Position numbers and translations under genes: made by a program
Notes under the pieces: generated by a model
What the model was told of the DNA's origin: nothing
What the model saw: the letters and a program-made list of their open reading frames with translations, nothing else
Database searches by the model: none
Assembly: GCF_022201045.2 (NCBI RefSeq)
Contig: NC_068562.1
Location: 9,840,001 to 9,904,000 of the forward strand
Origin: Citrus sinensis
Taxonomy: Eukaryota > Streptophyta > Magnoliopsida > Sapindales > Rutaceae
DNA length: 64,000 nt
Direction: 5' to 3'
Shown: positions 1 through 64,000 of the stretch, in pieces
Numbering within the stretch: position 1 is the stretch's first letter
How the letters are laid out: each line of letters starts with the position of its first letter

Positions 1-1683
1 AATAGTTTCAAGAGAGCCATCCGAATATACAGACCATTCTTTGCTTGTCTAAAATAGGCAGCCCTAGGATCAGCATCAACGTCTACTGTTATCTGTTAGC
101 ATAAGAAGCCATATTAGAGAAAACATGAGAAGGGCCACACCAGCATTCGTGACAAACAATGGTTGCTTACCTCATCAAGCCTTGGGAGAGGGTGCAACAC
201 CACAGCGTGCTTCTCCATCACTTGTAATACATTCTGATCCACAATGTACTTGCCTCGAGCTTCTTCGTAAAGGTCAGTTCTCTCTCCAAAGCGTTCCCGC
301 TGTATGCGAGTTTGATACACCACGTCACATTTCGAAGCCACTTCCATTAAGTCTGCACTTTCTTCCCATTCTACACCTTGTGATGTAAGATAGTCTTTGA
401 TATCATCCTGAGATGGGCAAAATAAATTGAGCAACCAAACTTACAGATTTCTGATTCAAGTTCTAACGTGTCATACCCAATATCTAACTGATCCATGTCA
501 ATTTATTTCCAAATCACGTCAGAGAAGCCCAATTGGTTAATCAATACACTACCTTCATTTTTACTACACCAGGAGAGACAAAGTAGATCTTCACATCTTG
601 GTATTTGGCAAGCAAGTAAGCAAGCGAGCGGACTGTTCTTCCATTAGCTAGATCTCCCACAAGCCCAACTTTAATGCCATCCAGCTTGCCTATTTCTCTT
701 TCAATAGTATAGACATCTAAAAGAGCCTGTGTTGAGTGTAAAAGCAAGAGCAGAGCTTTGACTCAGTTTACTCCCGAATAGAAATCAACATAAGGAAAAC
801 TCTAAGACATCAGGAATAGAATGCTACATTTTATTTATGTACCAAAGGAAAACTATAACATCTCCCAAACAGATGCATTAAGGAAAACTCAGTGCATACC
901 TGAGTTGGATGCTGTCCAGGACCATCTCCAGCATTTATGACAGGAATGACAGCTGTTGTTGCAGCTCTTCTGGCAGCTCCGCTTTCAAAATGCCGCATAA
1001 CTATTATATCAGAGTACCCCTCAACAGTCCTTATAGTGTCTGCAAATCAAGCAACTATATCAGAACCACATTACAAGGAAACTACTTAAGGGAATCCTGG
1101 ATGAATGATCAAAATGATATTTACCTTCCAGTGTCTCCCCCTTTGCTGCAGATGAAAATTCCCTAGCATTTTCTGTAGTCAAAACTTCCCCACCTAACCG
1201 CTTCATAGCAGACTCAAATGAAAGCCTAGTTCTAGTAGAGGGCTCATAAAACAGAGTAGCCATTAGGTAACCTTTAAGAATTTGGCTTCCAGGTGAATTC
1301 TTTTCTATCTTCTCCATTTCACGCGCAACTTCAAATATAGCATTAAGAATGTCTCTATCAAACTGTTGTGCTTCAATCACGTCATCAAGTTGAAACTTCT
1401 TCCCGATGGTAAATGAGGGGGTACTTTGAGTTTCTACTGCCCAGCACTGGATTGAATTCCTTAAAGGCAACTGCTGGGTCTGCTTCCATTTCACTGATTT
1501 TTCATGGGATAACAACAATCTTGATTTTGAAAAGTCAGCAGATAGAGAAAATGAATTTCTATGAACTGGTAATTTATCCACAAGACTTGAATAACTAAAC
1601 ATCAACTCTTTTTTGCAATTTATCACTCTTGGAGCAAATGAGCTCTTATTCATCATACATGTAGAGCACGACGATGAAGCCAT
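1..1683 (-). CDS. PYRB: Aspartate carbamoyltransferase, chloroplastic; five coding exons, 3' end beyond the left edge
   Basis: This enzyme condenses carbamoyl phosphate with L-aspartate, the committed step of plastid pyrimidine synthesis. Coding exons read on the minus strand are 1125-1683, 900-1039, 553-726, 171-407 and 1-92 (partial), all with GT-AG borders and matching phases. The start at 1683 opens MASSSCSTC, a Ser/basic-rich region of about 70 residues typical of a transit peptide. Exon 1 holds the carbamoyl-phosphate loop [13 protein letters not shown]. Exon 2 has [13 protein letters not shown] and [10 protein letters not shown]. Exon 3 has [16 protein letters not shown], and exon 4 has [13 protein letters not shown] and HPLPRLDE. 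Exon 5 encodes [20 protein letters not shown] and continues off the window, so only the extreme C-terminus is missing. No disabling change was seen. Feedback inhibition of plant ATCase by UMP is family knowledge. Confidence 0.96.
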
Positions 1684-2880
1684 TGAGTTGTTTTCAAATT
1701 GCTTTGACCCTCCTATGAAAAGGAATAACAACAATATCAAAATTGAAAAAAAGGAAGTAACTAAAACAACTTAGCATGCTAAGTTTACAATTCCCTATAT
1801 AAAGATTCAAAAGAAAAAAATTTGATATAGTGTTAAGAGGTGTTTGTCAGCAAATTATTGGGATAGGACGGAAATGAACTCATATTCTTGAAATAGAACT
1901 AAGGACTAACAACCAATCTTGTTCAACTCCATATCAAAAACTCTAACCGACACTACCACACATTTTGTGAATGCACACAAGAAAGTTATGAGACCAAATG
2001 AAAAGTTACATACAAAAGCATATCAGAGTAGCCATCAGGCTGCACTTGGCAGCAATGGACTCGGCCATATAATTGGAATCAAGTGAGATTGTAGGCCATC
2101 TCTTTTGCAAACAAGAAAGATATTCAAATCCATTAATTTCAAAACCGTAACTACATGCTAGGCTAGCGAGCACAACTTCCAGATTTTCATTATATTGTAT
2201 TCCTCCAAGATTTAGTTAACCATGCCTAATATCCATCTCATTTCCTTTAAAGTTAGTAAATAAAAGGAATTTTAAGATAAAGCTCATGTTATATCAATGT
2301 AAAAGAAAAAACAGTATCACAAAAAAAGTTAAAGCCACAATTAAGCCATGAGTCCTTTCATTCATTAACATAGCAAAATACTTTATCATTCAACCAATAT
2401 AAAGACCCTGGAAATAGATATATGAGCCAAAAAGATATACAATTTCCTATATCATTGCTCACGCTGTCACATACCAAATACAGCTAAAAAACAAAACAAA
2501 AAAAGACATAACAGGGCAAGCAACTTTAAGCAAACAATGAGTTTCTTTTTTCCCTTTTTGTTCTTTTTAACGAAACCCAAACAGGAAATATGCCACTGTA
2601 ACTTCTCTTAGCATTCAAATATCGATGCTTCAATCAAAAGCTATCAATACAAACAATTCAAAAAATAAATTGCATGAAAAAAGAAACTTCAAGGCAGCCT
2701 CAAACTCATCAAATAAAAACAGAAAATAATATAACAAAAATGGATAAACATGCAAACCCAGATGCGATTTTAAAGAGAAAAGGTGGCGAAAACTGACCTC
2801 CAAAAAGAACCAAAGCAGCTTTGTTTTTCTTCACTGGTTGCTTAGCAACTAAGCGGCAAAAGCATATAGGCAGTCTCTTA
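1684..2880 (-). other. PYRB leader: 5' UTR exon, leader intron and probable transcription start region
   Basis: Upstream of the PYRB start, an acceptor (pyrimidine-rich, then CATAG) falls at 1713-1714, leaving 1684-1712 as 5' UTR in the first coding exon. A matching donor lies at 2796-2797 on the minus strand, after a short AG-rich segment (2798 to about 2870). This predicts one leader intron of about 1.08 kb (1713-2797) that is AT-rich and has no coding signal. The transcription start is not determined. The predicted leader exon ends almost exactly where the hAT-like element at 2881 begins. Confidence 0.5.
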
Positions 2881-3521
2881 TAGAGGCGATCGAGTTCGGA
2901 TCGGGTTCGGATTCATCCGATTGAATTTCGGATTAATCGGGTTGAAAAACACCCTATGTTAACCCGAATCTTATATACAATCGGATCGTATTAGGATTCG
3001 GATCGGATCGAGTCTATAATTCGGGTTGAGTAGGATCAGTTCGGGTTTGGATGAGAGAGGATGGCAGTCGGGCTGCGTCGGATCACGGCGGCGCGTCACG
3101 GACTCGCGATGGCCTCGCCCGGTTCCGTTGTGACTGCGTCTACCGTGCCTGCCGTTTCCTATCTGTGTGTGTGAAAAGAGGGCCACGATGCTGCCACGCC
3201 GCCAACGATGTGCTGCCGTGCCGTCTACGATGTGTTGCCGTGCGTGTGTCGGTATGTGTCGTGTGATGCTGCCGCTGTTTGCTGCGATGCACGTGCAAAT
3301 TTAGCAATTAGGTTTTGTTTGTTAATTATTTTTCACTTTCTTTTTATTTTTTCATACCAATTTACCAATTCGATCGGATTTTAAGATCGGATCGGGTTCA
3401 ATTCGCTCCGATCTGAATCCCTTCGGATCCGATAAATTCCACCGATCGGATTGGACTAGTAATCCAATTCCGTCAAAATTATTTCAGGGTCGAGTCGGGT
3501 TCACTTCGGATCGGATCTCTA
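2881..3521. mobile_element. Degenerate hAT-like non-autonomous element next to the PYRB 5' end
   Basis: Both ends carry TAGAG followed by subterminal arrays of GATCGG/TTCGG in inverted orientation (left TAGAGGCGATCGAGTTCGG; the right end read on the minus strand starts TAGAGATCCGATCCG). The flanks GTCTCTTA and GTATCTCC agree at 5 of 8 positions, as expected for an old 8-bp target duplication. The centre (about 3050-3300) is unusually GC/CpG-rich with short CGATGTGCTGCCGTGC-like repeats. It contains overlapping small ORFs on both strands that I do not regard as genes. No transposase is visible. Confidence 0.5.
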
Positions 3522-4122
3522 GTATCTCCTTTTTTAATATTTGAGTTTTAATTTCGTTAATATTTTTAACATTGGCATTTTGTGCAATGAAGGATTCTTC
3601 GGCCTATTGGGCTGAACCACAACACTGTTTTGAGGCCCAAAAAATAGCATCTACCTATTATGGCTATAGTGATTTTGAAAAAGTTAATTACTTTTGACCT
3701 TTATCATTTCCTTAGTCTAATTTTTTTTCCTTTTTCAAAATTTTAGTATGACGAGATTTGATTTCAATTCGAACTTCAGCCTAATCAGTCTCATTATGAT
3801 AGCAAATGTTACAAAATCATATAGACATTAATTAAAAAAAATCAAATCAAATCAAATCAAACTATAAGCTATAGATGCTTATGAGCTCATGTTAGCGTTA
3901 AAAGTATATGTTTAGTTTATCAGATCGGGAATGTGATCACATGTTGTTAATGGTGTTGAAGTAAGAATTCATTTCAATAAATTTTAATGTAAAATTAATG
4001 TTAAAGAATTGATGTGTTTTCTAATATATTTTTTTCTTTTTGTTAAAGAATTGATATGCTCTCTGATACTTTTTTCTCTTTATAAATTTTGCATTGAAAT
4101 TGAAATAACATAGAACCTATGG

Positions 4123-4181
<59 letters not shown>

Positions 4182-4470
4182 GCACACTCCAAAAAAGTCT
4201 AATTATGTTGTTAATAGTCTTAAAATATGAATTTCTTTAAAAAATTCTCACCGCACTTCTCTTGTCATCAACATTTGATGTTAAAAAATTGATGATGCGT
4301 CTTCATTTTTTTTTTTTTGTGGTTGTATTTTTTATATTTTGATATGAATTTTAAATAACATATAAAACTCGGACAAACTATGAACCACAATATGCAGCAA
4401 GGAAATGACATAATTTATTGATTATGGTAACATCTCATTACATTTTTTTTTAATCAAACTTATTATATGA
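3522..4470. other. AT-rich intergenic spacer with simple repeats
   Basis: No coding or RNA gene was seen. The spacer holds a short AAATC tandem (about 3838-3862), the long TA microsatellite annotated separately, and T-rich runs. Its right end is the 3' flank of the thionin-like gene. Confidence 0.6.
4125..4178. repeat. (TA)27 microsatellite
   Basis: A perfect TA dinucleotide run of about 54 bp in the 3' flank of the thionin-like gene. It is likely length-polymorphic. Confidence 0.95.
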
Positions 4471-4919
4471 CTAAATTTTCATGTTGCACAGCTTGGAGCA
4501 GCCTTTCACACACTTCTTCACAGCCTCCGGATCTGCAACAGCAAAGAAACATATATGAAGAAAAAAAAAAAAAGTAGAGTCCATAAATTAAAGTATATAA
4601 AAGATGCTTGCAAATTTAAGGATCATAATTATTTGTTTATACCCGAGCCAATTTCAGCACACTTAAACTTTGAACAAGTGTAAGTGCAATTGCAGAGATT
4701 ATCAGGGATTGATTTTAAGTTCTTGCATTTGCCAATGCACAATGTGGCACACCAAAGTGGCCGAGGGACGTTGCATTTTGGGTAGCAATTCGCCAAGCAA
4801 GTGTCGAGCTTAATATGATGCTGACCGTGCCCTTCAGCTGCGGCAGGCAGCAGCAGCAGAAACAACACCACCATTGATGTTATCAGAAGCCGAAGACCAG
4901 TGATTCCTTTTCCTTCCAT
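4471..4919 (-). CDS. Thionin-like cysteine-rich secreted peptide (copy 1), two exons
   Basis: The coding exons are 4643-4919 and 4471-4532 on the minus strand, joined across a GT-AG intron (4533-4642), for a product of 112 residues. Residues 1 to about 30 form a signal peptide (a Leu/Val-rich core then AAAEG). The mature part has about 12 cysteines in the spacing of the plant thionin-like family: LDTCLANCYPKC, then WCATLCIGKC, then CNCTYTCSKFKC. Exon 2 adds DPEAVKKCVKGCSKLC, where a Cys-x3-Cys-x3-Cys tail is typical. Phase and the second-exon cysteines support the splice model. A TATAAA-like box lies about 60 bp upstream of the start. It is likely secreted and defence- or development-related, but the exact role cannot be read from sequence. 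It is distantly related to the copy at 21146-21582. Confidence 0.85.
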
Positions 4920-5952
4920 TGCTGCTGTCTAATTAGATAATTTCTAGTGATTTTTAATTTTGGGAGAGGTTCAATTTATAGAACAAGAACATATTATCAA
5001 ATAGGGCTCGAGTGTGAGTCGGTGATTATTTATTGGTGGACTCTATTTTGAGGCTAAAAATACAATTGCAATAAGTAAATGTAATTTCAATTTATGATGT
5101 TCTAAATATGGAGTCATGGTGTTAATGTTTGTGGCCCCTTGAGTTTGTAAATGGGCCAGGCCTACTGCATCGTGTCGGGCCTTTCAATTTTTTATTCAAT
5201 TGGCCTGGCACAACAGCATGTAATTTGTTTCTAAAAAAATGCAAAGCAGGCATCTCGTTTTCATGGAAATTATATATTGGTTCTACTTTGGCCTTGTGTT
5301 AGTCTCATACTTTTCCTTCTCTGATTAGCAGATACTCGTTCATTCAAATCTCAATTATTTATTTTATTAAGAAAACAATCTAAGTGATTTTACCAGTTAA
5401 TGGCTGTTTAATTACTAATACCGGAATCTCTATTGATTTTAAGTTTCTAAAATGTTTGTAACCTTGTGTTAAGTACCACTTGAAGGTATTTTATTAATAA
5501 GTAGTGTTACACATTCCCATTTTTTCCCAAAAAACTATATCAAATAATTTGATATTCATCAATTAGTTGGTGAGATAATACAATTAATTTATTTGAATTT
5601 TGTATAGAATTATCAACCATTTAATGAATAACATATCATTTTGAGATCAAATTTGGGATAAAAAGATGTCTATTATACTATTTAAAGAATTAAAACTGAT
5701 AAATTAAGTGCAATATGTAGCATTTAAAGAATTTAAATCAAATTTATTAATCAAGATGTATTTATTACTAAAATTACGCGTATACGTTGAGTGCGTTCCT
5801 TAAATTTTTAGCTTCAAATGACAATTTAATTTTTCATCCATAGATTTATTATTAAATGATGTCTTGGATGCCCTTTTATTTTTAAAAGAAAAACTTTGAA
5901 TAAACTATTGGATTGAGTGATACGAAATTCATGCGTATAAAATTAACACATC
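4920..5952. other. Intergenic region between thionin-like gene 1 and the solo LTR
   Basis: AT-rich DNA holding the promoter of the minus-strand thionin-like gene at its left end. No further gene, RNA or clear repeat was seen. Confidence 0.55.
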
Positions 5953-6616
5953 TGTTGATGCCGAAATCTGCTCGTCCTTAGACCGACCAGATTCTTTCAC
6001 CAACGTTTAAGTTATCGACTGCTGCACGAACCGCTAAAGCTGGAATCACCCTCCTTTCTCTCACTAGACCTGCGTTCACCGAAAATGGATCAGAGACGCC
6101 GGTGGTTTTGCCGGCGTAAACTCTCCGATGCCTAAGTTAGCACAAGGTGTTTACGGGAAAACAGTGTAATTTGGATTTAAGATGTTTGTTAGAAATTTGT
6201 AAGGAAATGGCCTGGTTGCAATTTGGTAGCGTTTTCCCTCTCTCCAGTTTTTCTGTCCCCTTCTTCGTCGATTTCTTCTTCTTTTATAGCCGCTGTCCCC
6301 ACGTTCCTGTTTTCCCTTCATCCCACCTTTTTCGGGTAGTGGCAGCCCCTCATGGGACTCTAACTGCTGCATCATGGGCAAACGTGGGATCTCGCATCTC
6401 CCGCAACGGTTCTGGGAAAGCGCAACTACCGCGATTCTGTGAGATCGTGTTTCCGCTTTTTGGGGTACGAGTACCGGCTCGGTATATACCTCTGGTCAGT
6501 ATTCGTCTCGGCTCGGCTCATGTTGCCCCTGTTCTGCTCGTACCATTTGGCTGAGGTGATTCATGCCGGGGTGGAAATAGTAGCATGACCGACCTGGTGC
6601 TTTTATTTACTTAACA
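5953..6616 (-). mobile_element. Intact solo LTR of the Tat-type element A family
   Basis: On the minus strand it starts TGTTAAGTA and ends with TCAACA. It is flanked on both sides by the perfect 5-bp duplication ACATC (5948-5952 and 6617-6621). It matches the LTR at 21823-22502 along its length, including GTTTACGCCGGCAAAACCAC and the promoter TATAAAAG (here 6281-6288 on the minus strand). No internal element sequence is present, so it is the product of LTR-LTR recombination. The open frames inside it (for example 6147-6554) are incidental. Confidence 0.93.
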
Positions 6617-6933
6617 ACATCATTTAACATAAAAAATTTAGTTTGAGAAAATCCATTCTTTTATAAATTATAATTCATGTTTTAGGACACATTAGAAAAC
6701 ATTATTTTTTTCACACATTAAAAAACATTATTGTTTTCAAACTTTTCATCAATAACATAAGACATTAATAATTTAAAAATCAAGATAGATTTCTTACCCC
6801 CAAAAAAAAAAGTCATAGATTTCTTGCCATTTACCAAGAAATAAAATATTCATTAATTTTTATTTTCTTACTAAAGTAAGATCCATTCTTGCTGATATCT
6901 TCCCTTACATTGTTACACTTTCTGATTCTATCA
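6617..6933. other. Short AT-rich spacer, 3' flank of the BBE-like gene
   Basis: Contains the probable 3' UTR and polyadenylation region of the minus-strand oxidase gene. Nothing else was seen. Confidence 0.5.
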
Positions 6934-8553
6934 TCAAAAGTTGACTAGGCCTGGTGGAATACTTTGTTCATTCTTGAAGAAATTGAAAGGGTCGACCTTG
7001 GTTTTCACTTCAACTAACCTCTTGTAATTGCCTTTGAAATACTTAGCCCCATAAACGTCAGCATCCCTTAATAAGCTTGTTTTATGGCTTGGATAACTGT
7101 TGCCAATATCAAGATCTCTGTAGTTAAGAAATGCCTCTCTCGGACTATTTGATACATAAGGAGCCATTGAAGCATAAAAGTCTCTGATCTTACTTGTGTA
7201 AAGATTAGTTGAATTAATCCCTTCTTCTTCCCACAATGCACAATACTGAATCTTGAATAAATTTCCAGCTCTATGAGGAAATGCAGTTTCGGATTCTGAA
7301 ATCTCACTCATTCTTCCCCCATAAGGATTCCATTGCATCCACATGTTCCCAAAATTAATCATCTTTGTCCATATTTCTTCCAAAGCCTTCTTTGGAATCA
7401 CGTTTTTCACATAATCAGATTTGTTTTTGGAGGAGAATTTTACATCTGTTGATCTGTTGAGTAAAACTTTTATGGATGTTCCAATCCGATATTGATCCCA
7501 AAAAAGTGTTGATTCAACCCAACTCATCTCATGGCAATCTTCTGCCCGTAATCCCAATTCCGGAAATTGTTGATTCATCAATGGAATTAGACTACTTATT
7601 TGTCCGAGAAACATACCAATGAAAGAAACCATAACTGTCTTCTCCAAGGGCCGGCTTCCGTTAACAACCTTAGGCATTGCCCTGATGAAAAGCTCTTCAG
7701 GAAGCTTGGGAGCAACCTGTTGCCATTTGTATATAACATCTGTTGCACCCTGAGAAGTTGCCTGATCGGTTGTTTTACCAACATTGAAAACGGTAACGTT
7801 CTCTGGAACAGAGACGAGCTTGATTTTCCAAGCTAATATGACTCCAAAACTCTCTCCGCCGCCTCCTCTGATGGCCCAAAACAAATCCTCTCCCATGGAT
7901 TCTCTGTTCAGGATTCTTCCTTCAACATCAACAAGCTGTGCATCGACGACATTGTCCGAAGACAGGCCGTATTTCCTCATCAGATTCCCGTAACCGCCAC
8001 CGGTAATGTGCCCGCCGGCGCCCATAGTGGGGCAAACACCGGCTGGGAAGGCATGGAGCTTGCTTACGTTGGAGATTTGATAGTATAATTCTCCAATGGT
8101 AGCACCAGCCTGAACCCAAGCAGTCTCGTCTGCAATATTAATATCAATTTTTCGGAGATTAAACATGTCAAGAACAACAAATGGGACTGTTGATGTATAC
8201 GAAAGGCCCTCGTAATCATGGCCGCCGCTACGGATTCTGAGTTCCAAACCGGCTTGATTTGAACATTTTATAGTTGCTTGGACATGGGATTCATGATTGG
8301 GCGTTACAATAGCAAGGGGTTTTGGTGTTGAAGCTGTTAAGAACCTGCGGTTTTTGATGTATGCATTCAGAACAGATTGGAAAGATGAATTGTTTCGGGT
8401 GTAAATTAGTTCAGAAATTGGATTAGAGGGCTCAATGTGATCATGAAGCAGACATTTGAGAAACAATTCAAGATTGGAATCTTGGATTGAACAAGAAACT
8501 GAAAGAAAAAAGGTTGAAACCATAACGAGTGAAAGAGAAATCGAAGCCTTCAT
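6934..8553 (-). CDS. Berberine-bridge-enzyme-like FAD-linked oxidase, secreted, intronless
   Basis: A 539-residue protein of normal family length with no introns, as in most plant BBE-like genes. Residues 1-22 are a signal peptide, so it is likely apoplastic or vacuolar. The FAD-binding PCMH-type domain (about 75-250) contains RSGGHDYEGLSY, whose His112 is the expected 8-alpha-N1-histidyl FAD link. AGVCPTMGAGGH follows, with Cys174 as the expected 6-S-cysteinyl link, so bicovalent flavinylation is predicted. FLNYRDLDIG and the C-terminal BBE domain (VYGAKYFKGNYKRL, VDPFNFFKNEQSIP) are present, and several N-glycosylation sequons are visible. Family members oxidise alkaloids, monolignols, carbohydrates or oligogalacturonides, and the substrate cannot be fixed from sequence. 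No disabling lesion was seen. Confidence 0.95.
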   Translation of the reverse strand: MKASISLSLVMVSTFFLSVSCSIQDSNLELFLKCLLHDHIEPSNPISELIYTRNNSSFQSVLNAYIKNRRFLTASTPKPLAIVTPNHESHVQATIKCSNQAGLELRIRSGGHDYEGLSYTSTVPFVVLDMFNLRKIDINIADETAWVQAGATIGELYYQISNVSKLHAFPAGVCPTMGAGGHITGGGYGNLMRKYGLSSDNVVDAQLVDVEGRILNRESMGEDLFWAIRGGGGESFGVILAWKIKLVSVPENVTVFNVGKTTDQATSQGATDVIYKWQQVAPKLPEELFIRAMPKVVNGSRPLEKTVMVSFIGMFLGQISSLIPLMNQQFPELGLRAEDCHEMSWVESTLFWDQYRIGTSIKVLLNRSTDVKFSSKNKSDYVKNVIPKKALEEIWTKMINFGNMWMQWNPYGGRMSEISESETAFPHRAGNLFKIQYCALWEEEGINSTNLYTSKIRDFYASMAPYVSNSPREAFLNYRDLDIGNSYPSHKTSLLRDADVYGAKYFKGNYKRLVEVKTKVDPFNFFKNEQSIPPGLVNF

Positions 8554-10045
8554 TTTGAATGCTAGCTATTTGTTAATTTGTTTCAAGTATTTAATTATAA
8601 TATGAAAGAGGAATCTAAGCTGGATGGTTTCTTAGATATGCACTGCGCTTAATAAAAAAGAAGATACATGGAAACTCAATGCAAAATACAAACTGCTAAT
8701 GAACCATTAGTAAATTAAGATTAAGCATTTATGGTATGGGATATTTAGTTTATTACGAAATCTAACAGTTCATATAATGTGAAAATTACCAATAAAGGCG
8801 AAGCCATTTGTCTCAAAATTAAATAAGGAGTGGATACTTGACTTTCAATTTGTCTCATTTACCCATGCATTTACAGAATTACTGTTATTTATCTCTTTTC
8901 ATCACTCTCGAAATAGCAAAAATACTAGTACCGATTATTCGTTAGGACTGAAAAATTATTGAAACATGAATTAAAGATTATCCTTCATTACTAATAGAAC
9001 ATATGCATCGATATTAAATAGAACTTTCAAAAGTTAATCATATTTCATCAATTACTTGTTTGTGAAGTCCATCCAATATATACCCACTAATAATTTCAGG
9101 ATGCCATTTTTGCTTCCTTATAAGTTCCTCCATTCCTGCATTTAGTTTATCGATATCTCCAGTAGTCTCAGTTTTGGAGGATTAACACGCGACAACTATC
9201 CCATTACATGATTCGGTGAAAGAAGTAATTAAACAATAAATCTCAATCATACAATAGTTGAGATTTCTTCTTTGGCTCCTATCCCAAACCTGTTCCTAAA
9301 TTTTAGATATCTTTGATTATTTTCCTTTTTAGCACACATTTTTATTTAAGCTTTGACTCAGATTCATGTGTCTTACTTCACATTTCAAAATTTCTTTGTT
9401 CAAGAAATTAACCTTTCATTATATATTTTTGGAATTCATCAACATATAGATAGTTGCAAAGTAGTTTTGTCCGTTTAGAGAGTAAATGGCTTAAAGAAAA
9501 GATTTACTAAAAGAAAAGGGCAAAAAAAAAATTCGGAAGTTTGCCTCCTTGATTACATCAAAGTTCTTCACATTAACAACAAAGCCATTTTTAATTGACT
9601 GAATTTGAAATAAACTCTTGTCTTTGCAATTGCCATGGCCATCCATGGCTAAAAAAGTTTATGAAGAAATTGGTTGCCAATTGCCATGGCCAACAGAAAA
9701 GTTTAGGGAATATCAGTTTTTTCATATATTCATATGTTGAAAATCATTGCTTATGATAGAGTATTATTGATGTTAAATGCTTGGTTGAGTTTGATTCTTC
9801 CCCATTTTTGAAGAGATAGAAGTGAGAGGTGTTTTTTTGGGACCAGTTAGGATAAACGTTAATGAATTTAGAAAGTAAAAATGATATTTCTTGAGAGGTC
9901 CAGCTATCCTGCCCCCATGTTTGTCTTTTTGTGATTCAATAATTAGATTTAGATCAAAGCAGGAGTTGCAAAAATTAATGATGTATTTTTCTTGGTTTTT
10001 AACATTGTAGTCCTTATTGTTTTGCAAAAACTCAAAAATGGTAAG
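8554..10045. other. Intergenic region upstream of the BBE-like gene
   Basis: The promoter of the minus-strand oxidase lies at the left end (an AT-rich stretch with a TATTATAATTAAATA-like box about 50 bp upstream). The rest is AT-rich with no supported gene. The 84-codon minus-strand frame at 9773-10027 has low-complexity composition and no family resemblance. Confidence 0.5.
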
Positions 10046-10173
10046 GGTTTCAAAATTTTAACACACAAGTTCGCTAAAATGTTGTGTTATCTTAAGGGTA
10101 ATTTAATAAATAAACATATTTAATAAACATCATTGTTATTTAATTAGGGTTTATATGTTAAAATTTTGAAACC
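10046..10173. mobile_element. Tiny foldback (MITE-like) sequence, 128 bp
   Basis: A perfect 18-bp terminal inverted repeat (GGTTTCAAAATTTTAACA at 10046-10063 and its complement at 10156-10173) bounds an AT-rich core. No convincing target duplication was found, so it could also be a chance or structural hairpin. Confidence 0.4.
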
Positions 10174-11108
10174 TATAACTTTAATTATATTGCAACAAAC
10201 ATTAGGGACTTAGCAAAAAATGCCAAAATTTGGGGTATGATTTAAAAAAAAAAAAAAGACTCACCTTAAATTATATTTAATGTAATTTACAATCATCAAG
10301 AGGAGGTTAAAATAAGATATTGGACTCACCTCACCTACTTGTATGTTATTTATTTTTATGTTATTTTTATTAGTTGAAGTTACAACAAATATAACTTAGA
10401 GATTACCATAAATAAATAAATAACTCTTGCTTATATAAAATTATAATTATCCCATTTTATTTTTAATTTTAATTTTTTCTTGTCACATTTCATTAACTCC
10501 TCTCAACTTTTTTTTTTTTAAAAAAAATTAGGTTAAGAGGAAATCTGAATTCCTATGAATAAATATCGTTTTAGTATGCGCTTGTCCAAAACATGTGTAT
10601 TAGGATTAGTTGCTGGCGGGTAAATTGGACACAGAGTTTTAGTTGACTCCGTAAAATAAAGTGAATAACACTAATTTTTAATTTTTCCCGAGAAGTCAAA
10701 ATTTAATGAAAACAACCAAATCAATTAAGATAAACTAAGGCAGGTACAAACTTCTTTCTCATCACACATTAAAGATATTATTTAGTATTGAAGTATTATA
10801 ATTTTTAAGTTATAATTATTATAAAAAATACTATAATTATAAAATAAAAATTAATAATCATAATAAATTTAATTTTTTTAAATAATAATTTTAATAAAAT
10901 AATAAGAATATTATAAATTTATATGAGATCAACACATTTTAGCTTTTAAATTAAGGTAACTATAAAATTAGTACCACCTAATCTCAATATTAAATTGGAC
11001 CAAAGTCATCATTCTCTCCTCAATAGAATTAATTATTTCAGGAACTTCAATAAATCAAGCTAAGAAAGCTAATCTTAGCTGTTGAATCAAGTATCTGCTC
11101 ATGATCGT
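10174..11108. other. AT-rich intergenic DNA
   Basis: No gene was seen. A stretch around 10605-10690 resembles a stretch at about 18485-18565, on the other side of the RDR6 pseudogene (shared GTAAATTGGACACA / GATAAATTGGACACA cores), so a small dispersed repeat may flank the pseudogene. Confidence 0.4.
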
Positions 11109-11350
11109 AGCGGGAGCCAAAAATAAATAAATAAAATAAGGCTGGCGCTAAGTTACGGTAAGCGTAACTTCACAGCAACAATACCCGACACCACCAGTGG
11201 TACTGTTGCTGTGAGCCAAAAATAAATAAATAAAATAAGGCTGGCGCTAAGTTACGGTAAGCTAACTTCACAGCAACAATACCCAACACCACCAGTGATA
11301 TTGTTGCTGTGAGGAGACTGTAAGCTTTAGCGTAACTTAGGGCCTCCCAA
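11109..11350. repeat. Foldback element with an internal ~105-bp tandem duplication
   Basis: A unit beginning AGCCAAAAATAAATAAATAA and ending GTTGCTGTG occurs twice in tandem with few differences. Its inner part (CACAGCAACA ... TGTTGCTGTG) is self-complementary. The right end (GCGTAACTTAGGGCCTCCC) is an imperfect inverted copy of the left (GGCGCTAAGTTACGGTAA). The organisation suggests a foldback MITE that duplicated internally. No target duplication was confirmed. Confidence 0.5.
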
Positions 11351-11770
11351 CAAATAAATGTAAAAAGAAAAGTCTCTCCCTCTTAAAAAACAATTTGCTT
11401 GAGAAGGAAACAACGACGAGAAAGGACACTTACAAAAAGAAGGGTTTTTTATTTAAATATCCTCAATTTACCCTTAAATGCCAAATTTATATCCTATTAC
11501 ATAAATATACCTTATGAAGATAGGAAAAGTCAAAAATAACCTTAAAACAACTAAGAATTTACATCTCTCTTCTCCCATTGCTTCTCTTTTTTGGGCTTCT
11601 CTCACCATTCTCTATTTTTCTTATAAGTGTACTTCCTAATGATTTATGAATTTTAGTAGTACATTATTCATTTTTTGTGCTTGCACACACACACACACAC
11701 ACTATTTCAATGTAGGGATTTAAGACTACATTTAAGTTATGAGTGATTGAAGAATCAGTGCAGGAAGAAG
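11351..11770. other. Spacer before the satellite array
   Basis: No gene was seen. It holds a short (CA)n run at about 11684-11702. Confidence 0.5.
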
Positions 11771-11774
11771 TCGG

Positions 11775-12655
11775 GTACGAAGTCGGGTAAATCGAGAATT
11801 TAGTCGAGTAAGAATTAGAGATAAGTAAGTCGAGTATATGGTCGGGTAAGAAGTCGAGTAAGAATATTAAATGAGTCGAGTAAGTATATTAAAGAAGTCG
11901 AGTATATGGTCGGGTAAGAAGTCGAGTAAGAATATTAAATGAGTCGAGTAAGAATATTAACTAAGTCGAGTATATGGTCGGGTAAGAAATCGAGTAAGAA
12001 TATTAAATGAGTCGAGTAAGAATATTAAATAAGTCGAGTATATGGTCGGGTAAGAAGTCGAGTAAGAAAATTAAATGAGTCGAGTAAGCATATTAAAGAA
12101 GTCAAGTATATGGTCGGGTAAGAAGTCGAGTAAGAATATTAAATGAGGCGAGTAAGAATATTAACTAAGTCGAGTATATGGTCGGGTAAGAAGTCGAGTA
12201 AGAATATTAAATGAGTCGAGTAAGAATATTAAATGAGTCGAGTAAGCATATTAAGTAAGTCGAGTATATGATCCGGTAAGAAGTCAAATAAGAATATTAA
12301 ATGAGTCGAGTAAGCATATTAAGTAAGTCGAGTATATGATCCAGTAAGAAGTCGAGTAAGAATATTAAATTAGTCGAGTAAGCATATTAAGTAAGTCGAG
12401 TATATGGTCGGGTAAGAAGTCGAGTAAAAATATTAAATTAGTCGAGTAAGCATATTAAATAAGTCGAGTATACGGTCGGGTAAGAAGTCGAGTAAGTATA
12501 TTAAATAAATCGAGTATATGGTCGGGTAAGAAGTCGAGTAAGAATATTAAATAAGTCGAGTAAGCATATTAACTAAGTTGAGTATATGGTCCGATAAGAA
12601 GTCGAGTAAGAATATTAAATAAGTTGAGTAAGCATATTAAATAAGTCGAGTATTT
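11775..12655. repeat. 68-bp higher-order satellite built of 22/22/24-bp GTCGAGTA subunits
   Basis: The array consists of subunits such as AGTCGAGTAAGAATATTAAA (22 bp) and AGTCGAGTATATGGTCGGGT (24 bp). They are arranged mostly as two 22-mers plus one 24-mer, giving a 68-bp higher-order unit repeated about 12 times with substitutions and some unit-order changes. Each 68-bp unit has four GTCGRGTA cores. The array ends about 150 bp before the predicted leader exon of the RDR6 pseudogene. Confidence 0.9.
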
Positions 12656-13858
12656 TTATTGAGGTTATTTTTGTATTTTTCCTGATCTTTTTAAGTATAT
12701 ATGTGTAAAGCTAACAATTTTAATATATGAAGGTATATTTTGGGTATTTTGAGGGAAAACAGGTATATCCCACGCAATTCGCTCCAAAAAGAAACACTCC
12801 CAGCTTCTCGGTTTCTTGTAATAACAACAGATAAACTCACACATTCTCAGTCTCTCTCAAGTTGTACTGTCGATCGCCATTCTCAAGGTAACCGCCGTTT
12901 CCCTTTCTAAACATTTCACTTGGTTGGTTGGTTTTTCTGTTTGATTCCCGAGAAAGAGTGGGAAAACTGAATATAGAAACTGCGCATTTTGTTGTGTTTT
13001 TGAAATCAAGTCCCGAAGTTCGAATCTTCTACATGCAGATGACTTTTATGCCGAAATGAATTAAATTATATGAAACGACACTATTTGTTGATCTTTTTTT
13101 TCTTATTTGAAGCTGATTGGTCTTATAAGAGGCAAAATGTAACTTGTATTATATGTTTTGATCCAGAGCAATTGTTACTGTTGAAGGCAATTCGTAATTT
13201 TAAATCGATACAGGTATAATTTTGAGTTAGGTCAATATTATCTTCTCATTGATCGAGTGCAGTCTTATATTTGTTATTATTGGGCTTGGTTCATCTAAGT
13301 TGCCGTCACTGAGAAACAACTCAAAAGTGAATATAATGAATTTTATGCTTTTGTGTTTTAAATGCATTTTGCTTCCGTTAGCTTGCTATAAATGAATAGT
13401 AATGAGCAGGGTAATGGTCTATTGGGCTACGGCGATCACCTTATGGTAACGATATTTGGTTAATTCATAGTTTAAATACTATTCACAGGGAGTCACCATG
13501 TGTCTAGATGTGCACCACATGGTGGGCACCGGTGCAATAATGAGCATACTATTTTGTTATATAAGCTTACTGTTCTTAGCAATAACTTTGTTATCTGTTG
13601 TATTTTAGCCTCATTTGTTGATAATTAAAACCAATTAGATATAATATTAAATCCCCCTAAAGTTTTCTATTGTTTTCATCAATTATGCTGTTTTATTCCA
13701 TGGTTTGTATTGACTCTGGTGTTGAATTGGAATGTATTGGTGAAAATATCATGATAACTGGTTATTATCAATACTTAATAGTTTTTGTGCCAGGTTTTCA
13801 TTTGAAGAGTTTGCTTTATATTATATTTGTCAGTCGAACTTGAATTTTTTTGGAATAA
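12656..13858 (+). other. Leader exon and leader intron of the RDR6 pseudogene
   Basis: A CT-rich segment ending at 12887 (CATTCTCAAG|GTAACC) looks like a non-coding leader exon. A candidate acceptor lies about 30 bp before the ancestral start position (TATATTTGTCAG, near 13832). Leader introns are common in plant RDR6 genes. The intron (about 0.95 kb) shows no other gene. Confidence 0.45.
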
Positions 13859-16800
13859 ATAGAGCCAGAAGAAAGAGAAAAGACATCGGTGGATACTCAA
13901 GTTAGTGTTGGTGGATTTGATAGAGATATCAAAGCAGTAGATCTTGTCAAATACTTGGAAAATTAAGTTGGAGGTGTGTGGCGTTGTAGGTTGAAGACTT
14001 CTTGCACCCCTTCAGAGTCATATCCTAACTTTTTTATAGAAAATGTTGCAGAAGTCCAAAAAACAGATGATTATGAAAAGGTGGAGCCCCATGCATTTGT
14101 GCATTTTGCCACATCTACGTACATAACTCGTGCAATGGATGCTGCGGAGCATATGGAGCTTTTTCTGAATGGCCGAGCATTGAAGGTCAGTTTGGGCCCT
14201 GAAAATCCATTCCGCTTGAATCAGAGAGGGGGAACTTCAGCTCCCTTGAAGTTACCTGATGTGTATGTTGAAATTGGTTCATTAGTTACCCAGGACGAAT
14301 TTTTTGTTTCATGGCGAGGACCTGCTTCTGGGACTGATTTTCTGGTGGATCCATTTGATGGAACATGCAAATTTTGTTTTACAAAAGACACTGCCTTCGC
14401 TCTCAAAAGTTCTGCTGAGCATGCAGTGATTAAATGTGAATTTAAGGTGTTCTTGGTAAGGGAAATCGATATTGTCAAGCAATATTCTGAATTACCACGT
14501 GTAGCAATTTTGTTGTGGCTGGCTTCTTCACCTCGGATCTGCTACAGAACTGCCAAGGATGATATAGAGGTGCTTGTTCCTTTTGATCTGTTGGATGATG
14601 ATGATCCTTGGATCCGAACAACAGATTTCTCACCTAGTGGAGCAATTGGTCAATGTAATTCGTATTGAATTTCCATCTCTTATCTTCATCATGGGATGTT
14701 GAATGAGGTCATGAGTTATCTTAGAAAACAAAGGGTGCAAGAGGATTGCCTGAGCCAGCCAGTCACAATTAGAGAAGAACCTGATTTTGAGGTGCCCGTG
14801 GAAGATCCCTTTTTCTGTATGCATTACAAGGAAGGGGTATCCTTTGAGATAATGTTTCTGGTGAATGCAGTCATGCATAAAGGCATTCTTAATCAACATC
14901 AGTTATCAGACAGCTTCTTTGATCTGCTAAGGTGTCAACCTAGGGAGGTCATTGTCACTGCATTGAAGCACATCTACTCTTATAAACGTCCGGTGTTTGA
15001 TGCCTATGAGAAGCTGAAAGATGTGCAAGAATGTTTAATAAAGAATCCTAAGCTGAATGAGGGTCCTAAGAATATAGATGACATTGCTGAAGTCAGAAGG
15101 TTGGTTATTACTCCAACTAAAGCGTACTGTCTACCACCGGAAGTTGAACTCTCCAACAGGGTTCTTAGAGAGTAAAGATGTGGCTGATCGCTTTCTAAGA
15201 GTTACCTTTATGGATGAGGGCTTGCAAACAATGAACGCAAATGTTCTCAGCTATTATGTTGCTCCTATCGTGAAAGACATCACGTCCAACTCTTTCTCGC
15301 AGAAAACAGGAGTGTTTAAAAGGGTGAAGAGCATTCTCTCCGATGGATTCAATCTATGTGGCCGGAGATATTCTTTTCTGGCCTTCTCCTCCAATCAACT
15401 GAGAGACCATTCTGCCTGGTTTTTTTCTAAAGTTGGAGAGACTAGTGTACTTGACATAAAAAATTGGATGGGGGAGTTCACTGCCAAGAATATTGCAAAG
15501 TATGCTGCTAGGATGGGTCTTTGCTTCTCTTCTACTCATGCAACAGTTGAGATACCGCCAACAGAAGTTGATCATGAGCTTCCAGATATTAAGAGGAATG
15601 GATATGTATTTTCGGATGGTATTGGAAAGATCACCCCTGATCTTGCTATGGAAGTAGCCCAGATATTGAAATTGGATGGGAGCCCTCCACCCTCTGCTTA
15701 TCAGATTAGATATGCTGGTTACAAAGGGGTTGTGGCGTGTTGGCCTGCAAAAGATTATGGGATTCGAATGTCTTTGAGGGGAAGTATGAAAAAATTCAAG
15801 TCCTGCCACACGACTTTGGAAATTTGTTCTTGGACTAGGTTTCAGCCTGGTTTCCTGAACAGGCAGATCATTACATTGCTATCCACATTGAATGTTTCAG
15901 ATGCAATTTTTTGGCCTGTGCAGGCTTCTATGGCTTCTAAACTGAATCTAATGCTCGTGGCCTCGGATGTGGCATTTGAAGTTCTCACTGCATCCTGCAC
16001 TGAGCAAGGAAACACAGCAGCAATAATGCTGAGTGCTGGTTTCAAGCCCCAAACAGAACCTCATCTACAAGGCATGCTAACTTGTATTAGAGCGGCCCAG
16101 CTTTAGGGCCTTAGGGATAAGGCAAGGATCTACGTACCTCCTGGGAGGTGGTTGATGGGATGTTTAGATGAGCTTGGGGAATTGAAAGAATGCCAATGCT
16201 TTATCCAAGTGTCAGAGTCATCTCTGGAAAACTGCTTTTCCAAACATGGTTCTAGGTTTGCAGAGACAAAGAAATTGCAAGTTATCAATGGGTTTGTGGT
16301 TATAGCGAAGAATCCTTGTCTTCGTCCTGGAGATGTAAGGATTCTGGAAGCAGTTGACCGTCCGGAGTTGCACCATTTATGTGATTGCCTTGTTTTTCCT
16401 CAAAAAGGTGATAGGCCTCACACAAATGAAGCTTCTGGAAGTGATCTTGATGGGGACCTGTACTATGTCACTTGGGATGAAAATCTTATACCCCCTAGTA
16501 AGAAGAGCTGTCCTCCTATGGAGTGTACTCCTGCCGAGGCCAAACCCTTAACATGCCATGTCAATCATCAGGTTGCTATTTGCCTCTGGATTTTCTAATT
16601 TATAATAATGATAATTATTATGATTGTTATTTTTTTTCCATTAGTATTAATTAGTATTGTTTCATAAAATTTTCCATTCTCCACCAAGGCAATTAAGATA
16701 GCACCTGCAATTGTGCATGTGTATGTTGGTTAAGATAATGTCAGCTTCCAATTGTTTCCGTATTTATATTCACAAAGCATGACAGTGTTAGGCTAATATC

Positions 16801-18095
16801 TACCCCCCCCCCCCCAAAAAAAAACAAGGACTTGTTTGAAATTATTAATTTTGGACACACCAACTTGTCTCTGGTGCATCATTATGCGCATACACGCTGT
16901 TCTCAAAATTGATGTCAAGATGCTGCTAAGTTCTGGACTGTTGTCTGACGTTGGGATTCTAAGTTCAGAAACAAATTCATATTGATGAATTGGTGAACAA
17001 ATTCATTAATTACAAGAGATGAATTGGAATTTTAATTCATATTGCTGAATTGATTAATTCGAAATTCAATTAATGATATAGATGAATTGGTGATTTCTGG
17101 AACTTAAAAAAAAAAGTAGCAAAAGCTGGATTACGGTCATTCTATTATTTTTTACAGAAGCTTTCAGATTATGGTTTATCTTGTTTTTAGTAGATATAGA
17201 ACTCCAACTTTTTATTGTCTTTATTTTACAGGACATAATTGATTTTTTTGCTAAACACTTGGTGAATTAGAACCTGGGGCAAATCTGCAACGCGCATGTT
17301 GTTCATGCTGACCGCAGTGAATATGGAGCTTTTGATGAGAACTGCATCCTTCTAGCGAAGTTAGCTGCCACTGCGGTTGATTCTCCCAAAACTGGGAAGA
17401 TTGTAACCATGCCTTCACATTTGAAACCGAAAAAATACCCAGATTTTATGGAAATAGAAGAATACCAGACGTACAAATCGAATAAAATATTGGGAAGGCT
17501 CTATAGGCAGATTAAAGGTGCTTATGATGAAAACATTTCTGTTTCATCTGAGGTAGATATTAATCCTGTTGACATCCATTATGATACTGATCTTGAGGTC
17601 CCTGGATCAGTTGATTTCACTGCTGATGCACGGAATCAAAAGTGCTCTTATGATGGCCAGCTGAATGGTCTTCTGGGACAGTACAATGTGAACAGGAAAG
17701 AGTTTAGGCACATTTGGTCCATGCCAAAATACAATAGCCGGAAGCAAGGAGAACTACAGGAGAGGCTCAAGCATTCTTACAGTGCATTGAGGAAAGAGTT
17801 TAGGCAAGTTTTTGAGAAAATGAATTCTGATTTTGAGCTCACTGACAATGAAAAGAATGTATTATATGAACAAAAGGCATCAGCGTGGTACCAGGTTACT
17901 TACCATCGAGAATGGGTGAAGAAGTCACTTGATTTGCTAGAGCAAGGTAGTGCTAGGAGTGTTGTGTTATTGAGTTTTGCCTGGATTGCAAATGATTATC
18001 TGGCTCGGATCAAAATTAAGTGCCGGGAAATGGCAAATATTGGCAAATCTAAGCCAGTCAACAATCTAGCCAGGTATGTTGCTGACAGGATTTGA
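13859..18095 (+). pseudogene. RDR6: RNA-dependent RNA polymerase 6 (RDR6) pseudogene, non-processed
   Basis: The translated pieces follow a plant RDR6 from its N-terminus (VSVGGFDRDIKAVDL) through the RdRP core to a normal C-terminal end (NNLARYVADRI). RDR6 makes double-stranded RNA for ta-siRNA and antiviral silencing. Exon 1 is 13859-16571, the intron 16572-17231 (GT-AG) and exon 2 17232-18095, so the copy arose by DNA duplication. Lesions: the expected start codon is ATA (13859); TAA at 13964; TGA at 14666; a net 2-nt deletion near 15172; TAG at 16104; TAG at 17268. The catalytic DLDGD codons (16443-16457) and flanking SGSDLDGDLYYVTW are intact, as are PHTNEASGSD and FPQKGDRPHT. The longest open piece is 342 codons. 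RDR1 was considered, but the N-terminal VWRCRLKTS...PESYPNF region is RDR6-type. Confidence 0.93.
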
Positions 18096-19257
18096 CTAGT
18101 TTTCGAAGCTGTTTGGAGCTACTTTTTGTGGCTGTAACAGGCTTCTTATAGGCTGCAAGCCGCTCCACCATCGTCAAAGGTAAGCTGTAATGTGATTTTA
18201 CTATGGCCGCACTTGCCTTAACAACTGTTATTCAAGGATGCTATATGATATATACATGTTTATCTTTTATAATCAAATGTTATTATAACTATAGTGCTTC
18301 GTTTTGAAATTTGGATGCTACCTTATATTGTTCGTTTCTCAGGAGTATGATTATTTTGTTGATTGCTGTCTTCTCCATTTTTAAGCTTCCTGCTAGTAGC
18401 TTAGCTGTATCAATGTTTTTACTGGTTTTGCAGACTCAACTTCTAAAGGCATAATATATGTATAAATATATTAACTGTCATGTACATGGATTGCTGACGG
18501 ATAAATTGGACACAAATTTTTGCACTCTTTGAAGAACAAGGTGAATGACCCATTAATTTTTCTCACATTTACGACCTAATTAGATCTGTAATTCTATTTA
18601 ATCACCCATTTCATCTCTAACCTTATAATTTTAACGTTTAAATTTGACCAATTTAACAAAGAGACTTTGGTTAATATAATTTGTTTCCTTATTTTTAAAC
18701 CCCCAACACCAACATTTTACTTTAAAATTCTCGATAGACTTAGTTAGCTCTTCAAATTACAACACTTCTTTAAAATAGAATTTTAAAAAATTATGGAGGA
18801 GAATAAGATCAAGATGGTCACAGTCAACAGACGTCTGAGATCAAAGCGTTCTGCTCGAGAATTTTTTAATTTTATTTTTTAATCATTGTGGTGTTTCTAA
18901 TGAAAAATAATATAGCCACAAATTTTGTACAATTTAACGTGCGTTAATTTATGAGCCATTATTCCATTGGTTAGATAAGTATATTTTATGACCCACAAAT
19001 TATTTTAACCAATGCAACCATACTTCGTCTATAAAAATATATTTGTACAAAAATTTATAGTTCTATTTAATTTAACAACTCACAGCATGGTGAATAAAAA
19101 TATCGATTTCCATGTATTTATTATTTCTTACTTTTTAACCTTTGCAATAAAAATATAAATTTCATGTTCATTTAATAATATTAATAATCCATATAAAATA
19201 TACTTAATACATTGTTTAAAAAAATAGTGAAAAATATGTTTTAATATTCATTTGATA
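18096..19257. other. 3' flank of the RDR6 pseudogene and AT-rich spacer
   Basis: The start is probably the ancestral 3' UTR. Around 18429-18485 the sequence (TTCTAAAGGCATAATATA ... CTGTCATGTACATG) resembles the upstream region of the second thionin-like gene (about 21631-21695), so it may be a relic of a duplicated thionin promoter. No gene was seen. Confidence 0.45.
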
Positions 19258-20665
19258 TAGGGGTGGGTATGGGTTGGTTTGGGTTGGATTTTAAGTCAAC
19301 CCAAACCAAACCATAAAAATTTGGATCCAACCCAAACCAACCCAAATATTTTTAACCCAAACCAAACCAAACCATTTGGGTTTGGTTTGAATTTTATTAT
19401 CAAAATAATTTTTATTTTAATAAAATTTAATTATATCAAAATTATAATAATTATTAATTGTTATTAATTATTAAATTGATATTAAAATATAAAAAAATAT
19501 AGTGGATAAAAATGATAAATTTTACAATAACTTAGTCCTTAAATTAAAGAATACTAGAAAATCAAAATAAAGTTTAATCACAAAAATTATTATTTCTCAA
19601 TAAATAAGAACGTACACTTTAATAATAAACTTTCACAAACATGACATTAACAATCTAATAATAAATTTTGCCACTTGTTATTTATTTAATTATGTAATAT
19701 TTATTTTTATTTATTATTTTAGTAGTTTTGCGTTATGTTGTCTACTTATATGTTTAATTTTAGGGAGATTGCCAGTTTCCCCCCTATAGTAATCAACGTA
19801 TATTATTTTTCCCCCTTATGCTTTTATAATGGTCAAATAAGTTATTTTCAACTACTCTTTTATTTATATTTATTCTAAATTAAATAAATCACATGAATAG
19901 AAACTAAATAAAAAATAAAGCATTAAAAACAAGAAATATATGTTTTGATATGAACAAAAAAATTAATAATAAAATTTTTTTATACTTATTTATTTTGTGA
20001 AAATTTTCTTATAATAAATATATAAGAAAATTATTAGTCAAATGATAAAAAAATTATTATAAGAAAACTTGAATGACAAATAAAAATTTATTATAAGATA
20101 AATAATAAAATATTTTACCTATACTTTTTACATTTAATTTTAAAATATTATAAAATATTTATTATAAGAAAATGTTCACAAAATAAATAATTATAAGAAA
20201 AAAATTTTGTAAATAAGAAGAAATTTATGTTATTTCTTCTTAATATAGTCTCCTGTTCTTTCTATGATAATCCTTCCATGTCGGAGGAATTATTTTTGTA
20301 AATAAGAAAAAAAATTTATGTTATTTACAACAATATTTATTTAATTTAAATTTATTTTTATTGTTATTTTTATTTTCTAACTGTTGACAATTGATCACGC
20401 CGTAAAAAATTTAATGGTGGTCTTTCACTTATTTGTGTTCATTTATTTTGTGTTCATTTATTTTGTTTTCATTTATTTCATTTGAAAAATTTGAGTGTTG
20501 GAGTTTTGTTCATAACCCATGGGTAAACCATACCCAAACCATAATGAAATGGTTTTCTACATAAAACCCACATCTAACCCATTTTCATGATTTACCCAAC
20601 CCAAACCATTTAATTTGGTTTGAGTTTGGATAAACCCATGGGTTGTGGGTTTATGCCCACCCCTA
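19258..20665. mobile_element. Non-autonomous hAT-type element, 1408 bp, perfect 8-bp TSD
   Basis: The left end is TAGGGGTGGGTAT and the right end, read on the minus strand, is TAGGGGTGGGCAT. The element is bounded by identical ATTTGATA duplications (19250-19257 and 20666-20673). The subterminal zones are packed with AACCCAAACCAAACC and complementary repeats, a common hAT feature. The interior is very AT-rich and encodes no transposase, so it would have to be mobilised in trans. Confidence 0.92.
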
Positions 20666-20673
20666 ATTTGATA

Positions 20674-21145
20674 TTTAAACAAGAGTTCAATAACAATACC
20701 TCAAAAGTAAAGTATTCCACAAATTGAACACCATTAAATGGTAAAAAAATCAATAAAATGGTCAAAAAAATCAACAGAATCTTATCATCCGTTGATATCC
20801 AAACAATGAGATATGATAACTCTAGAATATGGTAATCACAGCCTTTAAACATTAATATTTCATGTATTTTTGTTCGGCCTTATGCGCTTGGTGCTTAGGC
20901 ACAGCACGATTACAAAGCCTAGTCATGACACTTCGCGAATGGGCTAGACTCATGCTGTTCCTCTCAATTTTTCTAGTGTTATTTATAGGAAAATCCATGC
21001 ATTCTGTAAAAACAATCTTATACCATGAGAATGAAATACAAACACAATCCATACACCGAATACTTGTTAATGTTTTATTTTCTTCAACTGAATGACTTCA
21101 TTTTCTCTCATGGGTTGACACAACTTATCTAGAATTAATGGAATT
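20674..21145. other. Spacer 3' of thionin-like gene 2
   Basis: Overlapping antiparallel frames (20862-21095 plus, 20852-21052 minus) have no recognisable domain and look incidental. No RNA gene was seen. Confidence 0.45.
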
Positions 21146-21582
21146 TCAAGATATCGCCTTGCAAGTGTTGCTAGAGCAATTGTCAATGCAACCAGCCATC
21201 TTTTGTGCATCTGCAGTGTCACATTAGAAAACATATAAGGATACACATATCTAAAATTTATAAAACATATTCATGAAGAAATTTATAGAGTACTGAACTA
21301 AAGAGAGAGATTTAATATACCATCAACGTTATTGGAGCAAGAATCCATTGTGCAGCCGATGTTACAGTAATCAAAACTCGTAGAAACACCGCCATGAAAG
21401 AGGCAGTGCTTTAAACATTTCCAGGCACAAGGCAAGAGTTTCTTTGGAACATATGGAAACCTACGCTTCATATCTAAAATGCAATCGAAATAACATGCGG
21501 CATAACATTTATCGAACCTCGCCGTTGCTTGCCCTATGAACAACAGCATCAGCATCACAGCAAAGATGACTTTCTTCTCCAT
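21146..21582 (-). CDS. Thionin-like cysteine-rich secreted peptide (copy 2), two exons
   Basis: The coding exons are 21321-21582 and 21146-21210 on the minus strand, joined by a GT-AG intron (21211-21320). The product has 108 residues. A signal peptide (VIFAVMLMLLFIGQATA) is followed by FDKCYAACYFDC, then CAWKCLKHC, then DYCNIGCTMDSC, and in exon 2 GCIDNCSSNTC. This is the cysteine pattern of the plant thionin-like family, closer to the classical pattern than the copy at 4471-4919. The same exon structure in both, with the intron before the last cysteine cluster, supports common descent. The region from 21583 to 21822 holds its promoter. No lesion was seen, and the function is inferred only as a secreted, disulfide-rich peptide. 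Confidence 0.85.
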
Positions 21583-21822
21583 TGTTAGGCTAATTCCCAG
21601 AAGCTAGCTGTCTCAATGGCTTAATTTGCTGGTTTGGCAGATACAATTTCTAAAGCATAATATACATACTAGTCTTGTACATGAAATGACATTAATATTA
21701 TTATCACACAATTACTTGTTATCTTTTCCATGTATGGAATGTATGTGAATGTGAACTTAATTGACATTGGCTTGTTCACATAAAGTAGTAAGACATTTAT
21801 GAAGCACTAAATAGAAACAATG
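21583..21822. promoter_or_regulatory. Upstream region of thionin-like gene 2
   Basis: AT-rich upstream DNA with a TATATTATG-like box near 21655. It ends at the boundary of retroelement A. The last five bases (CAATG, 21818-21822) are the candidate target duplication of A, whose partner lies outside the window. Confidence 0.4.
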
Positions 21823-22502
21823 TGTTAAGTACATAAAAGCACCAGGTCGGCCATGCTACTATTTCCGCCCCAGCACGGATCGCTCAGCCAAAGTGATATG
21901 AGCAGAACACGTGGGCTAACATGAGCCGACCAGAGATGAATACAACCAGGGAAACATACCGACCAGAGGTATATACCGAGCCGGCATCATCCCCAGATAA
22001 GCAGGAACACGATCCCACAGAATCGCGGTAGTTGCGCTTTTCCCAGAACCGTTGAAGGACACGCGAGATCCACGTTTGCCCACAATGTAACAGTTCGAGT
22101 CCCATAAGGGGCTGCCACTACCCGAAAAAGGTGGGATGAATGGCAAACGGAAACGTGGGGACAGCGGCTATAAAAGAAGAAGAAATCGATGAAGAAGGAT
22201 ATAGAAAAAAAGAGAGAGGGAAAACGCTGCCAAATTGCAACCAGACCATTTCCTTACAAATTTTTAATAAACTCATAGAATCTAAATTACATTATTTTCC
22301 CGTAAACACCTTGGGCTAACTTAGGCATCGGAGGGTTTACGCCGGCAAAACCACCGGCGTCTCTGATCCATTTTTAGTGAGTGCAGGTCTATTGAGAGAA
22401 AGGAGGACGATTCCAATCCCAGTGAACGAGCAACAGTAGATAACACAAACGTTGGTGAAAGAATCTGGTCGGTCAAGAGACGAGCAGATTTCAGCATCAA
22501 CA
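21823..22502 (+). repeat. 5' LTR of element A
   Basis: The 680-bp LTR begins TGTTAAGTA and ends TCAACA. It matches the solo LTR at 5953-6616 in opposite orientation. A TATAAAAG box at 22169-22176 is the likely promoter. Confidence 0.9.
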
Positions 22503-22505
22503 TTT

Positions 22506-22523
22506 TGGCGCCGTCTGTGGGGA
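22506..22523 (+). other. Primer-binding site of element A
   Basis: TGGCGCCGTCTGTGGGGA lies three bases after the LTR. TGGCGCC-type sites pair with the 3' end of a plant tRNA (Asp in related elements). Confidence 0.8.
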
Positions 22524-22582
22524 GCTGGATAAAAAGCTACCACCGAATTAGTAGTTACCGGAGAAACATCGAACGATTAGAC

Positions 22583-24455
22583 ATGGATTTGTCAAGGAAG
22601 GATGCTTTGAGCGAGGATAACGAATCTGGGGAGACAATCACCCTTCGGGAAATTACAAATGAAGCCCGAGAGAGGGTGATGCAAGATCGATTGGAGCGGA
22701 TGGAGAAACAAATGGAGACTCTCACAGCCATATTGTTTGAGCTGAGGGACGAGCGGAGAATGGATTGTGAAACCCCCGTGGGAAGTGACGAAGTTGGAGC
22801 AGAACCCAGCATCCGAGGGCGTAGAGTCGAGGAAATCCCTCCACCCCCAGATCAACCTAATGGGGTGCATCCCCATGGAAGTACTGGTCGGGTCCCAGGG
22901 GAACACGTGGATGAAGGGAGAGACCAACCTCGCCCCGTACGGATACTGAGAATTAATGGCCGAGGGGCCAGTATTGATGAAGGAGAGCTCAGACAGCGAT
23001 TGCAGAACGTCGAGCAGGAGCGAGACCAGATAGCTGCACGTGATCCTGATCGTGCTATAGAATTGGAGGGGGATGTGCGCAGATTGGCGCAGGTGATAGA
23101 GGAGATGCAGGGCAAGAGAAAGCCCCCGAGCTAGAGGATAATGCTAGATGAAGAATCTCCGTTATCAACTGAGATCATGAGTACCATAATCCCAAGAGAT
23201 TTCCGCTTCCCCGACCTCAAATACTCCGGGCAAAGTGACCCGTTGGTGCATATTGAGCGTTTCAACGACATGACGGGTGTGTAGGGGCTGACACCAGCTC
23301 AGAGGTGTAGGATGTTCCCGTTGACACTAGAGGGACGAGCCCGAGAATGGTACCGCAAGCTACCCCGAGGAAGTATAAAGGGGTATGAGCAGATGTGCCA
23401 GGAGTTGGCCGAGCAGTTTCGAGGGGCAGTGGCCCCAGAGGACGACATGATGGAATTGATGGGGATGAAGCAGGAGGAGCATGAATCCCTTCGGGATTTT
23501 GTAAAATGATACCATCGAGCCGTGCTGGATTTGGGAGCTTTTAATCACCCGCAGGCGTTGAGGGGATTAAAAGAAGGTGTAAGAATCGGCCGATTGTGGT
23601 ATAACTTAAGAAGCCCCCTCGTACAGAATTACTCGTCGGGGTATAAGCAGGCGAGACGAGATATAGAAATCGAAGAGGAGAAATCAGCAAGAATTAAAAG
23701 TGAACAGCTGGAAGAGCTGAGGCGAAAAGAGCGGAGAGCCCCGAAAGGGAGTGGGTTGGGAAAGCGAAATGGAGAATCTTCAGGGATGGGCGGAATATCA
23801 GCTCGGTCCCGCCCTTACCCCATAGCTCTGAGAGCACAACAGTTCCAACACAGCCGGGCTCAACCTCCGCGCCCCCCGATCCTAGAGCGGCAACGAGAAT
23901 TCCAGCAGATGGCTGCCCACCCCTACCACAACACTCCCAGAGCATTACATGCAACCAATTCCAGGGCTAGTCGACCAGATCAGTTAGCAACTGGGACAGC
24001 CCGAGGTGACATTCATGATAGCCGAGCAGTTCAGCTAGTAGACCAGAGCTCGGCCTATAGACAGTACACTCCATTAAAGATCTCTATGGAGGAATTATAT
24101 GAGAGGATCGAGGGACGAGGCCTGCTATACCCTCCAGCCCCAATAACAAAACCGGCTCATCGATGGGATAAGGGCAGATTCTGCAAATTCCACGACACTT
24201 ACGGTCACACTATCAGCCAATGTCGTGACCTGAAGATTCAGGTGGAAGATTTAGTAAGGAACCGATACTTGGATGAGTATGTAGACGGAGTGTCCCCTAT
24301 CGTTGAGTCAGAGTATACACGGGATGAAGGAGTTGAGAGGGGTCTGGAACGAGAACAGCCGGCCATCCGTGTGATAGCAGGAGGGTCAACATTAGCCGGG
24401 GATTCAAACAGAGCACGGAAGAACTATGGGAGATACGTCATGACTGGTAAAGAGG
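22583..24455 (+). pseudogene. Element A gag, broken
   Basis: A single frame holds an N-terminal coiled-coil region (MDLSRKDALSEDNESGE onward), a retrotransposon gag domain (FPLTLEGRAREWYRKLP, about 23310-23500) and a zinc-knuckle-like CKFHDTYGHTISQC (about 24180). Lesions: TAG at 23132, TAG at 23282 and TGA at 23507, all in frame. The ATG at 22505 overlaps the PBS, so I prefer 22583 as the start. Confidence 0.75.
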
Positions 24456-27400
24456 TGCTTCTAAATTTGCCGGTAGCCAAAAGAGCAAAAGTGCGGCAAG
24501 TTCCCATTATGTGGATGGAGGATGACGAAGAGGGTATTCTGTATCCTCATGAGGATGCCTTGGTAATTAAGGCAAAGGTGGCCGGTACAGAATTGCAGCG
24601 AATACTGGTGAACACGGGCAGTTCAGTCGATATTTTGTTTAAGTCGGCCCTAGATGATATGGGGATTTCAGACTTAAAGCTGGAGCAGACGAATACATCC
24701 TTGAAGGGATTTGGAGGGGGACGACTAACTCTCATGGGGGTCATTGAACTCCCGATTACTGTGGGGACAAAGCCATTTGAAAGAACGATGATGCTGGACT
24801 TTGTCGTGGTAGAGGAAAGAAGTCCTTATCAGATGATATTGGGGAGACCGTTCATGAGGATAAGCCAATGTGTAATGTCCACGCATTATCTGGCGCTGAA
24901 GTACAGAATAAATGGAGTTGTGGGTGTAGTAAAAGGCGACCAGAGAATGGCGAGGAGCTGCTATGCTACAGCGGCCAAGGAAACACTGCAGGTGACCTCT
25001 CTAGATAGCCGAGGGGATTCAAAAAATGGTCGCCAGGAACCTGTTGAGAAGCTGGAGGAGGTTGTTGTAAGCAGGAATGACCCTAGCAGAGTGGTTAAGG
25101 TCGGATCAGAATTGGACGAAGTAATAAAAGGCGAGCTAGTGAAGTGTCTACGGTCCCATGCATATATATTTGCCTGGTCTCATGAGGATATGCCAGGAAT
25201 TGATCGCGGGGTAGCTTGCCACAGGTTGGCCATAAAGAAGGGGGCAAGGCCAGTGAGACAGAAGAGGAGATGCTTTAACCAGGAAAGGTATGAGGCCATA
25301 AACACCGAGGTGGAGAAGCTGTTGAAAGCAGGATTTATAAGGGAAGCCAGGTACCCAGAATGGATTTCAAATGTAGTCCTGGTAAAAAAGGCCAACGGGA
25401 AGTGGAGAATGTGTGTGGACTTCACGGACCTCAATAAGGCATGCCCAAAGGACAACTTTCTCCTACCCAAAAGAGATCAGCTGGTGGACTCAACAGCAGG
25501 TCACGGTCTGCTCAGTTTCATGGATGCCTTTTCTGGATACAACCAGATACCCATGGACGAGCAGGATGAGGAAAGCACTGCCTTTTTAACTAACATGGGT
25601 TTGTTTTGCTATAGGGTAATGTCTTTCGGCCTAAAAAATGCAGGAGCCACCTATCAAAGGTTGGTAAACAAGATCTTCAAGCCGTTGATTGGACACACTA
25701 TGGAGGTATACGTGGATGATATGATTACAAAGTTCAAAGAGCCGAGGGATCATGTGAAGCATCTTGAAGAGACCTTTGAATTACTGAGGAAGTATGAGAT
25801 GAAACTAAACCCGGAGAAATGTGCATTTGGGGTCAGCTCGGGCAAATTCCTGGGATTCCTGGTAAGCCACCGAGGGATTGAGGCCAACCCCGAAAAAATA
25901 CGAGCGGTACAGAAATGAGATCTCCGCGGACAGTTAAGGAGGTGTAAAGCCTTACAGGGAAATTGGCAGCATTGAACCGATTCATCTCGCGGGCCACAGA
26001 TAAATGCCACAATTTCTTCCAAATCATAAAGAAAGGGAGAAAAATGAAGTGGACATTAGAGTGCGAGGAAGCATTTGGGCAGCTGAAGGAATATCTGGCC
26101 CGTGCACCGTTACTGTCAACTCCGAGAGAGGGTGACCAGCTGTTTCTGTACCTGGTAATCTCTGAATGGGCTACCAGCTCGGTTTTGATCAGAGAAGAGG
26201 AAGGAAAGCAACACCCGGTATACTACACGAGCAAGGCCCTGGCAGACGCAGAAACCAGATATCCATTGATGGAGAGGTGGGCACTGGCTCTAATAACGGC
26301 AGCCCGAAACTCAGACCGTATTTTCAGGCCCACCAGATTGTTGTGATGACTGACTAGCCTCTTCGACAAACACTTCAAAAACCAGATGCATCTGGTCGGT
26401 TAGTAAAATGGTCTGTGGAGCTAAGTGAATTTGACCTCGCCTATAAACCCCGAGGAGCAATCAAAGCCCAAGCACTGGCAGAATTTATGGTTGACCGAGC
26501 GGAGCCAGTGGAAGAAGTTCGGGAGGAGCAACCAATAGAGCAGGAGAAAACAGAGGGGGTATGGTTGATAATGGTTGACGGATCATGTAGTGAGCAAGGA
26601 TCCGGAGCAGGAGTTGTAATACGGAGCCCAGAAGGGACCGAAATAACATATGCAGTGAAGTTCGAATTTCAGCTCACAAACAACCAAGCTGAATATGAAG
26701 CCTTTATCACCGGGCTCGAACTTGCACACGCTTTAAGAGCAGAGAGGATAGAAATTCGAGCAGATTCCCAATTGGTATGTAATCAGCTCAACGATCAGTT
26801 CCAAGCAAGAGGAGAGAAGATGGGTCTTTATTTGAAAAAGGCAAGGCAGATGGTCGGGCTTTTCCAAGAAGTGGAGGTAAAGCAGATATCCCGGAATGAG
26901 AATTACCGAGCGGATATGTTGGCTAGGATGGCCGCAATTGCAGATCCGAAATTACCTAAGTCGGTCCCACTAGAGGTAAGGACCTCGCCGAGTATAGGAG
27001 AGGAAGTGAAGGTGATGAGAGTAAGCACTGGAGAATCCTGGATGGACCCGATTCGCGCATATATCCGCGACGGAGTTTTACCAGAGGACAAAAGGCAAGC
27101 AAGAAAGTTAAAATACCGAGCAGCGAGGTACACGCTACTAGATGAAGTGCTGTATCGCCGAGGGTTCACCTTGCCCCTTTTGAGATGTATAGATGAGGAG
27201 GAGGCAGATTATGTACCGAGGGAGATTCATGAAGGAATATGCGGCAATCATTCGGGGGCAAGAACTTTAGCCTTTAAGGCACTTCGGCAAGGATACTTCT
27301 GGCCAACCATGCACCAGGATGCGAAAAGGATGACAAAGAACTGTAAAACCTGCCAAAGCTTCTCTGAGGTTCCTGCACAACCCCCAGAAAAGCTGACCAC

Positions 27401-28274
27401 TATGACATCCCCGTGGCCTTTCGCTCAGTGGGGAATCGACTTGATTGGTCCGTTACCTAAGGGCCGGGGAGCTGCGACACATGCAATTGTGGCAATAGAC
27501 TACTTCACCAAGTGGGTGGAGGTGGGGGCCTTTAGCCAAATCACGGAGAGAAAGACAACTGATTTCATTTGGAAGAACATCATCTGCAGATACGGGATTC
27601 CCTATACCATCATTACAGACAACGGGAAGCAATTTGACAACGGCAACTTCAGGAAATTTTGCCAAAATTTGGGGGTGGATCTGAAGTTCTGCACCCCCGC
27701 TCACCCCCGGGCAAACAGACAGGTGGAAGCGGCCAACAAAGTGATAAAGAAGCTCCTGAAAACTAGGTTGGGAGAGAAGAAGGGAGCCTGGGTTGACGAG
27801 CTACCAGGAGTGTTATGGGCATACCGAACAACTCACAAAACCGCCACGGGGGAAACCCCGTTCGCTTTAGCTTTCGGTCATGAGGCGGTAGTCCCAGCAG
27901 AAATTGGAGTGGGGACACATCGAACGGAATATTTCACTGAAAAGCAAAATGACGAGCAGATCTGCTTAAGCCTGGACCTACTTGAGGAGAAATGGGAAGG
28001 GGCCTCGCAGAAAGTGGCCCAGTGTCAGCAAAGGGTTATGCGTTATTACAACAAGAACGTACGCGTGAGGCAGTTCCGAACAGAAGATTGGGTGCTCAGG
28101 AAGGTGAACCAAAACACCAGGAATCCCAACCATGGAGCTCTTGGACCGAAATGGGAAGGCCCGTACAGGGTGATACGAGCAACTGGACCAGGAGCCTACA
28201 AGCTGGCGTATCCAGACGGACGAGAGGTGAAGAGGTCGTGGAACACCGAGCACTTGAAAAAGTACTTTCAGTAA
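24456..28274 (+). pseudogene. Element A pol: protease, RT, RNase H, archaeal-type RNase H, integrase; broken
   Basis: The protease motif reads NTGSSVDILF (about 24610), with Asn where the catalytic Asp of DTG is expected. The RT has FMDAFSGYNQIP and YVDDMI (about 25710). RNase H lies at about 26060-26340. The second RNase H starts MVDGSCSEQGSGAGVV (about 26570). Integrase has the H-H-C-C finger (HEGICGNHSG ... CKTC, 27230-27360), then IDLIGPLP, ITDNGKQFDNG and an NRQVEAANKVIK catalytic region. The C-terminus ends NTEHLKKYFQ. Lesions are a 1-nt deletion near 25914, TAA at 25945, a frameshift near 26312 and TAG at 26355. The RNase H2-integrase part (26415-28274) is still one 619-codon frame. 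Confidence 0.85.
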
Positions 28275-28430
28275 GCAAAGTGCTCTATTAGTTTTCATTT
28301 GGATAAGTTATTTCTGTTACAAGCACGGCGATTTGTGACACACACATATATTCCATGTTTCTGTAACGCATTCGAAATTCAATAAAGATGAATTCAGTAT
28401 GGAACTTGTCTGTTAGCAAACCCATTAAAT

Positions 28431-29170
28431 TCTACTAAGGCAAGAAAGTGTCTGCTTCTGCTCGGTCCAACGAAAGACCAGCAGCTAATCTAGTAAGGCA
28501 AGAAAGTGCCAGCTTCTGCTCGGTCAAACGAAAGACCAGCAGCTAATCTACTAAGGCAAGAAAGTGCCTGCTTCTTCTCGGTCAAACGAAAGACCAGCAG
28601 CTAATCTAGTAAGGCAAGAAAGTGCCCGCTTCTGCTCGGTCAAACGAAAGACCAGCAGCTAATCTACTAAAGCGAGTAAGTGCCTGCTCCTGCTCGGTCA
28701 AATGAAAGACCAGCAGCTAATTTACTAAGGCAAGAAAGTGCCTGCTTCTGCTCGGTCAAACAAAAGACCAGCAGCTAATCTACTAAGGCAAGAAAGTGTC
28801 TGCTTCTGCTCGGTCACCAAAAGACCAGCAGCTAATCTACTAAGGCAAGAAAGTGTCTGCTTCTGCTCGGTCACCAAAAGACCAGCAGCTAATCTACGAA
28901 AATTCTACGAAGGTAAGAAAGTGCATGCTTCTGCTCGGTCAAACGAAAGACCAGCAGCTAATTTATGAAAATTTTACTAAGGCAAGAAAGTGCATACTTC
29001 TGCTCGGACAACGAAGGGCCAGCAGCTAAATTTATGAGACTTTTACTAAGGCAAATATGTGTATGCTCCTGCTCAGTCACCAAAGACCAGCAGGTGATTT
29101 TGCGAAAATTTTTACCAAGGCAAACGGATGCCTATTCCTGTTCGATGCACTAAAGAACCAACAGGCGAAA
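28431..29170 (+). repeat. 58-bp tandem repeats in element A, about 12 copies
   Basis: The unit TCTACTAAGGCAAGAAAGTG...GACCAGCAGCTAA is 58 bp in the first six copies and 57 bp in the next two. It is about 65-70 bp and more diverged in the last four. The array sits between the pol stop and the antisense ORF. Tandem arrays at this position are typical of Tat-type elements. The 155 bp before it (28275-28430) hold no gene. Confidence 0.92.
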
Positions 29171-29590
29171 CCAGATAAGAAAGCCAATAGAGAACATTTA
29201 AAAAATTTTTATATAAACGTTCAAATGTTTACAAGGCAAACGAAAAACTACAGTCTTCACAAAAATAGACTTAAGGATTAGGAGGATCAACGGCCTCAGC
29301 AGGTGAAGGGTCAGCTACCTCGGGAGGTGGAAGATCAGCAACATCGGGAGGAGAAGGCATGGACCCCTGCCCCACTTCAAAAGCACGCTGCCCAGTTTTA
29401 CCCTCCTGCTCCCCATTCAAAGAAACCTCCACCTGCTCTTGCTCATCCTGCTCCTTATCTCCTTGGCCGGCCCCAGTCATACACCTCTCCACCCCAGATT
29501 CCAGCTTGCTCATGTTGAGCTCGGGGTATTCTTCCTTGAGTACAGACATGATGCACTTATAGTTGAAAGCAACCCCGGAGTTATACTCAG

Positions 29591-30972
29591 TGTTGAGTAT
29601 TAGAAAATGCATATTTATAAAGGAGAAAACCGTCATTTTACATTTCAAGTCTTACTAACAACCCTTACTTTTATGTATTTAACATTCTTATGATTTAATT
29701 ACGTGTGTTTTATTTTAATTAAGTAATTTATGTATTTTAGGGGCATTATAGTCATTTCACAATAAAGGAGAGATCAGACGGCAAAACGGACATCACTTTT
29801 GAACTCAGGACGGTCGAAAACCTTAGGAGGAGCATAAAAGGAAAAATGACACTATTCACATGTACGGTACTATTCACGTGTACGATACTGTATACGTTAC
29901 TGTTCACGACACTGTTCACATAGACGGATGATGACGTGGCATTGACCGATGATGTGGCATTGACTGATGAGGTGTCACGATCCTGTTGGACTAAAATTCT
30001 TATGTACTGTTGATGGTGACGTGGCAGCATATCAGTGGACGAAAAATCTCGCGTACGGTGCATGCATCACACAGGATTATTTTCAACCAAACCGCGTTAC
30101 TGTTCATCCGGGTCAAACCGCGTTACTGTTCAAAGTCGGGTCAAACCGTGTTACTGTTCATCCGCGTGGTCAAACGTGGACTGTTGACTGATGACGTGGC
30201 GCAATCCTGAGCGTCCAAACTGTTTTTAATCCGATGGCCATGATTTACTCCATGTATCTATAAAAAGGGGGCCTCCCCCCCCTAATTGGAGATCTCTGAA
30301 TCCATTTTTGGGATCCATTTTCTGTAATTCCCTCTCCATCTTGTATTTTCTTCGTATTTTAATAAATTCCCATTTTGCCCCTAGTTCAACTATGAGTGGC
30401 TAATTTTCTTTCAAGCTTGGGTTGAAGGTGAAGTCTCAACATGTGTCATGGGCTTAATTTGGTAAATTTATTTTCTCTTCCCCTCTAGTTTTTGTGGATG
30501 TTCTGACTTCTCGTCGACAAATAATAATAGTCTTGTCTAGATACCGCCTTGGTTACACCGGCCCTCTAGTACAAGGTTATTATTATTTGGCACGATAAGC
30601 CCTTAGCACCATATTGATTAGAGCGTGGTTCATGAGGTGTGGATTCCCCCCTCATGATTTAATTGGCATTAATACGGATTATTTAGCCCATGATGCATGT
30701 TGATACGGATCCAGATACCCAAGTACGTCATTTCAATAGAATTCTCTTCAATTTATTCTCACCATTTCAATACCAATTTTAGAATTTATTCTCTCCATTT
30801 TAATTTAAGTTTTAGCATATTCCAATCATTTCCACCACAAATCCAATCACCCATTCACAAAATTAATTCTACACAATTAAAATCCACCTCCTCGTGGGAT
30901 CGACACTCGTCACCATTAATCTATACTACAACAGATTCGTGCGCTTGCGAGTACATTAAAATTTGCACAACA
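29591..30972 (+). mobile_element. Solo LTR of the Athila-type family
   Basis: The 1382-bp LTR begins TGTTGAGTATTAG and ends TTTGCACAACA. It is flanked by perfect CTCAG duplications (29586-29590 and 30973-30977). It matches the LTRs of elements H, E and C. It has no PBS or internal sequence. The small frames in it recur in every LTR copy and are not genes. Confidence 0.95.
29932..30266 (+). promoter_or_regulatory. LTR promoter: W-box and TGACGTGGC cluster upstream of a TATA box
   Basis: TGACGTGGC (ACGT-core bZIP site) occurs at 29932, 30017 and 30192. TTGACC/T W-box cores lie at 29942, 29960 and 30184, with reverse cores GGTCAA at 30111, 30139 and 30168. Direct repeats of GGTCAAACCGCGTTACTGTT overlap the reverse cores. 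The TATA box TATAAAAA is at 30259-30266. The same block occurs in each full LTR of this family in the window. Stress or defence induction is an inference. Confidence 0.6.
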
Positions 30973-32838
30973 CTCAGCATCCAACCGATCATCCACATCA
31001 GCGGATTTACCTTTCTCTTCAGCCAGCTGGTCACTCAGGGATTTGATCTCTCCCTCAAGGGCGGTCCTTAGAGTATCTCTTTCACTTTGAGTAGCCTGAA
31101 GATCGGATTTCAGATCACCCAGCTCACCCTCAAGCTTGGAAGAAGTGGCCTCAGCAATCGTAACTTTCTCCTCAAGCTCCGTAAGCTGCTTGTTCAGCTC
31201 GGCCAGCTTCTCCTTGGACCGATCAGTAGATTCGGCTTTCTTTTTCAACTCCTGGTTATCAGCTTGAAGCTTCCTCTCATGACGCGCGGACCCGGTCTTG
31301 TAACACGAAACCATTGTGGCCAGCCTGAAAGAGACTCTTTGAACAGAAGCAGCTAACTCGGAGAGGTCCATGCTCTCGATGTCCTTCACCATCTTGGGCC
31401 CAACCGATCTTTTGTAATCTTTCTGATATGAGCTCAGGTAGTCACCTTGATCCCGAGATGGAAGAGGAGAAGATCGGTCCCCAGACTGCAAGCTGACCTC
31501 AGGACTCTTGTCGGAGGTTTTCTCCCCACCACTTTTACGGGGTGGGGGAGGGGGCAGATCAGGGACAGGAGCTTTGGAGGGGCCGACACTGCTCTTCTTT
31601 GGAGGAGGAGGAGGGTTGCTGGAGCTGCTTGGAGCCCGACCACGCTTTCGGGACAGAGCGCTAAGAATCTTGTTATCCATTCCGGTAGCTATGTCCACCA
31701 AACCCGAACCAACCAGGGCTGTCGGTGACAGGAGATCTTGGCAGGTATATGCGTTCACCAGAGCAGTTTCCACCTGGAGCAGAGGTCGGTCTTCAAGCCC
31801 CTTTATCAAACCCCACGACTCTGAAAGAACAGATAAGGTTAAAGAACCCAATAAGTAACACGTCGAGAAAGAGTATAGGCAAAAAATGAACGACCTGGGG
31901 TGACAAAATGTGTTGGAAGGTAAATATCACCACCCAATGAATGAGCTGCTGGACACCAAGCTCCCCCAGCAAAGAAGAATTTGTTCTTCCAATTTTTGCA
32001 CGAAGAGGGGAAGCCGGTGATTGGTTTCCTCTTCACAGAGCTCGACATGAAGTAATACCAGCCTGCTTCCTTTGGGCTACTCCTCAGCTGGTATAGATGC
32101 TTCACTTCAACGAGGGAGGGCTCCTCTGATCCACACCTCTTCCACAACACATACATAGCCGAGAGAACCCTCCACCCATTGGGGTGTAGCTGACCCAGGG
32201 CCAGGTGCATACCACCCAATATCTTGACAAAATAATGTTGAAGGGGTAGCCGAGCTCCTAATTTGAAGCTCTCCAGGTGCATCGTCACATACCCCCGCAG
32301 AGGCCGATTAGGGACATCACCTTTTCCTGGAACTATCAGGAGAATGTCCGCAGGAATGCCGTAAAGGTTCCTCAGCTTGAACAGATCAGTTTGGGTGGTG
32401 GCACAAGCTGTGTAGTCAATAGGGTAAGAATCTGCCTCTACCCTATGACCAAGGTGCCTTCTCTGAGGAGGTCCGCTCGGTCCGGAGCTTCTCCTCTCAC
32501 CATCACCAACTCCTTCAGGGATCCCAACCCCATCAAAGCTGTGGTTCTCACCAGAGCCTGACGTAGGTCCACCCCTATTCCCTACAAGCTCTAGTTCGGG
32601 GGAGGGAGAGACAACCAAAGGGAGTGGGTACTCAAGGGTATCCCTGCCATGGGAAGGACCTACACTACTGGAGGGACCTAAGAAATCGGTGGATATTGAC
32701 ACGTTGAGGCCCGAATCCCCTGATTCTTCCTCGTCCTCATCAACAATTAACTTCCTTTTCCAATTTGACATATCGGAATCTCGAAAGAAAGCAAAGAAAA
32801 CTCGAATGTACGGATACAAAAGGAGGCAACACGGAACC

Positions 32839-35800
32839 TGTTGTGCAAATTTTAATGTACTCGCAAGCGCACGAATTTATTGTAGTATAGATCAATGGTG
32901 ACGAGTGTCGATCCCACGAGGTGGTGGATTTTAATTATGTGTAGAATTAATTTTGTAAATGGGTGGTTGGATTTAAGGTGGAAATGGTTTGGAATATGCT
33001 AAAACTTAAATTAAAATGGAGAGAATAAATTCTAAAATTAGAATTGCAATGGCGAGAATAAATTGAAGATAATTCTATTGAAATGACGTACTTGGGTATC
33101 TAGATCCGTATCAACATGCATCATGGGCTAAATAATCCGTATTAATGCCAATTAAATCATGAGGGGGGAATCCACACCTCATGAACCACGCTCTAATCAA
33201 TATGGTGCTAAGGGCTTATCGTGCCAAATAATAATAACCTTGTACTAGAGGGCCGGTGTAACCAAGGCGGTACTAGACAAGATTAGTATTATTTATCGAC
33301 GAGAAGTCAGAACATCCACAAAAACTAGAGGGGAAGAGAAAATAAATTTACCAAATTAAGCCCATGACACATGTTGAGACTTCACCTTCAACCCAAGCTT
33401 GAAAGAAAATTAGCCACTCATAATTGAACTAGGGGCAAAATGGAAATTTATTAAAATACGAAGAAAATACAAGATGGAGAGGGAATCACAGAAAATGGAT
33501 CCCAAAAATGGATTCAGAGATATCAAATTAGGGGGGGGAGGCCCCCTTTGAAATATAAGTGTGCAACCCAAGAGGGGGGGTGAATTGGAAATTTAAAAAT
33601 TATCCTAGCAAATCCACACAACAAGTAATCTAATGCCTTAATCAATTCGAAAACAATAAATTCAATGAAAGCACAATAATAAATGAGCAAGGGAAGAGAA
33701 AGCAAACTCAAGGATTTTTACGTGGTTCGGCAATCCCCGCCTACGTCCACGCCTCCAAGCACACCGGGCTTGAGGATTTCACTATCCAAGCCTTTCCAAG
33801 GCTTCAACGATTACAATTGACTTCGAGGTGTCAATAAACCTTTTCAACAAGAGATTATATCTCCAATCTCTTTACCCCAAGTGTTTCCCACACTTGTACT
33901 CTCACAATTTGATAAGAAATGATAAATACAACAATGAATCTCTCTTTAAGAGTGGATATACAATTGAAGAACAAAGATGATTTAAAGAATGATGATTCAC
34001 GAAGTTGAAGCTCAATATATGTTGTGTGCACTTGTTCTTGCTTGTTGGAGATTGTTGGAGGGCTTCAAAAAGAGTTGGATTTGAGTTTTTATAGTTTGAG
34101 CTCGAAAACTAGCCGTTACTCACATTTTGGTTGTAACCGGATTACCGGTTATGGACATCCGGAATTCCGCTTAATGTTACCGTTACAGCCACAAATTTGA
34201 ATTTCTGAACATCCGGATTTCCGCTTTGTCACATCCGGATTTCCGCTTACGCTCAGTAGCTTACTGCCCAACAACCGGATTTCCGTTTGTCAGGATCCGG
34301 ATTTCCGCTTTCAATTCGGATAGATGCTGCCTAACATTCGGACTTCCGTTTGTCAGAATCCGGAATTCCGCTTGCTACAGTAACTGCTACAGTAAACTAT
34401 TTTCTAAAATTATAGTTTGACCCCAAAACTTTATAAAACTGTAGTACGGCCCAAAACGTTATGAAACTTTTCAAATAGGTCCAATTTCAGAACTTCCCAA
34501 GAATAGTTAATTAGTTATCTTTCCCAAACTTTCTAAAATTATGATATGGCCCCAAAGTTTTTATTGTTTCGCTCAAAGGTCCTTTTCAACATAATACCTA
34601 TATTTTTCAAAGTTCTCAAAACCTTTCACTTTAGTCCAAAATATTCATAAATTATGGTATGGCCCAAAACATTTTAAATGTTTGTAAAAACGTCCAACTC
34701 TGAAATTTAATTCTTATTAAAATCAAAGATTTCAAATCTTAACAATTAAGTCCAAATTACTTAAATTTACAAAATACTTTTCTTTATAAAAACAAAAACT
34801 TTTAGTTTATGAAAAGTATTTAATTAAATCAATTTCTTGAGCTTCTCAAATGCTAAATCAAACATTAATTAAATCATACCGGCTTTACAAGAATTTATCT
34901 CACTAATTTGTTCGTTGAGCTTTAAACAATATTCTTGATGTCGCCGTTGTCCGTTGAGTGTCTTCAATCTTGATTTCACTTGCATAAATATTATCCTTAA
35001 AAAACTAGTGAAAATGTGAAATACAATATTTATTAAATCACTCAATACATATGTTTGTTATCATCAAAACTACATTATGTATAGCCCTTTAGGCTAACAA
35101 TCTCCCCCTTTTTGATGATGACAAACGTTGCATGTATTTAAACAATCATTTTTCATAAAATCATTTTTCCATTAAATATAAAACATTTACAATGTGAAAA
35201 TAATGATTTATTTAAAAAATAATTTGAGCTTAAAAAATTAATCATTTTTAATCTTGTTTGTTATCATCAAAATCAACATTATGGAAACATATATGTTAAC
35301 ACCCTTTTTATAGATACATGGAGTAAATCATGGCCATCGGATTAAAAACAGTTTGGACGCTCAGGATTGCGCCACGTCATCAGTCAACAGTCCACGGTTT
35401 GACCACGCGGATGAACAGTAACACGGTTTGACCCGACTTTAAATAGTAACGCGGTTTGACCCGGATGAACAGTAACGCGGTTTGGTTGAAAATAATCCTG
35501 TGTGATGCATGCACCGTACGCGAGATTTTTCGTCCACTGATATGCTGCCACGTCACCATCAACAGTACATAAGAATTTTAGTCCAACAGGATCGTGACAC
35601 CTCATCAGTCAATGCCACATCATCGGTCAATGCCACGTCATCGATCCGTCTATGTGAACAGTGCCGTGAACAGTAACGTATACAGTCCCGTATACGTGAA
35701 TAGTACCGTACATGTGAATAGTGCCATTTTTCCTTTTATGCTCCTCCTAAGGTTTTTGACCGTCCTGAGTTCAAAAGTGATGTCCGTTTTGCCGTCTGAT

Positions 35801-35982
35801 TTCTCCTTTATTGTGAAATGACTATAATGCCCCTAAAATACATAAATTACTTAATTAAAATAAAACACACATAATTAAATCACAAGAATGTTAAATACAT
35901 AAAAGTAAGGGTTGTTAGTAAGACTTGAAATGTAAAATGACGGTTTTCTCCTTTATAAATATGCATTTTCTAACACTCAACA
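32839..35982 (-). repeat. 3' LTR of element H, carrying a nested solo LTR
   Basis: Leaving out the 33549-35301 insertion and one TSD copy gives about 1386 bp, matching the other family LTRs. The termini are TGTTGTGCAAATT (left) and CACTCAACA (right). The PPT complement CACCCCCCAACCAGC follows at 35983. Confidence 0.92.
33549..35301 (-). mobile_element. Copia-like solo LTR nested in the H 3' LTR
   Basis: The 1753-bp insert starts TGAAATATAAG and ends TTAACA on the plus strand, with perfect CCCTT duplications (33544-33548 and 35302-35306). Read on the minus strand it begins TGTTAACA and has repeated TTTTGATGATAACAAAC motifs, which resemble SIRE/Maximus-type Copia LTRs (inference). It contains about seven diverged copies of ATCCGGATTTCCGCTT at about 34140-34370. 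No ORF of note was seen. Confidence 0.85.
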
Positions 35983-37849
35983 CACCCCCCAACCAGCTTA
36001 TTGCTAGTCCCTAGCAAATGAAGCGAAAACAAAATTCAAATTCAAAATGATTTTTTTTTTTTTTAGAAACACTTGTGTTTATTCAATCAGATTAATGATA
36101 GCAATCAAATAAAAGTATAAGCATTATCTCCAGTCTAAAGCAACATCACACCCACATCAACCATCCACATGAATCAGCCCAGTAGACTTTGTTATAGCTA
36201 CTTTCAAGAATGACATGTCAAACCCCAAAATCTCACTGGAAGTAGTGACACTCTTACAAATAAATTAAACCCAATAAAAATAGTCACTCCAATGAATGGT
36301 AATTGAGAGAAAATAATGAAGAAGTGATATCACATGCTCTCACCAAGATGAAATAAATATGCCCTCAGCTTAAAAATAATACGATCTCAAGTCAAACAAA
36401 AACTGTTAGTCAACCCAATTTATTTATTTATTTTTTTTATATGCACCACTACATCTTTTTAGCCCATATAACTAGCTTCTACTTCAGATTATAGTTCCCT
36501 AAAATTAGGAAGGACTTTTATTAGGATGTAACGTAGGCTAGGGACATGGTTAACAAAGAAAGGAAATAAGGAAAACAAAGTGTATGTTTGAGAAAAATGC
36601 AAAGAATTTTTTTATTTTTTTATTTTTTGGAAGTTGCAAGGTGGATTTCACCTATTATTGTTATTTTTATTCTTTTGAAACAACAACTTTTGTTTTGTTG
36701 TTTTTTTTTTTTGTATAACTTCACTGAACAACATAATTATTTACATTTTCTCAAACATAAATAGGTGATGGAACTTATAAGATATCGGATAATACTCCAA
36801 ATCGGAGTGGGTCAAGATAATAAGTTGACAAAGAAAATGTTTTTTTTTTTTAAAGGCTCAAAAGGGTTAACTATGGATATTTAATAAAAGGGATGGCTAG
36901 AAAGGCTCAAACGGATCAAAGATGGCCTTTCCATCGTCTTTTAGGGCTCTAAATAACCTTCCATATCTACTAGTTAGATGGGCCTCCAAATGTAGCAACA
37001 CACTTTTTTTTCTTTTTTTTTTATTAAGGGTTAACTCAAAAGAAATCTAGAGATCGTGTATACAATAATAAACTGTTAAGCTGTATAAAGAATGGGCAAA
37101 AGGGTTACTCTCCAAGAAAAATGATAGGCTCAAAAACTCACTTGGTACTTATTATGACATGTTCATTCCTTCAAGCAACGCATATTTGTCTCCGACATCA
37201 ACATGTAGAGTAGCAAACATAATGTAAAATCACTTAAGACCCAAGATAATACAAATACTAAAATTTAAAATTAATCATGTCACCCAATGTTAAAACAAAT
37301 CACACAATTTTTTTTTTTAAACAACATTCTACCCCCCAACCTATTCTAAACATGAAAGGAAAATATGCATGCAGATATGTGAAAATGATGCATAAAAACT
37401 AATTAGAAAAGTTACACGTAAAATGATAGAAAACGAAAATAATTTTTTATTTTTTTTAAAGAAGATGCGTTTCTAGAGGAACTACACTCCATATTCAGCC
37501 ATCTTCGACTCAAAAGTTGGAAAATGTATATTGATAGAGGAGAAATTAAAAAGAAGAACAATAAACATAAACACATAATAAAGAAAAACAAAATGTCTGA
37601 ATTTTTTTTTTTTTTTACGATGAAGATGCGTTTCTAGAGTCACTACACTCCATATTCAGCCATCTTCGACACAAAAAGTTAGCAACAATTAGTTTCTACA
37701 ACAAAAATTAGTAAAAACTTAACCAAAATTCCACAATTGTCGACTATTCCCTCCCCCCAACCAGAACGAAACATTGTCCTCAATGTTTGAAAGGAAAGAA
37801 GTAGAGTTTAGAAGACATCACCTGGGTGGTGCAACACAGAAAACAATAT
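35983..37849 (-). other. 3' non-coding region of element H with PPT-like tracts
   Basis: About 1.87 kb between the LOG-like stop and the 3' LTR, collinear with 47204-49156 of element C. It holds complements of GGTTGGGGGG at about 35983, 37330 and 37750. It also has the paired GAAGATG...CATCTTC hairpin repeats (about 37465-37670) and T/A-rich runs. No coding signal was seen. Confidence 0.7.
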
Positions 37850-38437
37850 TTACAAGCGAAGAGTTAAATCTAATTTGTACTTCTTACTGCGGCTACTGTT
37901 ACCATCATTATTTGGGCGCTCCAACACAAAGGTCCAGGGGTCTGGCTCCGGTTTATAAGCTTGTAACAGATCAAGTAGCTCATTAGCAGTGTGAGCACAA
38001 ATAAAGAGTTTTTTCACATTAGCAGAAATGAAATAGTTTTTTATTGCATGGTTAAGAAATGCGATAAAGCCATCATAAAAGTTATTGACATTTAACAAAC
38101 CGATGGGTTTTTGGTGGATGTGCAGATGGGCCCAAGATGCTAGCGTGATAAGTGCCTCTAGTGTTGCAAGATCTCCTGGAAGGAAAATAAAAGCATCAGC
38201 ATGATTAAGCATTTTAGTTATTCTTTCTTGCATACCTGAGACGACTAACTCTTCTCCAGTTGATGAGTCAGACGAACTGCCCAATGATTTTAGAACTCTT
38301 GGGATGATGCCTAACACTTGACTTCCTCTGATAAAAGCTGCTTCTGAGACCATTTTTGATAATCCTCGGTTACCTCCTCCATACACAAAGTGTAATTTTC
38401 TCTCTGCTATGCTTCGACCAAGATCTATGGCTGCCTC
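37850..38437 (-). pseudogene. LOG-like gene of element H, C-terminal part (split by insertion)
   Basis: It encodes EAAIDLGRSIAERKLHFVYG through DLTLRL, continuing the N-terminal part at 56312-56397. The two parts share the 5-bp target GAGGC. The altered motif PGDLATLEA is present as in the C copy. Here the frame reads through the position of the C copy's stop, adding about 21 residues (RPNNDGNSSRSKKYKLDLTL region). An ATG in the adjacent antisense LTR puts a 208-codon open frame (37850-38476) over the junction. The frame is open throughout, so only the insertion breaks it. Confidence 0.8.
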
Positions 38438-39472
38438 TGTTGACCGATGATGTGGCATTGACTGATGAGGTGTCACGATCCTGTTGGACTAAAATTCTTA
38501 TGTACTGTTGATGGTGACGTGGCAGCATATCAGTGGACGAAAAATCTCGCGTACGGTGCATGCATCACACAGGATTATTTTCAACCAAACCGCGTTACTG
38601 TTCATCCGGGTCAAACCGCGTTACTGTTCAAAGTCGGGTCAAACCGTGTTACTGTTCATCCGCGTGGTCAAACGTGGACTGTTGACTGATGACGTGGCGC
38701 AATCCTGAGCGTCCAAACTGTTTTTAATCCGATGGCCATGATTTACTCCATGTATCTATAAAAAGGGGGCCTCCCCCCCCTAATTTGATATCTCTGAATC
38801 CATTTTTGGGATCCATTTTCTGTAATTCCCTCTCCATCTTGTATTTTCTTCGTATTTTAATAAATTTCCATTTTGCCCCTAGTTCAATTATGAGTGGCTG
38901 ATTTTCTTTCAAGCTTGGGTTGAAGGTGAAGTCTCAACATGTGTCATGGGCTTAATTTGGTAAATTTATTTTCTCTTCCCCTCTAGTTTTTGTGGATGTT
39001 TTGACTTCTCGTCGACAAATAATACTAATCTTGTCTAGTACCGCCTTGGTTTCACCGGCCCCCTAGTACAAGGTTATTATTATTTGGCACGATAAGCCCT
39101 TAGCACCATATTGATTAGAGCGTGGTTCATGAGGTGTGGATTCCCCCCTCATGATTTAATTGGCATTAATACGGATTATTTAGCCCATGATGCATGTTGA
39201 TACGGATCCAGATACCCAAGTACGTCATTTCAATAGAATTATCTTCAATTTATTCTCTCCATTGCAATTCCAATTTTAGAATTTATTCTCGCCATTTTAA
39301 TTTAAGTATTAGCATATTCCAAATCATTTCCCCCATAAATCCAACTACCCATTTACAAAATTAATTCTATATATAATTAAAATCCACCTCCTCGTGGGAT
39401 CGACACTCGTCACCATTAGTCTATACTACAATAGATTCGTGCGCTTGCGAGTACATTAAAATTTGCACAACA
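38438..39472 (+). repeat. 5' LTR of element C, lacking about 350 bp of its 5' end
   Basis: It starts TGTTGACCGATG. The first TGTTGA matches an LTR terminus, then the sequence jumps to the position equivalent to 49508 in the 3' LTR. The shared TTGA at the joint suggests microhomology. W-boxes, two TGACGTGGC sites and the TATA box (TATAAAAA near 38757) are retained. Confidence 0.9.
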
Positions 39473-39478
39473 AGTTTT

Positions 39479-39496
39479 TGGCGCCGTTGCCGGGGA
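39479..39496 (+). other. Primer-binding site of element C
   Basis: TGGCGCCGTTGCCGGGGA is an 18-nt complement of the 3' end expected for plant tRNA-Asp, as in Athila elements. The leader from 39497 to 39819 is T/A-rich with no ORF. Confidence 0.88.
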
Positions 39497-39819
39497 GGTA
39501 AGTAATTTTAATTCATAGAATTAATTTTTGTGAATAATTTCTTTTATTTGTTTTCTTGTATTTTTTTTAATTAAAAAAAAAAGAAAAAAAAAGTGAATCT
39601 ACATATAAAGGTTAGTATTTCTTTTTTTTTTTCTCTTCTTTAACATTTTGTAATTTAATTTTCAATTTATTTTTCTTTGTAATTTATTTTATTTTATTTT
39701 AATTTAATTTTTAGTTAATTTCTTTCACGTATTTATTTTTGTGTATTTTTATAGAAAGGTTTTAATAGCGCAATAAGGTTAGTATCGTAATTTCTCTCTC
39801 TTCTTTATTTTTATTTATT

Positions 39820-42800
39820 TTGTTCCCATCTTTATTTTTATTTTATTTGTTTTGCATGCATGGTCGAAGGTCATTATTACCCAATCTTGAACCTATAGAC
39901 CTTGAACTTGAGAAAACACTTCGCACACACAAACAAATTAAAAATAAAATGGATTTGCAACCACAGGAGAGGCCATTTAAGGACTACTTCAGTCCTTTAG
40001 CTAATTTGAGCACATCATGCATAAGATACCCAAATGTAGCTGCTAGGAGCTTTGAACTAAAACCTAGTGTGCTAAATTGTCTTCCCACATTTTATGGCCT
40101 AGAAAATGAGGATCCATATAATCATTTGAATGATTTTCATGCCATTTGTCAAACATTCAAATATGAGAATTTTTCAGATGATGATGTTAAACTTAGACTA
40201 TTCCCATTTTCTTTAAAAGATAGAGCTCGTTCATGGTTAAATACTTTACCTGCTAATAGCATTTCATCATGGGAACAAATGGTAACAAAATTTTTGAATA
40301 AATATTTCCCAGTGCATAAAACCAATGCTATTCGCAGGGAAATCTCGGAGTTTGCCCAAAGAGAGGACGAGCAGTTTTTCGAAACATGGGAGCGATTCAA
40401 TGGGCTACTCTTGAAGTGTCCACATCATGGGTACGAGAAATGGCACCAATGCCAATACTTTTTGGAGGGATTATTGCCGAATGTGCAAGAATGGCTAATG
40501 GCAACAAGTGGAGGAGAGCTAATGTCAAAAAGTGCGTCAGAAATTTGGGAATTCTTCCAGCGACAAGCGGACAATTCCCAACAACGGAGTCGATCACTCA
40601 GGAATACTAGAAGGATTAAAGGAGTGAATGAGGTTCACATTGGCGAGTCAACTTCGGGAATCAAAGAAGTCAAGGAGATGGTTGAAGGTCTTGCTCGACA
40701 AATAGCATCATTATCGACTGCTAAATCAACAGAGGCACATGACCATGACTCATACTCAGATCAAGCCAATGCCATAGGTGTAATGAGAAAACCATCGAAT
40801 TACAACCCATACTCCAACACATATAACCCTGGATGGAGAGACCACCCCAATTTTTCATGGTCTCAAGGATTCCAACAGAATGGACCAGCAGCTCCAGCTC
40901 CACCAATGCAACAAATTGCTCAAAATTCTCAAGCCTCTCAGCCCCCATTTAGACCATACAATCAAAACCAGAATTACTCTCAACCCAGACCATGGGAGGA
41001 TTCATTCCAGAATCTCAAGAATCTTACTCACTCCACGATTGAGCAACAGAACCGCACCATTGATGGACTACGAAATGAGTTGAGAGCAGGCTTCAACTCA
41101 CAAGCTCAATCAGTTTCAAGCCTCGAGAAGATGGTGGGACAACTTGCTTCTTCAGTTCAGACCTTGGCAATGACCGTTGAGAAAGGTAAGTTTCCAAGTC
41201 AACCAGTGCCTAACCCTAAAGGAGTGCATGAAGCAAGTACCAGTTCACCACAGCAGCATGGAGAGGTCAAAGCAGTAATGACCTTGCGAAAAGGAAAGGA
41301 AGTCGACAACAAAGTGGAGATGCCGGTGACAAAAGAAAATCAAATTGTACATGTGAATGTTGAGGACTCATCACCGGAGGAGAAAGAAGAAACTAACCCA
41401 CGAGAATATGTTCCGAAAGCTCCATTTCCTCAGAGGTTAGCTAAAGGAAAAAAGGGAAAATCCACAGGTGAGATTCTTGAAATCTTCAAACAGGTAAGTG
41501 TTAACATCCCTTTGCTTGATGCTATTAAACAAGTTCCATCTTATGCCAAGTTTCTTAAAGACCTTTGTACTAAAAAGAGAAATATGCATGTTCAAAAGAA
41601 GGCATTTTTAACAGAAAACGTTAGTTCTATACTCCAACATAAAATTCCTTTAAAATGCAAAGACCCAGGCTCCCCCACTATCTCATGTAGTATAGGGAAC
41701 CACACAATTGAGAATGCTTTGTTGGATTTAGGAGCTAGTGTAAATCTTTTGCCTTACTCTGTATTCGTGAAACTTGGATTGGGAGAATTACACCCAACTC
41801 CAGTGGTGTTACAGCTTGCAGATCGGTCCACGAAAATACCTCGTGGTATTGTGGAGGACGTGCTTATCCAGGTAGACAAATTTTATTGTCCTGTTGACTT
41901 CATTGTAATTGACACTCAACCAATACAGGATTCAAGGAAGCACATCCCCATTATTCTAGGCCGACCTTTCTTGGCAACTGCGGATGCTCACATTCAATGC
42001 AGGACTGGAAATATGCAGTTGTCTTTCGGCAACATGACTATGGAGCTGAACATCTTCAACATTGCCAAACAACCTCACAGTGCAGATGATGGAATTGTTG
42101 ATGTGGATTTAATTGAAGCATTAGTTGATGATACTTTTGTTTCAAACCTTAGTGATGATCCTTTACAAACATGTTTAACTCACTTTGGTTTGGATTTTGA
42201 TGTTGACAGATCGGTCGATGAGGTCAACGCCCTGCTTGACTCAGCACCATCTATGGATACTAATAAATGGAAGTCAAGAGTTGAACAACTAGCACCATCA
42301 GAGAAGCAACTCATTCCATCATCAGAATCACCACCGAAACTCGAGCTCAAACCATTGCCCAACACTTTGGAATATGCATTTTTGGGAGAAGAAAGCACTC
42401 TGCCGGTAATCATCTCATCATCCCTCAATGACGAACAAAAAGGTAAGTTGTTAGATGTTTTAAAAGAGCATAAAAGGACATTAGGATGGACCATAGCAGA
42501 CATAAAAGGTATAAACCCAGTAGACTGCATGCATTACATTCACCTTGATGAAAATGCTAAAACTACTAGGGAGATGCAACGTCGGTTAAATCCTAACATG
42601 AAAGAAGTTGTTAGAACAGAAGTCCTTAAGCTATTAGACGCAGGTATCATTTACCCCATTTCTGATAGTTCATGGGTCAGTCCTGTACAAGTTGTCCCCA
42701 AAAAGTCAGGAGTCACAGTAGTTACGAATGCTGATAATGAATTGATACCCACTAGAGTAACTACATGATGGCGTGTATGCATTGATTATAGAAAATTGAA

Positions 42801-45243
42801 TTCTGTCACACGTAAAGACCATTTTCCTTTACCATTTATTGATCAAATGCTTGATAGATTAGCAGGCCATGAATTTTATTGCTTTCTAGATGGTTACTCA
42901 GGATATAATCAGATTCCCATAGCACCAAAAGATCAAGAGAAAACTACTTTCACTTGCCCTTTTGGCACATTTGCATATAGGAGAATGTCATTTGGATTAT
43001 GTAATGCACCTGCTACATTTCAACGATGCATGTTGAGCATTTTTTCTGATATGGTTGAACGATTCCTTGAAGTCTTTATGGATGATTTTTCTGTCTTTGG
43101 TGACTCATTTGATCAATGTTTACATCATCTAACACTAGTTCTGCAGAGATGTATCGAGAAGAACTTGATCTTAAATTGGGAGAAATGCCATTTTATGGTA
43201 AAACAAGGTATTGTTCTCGGTCACATCATTTCGAGCAAAGGTATTGAGGTTGACAAAGCCAAGGTGGATCTCATTTCTAATCTTCCTCCACCTAAAACAA
43301 TCAGAGAAGTAAGATCTTTCCTTGGGCATGCTGGTTTTTATAGACGTTTCATTAAAGATTTTAGTAAAGTTTCTAGACCCTTATGCAATTTACTTGCTAA
43401 GGATGCACCTTTTGTCTTTAATGATTCATGTCTTGTGGCATTTGAAAAATTAAAGCATTTGTTGACATCATCACCCATCATTCAGGCCCCAAACTAGAGC
43501 TTACCATTTGAGCTAATGTGTGATGCATTTGATTATGCAGTAGGAGCAGTATTAGGACAAAGAGTTGATCGAATTCCCCATGTTATTTACTATGCTAGTA
43601 TGACATTAAATGATGCACAGTTGAACTATTCAACTACTGAAAAAGAAATGCTAGCAGTAGTGTTTGCATTAGAAAAATTTCGATCGTATCTCATTGGTTG
43701 TAAAATAATTATATTCACGGATCATGCTGCTCTTAAATATCTTCTCACAAAGAAAGATGCAAAAGCCAGACTAATTCGTTGGGTGTTACTTTTGCAGGAA
43801 TTTGACTTGGAATTCAAAGATAAAAAAGAGACAGAAAATGTTGTGGCGGACCACCTCTCTCGTCTCCATTTTGACACAATTATAGAACAATTACCATTAA
43901 ATGAGTCATTTCCAGATGAACAATTAATGAGTGTGGAAGTATTACCTTGGTATGCTGATATAGTTAATTATCTTGTTACAGGTAAACTTCCAGAGCATTG
44001 GACCAAGCAAGACAAGGCTAAATTCTTTGCAGAGATAAAGAATTTCTTTTGGGATGACCCGTATTTGTTCAAGTATTGTGCGGATCAAATTGTTAGACGA
44101 TGTGTCCCAGAAAGTGAAATTCAGAATATCCTTTCATTCTGCCATGAACAAGCTTGTGGAGGCCATTTCAGTGCTAAGAAGACAGCGACTAAAGTTTTAC
44201 AATGTGGTTTCTATTGGCCATCTATATTTCGAGACGCTTACACTTTCTGTTCTTCATGTGATAGGTGTCAACGAATGGGAAGCATTACACGAAGGAACAT
44301 GATGCCACTAAATCCAATTTTAGTGGTTGAGATTTTTGACGTATGGGGTATCGACTTCATGGGACCCTTTTCCCCTTCTTTTGGCCATCAATACATATTG
44401 GTTGGTGTTGACTACGTCTCAAAATGGGTAGAAGCAATTCCATGTAGAACCAATGATCACAAGGTGGTGATAGGATTTTTGAAAAACAACATTGTCTCAC
44501 GCTTTGGATTCCCACGAGCGATAATCAGTGATGGTGGTGCCCACTTTTGTAACAAAGCATTCAAAGCTCTTTTGACAAAGTATTCAATCACACACAAAGT
44601 GGCAACTCCGTATCATCCGCAAACCAGTGGCCAAGTTGAGATATCCAATCGAGAAATAAAGCACATATTAGAAAAAACGGTGAGGCCAGACAGGAAAGAT
44701 TGGTCATTAAGACTTGATGATGCATTATGGGCATATAGAATGGCTTTCAAGACCCCGATTGGGATGTCACCCTACAGGCTAGTGTATGGAAAAGCTTGCC
44801 ACCTACCTGTGGAACTCGAGCATCGTGCGTATTGGGCCATCAAGAAATTCAATTTTGACATGCAGCAAGCCAGCTCAGAAAGAAGATTACAGCTGGCAGA
44901 ACTTGAAGAAATTCGCAATGACGCGTACGAAAATGCCAAGATTTACAAGCAACGAATGAAAGTCTTCCATGACAAGCAAATTATGAGAAAATCTTTCACT
45001 CCAGGTCAGAAAGTGCTTTTGTTCAATTCTCGCTTGCACCTATTTCCAGGTAAGTTACGCTCTCGTTGGTCTGGTCCATTTATTGTTCATACTGTTTTTC
45101 CACATGGGGCAATTGAAATTAAGGACTCAAAGAACGGTGTCACGTTTAAAGTTAATGGTCAAAGATTAAAGCCATATCTAGAATACCAATCACATGGAGA
45201 AGACACCGAAATAAATTTGAGTGACCCACCAGATTTGAATTGA
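39820..45243 (+). pseudogene. Element C gag-pol polyprotein with two in-frame stops
   Basis: One frame of about 1807 codons. Gag includes ERPFKDYFSPLANLST and a gag domain (LFPFSLKDRARSWLNTLP), followed by a Gln/Asn-rich linker. The start may be the internal ATG at 39856 or 39949. The protease motif is DLGASVNLLP (about 41724), with DLG as usual in this lineage. RT has DGYSGYNQIPIAP and FMDDFS (about 43075). RNase H starts at 43516 with [14 protein letters not shown]. Integrase has an HHCC finger ([10 protein letters not shown] ... CDRCQ), [18 protein letters not shown] and [10 protein letters not shown], then a C-terminal [14 protein letters not shown] region. Lesions are TGA at 42766 and TAG at 43495. 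H and E have different lesions. Confidence 0.93.
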
Positions 45244-45344
45244 ATTTTTTTTCTTTTCATTGATTTAATTTTTTTGCTAATTGAAATTATTTTTGCATAA
45301 GTGTGTTTGTTTAACTATTAAGTTTTCTTTTATCGTTTTTAATC

Positions 45345-45578
45345 ATGAGTACCTTACTTAGACTGTTCCTCCTGAACATTCTTAAACCACTTCAACGTGT
45401 CAAAACTCATCTCAAAAGACAAATTCAATTTTGTAAAACACAACGCATTTGGGCTCTACAACCACCAGAGTTAGTAGCCTATGTTGAGGGTTTAGAACGC
45501 CAACTCCGAGACATTGAGAGAAGTGTTTACGACATCCAGTTGGAGCTTGAGGTAAATTCAATAAGAGGACGATTTTAA
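45345..45578 (+). CDS. Small basic/coiled-coil ORF of the retroelement, 77 aa
   Basis: It lies 100 bp after pol and starts MSTLLRLFLLNIL. A hydrophobic N-terminus is followed by a basic stretch (QRVKTHLKRQ) and a predicted coiled coil (PELVAYVEGLERQLRDIERS), ending SIRGRF. The same protein is open in H (57435-57668) with few changes. I do not recognise a family. A GAG|GTAAAT donor-like site near its end raises the possibility that it is a 5' exon spliced to a downstream ORF. Confidence 0.5.
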   Translation: MSTLLRLFLLNILKPLQRVKTHLKRQIQFCKTQRIWALQPPELVAYVEGLERQLRDIERSVYDIQLELEVNSIRGRF

Positions 45579-45719
45579 TTTTCTTTGTGTGTTTTAATTT
45601 GTTTTTCTTTTTGTGTGCTTTAGTTTGTTACCCCGGTGAAGTGGCGGATAACGGTACTCCGTGACAATCAAGTCGGTTACTTCAGTTTCCCATAATAACT
45701 GATATTCTGAGGAGAAGGT

Positions 45720-46277
45720 ATGGACAGAAACGAGATTCTAGCGAAGCTTCACAAGCGATTCCCTTCACTTCCTCAGAATGCCCTCCTTACGATCTATAAA
45801 GCTCGGTCCGAACGCATGCGATTACTCATGAGGAATAACATACCTGCTGACATCCGTTGGTTAATCGAGGCTAAAGTACGATCGGCAGGTGAGTTACCTC
45901 CAAAATTTATTGCATACATGCCTGGTTGTGGTAAAGGAAATTATGCAAGAAAACGACGAGCTCGAAGAATTTCTGTTGCTTGTCATAAGTGTGCCAGAAT
46001 GAGTTGTAATAAAAACCCATGTTCTTTAGGAATGATGTCTGATAACAGGGAAGATAAGATTCAATTCATTAGGGATGGCTTGAATAAGGAGTCATTGGAT
46101 GATATCCTTTTGTCTCTTGAAACGCATCCCAGTGGATATGTGCAAGGAGCGATTCTCCAGTTATGGCCATTATTCCAGAAAGAGCATGCACGATATAGTC
46201 TCGGGAATCTGACTATAAACGACCCTGTTTGCCTGTTTATAAGAAAACTGGATGGGAAGCCTATCCTCGACCCATAG
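45720..46277 (+). CDS. 185-aa basic, cysteine-cluster protein of the retroelement (viral NABP-like)
   Basis: It starts MDRNEILAKLHKRFPSLP. Residues 70-83 are strongly basic (GCGKGNYARKRRARR), directly before a four-Cys cluster with spacing C-x2-C-x4-C-x4-C (Cys 88, 91, 96, 101). An acidic/helical tail (about 105-185) includes EDKIQFIRDGLNKESLDD. The basic stretch, the adjacent cysteine finger and the following 'FI.DG' segment resemble the cysteine-rich nucleic-acid-binding proteins encoded at the 3' end of carlavirus-type plant RNA viruses. This is a by-eye match. The ORF is intact in both C and H (56736-57293), with about six amino-acid differences. Nucleic-acid binding is predicted, and any wider role is unknown. 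It could instead be a lineage-specific zinc-finger ORF. Confidence 0.6.
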   Translation: MDRNEILAKLHKRFPSLPQNALLTIYKARSERMRLLMRNNIPADIRWLIEAKVRSAGELPPKFIAYMPGCGKGNYARKRRARRISVACHKCARMSCNKNPCSLGMMSDNREDKIQFIRDGLNKESLDDILLSLETHPSGYVQGAILQLWPLFQKEHARYSLGNLTINDPVCLFIRKLDGKPILDP

Positions 46278-46600
46278 AGGGCGTTCAAGCCGTTTCTGGA
46301 CGTAAAACCAGAGGAAGATGTGAGCCACAGTCGCAACTACGTGTAAATATCCTTTTACTTTACTGTTATTTTATTTCATTTCACTGTTGTTTTATTGTTT
46401 GCATTATTGTCTTTAATAATTTTATTACTGTTTGCTTTTTCCTTTTTACTGTTTTCTTTTTGACTCGCGAGCCATGTGCTTCATGCGTTATTTGACACTA
46501 ACATGTTACCTCATTCACAGCTGTGACCCACTATCACCAAGACTCTTAAATGTGATTTCTTTTGTCAAACACTCACAAATTGTTTTTGAGAAATATTCCA
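46278..46600 (+). other. T-rich spacer between the 185-aa ORF and the LOG-like ORF
   Basis: Long T-rich tracts with ATT/TTT runs and several pyrimidine-tract AG sites (for example TTCACAG near 46520) could serve as splice acceptors for a subgenomic LOG-like mRNA. No ORF is supported here. Confidence 0.4.
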
Positions 46601-47203
46601 ATGGCAGCTACTCCCAATAGACAATTCAAGAACATTTGTGTGCTTTCTGGATTTACCTATGGCAAACATAAAGAGTTCGTTGAGGCAGCCATAGATCTTG
46701 GTCGAAGCATAGCAGCGAGAAATTTACATTTGGTGTATGGAGGAGGTAACCGAGGGTTATCAAAAATGGTCTCCGAAGCAGCTTTTATCAGAGGAAGTCA
46801 AGTGTTAGGCATCATCCCAAGAGTCCTAAAACCATTGGGCAGTTCGTCTGACTCATCAACTGGAGAAGAGTTAGTCGTCTCAGGTATGCAAGAAAGAATA
46901 ACTGAAATGCTTAATCATGCTGATGCTTTTGTTTTCCTTCCAGGAGATCTTGCAACACTAGAGGCACTTATGACACTAGCATCTTGGGCCCATCTGCACA
47001 TCCACCAGAAACCCATCGGTTTGTTAAATGTCAATAACTTTTATGATGGCTTTATCGCATTTCTTAACCATGCAATAAAAAACTACTTCATTCCTTCTAA
47101 TGTGAAAAAACTTTTTATTTGTGCTCACACTGCTAATGAGCTACTTGATATGTTACAAGCTTATAAACCGGAGCCAGACCCCTGGACCTTTGTGTTGGAG
47201 TGA
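46601..47203 (+). CDS. Retrotransposon-borne LONELY GUY (LOG)-like protein, intronless, altered active-site motif
   Basis: The 200-aa product follows plant LOG, the cytokinin riboside 5'-monophosphate phosphoribohydrolase, over nearly its whole length. Matches include KNICVLSGFTYGKHKEF, LVYGGGNRGLSKMVSEA (45-60), VLGIIPRVLKPLG (68-80), VVSGMQERITEM with the conserved Arg99, DAFVFLPG, and WAHLHIHQKPIGLLNVNNFY. The family signature PGGxGTxxE is here PGDLATLEA (114-122), so two glycines and the final catalytic Glu are replaced. Plant LOG genes have several introns and this copy has none, which fits capture through RNA. I use the ATG at 46601 (MAATPNRQ) because H also starts there; an in-frame ATG at 46562 exists. 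It occupies the place of the envelope-like ORF of other Athila elements. Lysine-decarboxylase-like paralogues of the same fold are the alternative. Confidence 0.85.
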   Translation: MAATPNRQFKNICVLSGFTYGKHKEFVEAAIDLGRSIAARNLHLVYGGGNRGLSKMVSEAAFIRGSQVLGIIPRVLKPLGSSSDSSTGEELVVSGMQERITEMLNHADAFVFLPGDLATLEALMTLASWAHLHIHQKPIGLLNVNNFYDGFIAFLNHAIKNYFIPSNVKKLFICAHTANELLDMLQAYKPEPDPWTFVLE

Positions 47204-49156
47204 CCAAATAATGATGGTAACAGTAGCCGCAGTAAGAAGTACAAATTAGATTTAACTCTCCGCCTGTAAATATTTTCTTCTGTGTTGCACCACCCAGGTG
47301 ATGTCTTCTAAACTCTACTTCTTTCCTTTCAAACATTGAGGACAATGTTTCGTTCTGGTTGGGGGGAGGGAATAGTCGACAATTGTAGAATTTTGGTTAA
47401 GTTTTTACTAATTTTTGTTGTAGAAACTAACTGTTGCTAACTTTTTGTGTTGAAGATGGCTGAATATGGAGTGTAGTGACTCTAGAAACGCATCTTCATC
47501 GTTTATAAAAAAAAAAAAATCAGACATTTTCTTTTTCTTTATTATGTGTTTATGTTTATTTTTCTTCTTTTTAATTTCTCCTCTATAAATATACATTTTT
47601 CAACTTTTGAGTCGAAGATGGCTGAATATGGAGTGTAGTTCCTCTAGAAACGCATCTTCTTTAAAAAAAAAAATCATTTTCGTTTTCTATCATTTTACGT
47701 GTAACTTTTCTAATTAGTTTTTATGCATCATTTTCACATTTCTGCATGCATATTTTCCTTTCATGTTTAGAATAGGTTGGGGGGTAGAATGTTGTTTAAA
47801 CAAAAAAAAAAAATTTTTTGTGATTTGTTTTAACATTGGGTGACATGATTAATTTTAAATTTTAGTATTTGTATTATCTTTGGTCTTAAGTGATGTTACA
47901 TTATGTTTGCTACTCTACATGTTGATGTCGGAGACATATATGAGTTGCTTGAAGGAATGAACATGTCATAATAAGTACCAAGTGAGTTTTTGAGCCTATT
48001 ATTTTTCTTGGAGAATAACCCTTTTGCCCACTCTTTATACAGCTTAGCAGTTTATTATTTTATACACGATCTCTAAATTACTTTTGAGTTAACCCTAAAA
48101 AAAAAATTGTAAAATAAAAAAAAAGAAAAAAGAGTGTGTTGCTACATTTGGAGGCCCATCTAACTAGTAGATATGGAAGGTTATTCAGAGCCCTAAAAGA
48201 CGATGGAAAGGCCATCTTTGATCCGTTTGAGCCTTTCTAGCCATCCCTTTTATTAAATATCCATAGTTAACCCTTTTGAGCCTTTAAAAAAAAAATATAT
48301 TTTCTTTGTCAACTTATCATCTTGACCCACTCCGATTTGGAGTATTACCCGATGTCTTATAAGTTCCATCACCTATTTATGTTTGAGAAAATGTAAATAA
48401 TTATGTTGTTAAGTGAAGTTATGCCAAAAAAAAAAAAAAACAAAAACAAAAACAAAAACAAAAGTTGTTGTTTCAAAAGAATAAAAATAGGTGAAATCCA
48501 CCTTGCAACTTCCAAAAAAAAAAAAAAAATTTCTCTGCATTTTTCTCAAACATACACTTTGTTTTCCTTATTTTCCTTCTTTGTTAGCCATGTCCCTAGC
48601 CTACGTTTCATCCTAATAAAAGTCCTTCTTAATTTTAGGGAACTATAGTTTGAAGTAGAAGCTAGTTATATGGGCTAAAAAGATGTAGTGATGCATAATT
48701 AAAAAAAAAAAAGATAAATAAAGTGGGTTGACTAACATTTTATTTGACTTGAGATCGTATTATTTCTAAGCTGAGGGCATATTTATTTCATCTTGGTGAG
48801 AGCATGTGATATCACTTCTTTATTATTTTCTCTCTCAATTACCATTCATTGGAGTGACTATTTTTATTGGGATTAATTTATTTGTGAGAGTGTCACTACT
48901 TCCAGTGAGATTTTGGGGTTTGACATGTCATTCTTGAGAGTAGCTAAAACAAAGTCTACTGGGCTAATTCATGTGGATGGTTGATGTGGGTGTGATGTTG
49001 CTTTAGACTGGAGATAATGCTTATACTTTTATTTGAGTGTTATCATTAATCTGATGGAATAAATACGAGTGTTTCTATTAAAACAAAAAAAAAATTATTT
49101 TGAATTTTGTTTTCGCTTTATTTGCTAGGGACTAGCAATAAGCTGGTTGGGGGGTG
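47204..49156 (+). other. 3' non-coding region of element C with repeats and polypurine tracts
   Basis: About 1.95 kb without a supported gene. GGTTGGGGGG tracts occur at 47357, 47775 and 49145. Two copies of a roughly 46-bp sequence starting GAAGATGGCTGAATATGGAG and ending CATCTTC lie at 47452-47497 and 47614-47659. Each can form a stem from GAAGATG/CATCTTC. Collinear with 35983-37849 in H. Confidence 0.7.
49145..49156 (+). other. Polypurine tract before the 3' LTR of element C
   Basis: GGTTGGGGGGTG abuts the LTR start TGTTGAG at 49157, the expected site of plus-strand priming. Confidence 0.85.
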
Positions 49157-50540
49157 TGTTGAGTATTAGAAAATGCATATTTATAAAGGAGAAAACCGTC
49201 ATTTTACATTTTAAGTCTTACTAACAACCCTTACTTTTATATATTTAACCTTCTTGTGATTTAATTACATGTGTTTTATTTTAATTAAGTATTTTATGTA
49301 TTTTAGGGGCATTATAGTCATTTCACAATAAAGGAGAGATCAGACGGCAAAACGGACATCACTTTTGAACTCAGGACGGTCGAAAACCTTAGGAGGAGCA
49401 TAAAAGGAAAAATGGCACTATTCACATGTACGGTACTATTCACGTGTACGGTACTGTATACGTTACTGTTCACGACACTGTTCACATAGACGGATGATGA
49501 CGTGGCATTGACCGATGATGTGGCATTGACTGATGAGGTGTCACGATCCTGTTGGACTAAAATTCTTATGTACTGTTGATGGTGACGTGGCAGCATATCA
49601 GTGGACGAAAAATCTCGCGTACGGTGCATGCATCACACAGGATTATTTTCAACCAAACCGCGTTACTGTTCATCCGGGTCAAACCGCGTTACTGTTCAAA
49701 GTCGGGTCAAACCGTGTTACTGTTCATCCGCGTGGTCAAACGTGGACTGTTGACTGATGACGTGGCGCAATCCTGAGCGTCCAAACTGTTTTTAATCCGA
49801 TGGCCATGATTTACTCCATGTATCTATAAAAAGGGGGCCTCCCCCCCCTAATTTGATATCTCTAAATCCATTTTTGGGATCCATTTTCTGTAATTCCCTC
49901 TCCATCTTGTATTTTCTTCGTATTTTAATAAATTTCCATTTTGCCCCTAGTTCAATTATGAGTGGCTGATTTTCTTTCAAACTTGGGTTGAAGGTGAAGT
50001 CTCAACATGTGTCATGGGCTTAATTTGGTAAATTTATTTTCTCTTCCCCTCTAGTTTTTGTGGATGTTTTGACTTCTCGTCGACAAATAATACTAATCTT
50101 GTCTAGTACCGCCTTGGTTTCACCGGCCCCCTAGTACAAGGTTATTATTATTTGGCACGATAAGCCCTTAGCACCATATTGATTAGAGCGTGGTTCATGA
50201 GGTGTGGATTCCCCCCTCATGATTTAATTGGCATTAATACGGATTATTTAGCCCATGATGCATGTTGATACGGATCCAGATACCCAAGTACGTCATTTCA
50301 ATAGAATTATCTTCAATTTATTCTCTCCATTGCAATTCCAATTTTAGAATTTATTCTCGCCATTTTAATTTAAGTATTAGCATATTCCAAATCATTTCCC
50401 CCATAAATCCAACTACCCATTTACAAAATTAATTCTATATATAATTAAAATCCACCTCCTCGTGGGATCGACACTCGTCACCATTAGTCTATACTACAAT
50501 AGATTCGTGCGCTTGCGAGTACATTAAAATTTGCACAACA
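49157..50540 (+). repeat. 3' LTR of element C, complete
   Basis: 1384 bp, TGTTGAGTATTAG to TTGCACAACA. It carries three TGACGTGGC sites, W-boxes and the TATA box TATAAAAA (near 49826). It is followed directly by E pol sequence (GTCTGCC). Confidence 0.95.
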
Positions 50541-53500
50541 GTCTGCCACAACATTTTCTGTCCCTTTCTTATCTTTGAATTCCAAGTCAAACTCCTGCAA
50601 AAGTAACACCCAACGAATTAGTCTGGCTTTTGCATCTTTCTTTGTGAGAAGATATTTAAGAGCAGCATGATCTGTGAACACGATTATTTTACAACCAATG
50701 AGATAAGATCGAAATTTCTCTAATGCAAACACTACTGCTAGCATTTCTTTTTCAGTAGTTGAATAGTTCAACTGTGCATCATTTAATGTCATACTAGCAT
50801 AGTAAATAACGTGGGGAATTCGATCAACTCTTTGTCCTAATACTGCTCCTACTGCATAATCAGATGCATCACACATGAGCTCAAATGGTAAGCTCCAGTT
50901 TGGGGGCTGAATGATGGGTGATGATGTCAACAAATGCTTTAATTTTTCAAACGCAACAAGACATGAATCATTAAAGACAAAAGGTATATCCTTAGCAAGT
51001 AGATTGCATAAGGGTCTAGAAACTTTGCTAAAATCTTTAATGAAACGTCTATAAAAACCAGCATGTCCAAGGAAAGATCTTACTTCTCTGATTGTTTTAG
51101 GTGGAGGAAAATTAGAAATGAGATCCACCTTGGCTTTGTCAACCTCAATACCTTTGCTCGAAATGATGTGACCGAGAACAATACCTTGTTTTACCATAAA
51201 ATGGCATTTCTCCCAATTTAAGATCAAGTTCTTCTCGATACATCTCTGCAGAACTAGTGTTAGATGATGTAAACATTGATCAAACGAGTCACCAAAGACA
51301 GAAAAGTCATCCATAAAGACTTCAAGGAATCGTTCAACCATATCAGAAAAAATGCTCAACATGCATCGTTGAAATGTAGCAGGTGCATTACATAATCCAA
51401 ATGGCATTCTCCTATATGCAAATGTGCCAAAAGGGCAAGTGAAAGTAGTTTTCTCTTGATCTTTTGGTGCTATGGGAATCTGATTATATCCTGAGTAGCC
51501 ATCTAGAAAGCAATAAAATTCATGTCCTGCTAATCTATCAAGCATTTGATCAATACATGGTAAAGGAAAATGGTCTTTACGTGTGACAGAATTCAACTTT
51601 CTATAATCAATGCATACACGCCATCCTGTAGTCACTCTAGTGGGTATCAATTCATTATCAGCATTCGTAACTACTGTAACTCCTGACTTTTTGGGGACAA
51701 CTTGTACAGGACTGACCCATGAACTATCAGAAATGGGGTAAATGATACCTGCATCTAATAGCTTAAGGACTTCAGTTCTAACAACTTCTTTCATATTAGG
51801 ATTTAACCGACGTTGCATTTCCCTAGTAGATTTAGCATTTTCATCAAGGTGAATGTAATGCATGCAGTCTATTGGGTTTATACCTTTAATGTCTGCTATG
51901 GTCCATCCTAATGCTCCTTTGCGCTCTTTTAAAACATCCAACAACTTACCTTTTTGTTCGTCATTTAGGGATGATGAGATGATTACCGGCAGAGTACTTT
52001 CTTCTCCCAAAAATGCATATTCCAATGTGTTGGGCAATTGTTTGAGCTCGAGTTTCGGTGGTGATTCTGATGATGGGATGAGTTTCTTCTCTGATGGTGC
52101 TAGTTGTTCAACTCTTGACTTCCATTTATTAGTGTCCATGGATGGTTCTGAGTCAAGCAGGGTGTTGACCTCATCGACCGATCTGTCAATATCAAAATCC
52201 AAACCAAAACATGTTTGTAAAGGATCATCACTAAGCTTTGAAACAAAAGTATCATCAACTAATACTTCAATTAAATCCACATCAACAATTCCATCATCTG
52301 CACTGTGAGGTTGTTTGGCAATGTTGCAGATGTTCAGCTCCATAGTCATGTTGCCGAAGGACAACTGCATATTTCCAGTCCTGCATTGAATGTGAGCATC
52401 CGCAGTTGCCAAGAAAGGTCGGCCTAGAATAATGGGGATGTGCTTCCTTGAATCCTGTATTGGTTGAGTGTCAATTACAATAAAATCAACAGGAAAATAA
52501 AACTTGTCTACCTGGATAAGCACGTCCTCCACAATACCACGAGGTATTTTCGTGGACCGATCTGCAAACTGTAACACCACTGGAGTTGGGTGTAATTCTC
52601 CAAGTCCAAGTTTCACAAATACTGAATAAGGCAACAAATTTACACTAGCTCCTAAATCCAACAAAGCATTCTCAATTGTGTGGTTCCCTATACTACATGA
52701 GATAGTGGGGGAGCCTGGGTCTTTGCATTTTAAAGGAATTTTATGTTGGAGTATAGAACTAACGTTTTCTGTTAAAAATGCCTTCTTTTGAACATGCATA
52801 TTTCTCTTTTTAGTACAAAGGTCTTTAAGAAACTTAGCATAAGATGGAACTTGCTTAATAGCATCGAGCAAAGGGATGTTAACACTTACCTGTTTGAAGA
52901 TTTCGAGAATCTCACCTGTGGATTTTCCCTTTTTGCCTTTTGTTAACCTCTGAGGAAATGGAGCTTTCGGAACGTATTCTCGTGGGTTGGTTTCTTCTTT
53001 CTCCTCCGGTGATGAGTCTTCAACATTCACAGGTACAATTTGATTTTCTTTTGTCACCGGCATCTCCACTTTGTTGTCGATTTCTTTTCCTTTTCGTAAG
53101 GTCATGACTGCTTTGACCTCTCCATGCTGCTGTGGTGAACTGGTACTTGCTTCATGCACTCCTTTAGGGTTAGGTACTGGTTGACTTGGAAACTTACCTT
53201 TCTCAACGGTCATTGCCAAGGTCTGAACTGAAGAAGCAAGTTGTCCCACCATCTTCTCGAGGCTTGAAACTGATTGGGCTTGTGAGTTGAAGCCCACTCT
53301 CAATTCATTTCGTAGTCCATCAATGGTGCGGTTCTGTTGCTCAATCGTGGAGTGAGTAACATTCTTGAAATTTTGGAATGCATCCTCCCATGGTCTGGGT
53401 TGAGAGTAGTTCTGATTCTGATTGAATGGTCTAAATGGGGGCTGAGAGGCTTGAGGAATTTGTTGCATTGGTGGAGCTGGAGCTGCTGGTCCATTCTGTT

Positions 53501-54579
53501 GGAGTCCTTGAGACCATGCAAAAATTGGGGTGGTCTCTCCATCCAGGGTTATATGTGTTGGAGTATAGGTTGTAGTTTGATGGCTTTCTCATTATACCTA
53601 TGGCATTGGCTTGGTCTGGATATGAGTCATGGTCATGTGGTTCTGTTGATTTTGCAGTCGATAACGATGCTATTTGTCGAGCAAGACCTTCAACCATCTC
53701 CTTGACTTCTTTGATTCCCGAAGTTGACTCGCCAATTTGAACCTCATTCACTCCTTTAATTCTTCTAGTAGTCCAGAGTGATCGACTCCGTTGTTGGGAA
53801 TTATCTGCTTGTCGCTGGAAGAATTCCCAAATCTCTGATGCACTTTTTGACATTAGCTCTCCTCCACTCGTTGCCATTAGCCATTCTTGCACATTCGGCA
53901 ATAATCCCTCCAAAAAGTATTGGCATTGGTGCCATTTCTCATACCCATGATGTGGACACTTCAAGAGTAGCCCATTGAATCGCTCCCATGTTTCGAAAAA
54001 TTGCTCGTCCTCCCTTTGTGTAAACTCTGAAATTTCCCTGCGAATAGCATTGGTTTTATGCACTGGGAAATATTTATTCAAAAATTTCGTTACCATTTGT
54101 TCCCATGATGCAATGCTATTAGCAGGCAATGTATTAAGCCATGAACGAGCTCTATCCTTTAAAGAAAATGGGAATAATCTAAGCTTTACATCATCATCTG
54201 AAAAATTTTCGTATTTAAAAGTTTGACAAATAGCATGAAAATCATTCAGATGATTATATGGATCCTCATTTTCTAGGCCATAAAATGTGGGGAGACAATT
54301 TAGCACACTAGGTTTTAGTTCAAAGCTCCTAGCAGCTACATTTGGGTATCTTATGAATGATGTGCTTAAATTAGCTAAAGGACTGAAGTAGTCCTTAAAT
54401 GGCCTCTCCTGTGGTTGCAAATCCATTTTATTTTTAACGTGTTTGTGTGTGCGAGGTGTTTTTTCTAATTCAAGGTCTATAAGTTCAAGATTAGGTAATA
54501 ATGACCTACGACCATGCATGCAAAATAAATAAAATAAAAATAAAGATGCAAACAAAACAAAAAATAAAGATGGGAACAA
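50541..54579 (-). pseudogene. Element E gag-pol, 3'-truncated, one frameshift
   Basis: Gag runs from 54579 (or the in-frame ATGs downstream) to a 1-nt insertion near 53519. The frame then continues open through protease (DLGASVNLLP), RT (FMDDFS) and RNase H to the junction at 50541. After the junction, translation runs about 19 codons into antisense LTR of C (stop at 50484). Unlike C and H, no nonsense codon is seen in the RT/RNase H part. Confidence 0.88.
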
Positions 54580-54904
54580 AACAAATAAAAATAAAGAAGA
54601 GTGAGAAATTACGATACTAACCTTATTGCGCTATTACAACCTTTCTATAAAAATACACAAAAATAAATACGTGAAAGAAATTAACTAAAAATTAAATTAA
54701 TAAGATAAACAAAAAAAATTACAAAGAAAAATAAATGGAAAATTAAATTACAGAATTTTAAAGAAGAGAAAAAGAAAAGAAATACTAACCTTTAAATGTA
54801 GATTCATTTTTTTTTTCTTTTTTTTTAATAATAAAAAAAATACAAGAAAACAAATAAAAGAAATTATTCACAAAAATTAATTCTATGAATTAAAATTACT
54901 TACC

Positions 54905-54922
54905 TCCCCGGCAACGGCGCCA
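54905..54922 (-). other. Primer-binding site of element E
   Basis: The complement of TGGCGCCGTTGCCGGGGA, six bases from the LTR end. The stretch 54580-54904 is the A/T-rich leader without an ORF. Confidence 0.88.
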
Positions 54923-54928
54923 AAAACT

Positions 54929-56311
54929 TGTTGTGCAAATTTTAATGTACTCGCAAGCGCACGAATCTATTATAGTATAGATCAATGGTGACGAGTGTCG
55001 ATCCCACGAGGAGGTGGATTTTAATTGTGTAGAATTAATTTTTGTGAATGGGTGATTGGATTTGTGGTGGAAATGATTGGAATATGCTAAAACTTAAATT
55101 AAAATGGCGAGAATAAATTCTAAAATTGGTATTAAAATGGTGAGAATAAATTGAAGAGAATTCTATTGAAATGACGTACTTGGGTATCTAGATCCGTATC
55201 AACATGCATCATGGGCTAAATAATCCGTATTAATGCCAATTAAATCATGAGGGGGGAATCCACACCTCATGAACCACGCTCTAATCAATATGGTGCTAAG
55301 GGCTTATCGTGCCAAATAATAATAACCTTGTACTAGAGGGCCGGTGTAACCAAGGCGGTACTAGACAAGATTAGTATTATTTGTCGACGAGAAGTCAGAA
55401 CATCCACAAAAACTAGAGGGGAAGAGAAAATAAATTTACCAAATTAAGCCCATGACACATGTTGAGACTTCACCTTCAACCCAAGCTTGAAAGAAAATTA
55501 GCCACTCATAATTGAACTAGGGGCAAAATGGAAATTTATTAAAATACGAAAAAAATACAAGATGGAGAGGGAATTACAGAAAATGGATCCCAAAAGTGGA
55601 TTCAGAGATATCAAATTAGGGGGGGGAGGCCCCCTTTTTATAGATACATGGAGTAAATCATGGCCATCGGATTAAAAACAGTTTGGACGCTCAGGATTGC
55701 GCCACGTCATCAGTCAACAGTCCACGGTTTGACCACGCGGATGAACAGTAACACGGTTTGACCCGACTTTAAACAGTAACGCGGTTTGACCCGGATGAAC
55801 AGTAACGAGGTTTGGTTGAAAATAATCCTGTGTGATGCATGCACCGTACGCGAGATTTTTCGTCCACTGATATGCTGCCACGTCACCATCAACAGTACAT
55901 AAGAATTTTAGTCCAACAGGATCGTGACACCTCATCAGTCAATGCCACATCATCGGTCAATGCCACATCATCATCCGTTTATGCGAACAGTGTCGTGAAC
56001 AGTAACGTATACAGTACCGTACACGTGAATAGTATCGTACATGTGAATAGTGCCATTTTTCCTTTTATGCTCCTCCTAAGGTTTTCGACCGTCCTGAGTT
56101 CAAAAGTGATGTCCGTTTTGCCGTCTGATCTCTCCTTTATTGTGAAATGACTATAATGCCCTTAAAATACATAAAATACTTAATTAAAATAAAACACATG
56201 TAATTAAATCACAAGAAGGTTAAATATATAAAAGTAAGGGTTGTTAGTAAGACTTAAAATGTAAAATGACGGTTTTCTCCTTTATAAATATGCATTTTCT
56301 AACACTCAACA
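54929..56311 (-). repeat. 5' LTR of element E
   Basis: 1383 bp with complete termini (TGTTGTGCAAATT left, CACTCAACA right). It contains the same promoter block as the other LTRs. Confidence 0.95.
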
Positions 56312-56397
56312 GCCTCAACGAACTCTTTATGTTTGCCATATGTAAATCCAGAAAGCACACAAATGTTCTTGAATTGTCTATTGGGAGTAGCTGACAT
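56312..56397 (-). pseudogene. LOG-like gene of element H, N-terminal part (split by insertion)
   Basis: It encodes MSATPNRQFKNICVLSGF to KEFVE and ends at the E LTR. The rest of the gene is at 37850-38437. The 5 bp GAGGC are present at both broken ends, the signature of a target-site duplication. Confidence 0.88.
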
Positions 56398-56735
56398 TGT
56401 GATACTTCTCAAAAACAATTTGTGAGTGCTTGACAAAGAAAATCACATTTAAGAGTCTTGGTGATAGTGGGTCATAGTTGTGTATGAGGTCACATGTCCA
56501 TGTCAAATAACGCGTAAAGCACGTGGCTCGCGAGTCAAAAAGGAAACAGTAAAAAGGGAAAAACAAACAGTAATAAGGAAAAAGCAAACAGTAATAAAAT
56601 TATTAAGACAATAATGCAAACAATAAGACAATAGTGAAATAAAATAACAATAAAGTAAAAGGATATTTACAGGTAGTTGCGACTGTGGCTCACATCTTCC
56701 TCTGGTTTTACGTCCAGAAACGGCTTAAACGCCCT
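56398..56735 (-). other. T/A-rich spacer between LOG-like and 185-aa ORFs of element H
   Basis: Collinear with 46278-46600 of C, with a few extra repeats of the CAAACAGTAATAA type. The minus-strand frame at 56378-56587 is Phe-rich low complexity and is not called a gene. Confidence 0.5.
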
Positions 56736-57293
56736 CTATGGGTCGAGGATAGGCTTCCTATCCAGTTTTCTTATAAACTGGCAAACAGGGTCGTTTATAG
56801 TCAGATTCCTGAGACTATATCGTGCATGCTCTTTCTGGAATAATGGCCATAACTGGAGAATTGCTCCTTGCACATATCCACTGGGATGCGTTTCAAGAGA
56901 CAAAAGGATATCATCCAATGACTCCTTATTCAAGCCATCCCTAATGAATTGAATCTTATCTTCCCTGTTATCAGACACCATTCCTAAAGAACATGGGTTT
57001 TTATTGCAACTCATTCTGGCACACTTATGACAAGCAACAGAAATTCTTCGAGCTCGTCGTTTTCTTGCATAATTTCCTTTACCACAACCAGGCATGAATG
57101 CAATAAATTTTGGAGGTAACTCACCTGCCGATCGTACTTTAGCCTCGATTAACCAACGGATGTCAGCAGGTATGTTATTCCTCATGAGTAATCGCATGCG
57201 TTCGGACCGAGCTTTATAGATCGTAAGGAGGGCATTCTGAGGAAGTGAAGGGAATCGCTTGTGAAGCTTCGCTAGAATCTCGTTTCTGTCCAT
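56736..57293 (-). CDS. 185-aa basic, cysteine-cluster protein, copy in element H
   Basis: The same length and architecture as 45720-46277, with the basic NYARKRRARR stretch, four Cys in C-x2-C-x4-C-x4-C spacing and an intact stop. Differences from the C copy are few (for example Tyr/Phe near residue 66, Met/Val near 106, Gly/Arg near 162, Leu/Gln and Gly/Arg near the end). It stayed open although gag-pol of the same element has three stops. Confidence 0.6.
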   Translation of the reverse strand: MDRNEILAKLHKRFPSLPQNALLTIYKARSERMRLLMRNNIPADIRWLIEAKVRSAGELPPKFIAFMPGCGKGNYARKRRARRISVACHKCARMSCNKNPCSLGMVSDNREDKIQFIRDGLNKESLDDILLSLETHPSGYVQGAILQLWPLFQKEHARYSLRNLTINDPVCQFIRKLDRKPILDP

Positions 57294-57434
57294 ACCTTCG
57301 CCTCAGAATATCAGTTATTATGGGAAACTGAAGTAACCAACTTGATTGTCACGGAGTACCGTTATCCGCCATTTCACCGGGGTAACAAACTAAAGCACAC
57401 AAATAGAAAAACAAATTAAAACACACAAAGAAAA

Positions 57435-57668
57435 TTAAAATCGTCCTCTTATTGAATTTACCTCAAGCTCCAACTGGATGTCGTAAACACTTCTCTCAAT
57501 GTCTCTGAGTTGGCGTTCTAAACCCTCAACATAGGCTACTAACTCTGGTGGTTGTAGAGCCCAAATGCGTTGTGTTTTACAAAATTGAATCTGCCTTTTG
57601 AGATGAGTTTTGACACGTTGAAGTGGTTTAAGAATGTTCAGGAGGAACGGTCTAAGTATAAGACTCAT
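57435..57668 (-). CDS. Small basic/coiled-coil ORF, copy in element H, 77 aa
   Basis: Starts MSLILRPFLLNIL and ends SIRGRF. It is almost identical to 45345-45578. An in-frame upstream ATG at 57710 would add 14 hydrophobic residues that are not shared with C, so I prefer 57668. No known family. Confidence 0.5.
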   Translation of the reverse strand: MSLILRPFLLNILKPLQRVKTHLKRQIQFCKTQRIWALQPPELVAYVEGLERQLRDIERSVYDIQLELEVNSIRGRF

Positions 57669-57794
57669 GATTAAAAATGATAAGAGAAAACTTAATGGTA
57701 AAATAAACACACTTATGCAAAAACAATTTTAATTAGCAAAAGAATAATAATAAAAAGAAAGAAAGAAAAATCAAATCAACGAAAAGAAAAAAAA

Positions 57795-60700
57795 TCAATT
57801 CAAATTTGGTGGGTCACTCAAATTTATTTCGGTGTCTTCTTCATGTGGTTGGTACTCTAGATATGGCTTTAATCTTTGACCATTAACTTTAAACGTGACA
57901 CCGTTCTTTGGGTCTTTAATTTCAATTGCCCCATGTGGAAAAACAGTATGAACAATAAATGGGCCAGACCAACGAGAGCGTAACTTACCTGGGAATAGGT
58001 GCAAGCGAGAATTGAATAAAAGCACTTTCTGACCTGGAGTGAACGATTTTCTCATAATTTGCTTATCATGGAAGACTTTCATTCGTTGCTTGTAAATCTT
58101 GGCATTTTCGTATGCATCATTGCGAATTTCTTCAAGTTCTGCCAGCTGTAATCTTCTTTCTGAGCTGGCTTGCTGCATGTCAAAATTGAATTTCTTGATG
58201 GCCCAATACGCACGATGCTCGAGTTCCACAGGTAGGTGGCAAGCTTTTCCATACACTAGCCTGTAGGGTGACATCCCAATCGGGGTCTTGAAAGCCGTTC
58301 TATATGCCCATAAGGCATCATCAAGTCTTAATGACCAATCTTTTCTGTCCGGCCTCACCGTCTTTTCTAATATGTGCTTTATTTCTCGATTGGAGATCTC
58401 AACTTGGCCACTGGTTTGCGGATGATACGGGGTCGCCACTTTGTGTGTGATTGAATACTTTGTCAACAGAGCTTTGAATGCTTTGTTACAAAAGTGGGCA
58501 CCACCATCACTGATTATTGCTCGAGGGAATCCAAAGCGCGAGACAATGTTGCTTTTCAAAAATCCTATCACCACCTTGTGATCATTGGTTCTACATGGAA
58601 TTGCTTCTACCCATTTCGATACGTAGTCAACAGCAACCAATATGTATTGATGGCCAAAAGACGGGGGAAAGGGTCCCATGAAGTCGATACCCCATACGTC
58701 AAAAATCTCAACCACTAAAATTGGATTTAGTGGCATCATGTTCCTTCGTGTAATGCTCCCCATTCGTTGACACCTATCACATGAAGAACAGAAAGTGTAA
58801 GCGTCTCGAAATATAGATGGCCAATAGAAACCACATTGTAAAACTTTAGTCGCTGTTTTCTTAGCACTGAAATGGCCTCCACAAGCTTGTTCGTGGCAGA
58901 ATGAAAGGATATTCTGAATTTCACTTTCTGGGACACATCGTCTAACAATTTGATCCGCACAATACTTGAACAAATACGGGTCATCCCAAAAGAAATTCTT
59001 TATCTCTGCAAAGAATTTTGCCTTGTCTTGCTTGGTCCAATGCTCAGGAAGTTTACCTGTAACAAGATAATTAACTATATCAGCATACCAAGGTAATACT
59101 TCCACACTCATTAATTGTTCATCTGGAAATGACTCATTCAATATTAAAGGCTCTGTAATTGTGTCAAGATGGAGACGAGAGAGGTGGTCCGCCACAACAT
59201 TTTCTGTCCCTTTTTTATCTTTGAATTTCAAGTCAAATTCCTGCAAAAGTAACACCCAACGAATTAGTCTGGCTTTTGCATCTTTCTTTGTGAGAAGATA
59301 TTTAAGAGCAGCATGATCCGTGAATATAATTATTTTACAACCAATGAGATAAGATCGAAATTTCTCTAATGCAAACACTACTGCTAGCATTTCTTTTTCA
59401 GTAGTTGAATAGTTCTACTGTGCATCATTCAATGTCATACTAGCATAGTAAATAACGTGGGGAATTCGATCAACTCTTTGTCCTAATACTGCTCCTACTG
59501 CATAATCAGATGCATCACACATTAGCCCAAATGGTAAGCTCCAGTTTGGGGCCTGAATGATGGGTGATGATGTTAACAACTGTTTTAATTTTTCAAAAGC
59601 CATAAGACATGAATCACTAAAGATAAAAGGTACATCCTTAACAAGTAAATTGCATAAGGGTCTAGAAACTTTGCTAAAATCTTTAATGAAACGTCTATAG
59701 AAACCAGCATGCCCAAGGAAAGATCTTACTTCTCTGACTGTTTTGGGTGGAGGAAGATTAGAAATGAGATCCACCTTGGCTTTGTCAACCTCAATACCTT
59801 TGCTCGAAATGATGTGACCGAGAACAATACCTTGTTTTACCATAAAATGGCATTTCTCCCAATTTAAGACCAAGTTCTTCTCGATACATCTCTGCAGAAC
59901 TAGTGTTAGATGATGTAAACATTGCTCAAACGAGTCACCAAAGACAGAAAAATCATCCATAAAGACTTCAAGGAATCGTTCAACCATATTAGAAAAAATG
60001 CTCAACATGCATCGTTGAAATGTAGCAGGTGCATTACATAATCCAAATGGCATTCTCCTATATGCAAATGTGCCAAAAGGGCAAGTGAAAGTAGTTTTCT
60101 CCTGATCTTTTGGTGCTATGGGGATCTGATTGTATCCTGAGTAGCCATTTAGAAAGCAATAAAATTCATGACCTGCTAATCTATCAAGCATTTGATCAAT
60201 ACATGGTAAAGGAAAATGGTCTTTACGTGTGACAGAATTCAACTTCCTATAATCAATGCATACACGCCATCCTGTAGTCACTCTAGTGGGTATCAATTCA
60301 TTATCAGCATTCATAACTACTGTGACTCCTGACTTTTTAGGGACAACTTGTACAGGACTGACCCATGAACTATCAGAAATTGGGTAAATGATACCTGCGT
60401 CTAATAGCTTAAGGACTTCAGTTCTAACAACTTTTTTCATGTTAGGATTTAACCGACGTTGCATTTCCCTAGTAGTTTTAGCATTTTCATCAAGGTGAAT
60501 GTAATGCATGCGGTCTACTGGGTTTAAACCTTTAATGTCTGCTATGGTCCATCCTAATGCCCCTTTGTGATCTTTCAAAACATCCAACAACTTACCTTTT
60601 TGTTCGTCATTGAGGGATGATGAGATGATTACCGGTAGAGTACTTTCTTCTCCCAAAAACGCATATTCCAAAGTGTTGGGTAATGGTTTGAGCTTGAGTT

Positions 60701-63215
60701 TCGGTGGTGATTCTGATGATGGGATGAGTTTCTTCTCTGATGGTGCTAGTTGCTCAACTCTTGACTTCCATTTATTAGTGTCCAAGGATGGTGCGGAGTT
60801 AAGTAGGGCGTTGACCTCATCGACTGATCTGTCAATATCAAAATTCAAACCAAAGTGAGTTAAACATGTTTGTAAAGGATTATCACTAAGGTTTGAAACA
60901 AAAGTATCATCAACTAATGATTCAATTAAATCCACATCAACAATTCCATCATCTGCACTGTGAGGTTGTTTGGCAATATTGAAGATGTTCAGCTCCATAG
61001 TCATGTTGCCGAAAGACAATTGCATATTTCTAGTCCTGCATTGAATGTGAGCATCCGTAGTTGCCAAGAAAGGTCGGCCTAGAATAATGGGGATGTGCTT
61101 CCTTGAATCCTGTATTGGTTGAGTGTCAATTATAATGAAATCAACAGGAAAATAAAACTTGTCTACCTGGATAAGCACGTCCTCCACAATACCACGAGGT
61201 ATTTTTGTGGACCGATCTGCAAGTTGTAACACCACTGGAGTTGGGTGTAATTCTCCAAGTCCAAGTTTCACAAATACTGAATAAGGCAATAAATTTACAC
61301 TAGCTCCTAAATCCAACAAAGCATTCTCAATTGTGTGGTTCCCTATACTACATGAGATAGTGGGGGAGCCTGGGTCTTTGCATTTTAAAGGAATTTTATG
61401 TTGGAGTATAGAACTAACGTTTTCTGTTAAAAATGCCTTCTTTTGAACATGCATATTTCTCTTTTTAGTACAAAGGTCTTTAAGAAACTTGGCATAAGAT
61501 GGAACTTGTTTTATAGCATCAAGTAAAGGGATATTAACACTTACCTGTTTGAAGATTTCAAGAATCTCACCTGTGGATTTTCCCTTCTTTCCTTTCACTA
61601 ACCTCTGAGGAAATGGAGCTTTAGGAACATATTCTCGTAGGTTGGTTTCTTCTTTTTCCTCCGGTGGTGAGTCCTCAACATTCACAGGTACAATTTGATT
61701 TTCTTTTGTCACCGGCATCTCCACTTTGTTGTCGACTTCCTTTCCTTTTCGTAAGGTCATTACTGCTTTGACCTCTCCATGTTGCTGTGGTGAACTGGTA
61801 CTTGCTTCATGCACTCCTTTAGGGTTAGGCACTGGTTGACTTGGAAACTTACCTTTCTCAACGGTCATTGCCAAGGTCTGAACTGAAGAAGCAAGTTGTC
61901 CCACCATCTTCTCGAGGCTTGAAACTGATTGGGCTTGTGAGTTGAAGCCCGCTCTCAACTCATTTCGTAGTCCATCAATGGTGCGGTTCTGTTGCTCAAT
62001 CGTGGAGTGAGTAACATTCCTGAAATTCTGGAATGCATCCTCCCATGGTCTAGGTTGAGAGTGGTTCTGGTTTTGATTGTATGGTCTAAATGGTGGCTGA
62101 GAGGCTTGAGGATTTTGTGGAATTGGTGGAGCTGGAGCTGCTGGTCCGTTCTGTTGGAATCCTTGAGACCATGAAAAATTGAGGTGGTCTCTCCATCCAG
62201 GGTTATATGTGTTGGAGTATGGGTTCTAATTCGATGGTTTTCTCATTACACCTATGGCATTGGCTTGATCTGAGTATGAGTCATGGTCATGTGGCTCTGT
62301 TGATTTAGCAGTCGATAATGATGCTATTTGTCGAGAGAGACCTTCAATTATTGCTTTGACTTCTTTAATTTCTGAACTTGATTCGCCAATGTGAACCTCA
62401 TTTACTCCCTTAATTCTTCTAGTATTCCTGAGTGATCGACTCCGTTGTTGGGAATTATCCGCTTGTCGCAGGAAGAATTCCCAAATCTCTGATGCACTTT
62501 TTGACATTAGCTCTCCTCCACTTGTTGCCATTAGCCATTCTTGCACATTCGGTAGTAATCCCTCCAAAAAGTATTGCCATTGGTGCCATTTCTCGTACCC
62601 ATGATGTGGACACTTCAAGAGTAGCCCATTGAATCGCTCCCATGTTTCGAAAAATTGCTCGTCCTCTCTCTGGGTAAACTCCGAGATTTCCCTGCGAATA
62701 GCATTGGTTTTATGCACTGGGAAATATTTATTCAAAAATTTTGTAACCATTTGTTCCCATGATGCAATGCTATTAGCAGGCAATGTATTAAGCTATGAAC
62801 GAGCTCTATCCTTTAAAGAAAATGGGAATAATCTAAGTTTAACATCATCGTCTGAAAAATTCTCGTATTTAAAAGTTTGACAAATTGCATGAAAATCATT
62901 CAGATGATTATATGGGTCCTCATTTTCTAGGCCATAAAATGTGGGGAGACAATTTAGCACACTAGGTTTTAATTCGAAACTCCTAGCAGCTACATTTGGG
63001 TATCTTATGCATGATGTGCTCAAATTAGCTAAGGAACTGAAGTAGTCCTTAAATGGTCTCTCTTGTGGTTGCAAATCCATTTCAAATTTATTTTTAATGT
63101 GCTTTTGTGTGCGAAGTGTTTTTTCTAATTCAAGGTCTATAGGTTCAAGATTAGGTAATAATGACCTACGACCATGCATGCAAAACAAATAAAATGAAAA
63201 TAAAGATGGGAACAA
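57795..63215 (-). pseudogene. Element H gag-pol polyprotein with three in-frame stops
   Basis: One frame from 63215 to 57795 with the same domain order as element C: gag, DLG protease, RT (FMDDFS), RNase H, integrase with the HHCC finger, then the C-terminal [14 protein letters not shown] region. Stops are TAG near 62793 (at the SW of the gag motif RARSWLN), TAG near 62226 and TAG near 59415 (in RNase H after LNDAQ). None coincides with the lesions of C or E, so the three copies decayed independently. Confidence 0.92.
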
Positions 63216-63533
63216 AACAAATAAAAATAAAGAAGATGGAGAAATTACGATACTAACCTTATTGCGCTATTAAAACCTTTCTATAAAAATACACAAAAAC
63301 AAATACGTGAAATAAATTAACTAAAAATAAATTAATAAGATAAACAAAAAAAAATTACAAAGAAAAATAAATTGAAAATTAAATTACAGAATTTTAAAGA
63401 AGAGAAAAAGAAAAGAAATACTAATCTTTAAATGTAGATTTATTTTTTATTTTTAATAATTAAAAAAAATACAAGAAAACAAATAAAAGAAATTATTCAC
63501 AAAAATTAATTCTATGAATTAAAATTACTTACC

Positions 63534-63551
63534 TCCCCGGCAACGGCGCCA
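63534..63551 (-). other. Primer-binding site of element H
   Basis: The complement of TGGCGCCGTTGCCGGGGA. The leader at 63216-63533 is A/T-rich and has no ORF. Confidence 0.88.
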
Positions 63552-63557
63552 AAAACT

Positions 63558-64000
63558 TGTTGTGTAAATTTTAATGTACTCGCAAGCGCACGAATCTATT
63601 GTAGTATAGATCAATGGTGACGAGTGTCGATCCCACGAGGAGGTGGATTTTAATTATGTGTAAAATTAATTTTGTAAATGGGTGGTTGGATTTATGGTGG
63701 AAATGGTTTGGAATATGCTAAAACTTAAATTAAAATGGCGAGAATAAATTCTAAAATTGGAATTGCAATGGCGAGAATAAATTGAAGATAATTCTATTGA
63801 AATGACGTACTTGGGTATCTAGATCCGTATCAACATGCATCATGGGCTAAATAATCCGTATTAATGCCAATTAAATCATGAGGGGGGAATCCACACCTCA
63901 TGAACCACGCTCTAATCAATATGGTGCTAAGGGCTTATCGTGCCAAATAATAATAACCTTGTACTAGAGGGCCGGTGAAACCAAGGCGGTACTAGACAAG
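63558..64000 (-). repeat. 5' LTR of element H, partial (continues past the window)
   Basis: Begins TGTTGTGTAAATT and follows the family LTR to the window edge. About eight differences from the H 3' LTR are visible over this stretch. Confidence 0.92.

Follow-up and report, generated by a model that had tools for sequence, protein, structure and literature searches.

A LOG-like protein encoded between the integrase and the 3' LTR of an Athila-type retrotransposon family of Citrus sinensis has lost its active site, and the loss is itself conserved across copies, while the protein is under purifying selection. Both the loss and a C-terminal tail with the motif LxLxL are common to the subfamilies seen and are kept under purifying selection, which argues that the protein works as a non-enzymatic protein with a LOG fold. 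The best explanation that we can offer overall, and we hold it tentatively, is a host-directed accessory protein that has this fold, ends in a tail of the EAR type, and is part of a module at the 3' end of the element. All coordinates refer to the window, that is, the whole stretch of 64,000 nucleotides that was analysed.

The LOG-like frame, its element and its family

The element lies on the forward strand. Its 5' LTR (38440..39472) lacks the first 351 bp and has 2 mismatches in 1033 bp with respect to positions 49508-50540; since the two LTRs agree at 1031 of these 1033 aligned bases, the insertion is young. The primer-binding site, TGGCGCCGTTGCCGGGGA, at 39479..39496, is presumably of the tRNA-Asp type, as in Athila. 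It is followed by a gag-pol frame (39769..45243) that encodes gag, protease, RT, RNase H and integrase, and that has two in-frame stops in this copy: Pfam recognises gag, protease, RNase H and integrase, and RT was identified by eye from the translation. Next come a small accessory frame of 77 amino acids (45345..45578), a cysteine-rich frame of 185 amino acids related to Viral_NABP and Carla_C4 (45720..46277), and the LOG-like frame (46601..47203), which extends over 200 codons from its ATG at 46601 to a TGA stop at 47201-47203. The segment 47204..47269, behind this early stop, corresponds in other copies to the final 21 codons, which end in LDLTLRL, plus the stop codon. A polypurine tract (49145..49155) lies immediately 5' of the 3' LTR (49157..50540), whose ends read TGTTG...CAACA. 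The order gag, protease, RT-RNase H and integrase, with LTRs and a frame 3' of integrase, is the Athila layout of Ty3/gypsy elements; the assignment is based on domain order, LTRs and primer-binding site.

An earlier note on this DNA, made from the sequence, held that the frame between integrase and the 3' LTR follows plant LOG proteins over nearly its full length, and the profiles agree. The Pfam family PF03641 (Lysine_decarbox) matches it with an E-value of 2.8e-28 and 99.2 bits, for a cut-off of 27; TIGR00730 does so with 1.8e-37 and 128.8 bits, for a cut-off of 96.35; and the best solved relative is AtLOG3 (At2g37210, structure 2a33), with 5.1e-46 over residues 7-190. The profile scores and the AtLOG3 alignment together exclude a chance match. 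The fold indicated by the profiles is the Rossmann fold of LOG/YgdH proteins, so the frame is not envelope-like, again in line with the note.

The same note maintained that the gene belongs to the family and is not a one-off host fragment, and the genome, which comprises 299.7 Mb in 11 contigs, confirms this. It contains at least 150 stop-free LOG places at 97-100% amino acid identity, these being the best of 2063 first-look candidates under a ranking that favours intact copies. At least 53 of the 75 scored integrase places, taken from 7793 first-look candidates, pair with a LOG at the right distance and on the right strand. This count is a lower bound, obtained with the best 150 LOG places and 13 rows added by eye: at least one of the 22 integrase misses, the place of copy L020, does have a LOG. 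Twenty copies were chosen by a non-coding 3' stretch, from 40 places that match it, and all 20 have the NABP-like frame and then LOG, in the same order. The LOG frame is open over 222 codons in 17 of them, has a stop in L021 and L026, and is broken in L015. The usual frame of the family is 222 codons long, and the window copy ends early, with its TGA at codon 201. A conserved splice acceptor before the ATG of LOG was considered and rejected, the CACAG of the window being absent from some other copies of subfamily A.

Among the matches listed, the top public matches of the frame are proteins of Citrus x changshan-huyou with 97-99% identity; the public homologues used here are the best 120 of 779, and relatives from outside Citrus may rank lower. 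Two gene models of Citrus x changshan-huyou (P0105 and P0206) are predicted fusions of NABP-like and LOG-like proteins, which may be joins made by the model or real fused frames. Scans of IMG/VR with the LOG-like frame, the NABP-like frame and the alignment of the latter's family found no relative. At the level of DNA, elements that bear LOG or NABP were read in this genome only.

An older element, on the reverse strand, also had the gene. Its 3' half, from LOG codon 28 into the 3' LTR, occupies 35302..38437, with the rest of this LTR at 32835-33549, behind an insertion, and its 5' half, up to LOG codon 29, occupies 56312..64000: the two blocks are halves of one and the same element. Its LOG frame was cut at codons 28-29 by another insertion on the reverse strand (50541..56311), which consists of a 5' LTR (54929-56311), gag and part of pol, and a 5-bp duplication, GAGGC, flanks this splitting insertion on either side. 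Given the split frame and the duplication, the claim that a second, independently inserted element carried the gene stands, except that the gene is now split and not intact. As we read the junctions, the window element inserted into the splitting element, and a deletion then removed part of both. The interval 33550-35301, in the LTR of the older element, is a 1.75 kb insertion on the reverse strand that starts with TGTTAACA and ends with CA; it has a short AAGGG duplication and resembles a small LTR-type insertion. The window also contains three tandem arrays, with units of 68 bp (and a 22/46 bp substructure) at 11822-12653, of 58 bp at 28431-28962, and of 63 bp at 34208-34373.

The origin of the gene can be approached through its introns. 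In our own reading, the host LOG gene L009 has six introns, one of them within the PGG of the motif, and the frame of the element has none. Capture through RNA is therefore likely, as the earlier note had proposed from the absence of host-type introns. In a tree of nine retroelement, nine host and four solved LOG sequences, the nine retroelement copies form one clade (support 100/100), whose stem has a length of 1.37 changes per column; these 22 sequences gave the clade no firm place among plant LOGs and pointed to no donor clade. The identity between retroelement and host LOGs is about 38-44%. A comparison with LOG exon 6 finds 10 places of the host genome at 54-100% identity, one of them with a stop, and the retroelement copies at 45% or less. 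L047 (C7:1366526), the host copy whose exon 6 is interrupted by an in-frame stop, has GTLEKLFE in place of GTLEELFE and is probably a LOG pseudogene; a close paralogue free of stops, L042 (C7:1413111), lies about 47 kb away.

A lost active site under purifying selection

The state of the active site was established on 56 retroelement loci, the window included, of which 45 gave full-length LOGs that keep the frame and were used, while the other 11 are broken or partial and were left out; in-frame stops occur in 17 of the 45. The motif PGGxGTxxE is found in none of these copies, and the window reads PGDLATLEA. Residue numbers of the frame happen to coincide with those of CgLOG, and substitutions can be given directly: Gly116 is replaced by Asp, and Gly118 by Ala (once by Thr), in all 45 copies; position 122 is Glu in none, and Ala in 42; Lys100 has become Ile in 44 copies (one has a gap), and 44 also have Gln for His97 and Thr for Glu125. 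Other residues are retained, namely Arg99 (42 of 45), Thr119 (45) and Glu121 (43), and the YGGG core is mostly retained. The catalytic pair of Arg and Glu, R99 and E122 of CgLOG, is consequently incomplete, with its Glu missing throughout.

A comparable substitution can be seen in solved structures: the printed alignments of PDB chains 5zbj and 5zbk differ by Glu to Ala at the catalytic Glu site, and we take 5zbk to be a Pseudomonas LOG with a catalytic mutation. According to the passages on CgLOG in PMC4979012, the phosphate contacts the main chains of residues 116-118, Arg99 and Glu122 are proposed to form the catalytic pair, and replacing residues that bind AMP or take part in catalysis by Ala almost abolishes activity, except at Ser19. 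Because none of the 45 copies keeps the Glu or the two glycines of the phosphate stretch, and because such Ala substitutions are so damaging in CgLOG, the sequence argues against the cytokinin-activating enzyme that the earlier note had proposed. The public homologues point in the same direction: the motif is readable in 81 of the best 120 (of 779), the pattern used being unable to read the other 39, and it begins with PGD in 81 of 81 and has Glu at its ninth place in none. Even so, a pocket altered in this way might use a different nucleotide as its substrate.

The ratio dN/dS between copies was computed by the method of Nei-Gojobori, on pairs that are not independent and with eight copies of subfamily A fetched as best LOG matches. 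LOG has a ratio of 0.160 for the 313 pairs within subfamily A, of 0.166 for the 216 pairs between A and C (where dS is 0.95, near saturation) and of 0.611 within the old subfamily C, as in decaying copies. The integrase has a ratio of 0.087 within A, the NABP-like frame has ratios of 0.338 within A and 0.230 between A and C, and the frame of 77 amino acids has, between A and C, a dN of 0.28 and a saturated dS of 1.7. Variants were also counted in copies chosen by non-coding DNA. For LOG (19 copies, 11 distinct), 17 are nonsynonymous, 32 synonymous and 2 stops, giving p=2.4e-8 against a neutral share of 0.744; for integrase (17 copies, 9 distinct), the corresponding counts are 35, 90 and 3, with p=3e-28; for NABP (20 copies, 12 distinct), they are 14, 8 and 1, and p=0.19 is not significant. 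Shared and singleton variants show no difference for LOG (Fisher p=0.79) or for integrase (p=0.25), and the shared variants of NABP are less nonsynonymous than its singletons (Fisher p=0.027).

Within LOG, five stretches can be compared by counting codon differences between copy L012, from subfamily A, and eight copies that belong to other subfamilies and some of which, several in number, have in-frame stops. Residues 112-125, which contain the altered motif, have 10 nonsynonymous and 50 synonymous-only differences over 112 codons; residues 43-52 have 12 and 29 over 77 codons; residues 1-195 as a whole, 339 and 399 over 1550 codons; the linker 196-210, 66 and 15 over 120 codons; and the last 12 residues, 20 and 20 over 96 codons. 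With its ratio of 10 to 50, the altered motif is better preserved than the other four, and it is not rubble.

The family protein, with its 222 residues, ends in (S/R)KKYKLDLTLRL or a close variant. An LxLxL motif, of the EAR type, is encoded in 43 of the 45 copies, a count that takes in copies with in-frame stops, including the window copy, whose own frame stops before the tail; of the two others, one reads LDVTL, and the alignment of the second stops short of the tail. Among the 120 public homologues listed, 76 also have the motif within their final 12 residues, and the others include gene models that are truncated or end in another way. It is short, and a shuffled tail yields LxLxL in 2% of cases. 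The host protein L009, read to its end, has no such tail. TOPLESS is not bound by every LxLxL motif. The recruitment of TOPLESS/TPR co-repressors by LxLxL EAR motifs is described in the relevant passages of PMC10942257.

The neighbouring frames

A protein search with the frame at 45720-46277 gives 305 relatives at E<=0.01; of the best 120, 115 carry a precomputed Carla_C4 tag. Among the matches listed, relatives of 182 residues each are found in Xanthoceras, Acer and Populus, at 60-69% identity. The window copy itself remains below both Pfam cut-offs, with 16.4 bits against 20.9 for Carla_C4 and 14.0 against 23 for Viral_NABP. Eight NABP-bearing relatives were scanned: five are above each cut-off and seven above at least one, with top scores of 28.5 and 34.1 bits. 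In an alignment of 26 members picked from the best 120 of the 305, Viral_NABP and Carla_C4 each match 21 at E<=1e-3, the window copy not being among these, and no other family matched. A profile search of the PDB with this family returned nothing, with a best E-value of 0.41, and the structure model is poor (pLDDT 56, pTM 0.30) and unfit for fold comparison. Viral cysteine-rich proteins of this kind, or CRPs, including those of the citrus mandariviruses, are silencing suppressors and pathogenicity factors, as the passages on them in PMC12172455 state. Of the two halves of the locus, the one with the NABP-like frame may be the more novel.

The frame of 77 amino acids is recognisable in other subfamilies, from A to C, over its full or nearly full length, at 58-68% amino acid identity; its best conserved part is (V/I)YxxQLELEVNSxxGR. 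A search of Pfam with it gave no convincing match, the best E-value being 0.1.

Possible roles and known systems

The explanation that we tentatively favour is as follows. In the sample studied, the single origin, the lack of introns and the shared 3' position show that an Athila-type element captured an intron-free LOG copy once, before the present subfamilies split. The protein then lost its phosphoribohydrolase centre and gained its LxLxL tail. The LOG core would remain folded and in part shaped for a ligand, probably as a dimer, with the EAR-type tail attached. This tail may engage co-repressors of the TOPLESS class, in which case either chosen host genes would be repressed or the co-repressor would be drawn off the element. 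Together with the NABP-like and 77-amino-acid frames, the LOG-like frame would probably belong to a module at the 3' end with which the element counters host control. The accessory protein is, under this explanation, probably an EAR adaptor; the engagement of TOPLESS, the counter-defence role and the suppression of silencing by the NABP-like neighbour are inferred.

Several other roles must be weighed against this accessory protein. Should the enzyme be active, the element would raise free cytokinin in the cell that expresses it; the LOG fold, which spans nearly the whole protein, and the Arg99 kept in 42 of 45 copies speak for this, but Glu122, Gly116, Gly118, Lys100 and His97 are gone from nearly every copy or from all, Ala at residues for AMP binding or catalysis almost abolishes CgLOG activity (PMC4979012, CgLOG passages), and the score against NF058542, the NCBIfam equivalog for LOG, is 91.3 bits for a cut-off of 300, in a model that may be tuned to bacteria. 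We regard an active enzyme as very improbable. Even less credible is a functionless fragment carried along by recent amplification: many copies are indeed near-identical, 17 of the 45 full-length ones have in-frame stops and 11 of the 56 loci are broken or partial, but a dN/dS of 0.16 across subfamilies, at a dS near 1, and the p=2.4e-8 obtained on copies chosen by non-coding DNA argue against it. A structural or packaging role in the particle, in place of the env-like protein that other Athila elements have, agrees with the position of the frame, as the extra frames of Athila elements generally sit 3' of integrase; yet the fold gives no hint of such a role and the LxLxL tail would be unexplained, and we consider it quite unlikely.

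Two roles of the pocket and of the dimer, equal in our estimate, are unlikely without being as remote as these. An altered pocket might bind without cleaving, as a sponge or sensor, either a cytokinin nucleotide or a product of immune TIR proteins, and so hide the signal. In bacterial Thoeris, SLOG domains serve as sensors for the products of TIR proteins; here, the altered motif is better preserved than the other four stretches, with its 50 synonymous-only and 10 nonsynonymous differences, and Thr119, Glu121, Arg99 and most of YGGG persist; against this, Asp116 occupies the site of the phosphate backbone and may repel the phosphate. Alternatively, a dead subunit could pair with host LOGs and lower cytokinin activation. 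The LOG core is conserved, and in LOG proteins it is the dimer that builds the pocket (PMC4979012, structural passages), but an identity to host LOGs of only about 38-44% makes mixed dimers uncertain, and the tail is again left unexplained. Slightly less doubtful, although still on the unlikely side, is a virus-like counter-defence module in which a suppressor of flexivirus type would act beside a disarmed, nucleotide-binding LOG dimer, whose EAR tail would reprogram or titrate TOPLESS, and which would perhaps hide a nucleotide signal. If true, it would offer a retrotransposon a route to act on host transcription in trans.

Steinbauerova 2011 (Genetica 139:1543) is said to report two Athila-like elements similar to LOGL4. 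A YgdH/LOG domain in Gypsy consensuses of C. sinensis and C. clementina, and also in P. trichocarpa when a filter is dropped, figures in the passages on accessory domains of PMC9289625, which cites Steinbauerova 2011; for a LOG frame outside Citrus, in Populus, we rely on these passages. Since LOG/YgdH domains in Citrus Gypsy elements are thus already in print, the cargo is not of a new kind, contrary to what the earlier note had suggested. The published elements resemble ours in host genus, element class and domain, and they are very likely of the same family. The passages in question name the domain only: catalytic loss, selection, the LxLxL tail and the NABP-like neighbour were not found in them. 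With plant LOGs, that is, AtLOG3 (At2g37210), AtLOG8 (At5g11950), both named as in the plant passages of PMC4979012, and the nine host loci, the protein shares its fold, the YGGG core and the catalytic Arg; it differs from them by the loss of PGGxGTxxE, the absence of introns, the extra LxLxL tail and the long stem of 1.37 changes per column.

The NABP-like relatives resemble the CRPs of flexiviruses (carlavirus, allexivirus and mandarivirus; PF01623, PF05515) in having a basic patch and a cluster of Cys, with a profile match of up to about 85 residues in the relatives. Unlike those proteins, the NABP-like frame is encoded in an LTR element, and the window copy scores below the cut-offs. Other accessory domains that may blunt host control have been kept in retroelements: an AlkB-like demethylase in orchid Gypsy elements (PMC9289625, orchid passages) and virus-derived helicases in insect retrotransposons (PMC6338049, helicase passages). 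These are different domains, which have retained their enzymatic activity or motifs, in contrast with the LOG-like protein. In the open-licence papers covered, we found no retrotransposon LOG with an EAR tail, nothing on active-site loss, tail or NABP kinship of a retroelement LOG, and no text, in the relevant passages of PMC3136472 and PMC6338049 among others, that ties Viral_NABP/Carla_C4 or carlavirus CRPs to plant retrotransposons. The passages of PMC7145672 that count Citrus Athila copies were likewise found to make no mention of an extra frame or of cytokinin. What goes beyond the print that we found is the conserved loss of the active site, the purifying selection, the LxLxL tail, the NABP kinship and the frame of 77 amino acids.

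If the favoured explanation is right, a very abundant family of citrus retrotransposons has a long-conserved pseudoenzyme together with a suppressor of viral type, and the action in trans of plant LTR elements on host control becomes testable with two small proteins. The NABP-like relatives in Xanthoceras, Acer and Populus lead one to ask whether flexiviruses and retroelements have exchanged genes: if those rosid relatives also sit in such elements, Athila elements might have donated the flexivirus suppressor gene or received it early. There is also a consequence for annotation, as the names that databases give to homologues without the Glu (in the 81 readable of the 120 listed) may inflate counts of Citrus LOG genes that are taken from names. 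The name cytokinin riboside 5'-monophosphate phosphoribohydrolase is given in public databases to Citrus proteins of this retroelement family, for example to those of cluster P0003, which has 705 members.
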